DNA of 44,907 bases from Jiulongibacter sp. (GTDB lineage Bacteria; Bacteroidota; Bacteroidia; Cytophagales; Spirosomataceae): positions 1-44,907 of the forward strand of contig JAHEBN010000011.1 in assembly GCA_024645245.1 (NCBI GenBank), written 5' to 3'. This document shows, in pieces, positions 1 through 44,907 of the stretch. Both the position numbers and the translations under genes were made by a program. Under the pieces are notes generated by a model. It was not told the DNA's origin and ran no database searches. It saw nothing but the letters and a program-made list of their open reading frames with translations. Positions within the stretch are counted from its first letter, which is position 1, and every line of letters begins with the position of its first letter.

Positions 1-101
1 AAGTAACCTGAAAAATAGAGGATTTATTAATTCCAATATACTTATTCTATTCTTGGAAATATGGGAGAAGGAGCATATAGAAGCTACTTTTAATTGAAGT
101 T

Positions 102-3100
102 CTATTTTAATGAAAATGCCATCAAAGACTGATTATTACGTGCAAGTATTAAGTTATTATTAATTACGGCTGCGTCCCGGAACTCACCTTTTAAACCCAA
201 ATTCTCTGAGTTGAATTTTCTTTCACCTTTACTTAAAAGTATTAAACCTTTAGATGCAGCATTTCTGCCCAACTGAGGTTTCAGTCCATAAAAATTGCCA
301 GCCAGGAAAATATCTTTTTTGCCATCTTTATTGAAGTCGAAAATAGAAATGGCAAACACGGGGGCCAATTGTGTTTCCAGGGGTAGTTTTTCAAGAGTGA
401 AATTATTTCCCTCATTCCAAAGTATGGAGCTGCCTAGTGTTTCGCAGGATAAATTTTTGACTTTTGAATTATCCAAATTTGGGAAAAGATCTTCGTATTT
501 CATTTTGGCAAATTCACTGTATTTTACCTTTTCTTTTTTCAGTAAAGGAATTTGGGAAGTAAGTTCAACACGACTCGCCCATGGATATAAACCGGGGTTA
601 TCCGGTGTTTTCCAGTTTATGATAAACTCACTTTTGCCGTTTCCATCAAAATCAGCCACTTTCATATTAACAGGTAACTCAGCGGAGGTCTTAAACTTGG
701 TGTTTTCGCCCCAATTTCCCAGAACAAAATCCAGATCGCCGTCATTATCTAAATCACTGGCTTCTACTCGTGTCCACCAACCTGAGGAGTTAGGTACAAG
801 TTCGGGCTCTTTAAGTGCATTTCCCTGATTGTTTTTTAACAAATTAACAGGCATCCAATCACCCACCAGCACCAAATCATCCCAGCCATCTTTGTCATAA
901 TCTGCCCAGGCGGCATCTGTTACCATTCCCAAACTTGAAAAATAGGCCGGACTTACATCCTGCCACTGCCCACCGTTATTTTTTATAAGATAACTTTTAG
1001 GACTTAATCCATAACTGCCCACCACACAGCGTGCTCCAAGAAAAATGTCGGGGTAGCCGTTTTTGTCGAAATCATTTACTTCTAAAGTAGAAAAATTGCC
1101 GACAACAGGAGGTATTCTTGAGGGGTCCACTGCAAAATTGCCCGATCCATCGTTCAGGTATAAACGTACAATGAAATTAATGGGATCGGCTGGTTCGTTT
1201 CCACCTGCACCAATTAGGAGGTCCAGATCACCATCACCCTCGAAATCGAGAAATGAACCACACGTACTTTCAAAGGCTTTATCTTTTTCAAATACCGCTG
1301 AATTACTGGAAATAAATGAACCATTTTTTGTTTGGAGGAATAATTTATCGGCGTCGTTTCTGGCTCCGAGCATTATAAAATCTTCTAATCCGTCTTTATT
1401 AACATCGCCTTTAATAAGTCTTGGACTATCAGTTGAAAGCATGCGATTGAGAAGGATTTCCTGATTGAAATCGTTGAAATCGTTTTCGGCATGTGAGATA
1501 TTTTCGCTGAATAATTTACTGCTTATATCTACGAAAGGGTAGTTCTTTTTTGCTGGATAAGTATATGGAATTTTGGCGTTTATTTCATCCAGAACTAAAA
1601 TCTGATTGGCATTTACATTCGTCACTTCTTCAGAAAGACCTCCTGGCCAAATGATAGTGAGTTTGTCGATGGTTGTATTTTCGCCCAAACCAAAATTCAA
1701 AACAGGCTCAATACTACTTTGAAACCCCCGGTTTGTATAATTTTCCTTTACCCATATCTGATCTTCTTTTTGCAAAATTACCTTAGAACCAATTCCAAAC
1801 GGGTTTTTATCTTTTCCCTTGAAACGTATTTTTAAATAATTTCCGGTTTTGTTTTCAGAACTTTTATTTTGGTAAACAAAGGCCGTTTCGTTCATGTTAT
1901 TTATCACCAAATCCAGATCACCGTCGTCATCCAGATCAGCATAAGCAGAGCCATTGCTGAATGATTTTTGCCCCAAACCCAATAAATCTGACTGATCTTC
2001 AAATTGCAGTTTATTTTTAGAAACGAAAGCATAATTGTGGATGGGAGTCGAAGGCATGGATTTGGTAAATTCCCTCAGATCGAAGTTTTTGTCTTTTTGA
2101 TTTCGGGTTGCCCCGCTTTCTTCCATAAATTCTCGGAAATCGCCGTCTAAAATGTCTTTCCCAATACCGTTTGAAACAAAAATGTCATTTTTTCCATCAT
2201 TCTGAAAATCGAAAATAAGTGAACCCCAACTCCAGTCTGTGGCACTTATTCCAGCTAAATTGGCTATTTCCTGAAAATAGCCATTGCCATCATTCAATTG
2301 CAGGCAGTTTTGCGTAAACTGATAGTGATAATTAGCACGGTATTTTAAATCTTCGATGTGATAGGGCTCAAAAATCATCATGCTTTGAATGCGGGATTGC
2401 TCGGCTGCAAGCATATCTGTGGTGAAAATTTCTGGCGACCCGTCGCCGTTTATGTCGGCAATATCAGCACCCATGCTTGAGGTGCTAATGTAATCGGTGC
2501 GATTGGTTAAATCTTCTGAAAATGTACCATTTCCTTTATTAATGTATAAATAATCCCGTTCCCAAAAGTCATTGGAAATGTATAAATCGGGCAATCCATC
2601 CGAATTAATATCAGCAGTAGAAACACCCAAACCAAAACCAATTGCTGAGCTGTAAATGCCTGCTTGTGTTGTCACGTCCGTGAATATTCCGTTGTCGTTT
2701 CGCATTAATTTATCGCCGCCCAACAGATCAGGAGTATCTCGCATACTTCGGTATAATTCTATTTTTCCCGGTTCTTTGAAGCTATTATTTAATAAGTAGC
2801 AGTCCAGATCACCATCCAGGTCAAAATCAAAAAAAGCGGCGTGAGTTCCGTAGCCTTCGTTGTTGAGGTTAAATTCTTTTGCTTTTTCAGTAAAAGTACC
2901 GTTCCCGTTATTGATAAAAAGCTCGTTTTCTTTTGCGGAGTTATCAAAATCGCCTGAATTACAAACATAAATATCCAGAAAACCATCGCCATTCACATCT
3001 GCCATACTTACCCCGGTACTCCATGCTTTGGTACCTGCCACACCTGCTTTATCGGTAATGTCTTCGAATTTCAGGTTGCCTTTGTTTAGGTAAAGTTTGT

Positions 3101-3362
3101 TCTTTTTCTGATTTGCCGTAAAATAAATGTCTGGTAATCCGTCATTATTAATATCTCCGATTGCCACACCCCCACCATTGAAAAAGTTGCGGTAAGTGAG
3201 CATATTAAATTCCTTGGATTCTTTTACCTGATTGTTAAAATCGATACCGGTTTCCGAAGTATCTAATAACTGAAATAAGGTATTCTTCTCCTCTGTTTTT
3301 TTTGAACACGAAACCAAAAAAGTAAATAGGAATAATAAGAGGAAGAGGCGGACTAAAAACAT
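102..3362 (-). CDS. CRTAC1-like VCBS/FG-GAP lipoprotein with ASPIC/UnbV domain
   Basis: This 1086-residue protein is predicted to be exported and lipid-anchored: the N-terminus is a short hydrophobic stretch ending in a lipobox (FLVSC, Cys19). The rest is packed with calcium-binding FG-GAP/VCBS motifs such as DINNDGLPDIYF and DVNGDGFLDIYV, which form beta-propeller blades. An ASPIC/UnbV-type domain sits near residues 490-580 (FGIGSKV, NRGFQSS, FGLGENTTIDKLTIIWP), followed by a second set of repeats. The order resembles CRTAC1-family proteins. Its exact role is unknown; surface glycan or protein binding is an inference from family and context. It is divergent from the sulfatase gene, with 221 bp between the coding regions. 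A close paralog of equal length lies at 16187-19419 beside susCD. Confidence 0.88.
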   Translation of the reverse strand: MFLVRLFLLLFLFTFLVSCSKKTEEKNTLFQLLDTSETGIDFNNQVKESKEFNMLTYRNFFNGGGVAIGDINNDGLPDIYFTANQKKNKLYLNKGNLKFEDITDKAGVAGTKAWSTGVSMADVNGDGFLDIYVCNSGDFDNSAKENELFINNGNGTFTEKAKEFNLNNEGYGTHAAFFDFDLDGDLDCYLLNNSFKEPGKIELYRSMRDTPDLLGGDKLMRNDNGIFTDVTTQAGIYSSAIGFGLGVSTADINSDGLPDLYISNDFWERDYLYINKGNGTFSEDLTNRTDYISTSSMGADIADINGDGSPEIFTTDMLAAEQSRIQSMMIFEPYHIEDLKYRANYHYQFTQNCLQLNDGNGYFQEIANLAGISATDWSWGSLIFDFQNDGKNDIFVSNGIGKDILDGDFREFMEESGATRNQKDKNFDLREFTKSMPSTPIHNYAFVSKNKLQFEDQSDLLGLGQKSFSNGSAYADLDDDGDLDLVINNMNETAFVYQNKSSENKTGNYLKIRFKGKDKNPFGIGSKVILQKEDQIWVKENYTNRGFQSSIEPVLNFGLGENTTIDKLTIIWPGGLSEEVTNVNANQILVLDEINAKIPYTYPAKKNYPFVDISSKLFSENISHAENDFNDFNQEILLNRMLSTDSPRLIKGDVNKDGLEDFIMLGARNDADKLFLQTKNGSFISSNSAVFEKDKAFESTCGSFLDFEGDGDLDLLIGAGGNEPADPINFIVRLYLNDGSGNFAVDPSRIPPVVGNFSTLEVNDFDKNGYPDIFLGARCVVGSYGLSPKSYLIKNNGGQWQDVSPAYFSSLGMVTDAAWADYDKDGWDDLVLVGDWMPVNLLKNNQGNALKEPELVPNSSGWWTRVEASDLDNDGDLDFVLGNWGENTKFKTSAELPVNMKVADFDGNGKSEFIINWKTPDNPGLYPWASRVELTSQIPLLKKEKVKYSEFAKMKYEDLFPNLDNSKVKNLSCETLGSSILWNEGNNFTLEKLPLETQLAPVFAISIFDFNKDGKKDIFLAGNFYGLKPQLGRNAASKGLILLSKGERKFNSENLGLKGEFRDAAVINNNLILARNNQSLMAFSLK

Positions 3363-3583
3363 GGTTTAAAAATGGTAATTATTATCAAAAATAAGTAAAA
3401 TGCTCTTTATTTCAGTCATTTTTATGGAAATGGAAATGTTTTTCTTTGCTATTGATAAAATGTATGATTGTTCTTTAAAATGGCTTTTTATGTTCACTTT
3501 TTTTTCCTAATTTTCTTGAATTGAATTGCGAAGAATTAAGCGGAGAAAATTTAACTTTTAATCCCAAAAAACACCTGCCTATT

Positions 3584-5080
3584 ATGAGAAATTTACTTAA
3601 TGTTTTTATTCCATTTTTGTTGCTGCTTTCCTGCAGATCAGAGCAAAAACCAAATGTGGTTTATATTCTGGCTGATGATTTAGGTATTGGCGATGTTTCG
3701 GCCTACAACGAAAAGGGAAAAATTGCTACTCCAAATATTGATGAATTAGCCGCTGGAGGCATGATGTTCAGTGATGCTCATTCGGGTTCGGCAGTTTGTA
3801 CACCTACCCGTTATGGAATAATGACAGGAAGGTACAGCTGGCGGGGAACCTTAAAAAAAGGGGTAACCTGGAGTTATGATTCGAGTATTGTGGAGGATGG
3901 AAGACTGACTGTGGGGAATTTGATGAAGCAAGCTGGCTATCAGACTGCTTGCATTGGTAAATGGCACCTGGGCCTGAATTGGGCTGATAGTACCGGAAAA
4001 TGGCCGGTTGATTTTGACAAAAAAGTCAAAAGGAACCCCACTGATCTTGGCTTTGATTATTCCTTTGTAATTCCCGCTTCCTTAGATATTCCTCCATATG
4101 TATTTGTGGAAAATGACCAACTTACTGCCCAGCCGGATAGGGAAACAGAAAGCAAAACCGAGTACGGTTGGTGGAGAAATGGGCCTACAGGGGCTGATTT
4201 CGAACATAAAAATGTATTGCAAACTTTCGCCGATAAAGCGGTAAGTTTTATTAATTCCAATAAATCAAAACCCTTTTTCTTGTATTTGCCACTTGCGGCA
4301 CCGCATACGCCAATCTTACCAGACGAAAATCATCTGGGTAAAAGCGGACTAAATGAATACGGGGATTTTGTTACGATGGTTGATGATGTGGTGGGGCAGG
4401 TAATAAAATCACTAAAAGACAATGGACTGGACGAAAACACCCTGGTAATTTTCACTTCAGATAATGGCTGTGCACCCTATGCCGGTACCGAATTAATGGA
4501 AAGGGCCGGGCATTTTTCCAGTTTAAATTACCGTGGATATAAGGCCGATATTTATGAAGGCGGTCATCGGATACCTTTTATTGCTAAGTGGAATGATCAT
4601 ATTGCAGCGGGTAGCAAAGCAAATAATACCACTTGCCTTACCGATCTGATGGCTACTTTGGCTGATCTGATGGAAATTGATTTACCAGAAAATGCTGCAG
4701 AAGATAGCTTTAGTTTATTACCTGTTTTTTGGCAAAATGGGAACGAATTCAAGCGAAATTATACTGTAAACCATTCAATAAATGGCACTTTTGCCATTCG
4801 GAAAGAGAACTGGAAGTTAATTTTAGCTCCCGACTCAGGTGGTTGGTCTGCTCCGAAACCCGGTGAAGCACCTGAGGGCTCGCCCATATTTCAATTGTAT
4901 GATCTGGCAAAAGATCCCGCGGAACAAAATAATCTAATGAATGATTTTCCGGAAAAGGTGGAAGAATTAAAATCGTTATTAAAAGAATCGATTCTAAAAG
5001 GCAGAAGTACGCCAGGTAAGGCTCAGGCTTATAGTCGAATAGAAAAATGGCCAGGTCTTGATTGGATGGAAAATGAATAA
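3584..5080 (+). CDS. Sulfatase (arylsulfatase family S1), lipoprotein
   Basis: The product is a formylglycine-dependent sulfatase that would remove sulfate esters, probably from a sulfated glycan. The signature CTPTRYGIMTGR is present and its first Cys (residue 72 from the chosen start) would be converted to formylglycine. The metal-binding motifs ADD (residues 30-32) and FTSDNG are also visible. An in-frame start exists at 3521, but the ATG at 3584 is preferred: it begins MRNLLNVF directly before a hydrophobic stretch and lipobox (LLLLSC, Cys17), giving a 498-residue periplasmic or surface lipoprotein. Its last 8 bases overlap the start of the next gene, so the two are probably translated together. 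The substrate cannot be read from sequence. Confidence 0.92.
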   Translation: MRNLLNVFIPFLLLLSCRSEQKPNVVYILADDLGIGDVSAYNEKGKIATPNIDELAAGGMMFSDAHSGSAVCTPTRYGIMTGRYSWRGTLKKGVTWSYDSSIVEDGRLTVGNLMKQAGYQTACIGKWHLGLNWADSTGKWPVDFDKKVKRNPTDLGFDYSFVIPASLDIPPYVFVENDQLTAQPDRETESKTEYGWWRNGPTGADFEHKNVLQTFADKAVSFINSNKSKPFFLYLPLAAPHTPILPDENHLGKSGLNEYGDFVTMVDDVVGQVIKSLKDNGLDENTLVIFTSDNGCAPYAGTELMERAGHFSSLNYRGYKADIYEGGHRIPFIAKWNDHIAAGSKANNTTCLTDLMATLADLMEIDLPENAAEDSFSLLPVFWQNGNEFKRNYTVNHSINGTFAIRKENWKLILAPDSGGWSAPKPGEAPEGSPIFQLYDLAKDPAEQNNLMNDFPEKVEELKSLLKESILKGRSTPGKAQAYSRIEKWPGLDWMENE

Positions 5081-6527
5081 AATACTTATCTCCTTTTGTT
5101 GTTTTCTGAGCTTAAATTCCTTTGCACAGGATTCCTGGAGTGCGGTTTTACCTACTATTGGCTCGTTTTCATCACCCAGGCTTACTGATTTAAATAAAGA
5201 CGGAGTTAAAGATGTGGTGCTGGGAGGAGGCAGGCTTGAATTTCAGTCCTGCGATACGGCCATGTTTGCCCTCGATGGAAAAGATGGACACTTGCTGTGG
5301 AAAGTCTCCGGCTCCGACCAGATTTTTGGCTCTGCCGCCTTTTTGGATATTGATAAAGATGGTGTAGACGATGTTTTCCTGAATGGCAGGTCTTCTGAGT
5401 TAAAAGCCATTTCGGGACAAACAGGCAAAGTAATATGGAAATTTGATACCCTTCAGTACATTCCTAATCACATAAAAAGATGGTTTAATTTTTACAGTCC
5501 GCAGTTTGTTCACGATATAGACGGTGACGGACTTAGAGATATCCTCATAGCGAATGGGGGGGATATTTGGGTAGAAGCATTTGATCCGAAGCGGGCTTCT
5601 GGAAGGTTGGTTCTGATTTCTTCCGCCAGCGGTAAACTATTGGGTGGTGCTCCAATGCCTGATGATAAGGAAATTTATATGTCTGCTGTGGTGGATTTTA
5701 ATGAAAAAGAGCCTTTAAATTCTAAAATAATTTTTGGAACTGGTGGCGAAACTATCGATGGGAATTTATTTGTTGGTGATTTGGGAATGGTGCTGAAAGG
5801 GGATTTAAAGGATGCAAAAAAGCTTGCTAATGGGCAAGGGAAAGGTTTTATAGGGCCGCCGGTATGGGTAGATGTCAATCAGGATGGTAAACGAGATATT
5901 GTAACGAACTCCGTTAATGGGCGGATTCTGGCATTTGATGGAGAAAGCTACGAATTGATCTGGCAAAATAAACTGGAAAATACGGAAGCCTACGGTTCAC
6001 TGGCAGTAGGTAATTTTAATAACGATGATGTACCCGATTTTTTTGTTTCTTTCGCTCAGGGTGTTTGGCCGGATTTATCCTGGAATCGCCAGGCGATGAT
6101 AAACGGTAAAGATGGCGAAATACTGTATATGGATTCATTGGGTTATTACCAGATGTCTAGTGCGATTGCGGCCGATATCACCGGTGATGGAATAGATGAG
6201 GCTTTCTTAAGTGTAGATTATCAGGTATTTGACTCCCTTATGCGAAAAGAGTTTTTTAGTGTTTTATACGCAATTGATTTTACCAATCGCGAATCTTTCC
6301 CAGTATTTGATGGGCTACCTGGTCACAATGTGTCGTCTACTCCCTGGATCGGTGACATAGACAATGATGGAATGTTTGACATCGTATTTTGCCACGGAAC
6401 GAATGCCTATCAAACTTATACCTTTGACGGTTTACGGGTAAATTGCCTGAAAACAACCGTACCTATAGGCAAGCCTGTCAAGTGGGGCTCTTATATGGGA
6501 AGTTTCAACGATGGGGTTTTTCGATAA
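5073..6527 (+). CDS. Exported FG-GAP / PQQ-like beta-propeller protein
   Basis: The protein starts MNKILISFCCFLSLNSFAQ, a Sec signal peptide ending at FAQ, with no lipobox cysteine; the ATG at 5073 is therefore preferred over the in-frame ATG at 5058. The mature part contains FG-GAP-type blades (DLNKDGVKDVVLGGG, DIDKDGVDDVFLNG, DIDGDGLRDILIANGG) alternating with PQQ-propeller-like strands (ALDGKDGHLLWKV, ISGQTGKVIWKF). It overlaps the sulfatase gene by 8 bp. The neighbouring minus-strand gene is a clear paralog, colinear from SSPR near the N-terminus to the C-terminal YMGS motif. No catalytic motif is visible; a binding or scaffold role outside the cytoplasm is inferred. Confidence 0.88.
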   Translation: MNKILISFCCFLSLNSFAQDSWSAVLPTIGSFSSPRLTDLNKDGVKDVVLGGGRLEFQSCDTAMFALDGKDGHLLWKVSGSDQIFGSAAFLDIDKDGVDDVFLNGRSSELKAISGQTGKVIWKFDTLQYIPNHIKRWFNFYSPQFVHDIDGDGLRDILIANGGDIWVEAFDPKRASGRLVLISSASGKLLGGAPMPDDKEIYMSAVVDFNEKEPLNSKIIFGTGGETIDGNLFVGDLGMVLKGDLKDAKKLANGQGKGFIGPPVWVDVNQDGKRDIVTNSVNGRILAFDGESYELIWQNKLENTEAYGSLAVGNFNNDDVPDFFVSFAQGVWPDLSWNRQAMINGKDGEILYMDSLGYYQMSSAIAADITGDGIDEAFLSVDYQVFDSLMRKEFFSVLYAIDFTNRESFPVFDGLPGHNVSSTPWIGDIDNDGMFDIVFCHGTNAYQTYTFDGLRVNCLKTTVPIGKPVKWGSYMGSFNDGVFR

Positions 6528-6532
6528 ATAAC

Positions 6533-8023
6533 TTATTTCTTAAATATGCCATCACCGTTGCTCCCCATATAAGCACCCCATAATACCGGTCTTTTGATTT
6601 TAATATGTGTTGAAATCCGGCGGATTTCCATGCCCATAAAGGCGAGTAAATTGGAATTGGGACTGTAATATTTGCAATAAACAATATCCAGATAATTGTC
6701 TTTATCTAAATCTCCGATCCAGGGTGTGCTGAAAATATTTTTAAATTTGGCTTGCTCGTCAATGTTTTGAATCTCCCCGGATTTAAAATCTATGGCGATT
6801 AGTTTATTGCTGATATCCAGTTTGGCTTCGGAAGTAAATCCTTGTTCGCAATCGTAATTATTAATACTTATGATGGCCTCATCAATTCCGTCATTATTTA
6901 AGTCATATACAACGGGCGAAGAAAAACCGGTACAGCCTAAAGAATTCTGATAGGCAATTTCGCCTGTTTTGCCATCAATCATTACCTGTATCGAGCCTTT
7001 ACTTTCGGGCCAGATACCTTTGCTTACAAAAGTGAAGAAATCGGGAGTTTCGTCTCCTGTAAATTGTCCTACGGCAAAAGCATTGCTGCATTCTGTAAAA
7101 TCGATTCTTTTTTGCCAGATAGGCTCAAAATTTTTTCCATCAATTGCAAAAATACTGCTGCCATGCGAAATAGCTACTATATCCAGATTGCCATCGCCAT
7201 TAATATCTGCCAATGATGGTGGAGCTATAAAGCCATGACCTGTTTCTCTTGCAATAATTTTTGCATTAGAAAGTTTCCGATTTTTTAAATTATCGAATTC
7301 GGTGATATACAAGTTGCCGCCAATAGTTTCACCTCCGGTACCAAATATTAACCATTCTTTTCCATCAGCTTGCCTGAAAAACAAAGGAGGCATATAAGAT
7401 TCTTTCCTATCAGGCATTATATCAGAAAAAAGTATATTACCGTTTAGAGGATCGATAATCATCAAAACCCCCGGCAGGCGATCATTCATTGTACCTGGTG
7501 CAGCTTTGGAATTTCCACCGTTTTGCACCAATAATTCGGCAATTCCGTCGCCATTCTGATCGGGTATTTTTACGGTATTCTGGAAATTGTATCTGGCATT
7601 TTTCAGAATGGAATCGGACTCGTATTTGAATTTGTATTCCCAGATTTTTTCACCTGTTTTACCATTTAGACCCATAAATTGATTGGATCGGCCGCCAATA
7701 AAAATATCTTCTGTTCCATCCTTATTTACATCAATAAAAGTGGCGGATCCATAAATCTGATCTATTCCTTTTTGGTTCCAGATTATTTCACCCGTTTTTC
7801 CATCAAATGCTAATATGGAATAATCACTTTGTTGGTATTCGTTTAAACCGCCACCCATCACAATGTCCAAAATTCCATCACCATTTAATTCCGCAGTCCT
7901 CGGTGAAGATTGAGAGCCGATTTGAGGAAGCGATTGTTTCCAGGCCAACTCAGTCTTTTTGGATTTGCAGGAAAAAAGTTGAGTTAAAACCAGCAAGATT
8001 ATCGCAAAACGGCATGGAATCAT
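6533..8023 (-). CDS. FG-GAP / PQQ-like beta-propeller lipoprotein, paralog of 5073-6527
   Basis: This 496-residue lipoprotein has a lipobox at LFSC (Cys19). Its propeller repeats match the convergent neighbour almost motif for motif: LPQIGSQSSPRTAELNGDG versus LPTIGSFSSPRLTDLNKDG, FGTGGETIGGNLY versus FGTGGETIDGNLF, and WGAYMGSNGDGIF versus WGSYMGSFNDGVF. The two stop codons are separated by 5 bp, so the genes lie tail-to-tail. The main difference is anchoring: this copy is lipidated, the other looks soluble. No enzyme motif is visible. It is divergent from the regulator at 8437, with a 413-bp region between them. Confidence 0.88.
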   Translation of the reverse strand: MIPCRFAIILLVLTQLFSCKSKKTELAWKQSLPQIGSQSSPRTAELNGDGILDIVMGGGLNEYQQSDYSILAFDGKTGEIIWNQKGIDQIYGSATFIDVNKDGTEDIFIGGRSNQFMGLNGKTGEKIWEYKFKYESDSILKNARYNFQNTVKIPDQNGDGIAELLVQNGGNSKAAPGTMNDRLPGVLMIIDPLNGNILFSDIMPDRKESYMPPLFFRQADGKEWLIFGTGGETIGGNLYITEFDNLKNRKLSNAKIIARETGHGFIAPPSLADINGDGNLDIVAISHGSSIFAIDGKNFEPIWQKRIDFTECSNAFAVGQFTGDETPDFFTFVSKGIWPESKGSIQVMIDGKTGEIAYQNSLGCTGFSSPVVYDLNNDGIDEAIISINNYDCEQGFTSEAKLDISNKLIAIDFKSGEIQNIDEQAKFKNIFSTPWIGDLDKDNYLDIVYCKYYSPNSNLLAFMGMEIRRISTHIKIKRPVLWGAYMGSNGDGIFKK

Positions 8024-8436
8024 TTTATCGTTTTTAATTTTTTATGATATTTTAATTTTCTTCCCAAAATACTTCAAACATGGCATAAAAACTTTATTTA
8101 GGTAAAAATCTCCGCTTTTTTTCTTTTAACGGATAACCATTTCTAGGATTTACTTGTTAATAAAATTTGAATAGGTGATTAATTTTATCTTAATTAGAAC
8201 AATTTTATCCTTATTAATTTCTTTGGTTTTTGAAAATTAAATTGATAAGTATCTAATTATCAGTTGGTAATGATTTGAATAATAGATTTAACAAGAAGCT
8301 TATAAAGTTATTTATTAAATATATTTAATAATGATACGATAAAAAGTAAATTTTCTTCACTATCTAAAAGTGTCAAGCCAAATTTGTATTTTGAAGAAAT
8401 CATCAATAAACAATAACAAGCCGTACTTTCGAAGAA
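8024..8436. other. Intergenic region between divergent genes, no gene seen
   Basis: This is a very AT-rich stretch between the FG-GAP lipoprotein gene and the regulator gene. No convincing open frame or RNA gene is visible. It must hold two promoters, but I find no exact TAnnTTTG. The closest are TACTTTCG near 8425 and TATTTTG near 8387. Two near-identical blocks beginning AATTTTATC start at 8181 and 8201, 20 bp apart. An AAAGTGTCA at 8367-8375 recurs upstream of susC at 11247. Confidence 0.5.
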
Positions 8437-11010
8437 ATGAGGTTTAAATTTTTTTTACAAATTTCAGGTCTTTTAATGAAATCGTTTGTCAGAATTGTAA
8501 TTATTTTAATTTGCATTTTGACATGGTCAGATTCCTATTGTCAGCAATATGGGTTGGGTTTTTATGGAAACGAAGTGGTAAGTGACCATCGTACTTCACT
8601 TATTTTGGGTAATAGTGAAAAAATTTGTCCGAAAGAATCCTATACGCTTTCTTTTCAACTAAAGTTCCGACCAAATGTAGCCGGGGATTTTGGTTATGTT
8701 TTTCGAATGATTGATAGCCAAAAAAATAACTTCGATTTAGTTTATAACGGGCAATTTCAATTCATATATAAAGATCAAAAGTTGGAACTTGATTTTGCTA
8801 TAGATTCTGCTAAGTTGAGAAATCAATGGAATGATTTTAAAATACATTTCGATGAGGATATTTGGGTAGAGATTAATGGCAAAGCAGTTAAAAAATCAAA
8901 GTCTGGTTTGCCAAATAAATTTACTTGTTTTAAAATATATTTTGGAGCCTGTGATTTTAAAAGTTTAGAAACTAAAGATGTGTTACCGGTAAATATTAAG
9001 GACATACGCATTAGCGTGGGTAACACTCTTTTGCATGCGTGGGATTTAAGGGTTTTAAAAGGTAATCTAGTAAAAGATCAAATTACTGGCAATACTGATT
9101 TTGCGGTAAATCCCAATTGGATTTATAATGACTATTATTCCTGGCGATTGATAAATGAATTTAATAGTAAAGGTGCGGTAGGTGTTACAAGCGACGAGAT
9201 GGCACAGAATCTTATTTTTACAGGAAGTCCAAAATCTTTTAATTATGAGGTGAAATCCGGTGTTTTTAATGAAAGACCTACCGAAAATATCAATCTTGTA
9301 TTAGGTGATATGTCATTACATTTAAAATCTAGTGAAAATTCAGGCATAATGCGTTTGAATGAAAAACAGGTTTTTATTCTCGATAAAACAAATCCCGTTG
9401 TTCCCAATACTGATAAGGTCACGGAATATTGGCAACATAATCTTTACGTATATCCTATGGATACTGCCGTTGTTGGTATTGCGGGCTATGGTATGTACAA
9501 ATACAAAAACAGTTTTCAGAAATATAGTTTTATTACTCAAAAATGGTCGGATATAAAGTTTACTGGTGATATACCAGACCCCAGATATCTCGCAGGATTT
9601 GGATCGGTTGCTAATCGCACCAAGTCTTACTTAATAGGTGGTTATGGCTCATCTACAGGTGATCAATTACTCAAGCCGGGTAATTATTACGATATGTTTG
9701 AAATCGATTGGATTGAAAATAAAATAGTACGAAAGTATGAATTACCATTATCTGATTCGCCATATGTATTTGCCAAAGATTTGATAATAAACCCCAAAAA
9801 TGAAACCTTTTATGGATTTACTTTTAATCAAATCAATTTTAATTCAAGTTTGCAGCTTATTCAAGGTTCATTAAATAAGCCTGAATTCGAGAAATTTGCA
9901 TTGCCTATACCTTTCAATTTTCAAGACACGCGTACAGAAGTCCGTTTATTTTATAATGATATTCAGAAGGAGTTACTTTGTGTTATTTTGGAATTTAATC
10001 AGGATAATAACAGCACAGATGTTAAAATATATTCTTTGCTGACTCCACCCAATAAGTTGCTTGCCGAAAATACTAATGGTGAAAAAATAACAGATAAAAA
10101 GTGGTCTATTCTTATACTTATACCCGTGTTAATCCTTCTTTTCTGGTATTTAAGAAAAAGGAAATTACAGGTAAAACCGCTAACAACCTCATTAAATAAA
10201 TTAGAAATTGAGGCTCCTGTTGTTGAGCGTATAACTTTTTTAGACTCTGAAAAAGGAAACTTCGAAATGTGCGATCAAAAAACGGATAAAATCCGATTTT
10301 TTGGTGGTTTTGAAGTAATAAATAAGGAGGGCGAAGATATTACGGGTCACTTCACACCTCTATTGAAAGAGATGTTTCTTTACCTTATTTTAAATTCGAT
10401 TCGATGGGGAAAAGGCCTCAATTCAAGTAAACTGGATGAGATGTTCTGGAGTGACAAAGATAAAGCCAGTGCCCGTAATAACAGATCGGTGAATATAATT
10501 AAGCTCAAGAATTTATTAAGTAATGTTAATGGTATCGAAATTTCGAAAAGTAGTGGCAACTGGAAAATAGAATTTGATTCTAAGCTTATTTTTATTGATT
10601 ATGCGGTTTACCGGCAAATTGTAAGTAATAAAAAGGTTATAAACAATCAGGATATAAAATGCTTGACGGAGATTGTTCAAAGGGGAGTTTTTCTCCCCAA
10701 TCAGGAATTTGAATGGCTGGATGATTTTAAAAGTGAAATTTCGAATAATATAATCGATGCCTATCTACATTACGCCGAGCATTTAGACATTCACAGCAAT
10801 GCAGAAGAAATTATTGAAATAGCGAATAATATCCTTCTTTTCGATCCGGTGGATGAAACCGCAATGATCTTAAAATGTAAAGCACTTCATACTTTAGGTA
10901 AACATTCTATTGCAAAATCAACTTTTGAAAAATTTGTTAAGGAGTATGAAATACTATATGCTGAAAAATTTGATAAAAGTTTTCAGGAAGTCGTCGACAA
11001 TAACCACTAA
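8437..11010 (+). CDS. Membrane-spanning one-component regulator: LamG-like/kelch-like sensor, winged helix and BTAD
   Basis: The 857-residue product appears to span the inner membrane once. Residues 1 to about 36 form a signal peptide or anchor; the ATG at 8476 is an alternative start. Residues about 40-215 look like a LamG-type beta-sandwich. Residues about 290-545 look kelch-like (VVGIAGYGMYKY, SYLIGGYGSS). A single hydrophobic segment lies near 556-577 (SILILIPVLILLFWYL), followed by RKRK. The cytoplasmic part has an OmpR/PhoB-like winged helix (about 618-712; IRFFGGFEVI, FWSDKDKASARNNRSVNIIKLK) and a BTAD-like helical region (about 716-855) as in SARP regulators. It is probably a DNA-binding sensor of extracytoplasmic glycan or cell state, controlling the susCD operon directly downstream. 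Domain calls are by eye. Confidence 0.78.
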   Translation: MRFKFFLQISGLLMKSFVRIVIILICILTWSDSYCQQYGLGFYGNEVVSDHRTSLILGNSEKICPKESYTLSFQLKFRPNVAGDFGYVFRMIDSQKNNFDLVYNGQFQFIYKDQKLELDFAIDSAKLRNQWNDFKIHFDEDIWVEINGKAVKKSKSGLPNKFTCFKIYFGACDFKSLETKDVLPVNIKDIRISVGNTLLHAWDLRVLKGNLVKDQITGNTDFAVNPNWIYNDYYSWRLINEFNSKGAVGVTSDEMAQNLIFTGSPKSFNYEVKSGVFNERPTENINLVLGDMSLHLKSSENSGIMRLNEKQVFILDKTNPVVPNTDKVTEYWQHNLYVYPMDTAVVGIAGYGMYKYKNSFQKYSFITQKWSDIKFTGDIPDPRYLAGFGSVANRTKSYLIGGYGSSTGDQLLKPGNYYDMFEIDWIENKIVRKYELPLSDSPYVFAKDLIINPKNETFYGFTFNQINFNSSLQLIQGSLNKPEFEKFALPIPFNFQDTRTEVRLFYNDIQKELLCVILEFNQDNNSTDVKIYSLLTPPNKLLAENTNGEKITDKKWSILILIPVLILLFWYLRKRKLQVKPLTTSLNKLEIEAPVVERITFLDSEKGNFEMCDQKTDKIRFFGGFEVINKEGEDITGHFTPLLKEMFLYLILNSIRWGKGLNSSKLDEMFWSDKDKASARNNRSVNIIKLKNLLSNVNGIEISKSSGNWKIEFDSKLIFIDYAVYRQIVSNKKVINNQDIKCLTEIVQRGVFLPNQEFEWLDDFKSEISNNIIDAYLHYAEHLDIHSNAEEIIEIANNILLFDPVDETAMILKCKALHTLGKHSIAKSTFEKFVKEYEILYAEKFDKSFQEVVDNNH

Positions 11011-11017
11011 AAATAGA

Positions 11018-11040
11018 AAAGTGAGCTTTAAGCTCACTTT
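11018..11040 (+). terminator. Hairpin terminator after the regulator gene
   Basis: An 11-bp perfect inverted repeat with a one-base loop (AAAGTGAGCTT / AAGCTCACTTT) starts 7 bases after the stop codon of the regulator gene. There is no separate long T run, but the 3' arm itself ends in TTT. It probably ends the regulator transcript before the susC promoter region. Confidence 0.6.
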
Positions 11041-11249
11041 CTAAATCAAACTACCACAATTTAACCAATCTTTGTTTCAATAGAGTCGAATTTAAGGCAT
11101 GCTTAATAAGCAGATGCGTCTAAAATTCGTTGATCAAATGTAAAATAGGCTATATAATTAAGCATTAACTAATAATTAATAGAAAGGACTTTTCAGATCA
11201 TTTCTATAATATTTCTAGGGTTAAAATTTTGCCATTCGACTACATAAAG

Positions 11250-11262
11250 TGTCATTTTGACA
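11250..11262. promoter_or_regulatory. TGTCA-TTT-TGACA inverted repeat upstream of susC
   Basis: Perfect 5-bp arms flank a 3-base centre, 157 bp before the susC start. The sequence AAAGTGTCA that includes the left arm also occurs at 8367-8375, upstream of the regulator gene, so this may be a site for that regulator. This is inference; arms this short can occur by chance. Confidence 0.3.
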
Positions 11263-11349
11263 TGTAAGAGCATTATTTTAAAAATTTAGTCCGGGTTAAT
11301 CTTTTATTAATTATCCATTATAGATAAACACCTAAACTTACAGCAGTTT

Positions 11350-11383
11350 AGTAAACTACAGCTTTGCGAAAGTGTAGATTACT
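11350..11383 (+). promoter_or_regulatory. Long imperfect inverted repeat in the susC leader
   Basis: The arms AGTAAACTACAGCTTT and AAAGTGTAGATTACT pair over 14 positions with one mismatch and one bulged G, around a GCG loop. The element ends 35 bp before the susC ATG. There is no T tract, so it is not a simple terminator. It could be an mRNA structure or an operator. Confidence 0.5.
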
Positions 11384-11418
11384 GGCGGGATTATTAATCA
11401 ATTAAACCTTACTGTTGT

Positions 11419-14400
11419 ATGAAAAAAACACTACTCATGCAATTACTTACAGCCTTGCTATTCAGCTCCGGCGTAGTATTTGCACAAAACAAAACCATTC
11501 AGGGAAAAGTGACCGATGCCTCGGGAGAAGCCCTGTATGGTGTAAATGTCACTGTTAAAGGTACTACTAATGGTACCATTACGAATGAAAGCGGTAGCTA
11601 TACTCTAAGTGCCGCTGCCAGTCAAACAATTACTTTTAGTTATATTGGTTATGCCACACAAAATATTGTGGTAGGTAATCAGACAACTATCAACGTTACC
11701 TTAACCGAAGATGCCAATACACTTGGAGAGGTGGTGGTTACGGCTTTTGGAATTGAGAAAGATAAAAAAAGTCTTGCTTATTCCATTACCCAGGTCGATG
11801 GTGATAAATTTACTGAATCACGGGCAACAAATCTTGGTACTGCACTCACCGGTAAAATTGCCGGTGTGAATGTTTCTTCGCCAACCACAGGTGCCGCCGG
11901 TTCCAGCCGAGTGGTAATACGCGGTGGTTCTTCTTTAGGTGGAAATGACCAACCTCTTTATGTAATTAATGGCGTTCCTATGGACAACAGCAATCAAGGA
12001 AGTGCAGGTCTGTGGGGTGGAAATGACAATGGAGATGGCCTTACTGCTATTAACCCGGATGACATTGATAATATTTCAGTGTTAAAGGGGAATACCGCTT
12101 CGGCTTTATATGGTGCTCGTGCGGCCAATGGCGTGGTTTTGATAACAACCAAATCAGGTAAAACTACTAAGGGTCTTGGTGTTCAGTTTACTTCAAACTA
12201 TACTATGGATAAGGCGATAAATCGTTTTGACCTTCAGGATACTTACGGTACTGGTACTTTAGGGCAAAAGCCGACAACTCAGGAAGAGGCACTGGCCGTG
12301 GGGAATTCCTCATGGGGTGCAAAACTGGATGGCAGCAGTGTAGTGCAATTTGATGGTGTTTCAAGACCATACAGCTCAACTGGTGAAAATATCAATAGCT
12401 TCTACAAGACAGGCAATACCTGGTCGAATACATTGGCTTTAAGCGGTGGAAATAATGTGGGGAATTTTCGTTTTTCGGCATCCAATCTCATGAATGAGGA
12501 TATTATGCCTAATGCAAGTTTTGACCGTACCAGTCTAAATGCAAATGTCAATGGCAAATTCGGAAAATTAGACCTTGCTTTTAACGGACAATATACTAAA
12601 GAAGGTGCTAAAAACAGACCGAGAATGTCTGATACCCCAGGAAATGGAAATTATACGATTATAACCAAAGCACCTAATATTTCATTTGCAGATTTGATGG
12701 GAGATCCCAATAAATTAGGAGCAAATGATGCCGGCACAGAATTACAACATCAAGGCAATGTATATGCTCAGAATCCTTGGTGGGCTGCGTATCAGTTTCT
12801 TCGTTTAGATGATAAAAACAGGGTTTTTGGTAATGTGGCTCTAACTTATCATCTTACTGATTGGCTTTATGTTAAAGGAAGAATGGGTACTGATTTTAAT
12901 AATGGCGTATTTACCACTTCAGAACCTTATGGAACGGCTTATAAAACAACTGGTGATTTTAATAAAACATTCAGGAATATCCGTGAAGATAATGCCGACC
13001 TTTTTGTAGGTGCGAATAAAACTTTTGGAAAAATTGCCGTAGATGCTTTAGTAGGTGGTAACCGAATGAGGAGAACCAACGAAGATTCAAGAATCGGAGG
13101 TAACGGTCTTAAAATTCCTTTCTTTTCCAGTGTAAATAATGTAGCGAGTCAGACTTATTCATACGGATTTTCGGAATATGGCATCAACTCTATATTTGGA
13201 TCGGCCAATTTTGGATATGATAATTTCTTGTTCTTAAATGTCACCGGTCGTCAGGACCAATTCTCAACTTTAAGTCCGGAAAGTAATAGTGTGTTTTATC
13301 CTTCTGTAGGAATGAGTTTTGTGTTTACTGATGTTATTAATACTTTACCGTCTTGGTTATCAACAGGTAAGGTGCGTGCATCTTGGGCACAGGTTGGTGG
13401 CGGTGCTCCCAATCCTTATTCGAATAATTTAACTTATAGTCTGCAAGGATACGATCATTTAGGTGCTACACTTGCAACAATAAGCAATGGATCAATTCCA
13501 AACTCCGCATTGAAACCATACCTTTCCACTGAATTTGAGGTAGGTTTAGATATTCGTTTCTTACAAAACAGATTAGGTGTGGATATGGCTTATTATAATC
13601 GAAATACCGTAGATGATATATTAAATACATCTATTTCAGGTACTTCTGGATATGGGTCAACACAAATTAATGTTGGAGAGCTGAGCAATAAAGGAATCGA
13701 ATTATTAATTAATGCCACGCCTTTAAGAAGTAAGGATTTTAATTGGAATTTGTCTTTCAATTTTGCCAGGAATATATCAAAGGCCATCAGCTTGGGAACA
13801 AACGCACAGGGTGAACCAATAGAATTCCTCAATCTGGAAGAAGCGAGATCTCGTCAGGAAAGAATTCGTCATTATATTGGTGAGCCACTAGGAATTATAG
13901 CAGGATATAAGCAAAAGGAAATCAATGGTCAGCCAGTGTATGACGCCGATGGTTATCCTGTTAGGGGTGATTTCCAGATATTAGCTCAAGGTCGTCATCC
14001 GATAAGTGCCGGTCTTTCTAATTCATTTAGCTATAAAAATCTGTCTCTTAGCTTCCTGATTGATATGCGTAGCGGTGGTAGTATCATGTCAGGTACCAAC
14101 CTGGGTCTATATGGTGTTGGTCTTCATAAAGGAACGTTGGAAGGCCGTGATGGCGGGCTTACGGTATCTGGTGTAAACGCCAACGGCGAGGCTCAAACCT
14201 GGAATATACCAGTTGAAAAGGTTCAAACCTATTATGGTCAATATGCCGCCATTACCCAAAATTTCGTATATGATGCCTCTTTTGGCAAGCTTAGAGAAAT
14301 TTCTTTGGGATATAATATTCCATCAAGCCTGCTAAAGAAAACAAAACTGCAAAGTGTAAGACTATCTGCAGTAGGTCGCAATGTAGCTATACTTTGGTCA

Positions 14401-14520
14401 AACGTGCCAAATATTGATCCTGAAAGTGGTTACAGTGCCATTGGCGGAGCACAAGGTCTGGAATATTTCAATGCTCCTTCGACAAGAAATTTAGGGTTTA
14501 ATCTTAACGCTTCTTTTTAA
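11419..14520 (+). CDS. SusC/RagA-family TonB-dependent outer-membrane transporter
   Basis: This 1033-residue protein would import an oligosaccharide across the outer membrane using TonB energy. Residues 1-22 are a Sec signal peptide ending FAQ. A carboxypeptidase-like regulatory domain follows (about 26-103; IQGKVTDASGEALYGVNV). Next is a TonB-box-like region (LGEVVVTAFG). The plug domain carries the family hallmark SVLKGNTASALYGARAANG, and the remainder is the beta barrel ending in a C-terminal aromatic (NLNASF). The SusD partner starts 20 bp downstream. The substrate is not known. The nearby sulfatase suggests a sulfated glycan, but that is inference. Confidence 0.95.
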   Translation: MKKTLLMQLLTALLFSSGVVFAQNKTIQGKVTDASGEALYGVNVTVKGTTNGTITNESGSYTLSAAASQTITFSYIGYATQNIVVGNQTTINVTLTEDANTLGEVVVTAFGIEKDKKSLAYSITQVDGDKFTESRATNLGTALTGKIAGVNVSSPTTGAAGSSRVVIRGGSSLGGNDQPLYVINGVPMDNSNQGSAGLWGGNDNGDGLTAINPDDIDNISVLKGNTASALYGARAANGVVLITTKSGKTTKGLGVQFTSNYTMDKAINRFDLQDTYGTGTLGQKPTTQEEALAVGNSSWGAKLDGSSVVQFDGVSRPYSSTGENINSFYKTGNTWSNTLALSGGNNVGNFRFSASNLMNEDIMPNASFDRTSLNANVNGKFGKLDLAFNGQYTKEGAKNRPRMSDTPGNGNYTIITKAPNISFADLMGDPNKLGANDAGTELQHQGNVYAQNPWWAAYQFLRLDDKNRVFGNVALTYHLTDWLYVKGRMGTDFNNGVFTTSEPYGTAYKTTGDFNKTFRNIREDNADLFVGANKTFGKIAVDALVGGNRMRRTNEDSRIGGNGLKIPFFSSVNNVASQTYSYGFSEYGINSIFGSANFGYDNFLFLNVTGRQDQFSTLSPESNSVFYPSVGMSFVFTDVINTLPSWLSTGKVRASWAQVGGGAPNPYSNNLTYSLQGYDHLGATLATISNGSIPNSALKPYLSTEFEVGLDIRFLQNRLGVDMAYYNRNTVDDILNTSISGTSGYGSTQINVGELSNKGIELLINATPLRSKDFNWNLSFNFARNISKAISLGTNAQGEPIEFLNLEEARSRQERIRHYIGEPLGIIAGYKQKEINGQPVYDADGYPVRGDFQILAQGRHPISAGLSNSFSYKNLSLSFLIDMRSGGSIMSGTNLGLYGVGLHKGTLEGRDGGLTVSGVNANGEAQTWNIPVEKVQTYYGQYAAITQNFVYDASFGKLREISLGYNIPSSLLKKTKLQSVRLSAVGRNVAILWSNVPNIDPESGYSAIGGAQGLEYFNAPSTRNLGFNLNASF

Positions 14521-14540
14521 ATCTTAATTTAGAAAATACG

Positions 14541-16094
14541 ATGAAATTTAATAATAAAATAATTGCAATTACCACCCTGATAAGTTTAATACTCGGGGCA
14601 TGTAATAAAGATAAACTGGTAGAGCTTAATATTAATAAAAATGCTTCTACAGAAATAGATTTGGGCTATTTGCTTGCTTATGGGCAATTGAGAGTAGCCG
14701 GTTCCAGGTACGAATCCTGGAGAACCAACTTGATTTATTCTTCCACTATGATACAGCATAATGCAACTTTGCAAGGATACTGGAGCGGGGATAAATATTA
14801 CTACAGCTCGCAGTATAGCGGAGCGTATTGGGAGCGTCATTATCCGGATGCTATAAAGCATTTAACACATGTAGTTGATAAAACCGCTGGTGACGGTGAA
14901 ATGGTAAATTACCATGCGGCAGCACAAATTATGCGTGCATTTGATTTACATAGAATGACTGATATTTACGGGGATATACCTTATTCTGAAGCCGGAAGAG
15001 GAATTGACGGACAGGAGTTTTGGTTTCCGAAATACGATAGCCAGCAAGATGTTTATAAAAGCCTTGTGGCCGATATAAAAGCCGCTCGCGATGAATTTTC
15101 AGCAGGTGCAAAAGCTTTAGGAAGCCAGGATGTTTTATTCTCTGGTGATCTTACCAAATGGAAAAAGTTCGCAAATGCATTGTTAATGAGAATTTCAATG
15201 CGAATGAGTAAAGTAGACGAAGCTACTGCAAAGGCCATTTTTGCCGAGGCAGCAAGTAATGGGGCTATTGACTCAAATGATGCAAATGCCTTTATAAAGC
15301 AAGCTTTAGGTAATGGTGGAGATGTCAATTATAATGGTACATCACTAGCCATGTCGAATGCAGCCGGTGGCGGCGGAGATAATAACGCCAAAATATCCAA
15401 GACTTTCATGGATTGGATGAATGCCAACAAAGATCCAAGAAAAATGATTATTGTAGGCGGTATTGGTAATCCTTATTCTGATAAATCTACCTGGAATACA
15501 GATCCCGATGCTCAGATAGGTCTCCCGAATGGTTACACGTCTACTACCATAAAGGATATTGTACCTGATTTTACCACAGTGCATGCTTATAGCTTTATTA
15601 ACCCATCTATAATTGAATTAGACGATCCAACTCCTTTCATTTCATATGCAGAGGTGGAGTTTATGATGGCAGAAGCTGTTTTGAAAGGTTGGATAAGCGG
15701 TGATGCCGAAGCACACTTTAATAAAGGTGTTGAAGCTGCTATTACTTCCTGGACATGGTTCGGAGTAAGTGTGCCAGAGGCAGACGCCATCAGCACTTAT
15801 ATCAGTGGATTAGGTTTTGGCACAGCTTCAAGTACCGATAAGTTAAGACTTATTGGTGAACAATATTGGGCTACAACCTATTTAAATCATATTGAGTCAT
15901 GGTGTAACTGGAGAAGAACCGGATATCCTGTTCTTACTCCCGTGAATGATCCTAATAACATAACCGGAGGTACAATCCCTCGTCGTCTACGCTATTACGA
16001 AGATGAAATTGGTTCAAATCCAAAAAGTTATCAGGAAGCAATTGCCCGTCAGGGCGAAGACCTTCTGACTACTCGGGTATGGTGGGATAAGTAA
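14541..16094 (+). CDS. SusD/RagB-family glycan-binding lipoprotein (SusD-like 2 type)
   Basis: This 517-residue protein starts with a signal peptide and lipobox (LILGAC, Cys21), so it is expected at the outer-membrane surface capping the SusC channel. The region LHRMTDIYGDIPYSEAGRG is typical of the SusD-like group with helical TPR repeats, as is the late YAEVEFMMAEAVLKGW helix. The WCNWRRTGYPVL segment and the C-terminal PRRLRYYEDE region also fit. It directly follows susC, and a strong terminator lies just after it at 16122-16159. Confidence 0.93.
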   Translation: MKFNNKIIAITTLISLILGACNKDKLVELNINKNASTEIDLGYLLAYGQLRVAGSRYESWRTNLIYSSTMIQHNATLQGYWSGDKYYYSSQYSGAYWERHYPDAIKHLTHVVDKTAGDGEMVNYHAAAQIMRAFDLHRMTDIYGDIPYSEAGRGIDGQEFWFPKYDSQQDVYKSLVADIKAARDEFSAGAKALGSQDVLFSGDLTKWKKFANALLMRISMRMSKVDEATAKAIFAEAASNGAIDSNDANAFIKQALGNGGDVNYNGTSLAMSNAAGGGGDNNAKISKTFMDWMNANKDPRKMIIVGGIGNPYSDKSTWNTDPDAQIGLPNGYTSTTIKDIVPDFTTVHAYSFINPSIIELDDPTPFISYAEVEFMMAEAVLKGWISGDAEAHFNKGVEAAITSWTWFGVSVPEADAISTYISGLGFGTASSTDKLRLIGEQYWATTYLNHIESWCNWRRTGYPVLTPVNDPNNITGGTIPRRLRYYEDEIGSNPKSYQEAIARQGEDLLTTRVWWDK

Positions 16095-16121
16095 TAACAC
16101 GCATTTATCTTTTTTTAATTT

Positions 16122-16159
16122 AAAAAGGAGGTTGTATTCTAAGGATACAGCCTCTTTTT
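16122..16159 (+). terminator. Intrinsic terminator after susD
   Basis: A stem of about 15 bp (AAAAAGGAGGTTGTAT / ATACAGCCTCTTTTT, with one bulge and one G-T pair) encloses a 7-base loop, and its 3' arm ends in a T run. It lies 27 bp after susD and only 27 bp before the next gene. The following lipoprotein gene must therefore be expressed by read-through or from a very close promoter. Confidence 0.8.
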
Positions 16160-16186
16160 GTTAATTTGGATTCAAATTTAATTTCG

Positions 16187-16738
16187 ATGAGATTTTCCCT
16201 GTTCTTAATTCTGATTTTTACACTTTTGTCTTGTAATAAGCAGGATACTTTATTTCAAAAGCTGGATTCTCAGAAATCCGGAATCGATTTTTCCAATACC
16301 ATCACAGAGACTGATGACTTGAATGTATTGATTTACGAATACTTCTACAATGGAGGAGGAGTGGCTGCGGCCGATTTTGATAACGACGGACTTATAGATT
16401 TATATTTTACAGCCAATCAAAGTACAGATAAGGTTTACAAAAATCTGGGAGAATTAAAGTTTGAAGATAAAACTCCGGGCTCCGGAATTACCTGGAATCA
16501 GGAATGGAAAACAGGTGTAACGGTTGTAGACATAAATGCCGACGGACTCATGGATATTTATGTTTCGGTTTCCGGTAATGAGGAAAGACCCGAACTACGG
16601 AAAAATAAATTATACATCAACAAAGGGAATTTTCAATTTGAAGATCAGGCTGCACAATATGGCTTAGACATCGATTCCTATACTACCCAATCTGCTTTTT
16701 TTGATTACGACAAAGATGGCGATCTGGATGCTATATAA
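16187..16738 (+). pseudogene. N-terminal fragment of frameshifted CRTAC1-like VCBS lipoprotein
   Basis: This is the 5' part of a gene homologous to 102-3362. From the ATG at 16187 (preferred over an in-frame TTG at 16166) it encodes a signal peptide with lipobox (TLLSC, Cys16) and several FG-GAP/VCBS repeats (DFDNDGLIDLYFTANQ, DINADGLMDIYVSVSG). It stops at TAA 16736-16738, right after the repeat DYDKDGDLDAI. The paralog continues there with DCYLLNN. Adding one T before ATATAATG restores a continuous frame (DAYIMNHN) into the next reading frame. The stop overlaps the next ATG by one base (TAATG), so reinitiation is conceivable. It may be a genuine mutation or a sequencing error. Confidence 0.8.
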
Positions 16739-19419
16739 TGAATCACAATGTAAGAGATTACAAGCGTTTTGATGTGCAGGCTATTCATTTCATGCGTGAT
16801 CAATACGCCGGAGATAAATTAATGCGAAATGATAATGGCGTATTTAAAGATGTAAGTGCCGAAGCTGGTATAAAAGGTACACCCATCGGCTTTGGCCTGG
16901 GTATCAATGTATCTGATCTCAACGGAGATAATTGGCCGGATATTTACATTTCAAACGACTATCTGGAAGGCGATTACCTCTATATAAATCAAAAGGACGG
17001 GACTTTTTCCGACGATATAAAGGATCATGTGGATCACACCAGTTATTTCAGTATGGGCAATGATGTGGCCGATATTAATAACGATGCATTACCTGATATT
17101 TTTACGAGTGACATGCTTCCGGAAGATAATAAACGCCAAAAATTACTCTTTGGACCCGATAATTATGAAGGCTATTTGTCCATGCTTCGCAATGAATTTC
17201 ATCCGGAAATCATGCGAAATATGCTGCATGTTAATGAAGGAAACGGCAGGTATGCCGAGATTGGTCAGCTTGCGGGAATTTCTAATACGGATTGGAGCTG
17301 GTCGCCTCTTTTGGCCGATTACGATAATGATGGCTTTAAGGATTTGTTTATTACAAATGGCTATTTACGCGATTATACCAATAATGATTTTATTAAGTTT
17401 TATTCAGAACAACGGTCCGAAGGAAAGGACAATGTACTCGAAATAATCAATAAAATGCCTTCCAGTAAAGTTTCGAGTTATATTTTTAGGAATAAGGGTG
17501 ATCTTACTTTCGAGAATATGCAGGCGAAATGGGGGATATCTGAGAAAAACATTTCGAATGGAGCAGTTTATGCCGATCTGGACAATGACGGCGATCTGGA
17601 AATTATTACAAACAACCTGAACGAACCTGCTTCCATTTTTAAAAATACCCTGAATGAAAAAGAAGAGCCAAAAAATTACATTTCTGTAAAATTGGAAGGA
17701 AAACCTGCCGAAATTCTGAATACTAAAATAAAAGTGAGAACAGCTTCTGGAGTTCAGTTTCGTGAATTTTCTCCCAATCACGGTTTCCAAAGCTCGTATT
17801 CAGGTCCTCAATATTTCGGCTTGGGTTCGCAATCAAGCGTGGAATCCATAGAAGTAGAGTATCCAAATGGACAATCGCAAACAATTAAAAATCCGGCAAT
17901 AAATCAGATTTTGGAGATAAAATATAAGCCATCGGAAATTCCGGTAAGGGGGCTGGATAATACAATTTTTACGGAGAGTTCGATTACTGAATTGATGCAC
18001 GGACAAATGCCACTGAATGATTTTAGCCGGCAGATTTTATTGCCTTGGATGTATTCTTATCAGGGCCCTTGCCTGGCTAAAGCTGACGTAAATAAAGATG
18101 GTATCGAAGACTTTTATATGGGTGGTGGAAAAGGATTTCCCGGAAAATTGATGTTGGGTAAACCGGCTGGGGGATATGTATCTACCAACGAGGCTGTACT
18201 TAAACAATGGGAACTTTGTACTGATACCGACGCTGTATTTTTTGATTCTGATAGCGATGGTGATCTCGATTTGTACGTAACAGGTGGTGGATATGAATAT
18301 TTACCCAACGACCTGCTTTTGCAAAACAGACTATATTTGAATGATGGAAAAGGAAATTTCACCAAAACAGATGATGCCTTTCCTGCAGACTTATTTGCCG
18401 ATTCCTGTGTTGAATTGATCGATTTTGATAACGATGGCGATCAGGATGTGTTTGTAGGTGGGTCGGTTTTGCCTACCGGATATCCGATGTTTAATCCTTC
18501 TCGCTTTTACTGTAACGATAAAGGCCATTTTACCAGCGTTAGTCCCGAGCTTTTTTCAGGTTTGGGAATCATTAAGGACGCCGTGAAAATCGATTATAAC
18601 GAAGACGGGCTATTTGATTTGATCACGGCAGGCGAGTGGACCGGAATAACAGTTTTTAAAAATACGGGCAAAAATTTCGATATAGACCACGAGGCAATTA
18701 GTTCTGGTTCCGGCCTTTGGCAAAATTTAAGCATAGGAGATTTTGACAGGGATGGTGACGCTGATTTACTGGCCGGTAATTTAGGAGAAAACAGTCAGCT
18801 ATGTGCGAGTTCCACAGAGCCGCTGAGTCTTTATGTAGCAGATTATGATCAGAATGGGCGACTGGATCCGATTTTATCTTGTTTCATTCAAAATAAAAAT
18901 CACCCTTTTTACAGCAGGGATGAAATTCTGGATCAATTATCTCCACTTCGAAAAGTTTATAATTCGTATGAGTCGTATTCCGACCAAACGATAGATGATG
19001 TACTGAAAAATTTCAAAGATATAAAACCGGAAATATTAAAAGTAAGTGATTTACGGACCAAATTATTTATTAACGAGTCGGGCAAATTTGTGGAAAAGCC
19101 ACTTCCAGTAATTATTCAGAGTTCGCCGGTTTATGCTATGTTACCATTTGATGTAAATGGAGATGGTTTTCTGGATTTTATTGCTGCAGGTAATAACTGG
19201 CACACCCGGGTGAGATTGGGTAATATTTCGGCAAATCACGGACAGGTTTACCTGAATGATGGCAAAGGAAATTTCTCTTATCTGCCTCAGTACAAGAGTG
19301 GTATTAGTGTGATCGGCGAAACCCGTTCAATCCTAAAAGTGAATAATGATTTGCTTTTCGGTAGAAATGGTGATTATGTAAAATCATATCAATTAACAAA
19401 ATCTAAAGACCATTTATAG
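16738..19419 (+). CDS. C-terminal part of frameshifted CRTAC1-like VCBS/ASPIC-UnbV protein
   Basis: This 893-residue frame continues the gene begun at 16187. Together they would give about 1084 residues, matching the 1086-residue paralog at 102-3362. It carries VCBS blades (DLDNDGDLEIITNN, DFDNDGDQDVFVGG), the shared segment GDKLMRNDNG near its start, and an ASPIC/UnbV-like domain (NHGFQSSYSGPQYFGLG). On its own it lacks a signal peptide and would stay in the cytoplasm, so it is probably non-functional unless the frameshift is an artefact or suppressed. Its position after SusC/SusD suggests an accessory surface lipoprotein role; this is inference. Confidence 0.82.
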   Translation: MNHNVRDYKRFDVQAIHFMRDQYAGDKLMRNDNGVFKDVSAEAGIKGTPIGFGLGINVSDLNGDNWPDIYISNDYLEGDYLYINQKDGTFSDDIKDHVDHTSYFSMGNDVADINNDALPDIFTSDMLPEDNKRQKLLFGPDNYEGYLSMLRNEFHPEIMRNMLHVNEGNGRYAEIGQLAGISNTDWSWSPLLADYDNDGFKDLFITNGYLRDYTNNDFIKFYSEQRSEGKDNVLEIINKMPSSKVSSYIFRNKGDLTFENMQAKWGISEKNISNGAVYADLDNDGDLEIITNNLNEPASIFKNTLNEKEEPKNYISVKLEGKPAEILNTKIKVRTASGVQFREFSPNHGFQSSYSGPQYFGLGSQSSVESIEVEYPNGQSQTIKNPAINQILEIKYKPSEIPVRGLDNTIFTESSITELMHGQMPLNDFSRQILLPWMYSYQGPCLAKADVNKDGIEDFYMGGGKGFPGKLMLGKPAGGYVSTNEAVLKQWELCTDTDAVFFDSDSDGDLDLYVTGGGYEYLPNDLLLQNRLYLNDGKGNFTKTDDAFPADLFADSCVELIDFDNDGDQDVFVGGSVLPTGYPMFNPSRFYCNDKGHFTSVSPELFSGLGIIKDAVKIDYNEDGLFDLITAGEWTGITVFKNTGKNFDIDHEAISSGSGLWQNLSIGDFDRDGDADLLAGNLGENSQLCASSTEPLSLYVADYDQNGRLDPILSCFIQNKNHPFYSRDEILDQLSPLRKVYNSYESYSDQTIDDVLKNFKDIKPEILKVSDLRTKLFINESGKFVEKPLPVIIQSSPVYAMLPFDVNGDGFLDFIAAGNNWHTRVRLGNISANHGQVYLNDGKGNFSYLPQYKSGISVIGETRSILKVNNDLLFGRNGDYVKSYQLTKSKDHL

Positions 19420-19471
19420 GTATAATTTATAGATTTTTATTTCAACAATATTCAACCCTAACTTATTCAAA

Positions 19472-20554
19472 ATGAAAAGATTATTAGTCTTTATTTTATT
19501 GGCATTTTTAGGCAAAAGCCTTTTTGCTCAAAACCTGAGAATTGGCATTGCAGGAATGTCACACGACCATGTTTTTCAAATTCTTAATAATGCCCACAGA
19601 CCGGGAATTGAAATTGTGGGTTTTGCAGAACCGGATAAGGAACTGGCTATGAAATACCTGAAAAGAGCCAATTTGCCGGAAAGTCTTTGGTATGCAAGCA
19701 TAGATGAAATGATTGCTAGAGCAAAGCCTACTGCAGTATGTGCTTTCGGATCGGTATTCGATCACCTGGAAGTGGTTCAGAAGGCAGCTCCGGCCGGAAT
19801 TCATGTTATGGTAGAAAAGCCTCTCGCGGTAAATATGGAGCATGCATTAAAAATGGAAGAATTAGCCAAAAAGAATGGAATCCATCTACTTACAAATTAT
19901 GAAACCACCTGGTATGCCAGCGATTATGCCGCGATGGATATAATTGAAAAAGGTGAAATTGGCGAGCTGAGAAAAATTGTGGTACACGATGGACATGCCG
20001 GTCCACGGGAAATTGGAGTTACGGACAAATTTTTCGAATGGCTTACTGATCCGGTACTCAATGGCGGAGGTGCGATCATTGACTTTGGCTGCTATGGAGC
20101 CGATTTAAGTACCTGGCTTATGCAGGGTGAAGAACCGCTATCTGTAACCGCGACTACTCAAACTTTTAAACCGGAGATATATCCGAAAGTAGATGATGAA
20201 GCCAATATTATTGTTACTTATCCTTCGGCTGTTACCATTATTCAAGCATCCTGGAATTGGCCTTTTGATCGAAAGGATATGGAAATTTACGGCAAATCAG
20301 GTTATATCTTTTCGGATAAAACCTTACAAATGAAAGTAAGAAAAGGGGAAAGGAATGCAAAAGAAAATCTGGTGACAATAGATACACTTTCCAGCCCTAA
20401 TAATGATCCTTTCAGTTATTTAGCAGCTGTGATTCGTGGCGAAATTAATCCTGCAGGCTCTCCTTCTTCTTTAGAAATTAATATGACTGCCATGAAAATT
20501 CTGGATGCGGCTGTTAAATCTTCAAAAGAAGGCAAAACTATTTATTTTAAGTGA
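19472..20554 (+). CDS. Exported Gfo/Idh/MocA-family oxidoreductase
   Basis: This 360-residue protein is a dinucleotide-dependent oxidoreductase of the Gfo/Idh/MocA family. The Rossmann start is LRIGIAGMSHDH. The conserved Lys motif is VEKPLAVNMEHA. The C-terminal domain has GGGAIIDFGCYGADLSTW, with Tyr where many relatives have His. A hydrophobic N-terminus ending LFAQ looks like a Sec signal peptide and has no twin-arginine pair (it begins MKRLL). It lies 52 bp after the VCBS gene in the same direction and probably belongs to the same unit. The likely substrate is a sugar or sugar derivative. Export of a cofactor-dependent enzyme by this route is unusual. Confidence 0.87.
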   Translation: MKRLLVFILLAFLGKSLFAQNLRIGIAGMSHDHVFQILNNAHRPGIEIVGFAEPDKELAMKYLKRANLPESLWYASIDEMIARAKPTAVCAFGSVFDHLEVVQKAAPAGIHVMVEKPLAVNMEHALKMEELAKKNGIHLLTNYETTWYASDYAAMDIIEKGEIGELRKIVVHDGHAGPREIGVTDKFFEWLTDPVLNGGGAIIDFGCYGADLSTWLMQGEEPLSVTATTQTFKPEIYPKVDDEANIIVTYPSAVTIIQASWNWPFDRKDMEIYGKSGYIFSDKTLQMKVRKGERNAKENLVTIDTLSSPNNDPFSYLAAVIRGEINPAGSPSSLEINMTAMKILDAAVKSSKEGKTIYFK

Positions 20555-20669
20555 TTGGTTTTCGTATGTAAAAGCCACCCTTTGTCCACCGAGCGAATGC
20601 TTTCAAGTAAAGAATTTGAACTTTAGTATTAAAAACAGGACGATTTCACAATAAAAAATTAAATTTTTC

Positions 20670-20700
20670 TTGCTCAATTCAGCTTCAGGTTTTACGTTTG
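20670..20700 (+). promoter_or_regulatory. Bacteroidota-type promoter of the efflux operon
   Basis: TACGTTTG at 20693-20700 matches the TAnnTTTG -7 element exactly. A TTG at 20670-20672 lies 20 bp upstream, as expected for the -33 element. It sits 43 bp before the predicted tetR start and just before the palindromic operator. Confidence 0.7.
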
Positions 20701-20708
20701 CAAATGAA

Positions 20709-20724
20709 TTAACCAAATGGTTAA
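20709..20724. promoter_or_regulatory. Palindromic TetR operator
   Basis: TTAACCA-AA-TGGTTAA has perfect 7-bp arms and lies 8 bp downstream of the -7 element and 18 bp before the tetR start. A second, wider pair of AACCA/TGGTT half-sites follows at about 20724-20748. The position fits autorepression of the whole operon by its TetR. Confidence 0.65.
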
Positions 20725-20742
20725 ACCAAAAAGATTAATTAA

Positions 20743-21348
20743 GTGGTTGGAGCCTTGTCTACTGAAGAAAAAATATTAGAAGCAGCAGAAGCCATATTTA
20801 TAAAAGATGGTTACGATGGTGCACGCATGCAAGATATTGCTGATCGGGCAGAAATTAATAAAGCCATGCTTCACTATTATTTTCGCTCTAAAGACCAATT
20901 GTTTGAGCGGGTTTTTAATGAAAAAGCCAAATTCTTTTTTCCGGAAATTGCCGGTGTTTTTTCCAAAGACAATACTTTTATTGAAAAAATGGAAGAATTT
21001 GTAGAACTCTATATTCACTTTATAAACCAATATCCGTTTATTCCATTTTTTATTATACGCACGATCAATACATCAGGCAAAGAATCTTTTATCGAAAAAT
21101 TACCTTTCAAAGATTCTCTGGCTCCTCCTATTTTCAATAGTTATTTTCAGGATAGTCAAAAAGGATTGGTTGCCGAGATTAATCCATTGCAATTTGTATT
21201 GTCCGTAATTGGCATGTGCATATTTCCATTTCTTGGCCGACCTATTTTGCAGCATGCATTTGACTTAAAACCGGAGCAATTTACCGAACTGATGGAGTTG
21301 AGAATTAATGAATTGAAAATCTATATCCGAAAGATTTTAACACCTTAA
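20743..21348 (+). CDS. TetR/AcrR-family transcriptional regulator
   Basis: The product of about 200 residues has a classic TetR helix-turn-helix (MQDIADRAEINKAMLHYYF, about residues 27-45) and a divergent ligand-binding C-terminal half. The start is GTG at 20743 or, equally plausible, TTG at 20755; no ATG fits. It is the first gene of an efflux operon, 3 bp before tolC, with a promoter and palindrome directly upstream. It probably represses the operon until an inducer binds. The ligand is unknown. Confidence 0.9.
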   Translation: MVGALSTEEKILEAAEAIFIKDGYDGARMQDIADRAEINKAMLHYYFRSKDQLFERVFNEKAKFFFPEIAGVFSKDNTFIEKMEEFVELYIHFINQYPFIPFFIIRTINTSGKESFIEKLPFKDSLAPPIFNSYFQDSQKGLVAEINPLQFVLSVIGMCIFPFLGRPILQHAFDLKPEQFTELMELRINELKIYIRKILTP

Positions 21349-21351
21349 TAC

Positions 21352-22614
21352 ATGAGAAGATATTATTTACTAATAGGAATAATTATTGGCATTTTGCCGG
21401 TGAAAGCCCAACAAATTACGCTGGAGTCTTTAATTCAAAAAGCCCGTTGGAATAGTCCGCAGCAGGCTCAAAATGGACTTATTGCAGATGCCACCAAAGC
21501 AAAAATAAAAGAATTGTCGGGTTCATACTTGCCACAGGCATCACTTGGCGGGCAGGCCACTTGGCAATCGGATGTGACCAGCATAAATATAAGTTTGCCC
21601 AATGTAAATATTCTTCCGCCGCCAAAAGATCAGTATAAGTTTACGTTGGATCTTACTCAAAATATTTACGACGGCGGCCTTACGGCCCGTCAGAAAGAAC
21701 TGGCCGAAGCTTCAAAAAGTGTGGAAGAATCTCGTGTAGCAACCGACTTGCAACAAATTGATGAACAAGTAAGTAACTTGTATTTTGGAGTTTTGCTTGC
21801 TTCCAAACAAGCAGCCAATTCCGAAATTATGTTGAATGAAATTAATCAACGCATTGAAAAAAGTAAGGCTGCCGTAGATAATGGAGTGGCAATCCGAAGT
21901 CAGTTGCTTAATCTTCAGGCCAAAAAACTGGAACTTGAACAATTGATCGGTGATTTGAGCAAAAGGCAAAATGCCGCATTGGAGGGACTTTCCATTCTGA
22001 GTGGTGAAAATATATCCAGCATTGAAAATTTCACTGTGCCTGATTTGCCGGAGTATTCGCCTGAAATTAATAACCGGGCAGAGCTGCAATTTTTAAGTGC
22101 ACAGCAGGAGCAATTGCGGGTGAGCGAGGGTTTAGTAAAAGCAAAAGGCCTGCCTAAATTGGGACTATTTGCAACTGGAGGATACGGACGTCCTGCACTG
22201 AATTTTCTGGCTCGTGATTTCAAAACCTATTTTATCGGAGGTGCTCAGTTGAAAGTACCCTTAAGTCAATTTTATACCGGTGCCCAATCCAGCGAAATTC
22301 AGCAATTGAAAATCAATCAGTTGCGATTGGATAAGCAAAAAGAGAACTTTTTGATGGCTACCGAGGTAAGGTATGCTTCCCAAAAAAGGGATATTGAAAG
22401 GCTGAAAAGCCAATTGGTGAATGATGATAAATTGATCGCAATTCGGGAAGAAATCAGGAAAACAGCCGAAGCTCAATTGGATAATGGTGTAATTACAGCA
22501 ACTGATTATCTGACAGAATTGGATCAGGAAGATACCGCCAGGCAAAACAAGGCTTTGCACGAAATACAACTTTTACAAGCAAAACAAATCTTAAAACTAT
22601 TGTTGGGTCAATAA
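21352..22614 (+). CDS. TolC-family outer-membrane efflux protein
   Basis: This 420-residue exported protein starts with a Sec signal peptide (ending PVKAQ) and is rich in long alpha-helical heptads (VEESRVATDLQQIDEQVSNLYF; KQNKALHEIQLLQAKQILK near the end). Both features are typical of the TolC periplasmic tunnel. The barrel segments include FTLDLTQNIYDGG and FIGGAQLKVPLSQFYTG, at the usual two repeat positions. It lies between tetR and the membrane-fusion protein gene and is the likely outer-membrane exit duct for the ABC exporter encoded downstream. Confidence 0.9.
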   Translation: MRRYYLLIGIIIGILPVKAQQITLESLIQKARWNSPQQAQNGLIADATKAKIKELSGSYLPQASLGGQATWQSDVTSINISLPNVNILPPPKDQYKFTLDLTQNIYDGGLTARQKELAEASKSVEESRVATDLQQIDEQVSNLYFGVLLASKQAANSEIMLNEINQRIEKSKAAVDNGVAIRSQLLNLQAKKLELEQLIGDLSKRQNAALEGLSILSGENISSIENFTVPDLPEYSPEINNRAELQFLSAQQEQLRVSEGLVKAKGLPKLGLFATGGYGRPALNFLARDFKTYFIGGAQLKVPLSQFYTGAQSSEIQQLKINQLRLDKQKENFLMATEVRYASQKRDIERLKSQLVNDDKLIAIREEIRKTAEAQLDNGVITATDYLTELDQEDTARQNKALHEIQLLQAKQILKLLLGQ

Positions 22615-22624
22615 ATATGCATTT

Positions 22625-23605
22625 ATGAAAAATACAAGTTTGATTTTATCTTCAGCATTATTTCTTTCTTTATGGTCTTGTAAATCAGGAAAGAGTGAGT
22701 CGGATGCCACGGGAGTTTTTGAAGCTACGGAAGTCATAGTTTCGGCAGAAAGTGCCGGTAAAATTCTGCAATTAAATATCGAGGAAGGGGATCAGTTAAC
22801 AGCCGGTACTACCATTGGAGGTGTTGATTGTGAGAACCTCAATCTTCAAAAAGCACAGGTATCTGCCAGTATGGATGCCCTGGCTGCCAAACAAAACAGT
22901 GCAGCTCCGCAAACCGAAATTTTAAAAGAACAGCTTACCTCGCAAAGCAAGCAATTGCTTGTGCAAAAACAACAACTTACTCTTTTGCAAAACGAACAAA
23001 AAAGAGTCAACAATCTGGTGAATGCCCAAGCCGTACCGACCAAACAATTGGATGATATAAACGGCCAGGTGGATGTTCTTAAAAAGCAAATTGACGCCGC
23101 CGAAAGTTTGTTGAATGTAACCCGCCAGCAAATAAAATCTCAGGAACAGCAGATTGCCATAGGAAACAGGGCAGTAATGAGTGAGAAAAAACCGTTAGAA
23201 GAAAGACTGGCTCAAATGGATAATCTGATCGGGAAATGCGATATTGTAAATCCGGTAAACGGAACTGTATTGGTGAAATATGCCGAAGCCAATGAAATGG
23301 CTAGTCCGGGTAAAGCTTTATATAAAATTGCAGATTTGAGCGAAATGATACTTCGTGCTTATATTACTGGTGATCAACTACCTCTTGCCAAAACAGGGCA
23401 AGCAGTAAAAGTATGGGTAGATAATGGCAAGGATGGATTTAAGGAACTATCGGGTACAATTAACTGGATTTCGGATAAAGCGGAATTTACTCCAAAAACT
23501 ATTCAAACCAAAGACGAACGTGCCAATCTGGTTTATGCCATTAAGGTAAAAGTTATAAACGACGGCTTTTTGAAATTGGGAATGTACGGCGAATTGAAAT
23601 TTTAA
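22625..23605 (+). CDS. HlyD/YbhG-like periplasmic adaptor lipoprotein
   Basis: The 326-residue protein has a lipobox (LSLWSC, Cys19) and a biotinyl-lipoyl-like strand pair (VIVSAESAGKILQLNIEEGDQL). A Gln/Lys-rich coiled-coil hairpin follows (about residues 75-200). The second lipoyl half is CDIVNPVNGTVLVKYAEANE, and a beta-barrel region follows it. This is the membrane-fusion adaptor that would link the ABC exporter to TolC. It ends 3 bp before the first ATPase gene. Confidence 0.9.
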   Translation: MKNTSLILSSALFLSLWSCKSGKSESDATGVFEATEVIVSAESAGKILQLNIEEGDQLTAGTTIGGVDCENLNLQKAQVSASMDALAAKQNSAAPQTEILKEQLTSQSKQLLVQKQQLTLLQNEQKRVNNLVNAQAVPTKQLDDINGQVDVLKKQIDAAESLLNVTRQQIKSQEQQIAIGNRAVMSEKKPLEERLAQMDNLIGKCDIVNPVNGTVLVKYAEANEMASPGKALYKIADLSEMILRAYITGDQLPLAKTGQAVKVWVDNGKDGFKELSGTINWISDKAEFTPKTIQTKDERANLVYAIKVKVINDGFLKLGMYGELKF

Positions 23606-23608
23606 ATC

Positions 23609-24538
23609 ATGTCGGGAGTTTCCATAAAAAATATTACCAAAACTTACGAAAAAGGCACGGTGCTGGCACTGGACAATATAAGTCTGGAAGTGGCTCCCGG
23701 AGAATTATTCGGCCTTATTGGCCCGGATGGGGCAGGGAAAACCACGCTTTTTCGAATTCTAACTACTTTATTAATTCCCGACAAAGGTAAGGCTACCGTG
23801 GCTGGTTTTGACGTGGTTACAGACTACGAAGATATCCGGAAAATTGTGGGCTATATGCCAGGTAAATTCTCTCTTTATCAGGATTTAAGTATTGAAGAAA
23901 ACCTGAATTTTTTTGCTACTGTTTTCAAAACAACTTTTGAGGAAAATTACCACCTCATTGAAGATATTTATGTGCAAATAGAGCCATTCAAAAAACGTTT
24001 GGCAGGTGAGCTTTCCGGTGGTATGAAGCAAAAACTCGCTTTGTGCTGTGCCTTAATTCATGAACCCAAAGTGCTGTTTCTGGATGAGCCTACTACTGGT
24101 GTTGATCCCGTTTCGCGAAAAGAATTTTGGGATATGCTCGATCGCTTGAAAGCACGTGGAATCACCATTGTGGTTTCTACACCGTATATGGACGAGGCCA
24201 GTCGTTGCGACAGAATTGCCTTGATACAGAAAGGTAAAATTTTGGAAGTGAATACTTTAGAAAAAATAATTAAAAAAAACAGACAACCTTTATTTGCCAT
24301 TAAGGCACCAAACCGTTATAAGTTAATCAAGGATATCAGGGCTTTTGAAAATACCAACAGTTGTTTTGCATTTGGTGAAGATAATCATGTTTCTTTCAAA
24401 AATGGATCGGAGGGAATGCCGCAACTTTTAAATTACCTGAATGAGAAGGGTTATGAGAATCTGAGTCATAAAGAAGTAGAACCGGATATAGAAGACACGT
24501 TTATTAAGCTAATGCTGGAAACCGAAAATCATGACTGA
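23609..24538 (+). CDS. ABC exporter ATPase, first of a pair (YbhF N-half-like)
   Basis: The 309-residue ATPase has a Walker A motif (GPDGAGKTT), signature LSGGMKQKLALCCAL, and Walker B LFLDEPTTGVDP. These are typical of DrrA/YbhF-type exporters. About 80 C-terminal residues extend beyond the nucleotide-binding domain. Its last 8 bases overlap the next ATPase gene, so the two are probably translated together and pair as a heterodimer. It would power the two ABC-2 permeases encoded downstream. Confidence 0.92.
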   Translation: MSGVSIKNITKTYEKGTVLALDNISLEVAPGELFGLIGPDGAGKTTLFRILTTLLIPDKGKATVAGFDVVTDYEDIRKIVGYMPGKFSLYQDLSIEENLNFFATVFKTTFEENYHLIEDIYVQIEPFKKRLAGELSGGMKQKLALCCALIHEPKVLFLDEPTTGVDPVSRKEFWDMLDRLKARGITIVVSTPYMDEASRCDRIALIQKGKILEVNTLEKIIKKNRQPLFAIKAPNRYKLIKDIRAFENTNSCFAFGEDNHVSFKNGSEGMPQLLNYLNEKGYENLSHKEVEPDIEDTFIKLMLETENHD

Positions 24539-25274
24539 AACCGTAATACATACCGACAAGCTTACCCGTAAATTCGGAGATTTTGTGGCTGTTGACGCTA
24601 TCAGTTTTGATGTGAAAGCAGGTGAAATATTTGGGTTTTTAGGGGCAAATGGTGCCGGAAAAACTACGGCCATGCGAATACTCTGTGGATTGCTTTCGCC
24701 TACCTCGGGCGAAGCAACGGTAGCCGGGTACGATGTATATAAACAAAATGAAGAAATCAAAAAGCATATTGGCTACATGAGTCAAAAGTTTTCACTTTAT
24801 GAAAACCTGACAGTGAAGGAAAATATCCGCTTTTTTGGCGGTATTTATGGTATTCCCAGAAAAGAGTTGCTGGAAAAATCTAATGAACTGATTGAAAGAT
24901 TAGGGCTTACATCAGAAGCGGATAAGTTAGTGGGTTCTTTGCCTTTGGGTTGGAAACAAAAGATTTCCTTTTCCACTGCCATTTTGCACGAGCCTAAAAT
25001 AGTCTTTCTGGATGAGCCCACGGGTGGTGTTGATCCCATTACCAGGCGTCAGTTTTGGGATATGATTTACGAAGCTGCGGATAGAGGAATTACCATTTTC
25101 GTAACTACCCATTATATGGATGAAGCCGAGTATTGCGACCGGGTTTCTATAATGGTTGACGGTGCCATTGCGGCCTTGGATAAGCCATCGGAAATGAAAA
25201 AGACTTTTGGAGCGGAGGATATGAATGGTGTGTTTTTGCAATTGGCCAGGAATGCGAAGAGGGGGGAGGGTTGA
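24531..25274 (+). CDS. ABC exporter ATPase, second of a pair (YbhF C-half-like)
   Basis: The 247-residue ATPase has Walker A (GANGAGKTT) and Walker B (IVFLDEPTGGVDP). The usual LSGG signature is replaced by SLPLGWKQK, as I recall for the C-terminal half of YbhF-type double ATPases. Together with the preceding gene it corresponds to a YbhF-like protein split in two. It starts within the previous gene (8-bp overlap) and is followed by a 190-bp repeat-bearing gap before the permeases. Confidence 0.92.
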   Translation: MTETVIHTDKLTRKFGDFVAVDAISFDVKAGEIFGFLGANGAGKTTAMRILCGLLSPTSGEATVAGYDVYKQNEEIKKHIGYMSQKFSLYENLTVKENIRFFGGIYGIPRKELLEKSNELIERLGLTSEADKLVGSLPLGWKQKISFSTAILHEPKIVFLDEPTGGVDPITRRQFWDMIYEAADRGITIFVTTHYMDEAEYCDRVSIMVDGAIAALDKPSEMKKTFGAEDMNGVFLQLARNAKRGEG

Positions 25275-25280
25275 GTTTTT

Positions 25281-25330
25281 AAAGTTCTAAGGTTCAAAGT
25301 TCAAGGTTCAAAAGTTCAAGGTTCAAGGTT
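25281..25330. repeat. Short tandem GTTCAAGG-type repeat
   Basis: Between the ATPase and permease genes lies a run of degenerate units of about 7-8 bases based on GTTCAA(G/A). It begins AAGTTCTAAGG and ends TTCAAGGTT. It is non-coding, lies inside an otherwise tight operon, and has no CRISPR-like spacer structure. Its function is unknown. Confidence 0.75.
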
Positions 25331-25464
25331 TTTTTGTTTATGTTTTATGGTTGTCAAGTAGTAAAGTTATCAAGTCGTCAGGTTTTTTAGTTTACAGGTT
25401 GTTTCGTTTTATGGTTTAAAAATAAGCTTTAGCTAAGTTTTGCAGGGCTTTAAGGATAGTTGTA

Positions 25465-26571
25465 ATGAAAATATTTCTGTCATTTGTGCGTAAGGAGTTT
25501 CGGCATGTCATTCGAGATAAGCGAAGCTTAATTATTTTGGTCGGTTTGCCGGTGGCAATGATGCTACTTTTTGGATTTGCCTTATCTTCTGAAGTGAAAA
25601 ACTCCAATATTGCCATTCTGGATAACTCCAGGGATGAAACTACACATACATTAATTGATAGACTTGATCAGAGCCAATATTTTTCTGTAAAAGAAATTTT
25701 ACATTCCGAAAAAGAAATTGAGGCGATATTTAAGAAGGGTGAGGTAAGATTAGTAGTTATTTTTCCAGCCAATTTTCAAGAAAACCTGTTGCATATTCAA
25801 AAAGCTCAAGTGCGATTAGTGGGAGATGCTTCTGATCCAAATACTTCGAATATTATTATAAATTACGCTTCAGGTGTTATTCGCTCTTACCAGGATGAAC
25901 TTTTTGGTTTGCAAAAAATGCCGTATCAGATTGAGCTGGATACCCGAATGCTTTATAATCCCCAGCTAAAAAGCTCTTACAATTTTGTGCCGGGCGTGAT
26001 GACTTTAATTCTGATGCTTTTGGGAGCTATGATGACTTCTGTGGCGATTGTAAAAGAAAAAGAAATGGGCACAATGGAAATACTTCTTGTATCGCCTATG
26101 AAGCCATTAATGGTGGTTTTCAGTAAAGCTGTGCCTTATCTGGCTCTTTGCTTTTTCGACGTTATTTTGATTTTGATCATGGCAGTTTATATTTTGGATA
26201 TGCCTATTGCAGGTAGCCTGCCTCTATTATTGGCTGAAAGTCTGCTTTTTATTCTTACTACGCTCTCATTAGGTTTGTTGGTTTCGGCAATAGTTGATAC
26301 ACAACAGGTAGCTATGTTTATTTCTTTGGTGGGCTTTTTAATGCCGGCTCTTATTTTTAGCGGTTTCATGTTTCCAATCGAAAATATGCCAATCCCCATG
26401 CAGGTAATAAGTAATATCGTACCTACAAAATGGTACTACAGCATTGTGAGGGCTATTATGGTAAAAGGTTTGGGTTTTGCATTTGTTTACAAACAAACCC
26501 TTATTCTGCTAGGAATGACTCTGCTTTTTCTAGGCCTTGCTGTTAAAAAATTCAAAGTGCGATTAGAATGA
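25465..26571 (+). CDS. ABC-2 type permease (YbhS/YbhR-like), first copy
   Basis: The 368-residue membrane protein has one N-terminal transmembrane helix (LIILVGLPVAMMLLFGFALS), then an extracytoplasmic domain of about 135 residues. At least five further helices follow from about residue 175 (VPGVMTLILMLLGAMMTSVA). The conserved EKEMGTMEILLVSPMKP segment is the ABC-2 coupling region. It forms the exporter channel with its paralog downstream and the two ATPases. Confidence 0.92.
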   Translation: MKIFLSFVRKEFRHVIRDKRSLIILVGLPVAMMLLFGFALSSEVKNSNIAILDNSRDETTHTLIDRLDQSQYFSVKEILHSEKEIEAIFKKGEVRLVVIFPANFQENLLHIQKAQVRLVGDASDPNTSNIIINYASGVIRSYQDELFGLQKMPYQIELDTRMLYNPQLKSSYNFVPGVMTLILMLLGAMMTSVAIVKEKEMGTMEILLVSPMKPLMVVFSKAVPYLALCFFDVILILIMAVYILDMPIAGSLPLLLAESLLFILTTLSLGLLVSAIVDTQQVAMFISLVGFLMPALIFSGFMFPIENMPIPMQVISNIVPTKWYYSIVRAIMVKGLGFAFVYKQTLILLGMTLLFLGLAVKKFKVRLE

Positions 26572-26595
26572 TGAGAAAAAAAATTAGAAATAAAA

Positions 26596-26682
26596 AAGCC
26601 AAGGGCAACAGGCTTTGAAATCGAATATATAAACCTGAGGCTTTAGCCGCAAGTAAACAAAAAAAACAATTGCCCATGGCTT
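26596..26682. repeat. Inverted-repeat element between the permease genes (REP/MITE-like candidate)
   Basis: The arms AAGCCAAGGGCAA (26596-26608) and TTGCCCATGGCTT (26670-26682) pair at 12 of 13 positions and enclose an AT-rich core with a smaller GGCTTTAGCC hairpin. The right side continues into another hairpin (CCCATGGCTTCAGCCACTGGG, 26673-26693, given as arms only). The element has no coding content and could be a small palindromic repeat inserted in the operon. Confidence 0.45.
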
Positions 26683-26702
26683 CAGCCACTGGGAATAAGA
26701 AA

Positions 26703-27824
26703 ATGAATAATTTATTCTTCCTTTTACAAAAAGAATTCAGGCAAATTTTCAGGAATCCAACCATCCTGAGGATGATTCTGATCATGCCTGTTTTGCAGTT
26801 AATACTGATTCCTTTAGCGGCAGATTATGAAATCAAACATATTGCTATTTCTGTAATTGATTTAGACCATTCTCCCTATTCCAAAAGGCTGACACAGAAA
26901 ATTGCTGCATCGGATTATTTTCAATTAAAAGAATATGGCTCTTCCTATCAAAAATCATTGGAGACGGTGGGAGATGGTAAAACAGATATTATTTTAACTA
27001 TTCCTGTTAATTTTGAAAAAGACCTCATTAAAGAAAGTAAAAGTAAAATTCACCTGGCTGCAGATGCCGTAAACGGAGTAAGAGCTGGCCTGGGTACAGC
27101 TTATGCGGGTCAAATTATTGCCGCCTTTAATAACGAAATCCGCGAAGAATGGGTGCAGTTTCCCAGGTATGTCGAAATGCCGCAGATAGAAATAACTTCT
27201 GCTAATTGGTACAATCCGCACATCAATTATTACTTGTTTATGGTACCGGGTATTCTGGCTATTTTAGTAACTATGGTAGGCAGTTTTATGGCGGCATTAA
27301 ATATCGTGGCCGAAAAAGAGGTAGGCACCATTGAACAATTAAATGTAACTCCGCTAAAGAAATGGCAGTTTATTCTGGGCAAGTTGATTCCTTTCTGGGT
27401 GCTCGGAATGGCTTCGATAACTATCGGTATGGTGGTGGCTTTTGTCATTTTTCGTATAATTCCGGTTGGCTCGTATTTTACTGTTTATGCTTTTTCAGCA
27501 GTATATCTCTTGGGTATTTTAGGTATAGGTTTATTGGTAAGTACTTTTTCCGATACCCAGCAGCAGGCCACACTTTTTGCCTTTTTCTTCATGATGATAT
27601 TTATTTTGTTAGGGGGGCTTTATACACCTATCGAAAGTATGCCCGAATGGTCGCAATGGATTACTAAATTTAACCCGCCGGCATACTTCATTAGGGTAAT
27701 ACGTGCTGTTTTTATTAAGGGAAGTGCGTTTTCCGATCTTTTGCCTGACTTTTATGCCATGATTGCATTCGCGATAGGATTTAACTGGCTTGCGATACGT
27801 AATTACAGCAAGCGTAGTGCCTGA
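26703..27824 (+). CDS. ABC-2 type permease (YbhR/YbhS-like), second copy
   Basis: From the ATG at 26703 this is a 373-residue membrane protein with the same plan as its paralog. An N-terminal helix (LRMILIMPVLQLILIPLAA) is followed by an extracytoplasmic domain and then five or more helices starting at VPGILAILVTMVGSFMA. The coupling segment is EKEVGTIEQLNVTPLKK. An upstream in-frame TTG at 26670 would add residues encoded by the inverted-repeat element, so it is rejected as the start. It completes the predicted heterodimeric channel of the efflux pump. Confidence 0.92.
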   Translation: MNNLFFLLQKEFRQIFRNPTILRMILIMPVLQLILIPLAADYEIKHIAISVIDLDHSPYSKRLTQKIAASDYFQLKEYGSSYQKSLETVGDGKTDIILTIPVNFEKDLIKESKSKIHLAADAVNGVRAGLGTAYAGQIIAAFNNEIREEWVQFPRYVEMPQIEITSANWYNPHINYYLFMVPGILAILVTMVGSFMAALNIVAEKEVGTIEQLNVTPLKKWQFILGKLIPFWVLGMASITIGMVVAFVIFRIIPVGSYFTVYAFSAVYLLGILGIGLLVSTFSDTQQQATLFAFFFMMIFILLGGLYTPIESMPEWSQWITKFNPPAYFIRVIRAVFIKGSAFSDLLPDFYAMIAFAIGFNWLAIRNYSKRSA

Positions 27825-27868
27825 AATAGCCGGGAACTTTTCTACTTATTTTAACGGTTTTCTGCCAA

Positions 27869-28285
27869 ATGGATAGTAGAGACCCTGTTTTTAATAAAAT
27901 TGAAAAAGAATGTCAATTCTCAACTTCCCGCAGTAGTGGAGCGGGCGGTCAGAATGTGAATAAGGTCGAAACCAAGGTAGAGCTTCGTTTTAATATCAAA
28001 GATTCACTGCATTTAAGTGATTATCAGAAAAGCCGGTTAAGAGAAATACTTAAAAATCATATAAATCAGGAAGATGAGTTGATTCTTACATCTCAGGAAA
28101 GCAGATCACAACTAAAAAATAAGACCTTGGTACTGGCCAGATTTAAGGAGTTGATACAAGCTTCACTTAAAGAACAAAAAAAGAGAAAACCCACAAAACC
28201 TTCGGCCATTCAGGTCGAAGAAAGATTGAAAGAGAAAAAAGTAATTGCGGGGAAAAAGGCCAATAGGGGTAAGGTTGATTATTAG
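27869..28285 (+). CDS. arfB: ArfB/YaeJ-type ribosome-rescue peptidyl-tRNA hydrolase
   Basis: The 138-residue protein has the catalytic GGQ loop of class I release factors (SRSSGAGGQNVNKVETKV, residues about 20-37) but no codon-recognition domain. It ends in a basic tail (KQKKRKP region and EKKVIAGKKANRGK), typical of ArfB, which inserts the tail into the empty mRNA channel of stalled ribosomes and releases the nascent chain. It lies 44 bp after the efflux operon and is convergent with the araC gene, whose stop is 9 bp away. Confidence 0.93.
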   Translation: MDSRDPVFNKIEKECQFSTSRSSGAGGQNVNKVETKVELRFNIKDSLHLSDYQKSRLREILKNHINQEDELILTSQESRSQLKNKTLVLARFKELIQASLKEQKKRKPTKPSAIQVEERLKEKKVIAGKKANRGKVDY

Positions 28286-28294
28286 GAAAATTAA

Positions 28295-29179
28295 TCATAT
28301 AAATGTCCTTGTACCCGCATATTCTTCCCTGAATTCTTTCGGAGTCGATCCTTTGCGACTTTTGAACAAGCGGTTGAAATAAGAAAGATTATTAAAGCCG
28401 CAATTATATGCTATTTCCGCAATCGTATGTGTTGTGTCGATTAGCATTCGTGATGCATGTCCAAGCCTGATTTCATTCAGGCTGTCTATAAATGTCTTCC
28501 CGGTTCTTTTCTTAATGAAACGACTGAATGAAACTTCCGTCATACCTGCAATCTGGGCCACCTCAGTGAGTGTCACGGCTTTGTCGAAATTAGATCGCAT
28601 GAATTCAAAAACATTTTGAATTCTGCGGCTATTATAAGAGATGGTTTTGTCTGTAAAGGTCTCATCCGAAAGCAAACGCATATTTCGGGAAATGGACAGA
28701 TCATGTAAAATAGAAATCAGTTCAAGTACACTGTCAAGGCCGGTTAATTTGGACAATTTTTCTAACCTTTCTTTCTCCTTAAGAGCTGTTTCTGTGGAAA
28801 ATGCAATTCCGCGTGAAGATTTTTCCAGTAGATTTCGAAGGAAGAATAATTGGTTTCGTCTTAAAAACTTTTCATCAAAAAGATCTTTATGAAATTGAAT
28901 GCATATCTCAAAAATATCAGGATTTTCGGGGGCAATAAAACTTTTGCCATTAACCCAGCCATGGGGCAAGTTTGAGCCTACCAAAACCAATTCCACATCG
29001 CCAATTTCTTCCGTATGGTCACCTATAACTCGTTTGGCACCTTTCCCGTTTAAAATGAAATTAATTTCGTACTCCTCATGAAAATGTACGGGGAAATCAA
29101 AAGTTCTTTTATTTCTGGTGAAAACAGTAAAGCAGTCATATTGAGTAAGGGGTGTAATCTCCCTGTGAATCTGTGACAT
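28295..29179 (-). CDS. AraC-family transcriptional regulator with cupin sensor domain
   Basis: The 294-residue protein has an N-terminal cupin-like domain (FPVHFHEEYEINFILNGKG and LVLVGSNLPHGW), the usual sugar-binding arm. Two C-terminal helix-turn-helix motifs follow (LTEVAQIAGMTEVSFSRFIK; IAEIAYNCGFNNLSYFNRLF) and end in the PKEFREEYA signature. It is divergently transcribed from the mannan operon, 366 bp away, and is the obvious candidate activator of that operon. The inducer is likely a manno-oligosaccharide or its product; this is inference. Confidence 0.93.
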   Translation of the reverse strand: MSQIHREITPLTQYDCFTVFTRNKRTFDFPVHFHEEYEINFILNGKGAKRVIGDHTEEIGDVELVLVGSNLPHGWVNGKSFIAPENPDIFEICIQFHKDLFDEKFLRRNQLFFLRNLLEKSSRGIAFSTETALKEKERLEKLSKLTGLDSVLELISILHDLSISRNMRLLSDETFTDKTISYNSRRIQNVFEFMRSNFDKAVTLTEVAQIAGMTEVSFSRFIKKRTGKTFIDSLNEIRLGHASRMLIDTTHTIAEIAYNCGFNNLSYFNRLFKSRKGSTPKEFREEYAGTRTFI

Positions 29180-29545
29180 GTCTTTTTTTGAAATTTGTAA
29201 GATAAAATAATGCCATAAAAATAATGAAAAATTTATCCAATTATTGGTAATATTTAATGAAATATTTTTTCAAAAGAAAGAAAATGAAGAATTTTGGAAG
29301 TGAATTGTGGTGGAGTTAAGTTTAAAAAATATCAAATAGCGATAAATTTGTATTATTATAATTTTTTAAGATAAACCGATATTTGTAAAGTTGAAACTGA
29401 AATAATTTTAAGTGTATACCTGAGCAATACTTTTGTGGTTTGGGTATACCTGGTAAGTTTAGGTTTTATCATAGGTTAAATTTAGAAATTAATTAAGTTT
29501 GGGATGGATTACTGATCTATCCCAACTTACCATTACCATAATTTT
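29180..29545. promoter_or_regulatory. Divergent control region araC / mannan operon
   Basis: This 366-bp AT-rich stretch has no gene. A TACTTTTG at 29428-29435 fits the -7 consensus TAnnTTTG for the rightward operon, but no good -33 element lies at the right distance. It is flanked by two copies of GTATACCTG (29414-29422 and 29444-29452), 30 bp apart; the second lies within the palindrome GGTATACC. A further palindrome, CCAAT-T-ATTGG (29237-29247), lies 58 bp upstream of the araC start. Confidence 0.45.
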
Positions 29546-30397
29546 ATGCTCATGAAAAAAATCGTTTGGTTTTTGATTTTGGTTTCTATTTTGCCGGTTT
29601 CGGCTCAGTCATTGTTTGATCAAAGTAATCTGACAGCTTGGTGCATTGTGCCTTTCGATAGTGAAAACCGAACTCCTGTTGAAAGATTAGATATGCTGAA
29701 ACGATTGGGCTTTTCGCAATATGTATACGATTGGAGGGCACAGCATTTAGCCACTTTTCAAGAAGAAATTAAGCAGGCAAAAAAACACAAAATTACTATC
29801 GAAGGGGTATGGATTTTTATCGATGAAAATACGGATAAAGTGGGCAGTCTAAGTGCCGATAATCAGGAAATAATTGAAATTGTAACGAAGAACAAACTAC
29901 CTGCTACTTTTTGGCTTGGTTTTAATAATAATTTTTTTGAAGGACTTAGTCATAATCAAAAGCTTGAAAAAGGTGCTGAAATGCTGACTTATCTGCATAA
30001 TTTAGTCGAAAAAAACGGAAACAAAATAGCCCTTTATAATCACGGAGATTGGTTTGGCGAACCGGAAAATGAGATTGAAATTATTAAAAAGGCAGCCTTA
30101 AATGATGTGGGTCTTGTTTATAGTTTTCATCATGGGCACCACCAGATTAACCGCTTCCACTCGATGCTCAATGCTATGTTACCTTATCTCGTTGCTATAA
30201 ATCTCAATGGCATGGATATTTCGAAAAAACAAATTTTGACTATTGGTGATGGCAAAAGTGAAAAGGAAATGATTCAAATGATTGTTGATTCGGGATACAA
30301 AGGCCGTATTGGTGTATTAGGTCATATTATGGAAGAAGACGTAGAAGTGGTACTAAAAAGAAATTTAAACGGACTTAAGGAAATAACCGGAAAATGA
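29546..30397 (+). CDS. Exported xylose-isomerase-like TIM-barrel protein
   Basis: The 283-residue product has a Sec signal peptide (ending PVSAQ) and resembles the sugar-phosphate isomerase/epimerase or AP-endonuclease 2 TIM-barrel fold. Visible features are the repeated strand-helix pattern, ALYNHGDWFGEPENE, VYSFHHGHHQINRF and a late GRIGVLGHI. The His/Glu set suggests a metal site. Starts at 29546 and 29552 are both possible. It is the first gene of the mannan operon and overlaps the GH26 gene by 4 bp (ATGA). The reaction is unknown; an extracytoplasmic sugar-modifying role is a guess. Confidence 0.8.
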   Translation: MLMKKIVWFLILVSILPVSAQSLFDQSNLTAWCIVPFDSENRTPVERLDMLKRLGFSQYVYDWRAQHLATFQEEIKQAKKHKITIEGVWIFIDENTDKVGSLSADNQEIIEIVTKNKLPATFWLGFNNNFFEGLSHNQKLEKGAEMLTYLHNLVEKNGNKIALYNHGDWFGEPENEIEIIKKAALNDVGLVYSFHHGHHQINRFHSMLNAMLPYLVAINLNGMDISKKQILTIGDGKSEKEMIQMIVDSGYKGRIGVLGHIMEEDVEVVLKRNLNGLKEITGK

Positions 30398-31560
30398 AAA
30401 AGAGGATAACTTTTGCAAAGCTTCCTGAAATATTGATTTCAGGTTTTCATGCATTGATTATTACCGTTCTATTAATTGTTATTACACATTCAATTTTTGC
30501 TCAAAACGATAAAAAAGCCACAAAGGAAACCAAAGCCCTTTACAATAATTTGATCAAATACCGATCTCAAGGTACTATGATCGGCCATCAGGATGCATTG
30601 GCATATGGGTTAAATGCCGACTCATCCCGTTGGTTTGGTGATTCTGGAAGGTCAGATTTTAAAGATTTTTCGGGGGAACATCCTGCTGTAATTGGGCAGG
30701 AGCTGGGTCATTTAGAAATTGATGCAGATAAAAATCTCGATGATGTGCCTTTCGATAAAATAAAAGAATACGCTATTGCGACATACGAACGCGGTGGAAT
30801 TAATACCCTCAGTTGGCATCCTAATAATCCACTGGATTTTACAAAAACCACCTGGGATAAGGTAGAAGCCACCATTCCTACGATATTAAACAATAAGAAA
30901 AAGCTAAAGGAATATAAAAAGACGCTTGATAAACTGGCTGTATTTTTTAAATCACTGAAAGGAACGGATGGCGAATACATACCCGTAATTTTCAGACCTT
31001 ATCATGAGCATACCGGCAGCTGGTTTTGGTGGGGAGCTGATTATTGCACACCCGCCGAGTACATATCTTTCTGGCAAATGACTATGGACCATTTGCAGAA
31101 AAAACGCAAGGTTCATAACCTGATTATAGCTTATTCTACTGATAATTTTAAGTCTGAAGAGCATTACCTGGAACGCTATCCCGGAGATAGTTATGTAGAC
31201 ATCCTTGGTTTTGATACCTATCACCGCAATGCTCCTGAAAGCAATAGCAGTTTTATTCTGAATGCACAAAGAATGCTAGGTACAATGAGAAAATTGGGAT
31301 TCGAAAAAAATAAACCCTGGGCCATTACAGAAACCGGACTGGAAAGAATAACAGAAAATAATTGGTGGACCCAAGTTTTAAAACCAATTATTACTGATAA
31401 TCAGGCTTCCTATGTTTTATTTTGGCGAAATGGCCGCCCTGATCATTATTACGCCCCCTTTACAGGACAGTCAAGTGTACCGGATTTTTTAAAATTGAAA
31501 AATGAAGGAAATATTCTTTTGGAAAAAGGTGTTTCCAAACTTAATATGTACAGCGAATAA
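30394..31560 (+). CDS. GH26 endo-beta-1,4-mannanase
   Basis: The 388-residue enzyme has an N-terminal hydrophobic signal segment (ending SIFAQ) and no lipobox, so it is likely periplasmic or secreted. The GH26 acid/base Glu is E205 in FRPYHEHTGSWFWWG and the nucleophile is E313 in WAITETG. The AVIGQELGH and NTLSWHPNNP segments also fit the family. It would cut beta-mannan into mannobiose or short manno-oligosaccharides. Its gene overlaps the previous one by 4 bp, and the phosphorylase gene follows 9 bp downstream. This gene order matches the Bacteroides fragilis mannan cluster as I recall it. Confidence 0.93.
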   Translation: MKKRITFAKLPEILISGFHALIITVLLIVITHSIFAQNDKKATKETKALYNNLIKYRSQGTMIGHQDALAYGLNADSSRWFGDSGRSDFKDFSGEHPAVIGQELGHLEIDADKNLDDVPFDKIKEYAIATYERGGINTLSWHPNNPLDFTKTTWDKVEATIPTILNNKKKLKEYKKTLDKLAVFFKSLKGTDGEYIPVIFRPYHEHTGSWFWWGADYCTPAEYISFWQMTMDHLQKKRKVHNLIIAYSTDNFKSEEHYLERYPGDSYVDILGFDTYHRNAPESNSSFILNAQRMLGTMRKLGFEKNKPWAITETGLERITENNWWTQVLKPIITDNQASYVLFWRNGRPDHYYAPFTGQSSVPDFLKLKNEGNILLEKGVSKLNMYSE

Positions 31561-31569
31561 AACATTTTT

Positions 31570-32739
31570 ATGACCTTTGAAGATCGATATTCTGCACTGA
31601 TTAAAGAAAAGAATAATCTTTTCACTTTAACTAATTCACCTGTTTTGCCAGGGAATGGTATTTATGAAAAATACTGGAATCCGGTATTAACCGCTGACCA
31701 TGCTCCCCTCGATTGGGAATACGATTTGGATCCGGCAACCAATCCTTATTTAATGAAAAGATTTGGCATCAATGCTGCTTTTAATGCCGGTGCTATTAAA
31801 TGGAATGGGAAATATTTACTTGTAGCACGGGTAGAAGGGTACGACAGGAAATCCTTTTTTGCCATTGCAGAAAGTGAAAATGGAATAGATAATTTTCGCT
31901 TTTGGGATTTTCCGATTAATATGCCGGAAACTGACGAACCAGATATCAATATGTACGATATTCGTCTTACCGCTCACCAAGATGGTTGGATTTATGGCGT
32001 TTTCTGTGCAGAAAGAAAAGACACGGATGCGGCACCAGGCGATGAGACTTCGGCTTTGGCTTCGGCAGGTATTGCCCGAACCAAAGACCTGATAAACTGG
32101 GTGCGTTTGGCTGATCTCAAAACCAAATCTTCTCAGCAGAGAAATGCGGTTTTACATCCCGAGTTTGTGGATGGAAAATACGCCTTTTATACGCGGCCAC
32201 AAGATAGCTTTATTGAAGCGGGCACGGGTGGAGGTATAGGTTTTGGCCTGTGTGACGATGTTACACAGGCTGTTATAGAAAATGAAGTTATTCTTCATGC
32301 GAAAAAATACCATACGGTTTACGAAGTAAAAAACGGGCAAGGGCCCGCACCGATAAAAACGGAAAATGGTTGGCTGCATTTGGCTCACGGTGTACGTAAT
32401 ACTGCGGCCGGGTTCAGGTATGTGCTTTATATGTTTATGACAGATCTTACCGATCTTACCAAAGTTACCCATTTACCAGGTGGTTATTTTATTGCTCCTG
32501 AGGGTGCCGAACGAGTGGGCGATGTGTCTAATGTTACATTTTCTAATGGCTGGATCGCAGATGATGATGGGAAAGTATTTATTTATTACGCCTCATCCGA
32601 TACCCGTATGCATGTGGCTACTTCTAGTATTGATCGACTGGTGGATTATTGCCGCAACACTCCGGAAGATAATTTTACCTCAGCTGAGTCAGTAAAAACA
32701 CTCAGTAAGATTATTAAAAAGAATAAAGAAGTTAAATAA
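31570..32739 (+). CDS. GH130 4-O-beta-D-mannosyl-D-glucose phosphorylase
   Basis: The 389-residue cytoplasmic protein (no signal peptide) is a GH130 phosphorylase of the subgroup 1 type. It would phosphorolyse mannosyl-beta-1,4-glucose to mannose-1-phosphate and glucose. The catalytic Asp is D130 in [10 protein letters not shown]. The N-terminal [20 protein letters not shown] and late [19 protein letters not shown] segments are family hallmarks. Length and residue numbering agree with the B. fragilis enzyme (about 390 residues, Asp131). The gene sits directly between the mannanase and transporter genes, and a terminator follows. Confidence 0.94.
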
Positions 32740-32761
32740 ATAGATTTTGAATCTCAGAAAC

Positions 32762-32805
32762 ATCGGATGGCCTACTTATTAATGTGGGCATCCGATCTTT
32801 TTTTT
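32762..32805 (+). terminator. Intrinsic terminator after the phosphorylase gene
   Basis: The arms ATCGGATGGCC and GGGCATCCGAT pair over 8 bp, with further G-C pairing across one mismatch, and are followed by C and a run of T residues. It lies 22 bp after the phosphorylase stop. It implies that the transporter part of the operon has its own promoter (TAATTTTG at 32847) or depends on read-through. Confidence 0.85.
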
Positions 32806-32846
32806 GGTAAATAGTATTAAAAATTCGCTTCCTAATTACAAAAGTT

Positions 32847-32854
32847 TAATTTTG
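32847..32854 (+). promoter_or_regulatory. Probable -7 promoter element before the sugar transporter
   Basis: TAATTTTG matches TAnnTTTG exactly and lies 25 bp before the transporter start and after the terminator. The -33 region 20 bp upstream reads only TTC, so the promoter may need an activator. Confidence 0.45.
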
Positions 32855-32879
32855 ACATTCATTTTAACCCTAACACCTA

Positions 32880-34478
32880 ATGTCAGATAAAAAATCAACA
32901 AATCTACCTGCACTTTATACCTTAATGACCGTCTGGTTTTTCTGGAGTTTTGTAGCAGCGTCTAATGGAATTTTGATTCCGCTGTTTAAAGAAAAATTCG
33001 AATTAACACAAACCCAGGCTCAATTGGTGGATTTTGCCTTTTATGCGGCTTATTTTGTCGGTTCATGGCTTTATCTTGTTTTTTCAAAGATTAGCAAAAC
33101 CGATATTTTGAATAAAATAGGTTATAAAAACGGTATCATGATTGGTTTGTTGATATCAGCTGTGGGTACTTTACTGTTTTATCCTGCAGCCGAAACAAAG
33201 TCGTACGGTATGCTTTTAGCCGGACTTTTTACGGTGGGTTTAGGTTTTAGTTTACAACAAACCGCCACCCAGCCTTTTATGATTGCACTAGGGCCTCCGG
33301 AAACCGGAGCTCAGCGAATAAATATGGGTGGGGCAGTAAATAACTTTGGCGGTACTATCGGGCCGGCACTGGTGAGTTACGCTATTTTTGGCTCAATATC
33401 AGCTGATGCCGCAGCCAATGCTTCCATTTCTGATGTTAAGATTCCTTATTTGATTTTGGGTGTTCTTTTTGTAATAGTTGCCTTATTTTTCTGGATTTCG
33501 AAATTGCCCCGAATCACCAACGAAGAAGAAGTAAAAGTAGACAATACGCTTACTTTTGTCCCTTTAACTTTGATCGCTGTTTTTGCTATTGTTTCGATTT
33601 CTGCAAGTATCGAAACAGCCATTTTGGTCGGTTTTGGTATTATGATGCTGTTTATAGTGTACTCAATGGCAAAAGGAATAACCGCCGGACCTTTACAAGG
33701 TACAGAAACGTCGGTTTTTGAATATCCACAAGCCATGTTGGGTATGGCCGCTATTTTTGTTTATGTTGGTGTTGAAGTCACTATTGGTTCAAATTTAGGT
33801 GAGTTTTTAAAAGAAAAAGAAAACCTGGATTCGTCACAGATTTCTAAATACGTTTCGCTTTTCTGGGGATCTATGATGATTGGCCGTTGGACAGCCGCTA
33901 TGCCTGCTTTCAATCCATCTGCACTATTAAAGAAAGTACTTACCTGGGTGGTTCCTTTTGTTGCATTCGGTATTGTATTGTTTGCCAATTACCTGTATAG
34001 TGGTGATGTTTCAGATTTGTTGCCCTATGCCCTGTGTGTGGTAGTTATGGTTTTAGCTTTTATTGCGAGTAAGGAAAAACCCGTATTTATTCTCTTATTG
34101 TTTACTGCTTTGGGGGCAATAATGACTATTATTGGTGTTTTTACCACGGGGAAAATTGCTTTGTTTAGCCTTATTTCAGGCGGTCTTTTTTGCTCTATAT
34201 TGTGGCCAAGTATATTTTCATTGGGTACAGCAGGCTTAGGTAAATTTACTAATCAGGGCTCTGCTTTGTTAATAATGATGATATTGGGTGGTGCCATTCT
34301 TCCGGTAGTTCAAGGTCGTATTGCCGATGTATTTGGAATACAGCAATCCTATTTATTAGCCACAGCTTGTTTTGCCTTTTTATTCTTCTTCGGGGTGCAG
34401 GTTCAAAAAGTATTACGTAAACAAGGTATTGATTTCGATGCTGAAGTTGCCAATAAATCTGTAAAAGGAGGTCATTAA
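32880..34478 (+). CDS. MFS sugar transporter, FHS (FucP/GluP-like) family
   Basis: The 532-residue polytopic inner-membrane protein belongs to the fucose/glucose/galactose:H+ symporter group. Visible signatures are FWSFVAASNGILIPLFKEKF in the first helix, LGFSLQQTATQPFMIALGPPE, and INMGGAVNNFGGTIGPALVSY. It is longer than FucP (about 440 residues), with extra hydrophobic helices in the middle. In this operon it most likely imports mannobiose or a related disaccharide for the epimerase and phosphorylase. It follows a terminator and a likely promoter; the GNAT gene starts 3 bp after it. Confidence 0.9.
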   Translation: MSDKKSTNLPALYTLMTVWFFWSFVAASNGILIPLFKEKFELTQTQAQLVDFAFYAAYFVGSWLYLVFSKISKTDILNKIGYKNGIMIGLLISAVGTLLFYPAAETKSYGMLLAGLFTVGLGFSLQQTATQPFMIALGPPETGAQRINMGGAVNNFGGTIGPALVSYAIFGSISADAAANASISDVKIPYLILGVLFVIVALFFWISKLPRITNEEEVKVDNTLTFVPLTLIAVFAIVSISASIETAILVGFGIMMLFIVYSMAKGITAGPLQGTETSVFEYPQAMLGMAAIFVYVGVEVTIGSNLGEFLKEKENLDSSQISKYVSLFWGSMMIGRWTAAMPAFNPSALLKKVLTWVVPFVAFGIVLFANYLYSGDVSDLLPYALCVVVMVLAFIASKEKPVFILLLFTALGAIMTIIGVFTTGKIALFSLISGGLFCSILWPSIFSLGTAGLGKFTNQGSALLIMMILGGAILPVVQGRIADVFGIQQSYLLATACFAFLFFFGVQVQKVLRKQGIDFDAEVANKSVKGGH

Positions 34479-34481
34479 TTA

Positions 34482-34931
34482 ATGGAAAGCGAATGGGTAT
34501 TTCATTCTATTTCTGAATCTGACTTTCCGATACTTATTGATTTATTTACTGAGTTTGCAGCGTTTGAAAAGCGATCTGAAAACATGATCAATACTTTGAG
34601 TAAAATGCAAAGGGATAAGGATTGGATAGAAGGCCTTATTGTGGTAAGTAAAAGTGGCAAAATAGCCGGATATACTACCTGGTATACAGCTTATCATACC
34701 TGGACGGGTAAATGCCTTCATATTGATGATTTATATTTAAAACCCGAGTTTCGTGGAGCTGGTTTGGGTACACTTCTTATAAATAAAGTAATTCATAAGG
34801 CTAAAGAATTGAACAGTGAGCAACTCAGGTGGCAGGTTTCGGATTGGAACGAATCTGCTAAGAATTTTTATAAATCTTTAGGTGCTGAAATTCACATAAC
34901 CGAAGAAAATTGTGTTTTACAGTTAAAGTAA
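34482..34931 (+). CDS. GNAT-family N-acetyltransferase
   Basis: The 149-residue protein has the acetyl-CoA binding motif LYLKPEFRGAGLGTLLI and the late helix WNESAKNFYKSLGAE typical of the GNAT fold. The overall layout resembles diamine/thialysine acetyltransferases. It lies 3 bp after the transporter and 10 bp before the epimerase gene, so it is co-transcribed with mannan catabolism. Its substrate is unknown, and GNATs are not a standard part of this pathway. Confidence 0.88.
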   Translation: MESEWVFHSISESDFPILIDLFTEFAAFEKRSENMINTLSKMQRDKDWIEGLIVVSKSGKIAGYTTWYTAYHTWTGKCLHIDDLYLKPEFRGAGLGTLLINKVIHKAKELNSEQLRWQVSDWNESAKNFYKSLGAEIHITEENCVLQLK

Positions 34932-34941
34932 AATCATTAAA

Positions 34942-36156
34942 ATGTTAAAAAATTTCAGGAATGAAATAAGTGTAGAATTAATTTCAATACTAAATTTTTG
35001 GGAAAATAATACAGTTGATACAATTCAAGGTGGTTTTTATGGTAAAATAGACCATTCTGGTAAAATATATCCAGAGGCTGGAAAAGGTGGGGTACTTAAT
35101 TCAAGAATATTGTGGGCATTTTCGGCTGCTGCTGGGTTTGATGAATTACCTGATGAAAAGAGAGTGAGGTATAAAAAGCTTGCTGAAAGAGCCTTTGAAT
35201 ATCTGAAAACTTACTTTATTGATTCCGAATTTGGTGGCGTGTATTGGTCGGTTACTTCTAGTGGCAAACCCTTATCTACACGCAAGCAGATTTACGGTTT
35301 ATCTTTTGCCATTTATGGATTGTCAGAATATTATAAAATTTCTTCCGACATAACTGCATTGGAAGAGGCTCAAAAATTATATGAACTCATTGAGAAATAT
35401 AGTTTTGATGCGGAGTATGGTGGATATCTGGAGGCTTTTTCAAAAGAATGGAATTTGATGGATGATCATAGGTTGAGTAATAAGGATCGTAATCATCCAA
35501 AATCGATGAATACGCATTTACATATTATAGAAGCTTATTCTAATCTTTATTCTGTATGGCCGGATATTCTATTGAAAGAAAAAATTTCTGCATTACTCGA
35601 TATTTTTGAAACCCTTATCTTAAATACTGAATCGGGTCACTTAAATCTATTTTTTGATAAAAATTGGAAGATTCAATCGAATGTAATTTCTTTTGGTCAT
35701 GATATTGAAGCATCCTGGCTTTTGTTGGAATCTGCAGAAATAATAAAAGATGAGTTTAGGGTTGAAAAATGGAAGACACTTTCTTTAAAAATGGCAGAGG
35801 CAACATTGGAAGGATTTAATCTGGACGGGAGCTTAAATCATGAAAAAGACAGACAAACAGGCCATCTAGATACTCACAGAGAATGGTGGGTTTCAGCCGA
35901 GGCTATGGTTGGTTTTTTAAATGCATTTGCGATTTCAGGTACTAAAAAATATTTGCCCTTGGTTGGTCAAATTTGGGAGTTTACTAAAGAAAATCTAATT
36001 GATCGGGAAAATGGCGAATGGGTGTGGGGGGTATATCCGCCTTATGCAAGTGAGCGAAATTACCGGGTTATGACTAAAGAAGATAAAGTGGGTTTCTGGA
36101 AATGCCCTTATCACAATACCAGAGCTTGTATAGAAATACTTAAAAGGTATAAATAA
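34942..36156 (+). CDS. Cellobiose 2-epimerase (AGE family)
   Basis: The 404-residue cytoplasmic enzyme has the AGE/cellobiose 2-epimerase (alpha/alpha)6 barrel. The expected catalytic histidines are present: H192 in MNTHLHIIEAY, H253 in SFGHDIEAS, and H391 in WKCPYHNTRACIEI. GGFYGKID near the N-terminus is also typical. In this setting it converts beta-1,4-mannobiose to mannosylglucose, which the GH130 phosphorylase in the same operon can use. It is the last gene of the operon; its stop codon lies inside the palindromic terminator. Confidence 0.92.
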   Translation: MLKNFRNEISVELISILNFWENNTVDTIQGGFYGKIDHSGKIYPEAGKGGVLNSRILWAFSAAAGFDELPDEKRVRYKKLAERAFEYLKTYFIDSEFGGVYWSVTSSGKPLSTRKQIYGLSFAIYGLSEYYKISSDITALEEAQKLYELIEKYSFDAEYGGYLEAFSKEWNLMDDHRLSNKDRNHPKSMNTHLHIIEAYSNLYSVWPDILLKEKISALLDIFETLILNTESGHLNLFFDKNWKIQSNVISFGHDIEASWLLLESAEIIKDEFRVEKWKTLSLKMAEATLEGFNLDGSLNHEKDRQTGHLDTHREWWVSAEAMVGFLNAFAISGTKKYLPLVGQIWEFTKENLIDRENGEWVWGVYPPYASERNYRVMTKEDKVGFWKCPYHNTRACIEILKRYK

Positions 36157-36187
36157 TAAAAGAGGGCCGCGGCCCTCTTTTATTATT
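36152..36187. terminator. Perfect 36-bp palindrome, bidirectional terminator
   Basis: The sequence is a perfect inverted repeat with 18-bp arms and no unpaired centre, built around GGGCCGCGGCCC and flanked by A/T tracts on both sides. It lies between the convergent epimerase and MIOX genes and contains the epimerase stop codon; the MIOX stop overlaps its edge. Each strand would form a strong hairpin followed by T residues. Confidence 0.9.
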
Positions 36188-37058
36188 AAAAGTTCAAAGC
36201 AGCAGGTAAATACTTTGCCACCAGGTCTTCATAATAAGGTCTCAGTGCTTTTGCATCCGGTGGCACAGGCACTTTTGAGTACAAATCGTAAGGGTTAAAT
36301 TTATCTACCCATTTAAACATTTCGTGATCGTGCTTACTCATTAAATGGTCATAAGCATTTTCGCGGTGCTGCGGATAAAACGAATGGTACCTCAACATAT
36401 ATAAACCTTCTTCAGGTAGATAATTTTTCATGATTTGGTAGATGTATTCGTCGTGTCCCCAACTCATTTTTACATTGTCCAGTCCACAATTAGGTTCATA
36501 TATACCATATTTAGTATTAAACCGAGGGTCTTTACTGTCAGGATTAGCTTCAAAAAATTCGGGATAAACGATTTTGTCGGAATGTTTACAACCTACCGGA
36601 AAAGTATCTCCTACTACTGCCCATTGCGGCTCACCAAACAGACACAAAACTTTACCTAAATCGTGCATAAAACCGGTAAGCACAAACCAGTCAGGATGAC
36701 CATCTTGCCGGATAGCTTCCGAAGTTTGAAGCAAATGTTGAAATTGGTCTAAGTCAGTATCCGGATCACTGTCATCCACCAAGGTATTCAGGAAATCAAC
36801 TGCATCCCAGATACTCATCTCACGTTTGTCAAATTTTAAATATTCTTTTTCTTTTTCCAGTACGAAGTCATACGTTTGATAAGTATGGTTCATTTGGTAA
36901 AATTTCTTGACAGTTGCTACTCTATCCGAGTCCACGTAGTTTCTGTAATTATCTTTGGCTTTTACCCCGGGTTCAGGGTATCGCTGAATGACATCTTCTT
37001 CCCATTCATCCAGATTGGCAAGAGGATTTTTTTCATTTTCTGTAAATTCCGTATTCAT
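36186..37058 (-). CDS. myo-Inositol oxygenase (MIOX)
   Basis: The 290-residue protein is a non-haem diiron myo-inositol oxygenase that would convert myo-inositol and O2 to D-glucuronate. All six iron ligands can be placed: H108, H132-D133 (TGFMHDLGK), H202 (WGHDEY), H225 (RYHSFYPQH) and D258 (FNPYDLY). Their spacing is close to that of mouse MIOX. GEPQWAVVGDTFPVGC is also conserved. There is no signal peptide, so it is cytoplasmic. It lies 51 bp after susD on the same strand and is probably the last gene of the susCD operon, an unusual partner for a SusCD pair. Confidence 0.94.
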   Translation of the reverse strand: MNTEFTENEKNPLANLDEWEEDVIQRYPEPGVKAKDNYRNYVDSDRVATVKKFYQMNHTYQTYDFVLEKEKEYLKFDKREMSIWDAVDFLNTLVDDSDPDTDLDQFQHLLQTSEAIRQDGHPDWFVLTGFMHDLGKVLCLFGEPQWAVVGDTFPVGCKHSDKIVYPEFFEANPDSKDPRFNTKYGIYEPNCGLDNVKMSWGHDEYIYQIMKNYLPEEGLYMLRYHSFYPQHRENAYDHLMSKHDHEMFKWVDKFNPYDLYSKVPVPPDAKALRPYYEDLVAKYLPAALNF

Positions 37059-37074
37059 ATTGATAATTTTTAAA

Positions 37075-37103
37075 AATTCCGATCAATTTTCATGACCGGA
37101 ATT
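37075..37103 (-). terminator. Terminator-like hairpin between susD and MIOX genes
   Basis: On the minus strand, AATTCCG pairs with CGGAATT, with TCA/TGA inner pairing across one mismatch, and is followed by a short T run. It lies 16 bp before the MIOX start. It could lower MIOX expression relative to susCD or act as an RNA-processing structure. Confidence 0.45.
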
Positions 37104-37109
37104 GATTAA

Positions 37110-38789
37110 TTAATAACCCGGATTCTGAACCAGATAACCTTCCAGATTGGATGCACCATCTATTGCTGTTTGCGGTATCGGGAAAATACGTTTGTTTTTG
37201 TCGGTATTGTCTTTTTCGGTCCATTTACCTTCGTATTTGCCAAAACGAACCATGTCCGTACGTCTTAGTAATTCCCAGTAAAATTCAAATCCTCTTTCGC
37301 GGAAAAGCAAATCCAAACTCATTTCTGTCAATGCCGGAGGAGGAGTGGTAATATTACGGGCGGCTCTTACTGTATTTACGTCGGCCAGTGCAGGAGCATT
37401 GGCACCTTTTCTTAAATTGGCTTCGGCACGCATCATATAAACATCAGCCAAACGCACTATTGAAAGATCGGCCATTCCTTTATTTCGGCCAGAATTAGAC
37501 TCCCGGCTGAATTCGTATTTCTCAACCCGATATCCTGTAGGATAATCGCTACCTTCTGCTGTAAAATCGATTCTTTCTGTGAAATTAACGAACTTATCTG
37601 GTCTGTTTCTGGACAAATTAGTGATTTTGGCAATTTTGAATTCTCCACTTTCACATTTTTCAAAAACGCCGTTAATTCGAATTAAACCATACTGTTGGCC
37701 CCTCAATATACCTCTGTCAATTTTTACAGCACTTTCGGCCAGACATGTATCGGTTTTTGGCATGTTTTCCTGATGAAAACGCGGGTCACGCGTAGGATCC
37801 TGAGGTGCATAAGCTTGTGCCCAGCTTTGGTAAAAGTCAGAAGTAATTCCTGGTCCGTCGGTTCCGTTAGCAGACGGAAACTTAGGCAATGGATATTGAT
37901 CGCCTGATAAAGAGAAATAAGACATACGATTATGACCATTTAAGTCAGGTCTTTGATCCACTGCAAAAATCAATTCGGTATTATCATGATTGTCATTTCC
38001 AAAAATCGAAAAGTAATCATTGGATAGCTTGTACTCGCCCGAATTGATAATTTTATCGCAATAGCTTATTACTTTATCCATGTCCGTGGATTTGAAATCA
38101 AAACTTGCAGCAAAACGATCATTATAAACAGCAGCATTCAGGTGCAACCTGGCAAGTAGACCCCAAACAGCCGCTTTAGTAAGTCTACCACTACCTACTG
38201 CGGCACGATTGGAAAGAAGCGGTTCAACAGCTTCAAATTCTGTTACCAGGTAGTTTACTGCTTCAGGGCCCCGAAGTATCACCGATGTGGTTCCGGGATC
38301 ATCCTTTTGGAAAACAATGCCGTACAAATCAAACATAACCAGATTATAATAGGCACGCATGCCACGGGCTTCTGCCAAATACAGCTTTGCATTTGAATCG
38401 TTTATGTCTGGAAGTGCATTTATTGCAGTTATAGACCTTGAAATAGCTTGTACTATAAGATTCCATGTATTTCTAACATTGGCAGTCTGACTATTGTAAG
38501 TATGTTTATGCAGGTCCAGATAAATCCCATTATCACCCCAATCTGTACCACCGCGATAAGGTAAAATAGCCTCGTCGGTCGTGATTTGTTGTAAAGCAAA
38601 ATAGGTGGTATGCTGAAAAATATTGGGCAATAAAGCATAAACCGGTGCAATAATGCCATCGGCAGCTTCTTTGTCCGTAAGCGTGGTACTGAAACTTTCA
38701 TCCAAAACATTTTCTTCGAGATTGGTACAGCCATTGCTTATGGCCATCATTCCGAGAATGGTATAAAATACTATTAATTTGTTTTTCAT
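37110..38789 (-). CDS. SusD/RagB-family glycan-binding lipoprotein
   Basis: The 559-residue protein has a signal peptide and lipobox (AISNGC, Cys21) and the RagB/SusD layout. An N-terminal SusD-like region contains LAEARGMRAYYNLVMFDLYG. The C-terminal region contains IVRLADVYMMRAEANLRKGA and LLFRERGFEFYWELLRRTDMVRFG (given in parts). It would bind substrate at the cell surface over the SusC channel. It follows susC by 11 bp, and MIOX follows it. The substrate is unknown; mannan-derived sugars or an inositol-bearing molecule are both compatible. Confidence 0.94.
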   Translation of the reverse strand: MKNKLIVFYTILGMMAISNGCTNLEENVLDESFSTTLTDKEAADGIIAPVYALLPNIFQHTTYFALQQITTDEAILPYRGGTDWGDNGIYLDLHKHTYNSQTANVRNTWNLIVQAISRSITAINALPDINDSNAKLYLAEARGMRAYYNLVMFDLYGIVFQKDDPGTTSVILRGPEAVNYLVTEFEAVEPLLSNRAAVGSGRLTKAAVWGLLARLHLNAAVYNDRFAASFDFKSTDMDKVISYCDKIINSGEYKLSNDYFSIFGNDNHDNTELIFAVDQRPDLNGHNRMSYFSLSGDQYPLPKFPSANGTDGPGITSDFYQSWAQAYAPQDPTRDPRFHQENMPKTDTCLAESAVKIDRGILRGQQYGLIRINGVFEKCESGEFKIAKITNLSRNRPDKFVNFTERIDFTAEGSDYPTGYRVEKYEFSRESNSGRNKGMADLSIVRLADVYMMRAEANLRKGANAPALADVNTVRAARNITTPPPALTEMSLDLLFRERGFEFYWELLRRTDMVRFGKYEGKWTEKDNTDKNKRIFPIPQTAIDGASNLEGYLVQNPGY

Positions 38790-38800
38790 TTTTCTAATTT

Positions 38801-41791
38801 TTAAAGTCCAACAGTCAATCCAAAAATGAATGATTTAGCCTTAGGGTATGTCAGGTAGTCAATTCCATAAGACGAAACACCATTTATAGCCCTATCCTGA
38901 TTTACGTCCGGATCATATCCATCGTACTTCGTAAGAAGGAATAAATTCTGACCTGTAAAGTTTAATCTTAAACTTGGTAGCCAGGAGCTGATTCCCATTT
39001 TTGTTGTATTAAATGAATACCCCACGGTCAGGTTATTTAAGCGGAAATAGGAACCATCTTTAAGATAACGACTAGATACGGGTGCTGAATTGCTAATTGA
39101 TTCATTTGGAAGAGATGAAGCTTCTGCAGTTGTATTTACACCTTTCGATAAACGCAATTTGTAAAAATTAGCATTCGCTGTATTGTCATATACCTTATTT
39201 CCGGATACTCCGTTAAAATTAACCGCGAAATCGAAATTATGTACAAATAAACTTCCATTGATGTTATACATTCTTTTTGGTAATGCCGAGCCTGATGCCA
39301 CACGGTCGTTATCTGTTATTATTCCATCACCATCCACATCTCTGAATTTGTTCATTCCATTTTCATCCAGGCCTATGAAATCTTTCAGGAAGAACGTACC
39401 GATTGGTTGCCCATTGATGTAACCATTGATTGTGGCAGAGGTAAGACCAGAACCGGAAGCAGAACCGGAAGGAATTACCGAATACGGTGAACCTTTTACT
39501 ATGTTATCGATAAAAGTGATATTTCCACCCACTTCATAGCGTAAATTTTTCGAAATGCTTTTGCGGTAATTTAAATCAAATTCTACCCCTTTATTACGAA
39601 TGGTCATGTCTTTTACATTGGTCCAGAATGTACCGGCTGGCTGCACAGGATCCGATGGGATAACTTCTAATAAAATATTGTTTGATATTTTATCGAAATA
39701 ATCAATACTTCCACTCAAAGCCCCATTTAACAGACCAAAATCTAAGCCGATATCTGTTTGAGCAGAAACTTCCCATTGGATATTTGGATTGGCCAAACGA
39801 GAATAGGTAGTACCTCCCGGATAAGTATTGGATGATCCAAGCGGATAACTCGTTGTACCGGAAACTTGAGAGGTAAAAAGGGCCTGTGTAATTTTTGATG
39901 GAATTTCCTGATTACCTGTCTGACCCCATCCTGCCCTAAGCTTCAAGTCATTAAATGCAGACGATTTCAAAAAATCTTCTTCTGATATTCTCCAACCTAC
40001 AGAGAAAGATGGAAATACACCGTATTTATTATTTGCTCCAAATTTAGACGATCCGTCTACACGCACAGTGGCTGTAGCCAGGTATTTATCCTTGTAGCCA
40101 TAATTAACTCTGGAATAAAATGACTGAAGCTCATTAATTAAAGCGTATCCGGAAGGTTTATTATTAATCAAGGTGAGATCCTGACCTAAACCCGGATTAT
40201 ACTGAGGCTCTATGTCATTAATTGGAAATTTATTGATACTGTAATTACGCCCTTGCAAGAAAATCTTTTGATAAGAATGCCCCGCCAAAGCAGTAAGACT
40301 ATGTACATCCTTGTTCAAAGTATAAGTCAGGTAGTTTTCAATCAATCTGTTAGTATTCTTATTTGTGATTGTTTCCAGTCTTCCTTCCTGTAATGGCTCA
40401 GCATATGGCAGTGTTTGTAAATCTCTTGAAGAATTAGAATTGTCAATACCAAAGTTAAGTTTGTAAACCAAACCTTTGAAAATAGTAAGCGAAGGACTGA
40501 TATTACCTAATATACGGTAGGTGGAAGTCATGTCCTGATTCAACTTCAGCGTAAGCAATGGATTCGATCCATCGGCATATTGTTTCAATTCGCCATTGTT
40601 GTCGTAAGGCACATAAGTAGGATTAGCTGAGATAGCACTGCCTATCATACTTTGAATTGGCGGGCGATCGTTTTCAGTTGATGCGGCACTCAGGTTAACA
40701 TCTACACTTAAGCGATCATTTAGCAATTTTTGATTCAAATTTACCCTTCCTGTATATCTGTCAATATTATTACCTTTTAGAATACCTTGCTGTTTTTGTA
40801 AGCCGAAAGAGCCAAAGTATTTCAACTTATCCGTACCTCCACTAAGTGAAAGGTTATGATTCTGGGTAATCGCCTGGCGGGTGATTTCTTTTTGCCAGTC
40901 GGTATTTCCACCATCGTCAATAAAACTTGTGCCTGTCTTTTTCAATTCCGAGCGGAATTCATCAGCTGTAAATAAATCTAAAGGACGAGCAATTTTCGAA
41001 ACACCTAAACTTGCGGAATAATTAAGTTTTGAGGTGCCTGCTTTTCCTTTTTTGGTTGTTATCAAAACCACGCCATTAGCTCCACGTGAACCATAAATGG
41101 CTGTTGCTGAGGCATCTTTCAATACATCGATAGATTCAATATCTGCTGGATTAAGAAAGTTAAGTGGGTTTCCTGAACCACCAACGCTGGAATTGTCCAG
41201 AGCAAAACCATCAATTACAAAAAGTGGAGTACTTCCGGTACGCACACCTCCCGGCCCACGCACTGTGATATTCAATGGACCTCCTGGCTCGCCGCTGGCT
41301 GCATTTACATTTACACCAGCCACTTTTCCTTGAATCAATTGTTCAGGCGAATTAATTATACCTGTATTAAAGTTTTCACTTTTCACCGATTTTGCTGAAC
41401 CTGTAACATCTTTAGAACTAGTGCTACCGTAACCAATTACCACCACTTCTCTAAGCTCTTCTGCATCTGATTTCAAGCTCACATTGATTACACTTTGTGT
41501 ACCGATTTTTATTTCTTCAGATATAAAGCCAATAAATGCAAAAACGAGGATTGCGTTGTCATCGTTGACTTGTAAGGAGTAATTTCCAGATGCATCGGTA
41601 ATTGCTCCTGTTGTTGTACCTTTTACGGTTACACTACAGCCCGCCAGTGGCTCACCGGTAGAGGCTTCTTTTACTGTTCCTGATATGGCTCTTGCATTCA
41701 GTGCTCCGGCCTGTACTACCCAATGGGTAAGGCTCATCATCACTAAAAGCGAAATCCAAATCTTTTTTTTGAAGTGAAAAATTTTCTTCAT
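38801..41791 (-). CDS. SusC/RagA-family TonB-dependent outer-membrane transporter
   Basis: The 996-residue protein has a long basic signal peptide, a carboxypeptidase-like regulatory domain (ISGTVKEASTGEPLAGCSV, about residues 36-112), and a TonB-box-like LREVVVIGYGS. The plug carries the hallmark SIDVLKDASATAIYGSRGA. The barrel follows and ends in KSFIFGLTVGL. It is the first gene of the susCD-MIOX operon. A PurR-like palindrome with an overlapping candidate promoter lies about 290 bp upstream, just beyond the lacI gene. Confidence 0.95.
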   Translation of the reverse strand: MKKIFHFKKKIWISLLVMMSLTHWVVQAGALNARAISGTVKEASTGEPLAGCSVTVKGTTTGAITDASGNYSLQVNDDNAILVFAFIGFISEEIKIGTQSVINVSLKSDAEELREVVVIGYGSTSSKDVTGSAKSVKSENFNTGIINSPEQLIQGKVAGVNVNAASGEPGGPLNITVRGPGGVRTGSTPLFVIDGFALDNSSVGGSGNPLNFLNPADIESIDVLKDASATAIYGSRGANGVVLITTKKGKAGTSKLNYSASLGVSKIARPLDLFTADEFRSELKKTGTSFIDDGGNTDWQKEITRQAITQNHNLSLSGGTDKLKYFGSFGLQKQQGILKGNNIDRYTGRVNLNQKLLNDRLSVDVNLSAASTENDRPPIQSMIGSAISANPTYVPYDNNGELKQYADGSNPLLTLKLNQDMTSTYRILGNISPSLTIFKGLVYKLNFGIDNSNSSRDLQTLPYAEPLQEGRLETITNKNTNRLIENYLTYTLNKDVHSLTALAGHSYQKIFLQGRNYSINKFPINDIEPQYNPGLGQDLTLINNKPSGYALINELQSFYSRVNYGYKDKYLATATVRVDGSSKFGANNKYGVFPSFSVGWRISEEDFLKSSAFNDLKLRAGWGQTGNQEIPSKITQALFTSQVSGTTSYPLGSSNTYPGGTTYSRLANPNIQWEVSAQTDIGLDFGLLNGALSGSIDYFDKISNNILLEVIPSDPVQPAGTFWTNVKDMTIRNKGVEFDLNYRKSISKNLRYEVGGNITFIDNIVKGSPYSVIPSGSASGSGLTSATINGYINGQPIGTFFLKDFIGLDENGMNKFRDVDGDGIITDNDRVASGSALPKRMYNINGSLFVHNFDFAVNFNGVSGNKVYDNTANANFYKLRLSKGVNTTAEASSLPNESISNSAPVSSRYLKDGSYFRLNNLTVGYSFNTTKMGISSWLPSLRLNFTGQNLFLLTKYDGYDPDVNQDRAINGVSSYGIDYLTYPKAKSFIFGLTVGL

Positions 41792-42054
41792 ACTAGTTTT
41801 GGTTTTGGTTAAAAAAAAATGAATGGAAAAGGGTCTTTCGGGTTAAAAATTTTATGAATTATGCTTTAGGAATGGCAAAGTTTGAACTTCAATTTTGCTA
41901 TTAAGACCGGGATTAAATTATCAAATTGTTAGCCTAATGAGATAAATATATCTGAAAAAAGCATTCTATTCGGAGGAAATAACGAAGTACATATATAATT
42001 TTAGTTAAGGTGAAATTGAAATAACCTTCAATTATAAAATTGTATTTGGTTAAT

Positions 42055-42087
42055 AAAAAATAGCAATTAAAGTATTTTTATTGCAAA
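42055..42087 (-). promoter_or_regulatory. Candidate susC promoter overlapping the operator
   Basis: Read on the minus strand, TTTG (plus-strand 42084-42087, inside the operator) is followed 21 bp later by TATTTTTT (42055-42062). That is one base from the TAnnTTTG -7 consensus. The overlap would let a LacI-type repressor block the -33 region. Confidence 0.4.
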
Positions 42088-42097
42088 CGTTTGCAAT
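42080..42097. promoter_or_regulatory. Perfect LacI/PurR-type operator palindrome
   Basis: ATTGCAAACGTTTGCAAT is an 18-bp perfect palindrome with the central CG typical of LacI-family sites. Its core GCAAACGTTTGC is the same as the PurR consensus core. It lies 39 bp past the lacI stop and upstream of the susCD-MIOX operon, so the LacI protein encoded alongside is the likely binder. Confidence 0.8.
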
Positions 42098-42136
42098 TGT
42101 TTTACGCTATTTTAAAAACAAGAAAAATGAAAGAAA

Positions 42137-43165
42137 TTAGATAAGTTTAGTAGTTTGCCTTAAGATCAATTCAGGTTGGAGAATTTTATGAATAGGATCA
42201 TGAACTTTATCTGGTGCCAATATTAAATCAATCAGCTTTCGAGCAGCTAGGGCTCCTATTTCAAAACTTTTTCGATTAATAGTACTTAGTGCGGGATTAA
42301 AAAAAGAAGAATACGGATTATTGTCAAAACCAATAATGGAAACCTGATCCGGAATAGGAATATGCTTTTGTCTCAGGACTTTCATAGCTCCGAAACATAC
42401 GTCGTCGTTTACTCCAAATATGGCATCCGGAGTCTGATGTTGATCAAATAGGTACTGTACCGGTTTACTGGCACTTTCGATATTGAAGTCGGCATGAATG
42501 ATCAAATTTTCGTTTATTGGAATATTTTTTTCTGACAGGCAATGCAGGTAACCTCTCTTCCGATCTTCAGATACTTTCATTCCTGCCGGGCCTGCTATAT
42601 GTGCAATATTTTTGCAACCTGTTGCTATTAAATGTTGAGTCGCCAAATATGCACCTGCGTAATTATCAATGGTAACGCTGTGAAAATTTTCACCAATGGC
42701 TTCCCTATCCATAAATACAAAAGGCATTTTTCCGGCTAAGAGTTTATTTAAATGATCTGTGTTATTGGATGAAAAACTTTCCTGAGAAAGCGAAATTAGC
42801 ATTCCAGCTACCCTATTTTGTTTTAATCGTTCTATATGTTCTGCTTCTTTAGCCAGGCTCTCATTCGAAATACAAAAATTTAGTGTATAACCAAGTGTAT
42901 TTAATTCGGATTGTATACCTTCTAGCATGGTGGTTTCATGTGAATGCAGAATGCCAGGCACAATTATACCTATCGCTTTCGAAGATTTATTGAGAAGATT
43001 GAGCGAAACGTAGTTTTTTTGATAGCCCATTCTTTGAGCATATTCCTGTATATTTTTCCGGGTTTCAATGTTTATCAAAGGATAATCATTTAAAGCTCTT
43101 GAAACCGTGGAAGGAGAGCATTTGAACTTTCTCGCAATGTCTTTTATCGTAATAATTTGATTCAT
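42137..43165 (-). CDS. LacI-family transcriptional regulator
   Basis: The 342-residue protein has an N-terminal helix-turn-helix (ITIKDIARKFKCSPSTVSRA, about residues 5-24). A periplasmic-binding-protein-like effector domain follows (AIGIIVPGILHSHETTM; DAIFGVNDDVCFGAMKVL; VSIIGFDNNPYSSFFNP). It lies upstream of susC on the same strand with a perfect operator-like palindrome in between, so it probably controls the susCD-MIOX operon. The effector is likely a sugar or related small molecule, unidentified. Confidence 0.93.
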   Translation of the reverse strand: MNQIITIKDIARKFKCSPSTVSRALNDYPLINIETRKNIQEYAQRMGYQKNYVSLNLLNKSSKAIGIIVPGILHSHETTMLEGIQSELNTLGYTLNFCISNESLAKEAEHIERLKQNRVAGMLISLSQESFSSNNTDHLNKLLAGKMPFVFMDREAIGENFHSVTIDNYAGAYLATQHLIATGCKNIAHIAGPAGMKVSEDRKRGYLHCLSEKNIPINENLIIHADFNIESASKPVQYLFDQHQTPDAIFGVNDDVCFGAMKVLRQKHIPIPDQVSIIGFDNNPYSSFFNPALSTINRKSFEIGALAARKLIDLILAPDKVHDPIHKILQPELILRQTTKLI

Positions 43166-43269
43166 ATTGGCCTTATCAGCAATAAATCTGCAAGCGAAAG
43201 CTACATTTTTTCAGAATCAAAAGCAATATGGCTAATCGATAAAAGGAAAATAGACTACTTAGGGGTTTA

Positions 43270-43932
43270 TCATTTGGAGAAAGTAACTAACACTTTATAA
43301 TTTTTTGAAAGAATATTTTCACTGTTTGAAGGATGATTGAGTATTTTTATTTTTGTCGCATCGAATTCCACATCAAATTGCTTTCCGGCGTTGAAAGTAT
43401 ACCCATTTTTTATCCAAATACTTTCACTTGCTTCTACCAATACTTCTACCGATATGATTGATTTTACCAGAAACTAAGCCATGGGTTAATTCGGCAATTC
43501 CTCCTTCCGATCCATTTGTTGATGTGGTAAAAGTTTTCATTTTTACGCTTGGCCCGCCCACGCCCATAGTGGCATATCCACCAATTCCCAAATCACTAGA
43601 AAAACTTGCGTAATGATCGCCATTTATACTAAATATGGGTGCTGTTCCATTGAATGACCAGTTTATGTTATTAATAATGGGTAAACTGGAATTAAAAAAA
43701 GTATTTACTAGTAAATAATTTGAGCCATTATAACTTTCATAGCGAAGCGATACAGGACCAAATGTACTGGAAAGACCGCAGTTTAATATGAGGATCATCA
43801 GTAAAACTAGATGGACCATGTACAATGTTTAATTTACCTTGCCCAAGCGAAGAAGGTACCAAAACCACAGACTGAGCAAAACTGTTAAGTGCCAAAAAGA
43901 TTAATACCGGTAGTATGTATTCTTTTTTTCAT
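43270..43932 (-). pseudogene. Decayed gene for a secreted protein, three frameshifts
   Basis: Three successive frames join into one plausible protein of about 220 residues. It starts with a signal peptide after removing one A from the A7 run following the ATG (MKKEYILPVLIFLALNSFAQ). It then changes frame near IVHGPSSFTDDPHI into NCGLSSTFGPVSLRYES. It changes again after LTHGLVSGK into IISVEVLVEASESIWIKNG and ends TFSK. Each shift is explained by one extra A in an A run. The segment SIWIKNGYTFNAGKQFDVEF resembles the repeated motif of secreted Bacteroidota 3-coathanger-type domains, a weak similarity. The only long single frame (43424-43825) covers the middle part. It is probably a pseudogene, or several indel errors. 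Confidence 0.65.
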
Positions 43933-44054
43933 GATTCTTTGATGTATAAGTAGAGTTTTTTATACTGTTGTTAATCAGCAATTAAATTTCATTAAAGCTA
44001 AAAATAGATTTCGGGTAAAATTGAACTTAGAAAAAGGTTTTATTGTATGGTGAA

Positions 44055-44099
44055 TCCAGAATTTCCTTCTTTAATTTTTCAGGAAAAACTGTATTCTGG
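44055..44099 (+). repeat. Two-step inverted repeat upstream of the esterase gene
   Basis: CCAGAAT (44055-44061) pairs with ATTCTGG (44093-44099), with inner TTTCC/GGAAA pairing. It lies about 90 bp before the esterase start. There is no T tract. It may be an RNA hairpin or chance; function unknown. Confidence 0.3.
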
Positions 44100-44189
44100 T
44101 TGAATCGGGTTTATCGCCAGGGAAGAAGTTTTGACGATTTAAAAAATGAGTGTACCTTCAAAATTGGAATAACCTTAATCTCCCCCGAA

Positions 44190-44907
44190 ATGAAAATGAA
44201 TGCACTTTTTATAGCAGGTCTGTTTTTCTGGCAAACACTTACAGCACAACCTCCGCCAGACTATAAATGGATAGAAGTGATTGTATCACCTGATCACGCC
44301 GATTGGACTTACGGACTCAATGAACAGGCCTCTTTTAATATTACTGTACTAAAAAGCCATGTTCCATTGAAAGATATTGATATACATGTAGAGCTTGGGC
44401 CGGAACGTATGCCTTCTACTATGAATGAAGATGTACACATGGCCCACGAAGCAATAAAAATATTGGGTGGCACTATGAGTAAACCGGGTTTCCTAAGGTG
44501 TACGGTTAGGGTAGATTACGAAGGGAAAAGTTATACTGCCTGGGCAACTGCTGGTTTTGAGCCGGAAAAAATTATGCCTACGGTAAAATTCCCTGCTGAT
44601 TTTAATCAATATTGGCAGAATGCATTGGATGAAAATGCCAAATTGCCATTGGATACAAAAATGACACTTTTGCCTGAAAGGTGTACTGAAAATGTAAATG
44701 TTTACGAAGTAAGCCTGCAAAACTGGAAACCCGGTGCACGCTTATACGGCATATTATCAATTCCTAAAAAAGAAGGAAAATATCCGGCAGTGCTTAAAGT
44801 GCCTGGGGCAGGAATAAGACCCTATTACGGCGATCCTAAATTTGCTGAGGATGGTATTATCAGTTTCGAAATCGGGATTCATGGCATCTCCGTTACCATG
44901 CCACAGC
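44190..44907 (+). CDS. Acetylxylan-esterase-type (AXE1) secreted enzyme, N-terminal part, truncated by window end
   Basis: An open frame of 239 codons runs from the ATG at 44190 to the end of the window with no stop. It begins with a Sec signal peptide (MKMNALFIAGLFFWQTLTAQ). A beta-sandwich-like region follows (WIEVIVSPDHADWTYGLNEQ). The start of an AXE1/cephalosporin-deacetylase-type alpha/beta hydrolase comes next (FNQYWQNALDENAKLPLDTK; GARLYGILSIPKKEGKYPAVL; KVPGAGIRPYYGD). The nucleophile Ser would lie beyond the window. It would remove acetyl groups from hemicellulose such as acetylated mannan or xylan, which fits the mannan operon nearby. It is divergent from the decayed gene at 43270-43932. 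Confidence 0.85.
   Translation, partial: MKMNALFIAGLFFWQTLTAQPPPDYKWIEVIVSPDHADWTYGLNEQASFNITVLKSHVPLKDIDIHVELGPERMPSTMNEDVHMAHEAIKILGGTMSKPGFLRCTVRVDYEGKSYTAWATAGFEPEKIMPTVKFPADFNQYWQNALDENAKLPLDTKMTLLPERCTENVNVYEVSLQNWKPGARLYGILSIPKKEGKYPAVLKVPGAGIRPYYGDPKFAEDGIISFEIGIHGISVTMPQ

Follow-up and report, generated by a model that had tools for sequence, protein, structure and literature searches.

A putative membrane-tethered SARP-type regulator beside a susCD pair in Jiulongibacter sp. and its candidate 11-bp direct-repeat operators

Gene organization and sensor architecture

The window analysed here, a 44,907-bp stretch of contig JAHEBN010000011.1 from Jiulongibacter sp. (assembly GCA_024645245.1), carries a gene for an 857-residue membrane-tethered SARP-type regulator at positions 8437..11010 (forward strand, as are all features below unless stated otherwise). 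The reading frame has no internal stop, the reverse strand is full of stops, and a homologue search found the gene in a single copy in its own genome. A gene for a SusC-like TonB-dependent receptor starts 408 bp downstream of the regulator (11419..14520) and is followed by one for a SusD-like_2 lipoprotein identified by Pfam (14541..16094); these two are the presumed targets. On the reverse strand, divergent from the regulator, lies the gene for an FG-GAP protein identified by Pfam (6533..8023), a possible target in view of a repeat array at 8154-8197. A hairpin just 3' of the regulator gene (11017..11041, not assigned to a strand) is terminator-like only on the reverse strand, according to the scan.

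The regulator begins with a signal peptide or N-terminal hydrophobic stretch (residues 1-35; 8437..8541), recognized from hydropathy only, with Kyte-Doolittle peaks at residues 9-27 and 17-35. Some 515 residues separate it from a single transmembrane (TM) helix, also assigned by hydropathy, at about residues 551-572 (10087..10152; peaks at 551-569 and 554-572), and every family member except L042 (28 of 29) has an above-threshold helix at the equivalent place. Between the two lie a predicted extracytoplasmic beta-sandwich (residues 36-230; 8542..9126), ConA/LamG-like by inference from a low-confidence model, and a kelch-type beta-propeller (residues 231-540; 9127..10056) assigned from a sub-threshold Pfam match and a fold match.

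The sequence-only reading had described this ectodomain as LamG/kelch-like, and the kelch part of that description has profile support, if below the cut-off in the window protein. The kelch profile PF24681 matches the window protein at E 6.7e-5 with 22.7 bits against a cut-off of 50; a kelch profile matches all 29 aligned members at E<=0.1 (best 2.8e-11), and among more remote relatives L106 (52.0 bits) and L154 (62.7) exceed the cut-off. Structure prediction of the full chain, suggested earlier as a check, gave a poor AF2 model (4 alignment rows; mean pLDDT 50.7), yet its residues 231-538 align with kelch propellers such as that of LZTR1 (VIA Z 12.5, rmsd 3.9, 248 residues) and about equally well with WD40 Gbeta propellers (Z 12.2). 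The LamG part found no profile support in the window protein: Pfam returned no LamG match there, Laminin_G_3 was detected in only one of the 29 members (E 0.0053), and a PDB profile search with the sandwich alignment yielded nothing up to E 10. That the domain is ConA-like remains plausible, because a beta-sandwich is predicted and the Foldseek matches to the low-confidence sandwich model include Vibrio cholerae neuraminidase and a galectin CRD; LamG by name is unproven. Laminin_G_3 does occur in relatives with the same C-terminal module (L107, 5e-19; L109, 1e-20; L116, 2e-44), the homology of their sandwich to that of the window protein not being established.

A C-terminal module with a predicted SARP fold

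A poorly conserved linker (residues 541-612; mean pairwise identity 17%) leads to an OmpR-type winged helix (residues 615-715; 10279..10581), assigned from conservation, a model and a fold match, and to a BTAD (TPR-like) region (residues 716-850; 10582..10986), assigned from a C-terminal profile, the model and a fold match. Plain searches are uninformative: Pfam, NCBIfam and PDB sequence searches with the single protein gave no DNA-binding assignment, and Pfam on the full chain returned only the sub-threshold kelch match. The window protein's C-terminal part reaches 13.0 bits for BTAD against a cut-off of 22.1 and meets no Pfam cut-off for either winged helix or BTAD. Across the family, BTAD was found in 3 of 29 full-length aligned members at E<=0.1, and among 21 C-terminal parts BTAD was detected in seven (best E 0.003) and Trans_reg_C in five (best 0.027), all below the cut-offs. 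A BTAD search across the order produced 20 matches in 19 of 98 genomes; nine of the ten matching open frames inspected looked TPR-like by eye and one (L064) SARP-like, so the BTAD family cut-off is no safe guide here.

Evidence for the fold came instead from modelling and profile comparison. A template-free model of residues 612-857 alone (pLDDT 68.4, pTM 0.61) comprises two strands, three helices, a hairpin and then seven helices, and its top five Foldseek matches are chains of AfsR and EmbR (E 8.8e-4 to 7.9e-3). VIA aligned the model with these SARPs over 228-231 of 246 residues (Z 12.2-12.7, rmsd 4.2-4.5); the next matches were OmpR-type winged helices only, covering about 90 residues at Z<=10.0. 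The model's alignment comprised 4 sequences, of which three are alike, and a VIA Z under about 13 may be unspecific for helical repeats. With hhalign, a profile of 19 C-terminal parts matched the Pfam-BTAD protein L064 at 94% (E 1.4e-7, 223 columns), and a narrower C-terminal profile did so at 66.7% over 76 columns. The family profile also matched, at 3.9e-15, an AfsR-like soluble SARP in genome G787 that itself carries BTAD at 3.7e-25. A PDB profile search with the C-terminal alignment gave nothing up to E 10.

These modelled and profile-based matches support a winged helix followed by BTAD as one predicted SARP fold, in agreement with the earlier suggestion of an OmpR-like winged helix plus BTAD; the profile search advised for Trans_reg_C and BTAD fell short with plain Pfam, support coming at the profile-profile and fold level. 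The overall architecture first read from the letters, i.e. the open reading frame, hydrophobic N-terminus, propeller, one TM helix, and by fold the winged helix and BTAD, was likewise confirmed. The protein is classed as carrying a SARP-type module and not as a member of the SARP family, because it falls short of the Pfam cut-offs and has the module at the C-terminal end of a membrane-bound chain.

A sub-threshold Trans_reg_C match also leaves room for a winged-helix/TPR scaffold that has lost DNA binding and serves SusCD as a structural or sensory partner. This seems very improbable, as conservation peaks in the winged helix (mean pairwise identity 57%, against 43-44% in the sensor; BTAD, 55%) and N681, N682, R683, V685 and N686, invariant in 29 rows, are located on the model's third helix (676-694), the presumed recognition helix. 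A SARP-like candidate operator, described below, further argues against it.

Distribution and linkage to SusC genes

Full-length relatives at 41-42% identity occur in three named Emticicia/Cytophagaceae records. In the same family, 34 of 150 genomes gave matches, three of them weak and kelch-only, which leaves 31 genomes with the gene; these have one match each apart from G010, cut at a contig end, and G058, split over two contigs. Genomes with a match to the C-terminal profile numbered 15 of 194 in the order, 4 of 295 in the class and, at E<=1e-4, 28 of 395 in the phylum, with soluble SARPs among the weaker matches. In a second family, f18, genus g66 has kelch versions (kelch in L102 and L106; no Pfam match in L110 and L111) and g119 has LamG-type sensors (L107, L109). 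The G527 homologue combines two Laminin_G_3 domains with a weak BTAD match, and same-phylum genomes outside the class have kelch versions (L147, L149) and one protein without a Pfam match (L150). No relative was found in the viral contigs scanned.

Thirty-two loci were examined and 30 used to assess linkage to SusC; L059 was left out because it shares a contig with L002, and L022 because it lies at a contig end. In the regulator's own family a SusC gene lies within 5.9 kb in 29 of these 30 loci and directly adjacent in 18; the one exception, L048, has no SusC within 8 kb and no operator site either. By chance, a SusC gene would be expected within 6 kb in 6-21% of cases per genome (17-87 SusC matches per genome, 12 genomes); no P-value is given because the loci are related. 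Linkage is kept across three arrangements (co-directional, divergent, and convergent with the operon of a polysaccharide utilization locus (PUL) between the genes) and across two SusD types (SusD-like_2 and SusD_RagB). When 12 genomes were searched throughout with the window's SusC, the top match was the copy next to the regulator in 7, the window's own genome among them. In L046, L055 and L056 the nearest SusC is accompanied by genes that look ECF-sigma- and FecR-like by eye, so the regulator-SusC pairing is ambiguous there; the ECF sigma, FecR and several other neighbour labels were assigned by eye or by BLAST to such labels and not by Pfam.

The earlier expectation that homologues sit next to susCD thus stands for part of the family only. 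SusC is linked in 7 of 7 g66 loci (gaps 0.2-7.8 kb) and adjacent to the G943 homologue, and is absent in g119 (0/4), outside the class (0/8) and, by eye, at L116. Linkage therefore belongs to one branch and not to the whole family, and a 47-row tree agrees: SusC-linked rows cluster, needing 3 changes where shuffled labels need 10 (none of 500 shuffles gave so few). The branching order deep in this tree, where branches are long, is uncertain.

TTAA repeats at linked SusC promoters

In the accessible part of the source, SARPs are described as binding direct repeats with a spacing of 11 or 22 bp, of which the final one lies 8 bp from the -10 element (PMC10936776), and the available portion of another gives the classical unit as a heptamer plus 4 (PMC5930380). 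A MAFFT alignment of regulator-SusC intergenic regions revealed no obvious operator across clades; one emerged only in a period analysis, in which 3-copy 7-mer repeats were scored at periods 8-25 in the 200 bp before SusC. Counting ties, period 11 came top among the 18 periods in 17 of 25 linked promoters (co-directional, 6 of 13; divergent, 5 of 5; convergent, 6 of 7) against 6 of 34 unlinked controls, and its mean scores in the three arrangements were 15.5, 17.0 and 16.1, against 13.2 in the controls. These period-11 repeats have a common TTAA core. Left out of the discovery set were L046, L048, and L052, L055 and L056, in which the SusC start fell outside the stretch; the last three entered validation as L208-L210.

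A strict pattern (at least three TTAA among four 11-bp steps, or three of three, within 250 bp) was fixed before the validation promoters, L110, L111 and L154 among them, were looked at. The pattern was met by 22 of 25 discovery promoters (0.12 expected from shuffles), the misses being the window itself, L036 and L053, and by 8 of 11 validation promoters (0.07 expected). The three validation promoters without a site are L110 and L111 (adjacent, divergent) and L154 (adjacent). All five passing f18 promoters did so only through the 3-of-4 rule, with the third repeat missing. After collapsing at 70% identity, 14 of 20 groups retained the pattern, against 1 of 32 control groups; validation alone gave 4 of 7. 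Three consecutive TTAA occur at period 11 in 20 of 36 promoters and at other periods from 6 to 30 in none or one, except for three at period 22. Such exact triples number 5-17 per genome in 10 genomes (reversed pattern, 0-21), so frequent that alone they define no regulon. In 35 regulator stretches (about 650 kb, mostly 19 kb each) none lies inside a predicted gene; they are found upstream of SusC, the regulator, GH95, GH92, GH29 and some other genes, every site in these stretches being counted on both strands since TTAA is its own complement. The repeats were absent from the loci outside the linked branch in which they were looked for, and the eight homologues outside the class have neither a SusC nor the site.

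The Bacteroidota -7 consensus is TANNTTTG. In 11 of 21 sites this consensus is matched, with one mismatch allowed, exactly 11 nt past the last repeat; no more than 3 of 21 sites have such a match at any other offset from 0 to 30. Which repeat counted as the last was decided by eye for each site, L049 and L053 were dropped for missing sequence, and ten near-copies were left out (L002, L003, L038, L040, L044, L045, L057, L204, L210, L211); since others stayed in (L042/L043/L047, L050/L051/L054, L206/L207, L004/L039), a group count, 8 of 15, is given as well. A composite pattern joining repeats and -7-like element, its letters fitted to the known sites, had 14 matches in 11 of 150 genomes from 3 genera, and the reversed pattern had one. 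All 11 genomes are among the 31 with the regulator. Eleven of the matches are at linked SusC promoters, and the other three are alike sequences in G050, G086 and G124; in the two inspected (L217, L225) these lie upstream of an Oar-like TonB-dependent receptor recognized by eye.

The repeats might be bound by another regulator, or be no more than phased AT tracts or UP-like elements, with the gene a mere passenger of the locus. Such DNA is TTAA-rich and has arrays elsewhere, unlinked SusC promoters score slightly high at period 11 (mean 13.2, against about 12.4), and some loci contain ECF-sigma-like genes, not every neighbouring gene having been scanned. The controls nevertheless make this quite unlikely. 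Among the 34 unlinked SusC promoters, drawn from seven genomes only (G000, G018, G020, G048, G051, G083, G109), the strict pattern occurs in just one at 200 bp (0.16 expected from shuffles) and two at 250 bp (L172; L180 at -203 to -239), with discovery still at 22 of 25. Exact triples are missing from the 500 bp before 18 unlinked SusC copies in G138 and 16 in G124, namely those with a listed start among 87 and 82 SusC matches, and all 119 sampled genomes that lack the regulator also lack the composite site.

The window's own sites were scored with a repeat profile built from 52 units of 17 other loci, the window excluded. A candidate operator of four 11-bp units, AAATTTAGTCC GGGTTAATCTT TTATTAATTAT CCATTATAGAT, lies at 11282..11325, without binding data. 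It is a degenerate copy, with two exact TTAA cores and two with one mismatch, and so fails the strict pattern (2 exact TTAA of 4); its four-unit score of 15.4 was reached in none of 300 shuffles (highest 14.5), and its three-unit score in 1 of 300. A -7-like element, TAAACTTA (11333..11340), follows 11 nt after the last repeat, with two mismatches to TANNTTTG. The region 11041-11418, singled out earlier for a DNA-binding assay of the C-terminal part, accordingly contains an array of SARP-like repeats, if in degenerate form. A second array with 3 of 4 exact TTAA at 11-bp steps (8154..8197, no strand assigned) lies between the divergent FG-GAP gene and the regulator and scores 18.9 with four units (0 of 300 shuffles as high; three units, 6 of 300); by inference, it serves autoregulation or the FG-GAP promoter. 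The profile found nothing before the window's second SusC or in L110, L111 and L154, and it also picks up the array of control L180.

This second array outscores the pre-SusC site with four units, sites occur upstream of the regulator in several other loci, and the sign of regulation is without data, all of which would suit a SARP module that binds the repeats as a repressor or mere autoregulator, with susCD mainly under other control. We consider this unlikely. In 11 of 21 sites the last repeat is 11 nt upstream of a -7-like element, near the position of SARP activators in the accessible part of the source (PMC10936776), and sites recur at SusC promoters kilobases away from the regulator gene in convergent loci.

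A model for membrane-tethered control of susCD

Taken together, the protein is likely to be a one-component, membrane-tethered SARP-type activator of susCD acting through 11-bp TTAA repeats, for which no binding, expression or ligand data exist. The architecture, SARP fold, linkage, repeats and repeat position are computed, and on the fold, the 29/30 linkage and the SARP-spaced repeats the idea of a one-component TM SARP-like regulator beside susCD, with which the sequence-only reading began, is supported by computation only. In the model, the regulator would be anchored in the inner membrane with sandwich and propeller on the periplasmic side, where the ectodomain is inferred to bind an oligosaccharide imported by the adjacent SusCD pair. 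The signal would pass through the single TM helix to the cytoplasmic SARP module, its crossing, by oligomerisation or by proteolytic release through the 541-612 linker, again being an inference. Three to four modules may then sit side by side on TTAA direct repeats whose 11-bp spacing corresponds to one turn of the helix. With the final repeat stopping shortly before the -7 element, RNA polymerase would be recruited to the susCD promoter; binding of the repeats by the regulator and activation in place of repression are also inferred. In relatives, the promoters of GH95, GH92 and GH29 genes and of the regulator itself are probable further targets.

Among known systems, the SARPs AfsR (8hvr/8k60) and EmbR (2ff4/2fez) match the modelled fold of winged helix plus BTAD across 228-231 residues and, as far as the available part of the source goes, the candidate sites at the family level resemble theirs in being 11-bp direct repeats close to a -10/-7 element (PMC10936776), the window's own being degenerate. 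The words membrane and transmembrane are absent from the main text of a SARP review (PMC10972967). Unlike the N-terminal module of soluble SARPs, that of the regulator, at residues 615-850, follows a hydrophobic N-terminal stretch and a TM helix, and, again unlike SARPs, its candidate repeat is AT-rich and its presumed targets are sugar-uptake genes and not antibiotic clusters. DUF6377, which we take to be the SusR family, is absent from the regulator's own genome at E<=1e-5, and two DUF6377 proteins differ from the regulator in their TPR-like N-termini and LuxR-like HTH (by eye). Kinship with SusR/DUF6377 was rejected on a BLASTP E of 0.5 to one DUF6377 protein and the absence of a Pfam match. 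The functional likeness to SusR of Bacteroides is nonetheless close: the accessible portion of the source describes a one-component protein of the inner membrane with a periplasmic sensor, a C-terminal DNA-binding domain, a SusCD target and direct-repeat motifs, the latter with a long spacer unlike the candidate 11-bp repeats here (PMC3878776). Hybrid two-component and ECF sigma/anti-sigma systems have periplasmic sensing and SusCD control in common with it, according to the same partial text (PMC3878776). Both were rejected on Pfam results: the regulator contains no kinase, receiver or AraC domain, nor a sigma/FecR domain, and the SusC has no STN. ToxR and CadC have an OmpR-type winged helix, an N-terminal DNA-binding domain and no BTAD, and their domain order (winged helix, TM helix, periplasmic domain) is reversed in the regulator. 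They too are TM one-protein regulators with a DNA-binding effector domain, in the part of the source available (PMC5430869).

The SARP fold is known mainly from actinomycete antibiotic regulators; the present family would bring it into transmembrane signalling and raises the question of how side-by-side assembly on DNA proceeds when each monomer is fixed in the membrane. PUL regulation has been described, in the accessible part of one source, through SusR-like proteins, hybrid two-component systems and ECF sigma/anti-sigma pairs (PMC3878776). A one-component membrane SARP would be an additional, unusual route with a precise candidate operator, and its target genes are therefore predictable in genomes. 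Among the open-licence titles and abstract openings consulted, none described such a regulator; a prior description elsewhere is possible. We lean, with less assurance than for the activator itself, towards a further class of SusCD regulators, i.e. tethered SARPs whose monomers are gathered by glycan binding in the periplasm and align on three to four TTAA repeats in 11-bp phase, taking the place of the -33 contact at Bacteroidota-type promoters (sigma adaptation), with an architecture that predates the susCD tie, as it is found outside the class without SusC, and that was recruited to PULs in a Bacteroidia branch. As to the glycan, the genes neighbouring the family loci (GH29, GH95, GH92, GH43, sulfatase) disagree, so no substrate is named. 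The G527 gene is adjoined by sulfatase-like and alginate lyase-like genes, recognized by eye.

Candidate operators at other promoters

Three genomes that carry the regulator harbor a further composite site, that is, TTAA direct repeats followed by a -7-like element (G124, L225, G124:C15:497629-497674; G086, L217; G050, L223). In both stretches opened (L217 and L225), an Oar-like TonB-dependent receptor is encoded downstream of this second site, and the receptor is possibly a second target on which the regulator acts in trans. A four-copy TTAA array also lies 203-239 bp upstream of an unlinked SusC gene (L180, G018:C27:1060398-1060434), where it could represent either another target or a chance site. 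At locus L046, a repeat triple (7740-7765) is located between the regulator gene and a cluster labeled by eye as ECF-sigma/FecR/SusC, an arrangement that hints at stacked regulation. No repeat array was found in the promoter of the window's second SusC gene, whose SusCD pair (SusD_RagB) resides at 28295-42137 with genes for an AraC regulator, GH26, GH130 and an MFS transporter.

The SARP-type module in other genes

The same TM-SARP module is preceded by Laminin_G_3 sensors in two second-family loci (L107, L109) and in L116; the latter adjoins sulfatase-like and polysaccharide-lyase-like genes, with no SusC seen. Outside the class, two SARP-type-module genes, one full-length and one shorter, occur in tandem (L150 7349-11073, L153 8325-12819). 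Separately, a soluble AfsR-like SARP of G787 (BTAD, AAA, TPR) is encoded near SusC-, FecR- and ECF-sigma-like genes, as labeled by BLAST (L156 2850-13495).

Split reading frames

A regulator homolog of G714 is broken into two ORFs of 485 and 364 aa (L148 7902-10459), which we attribute to a frameshift or assembly error. Within the window, an ASPIC/FG-GAP protein appears as two abutting ORFs of 190 and 893 aa (16166-19419), probably through a frameshift or assembly error; its homolog at 102-3362 is a single ORF of 1086 aa.
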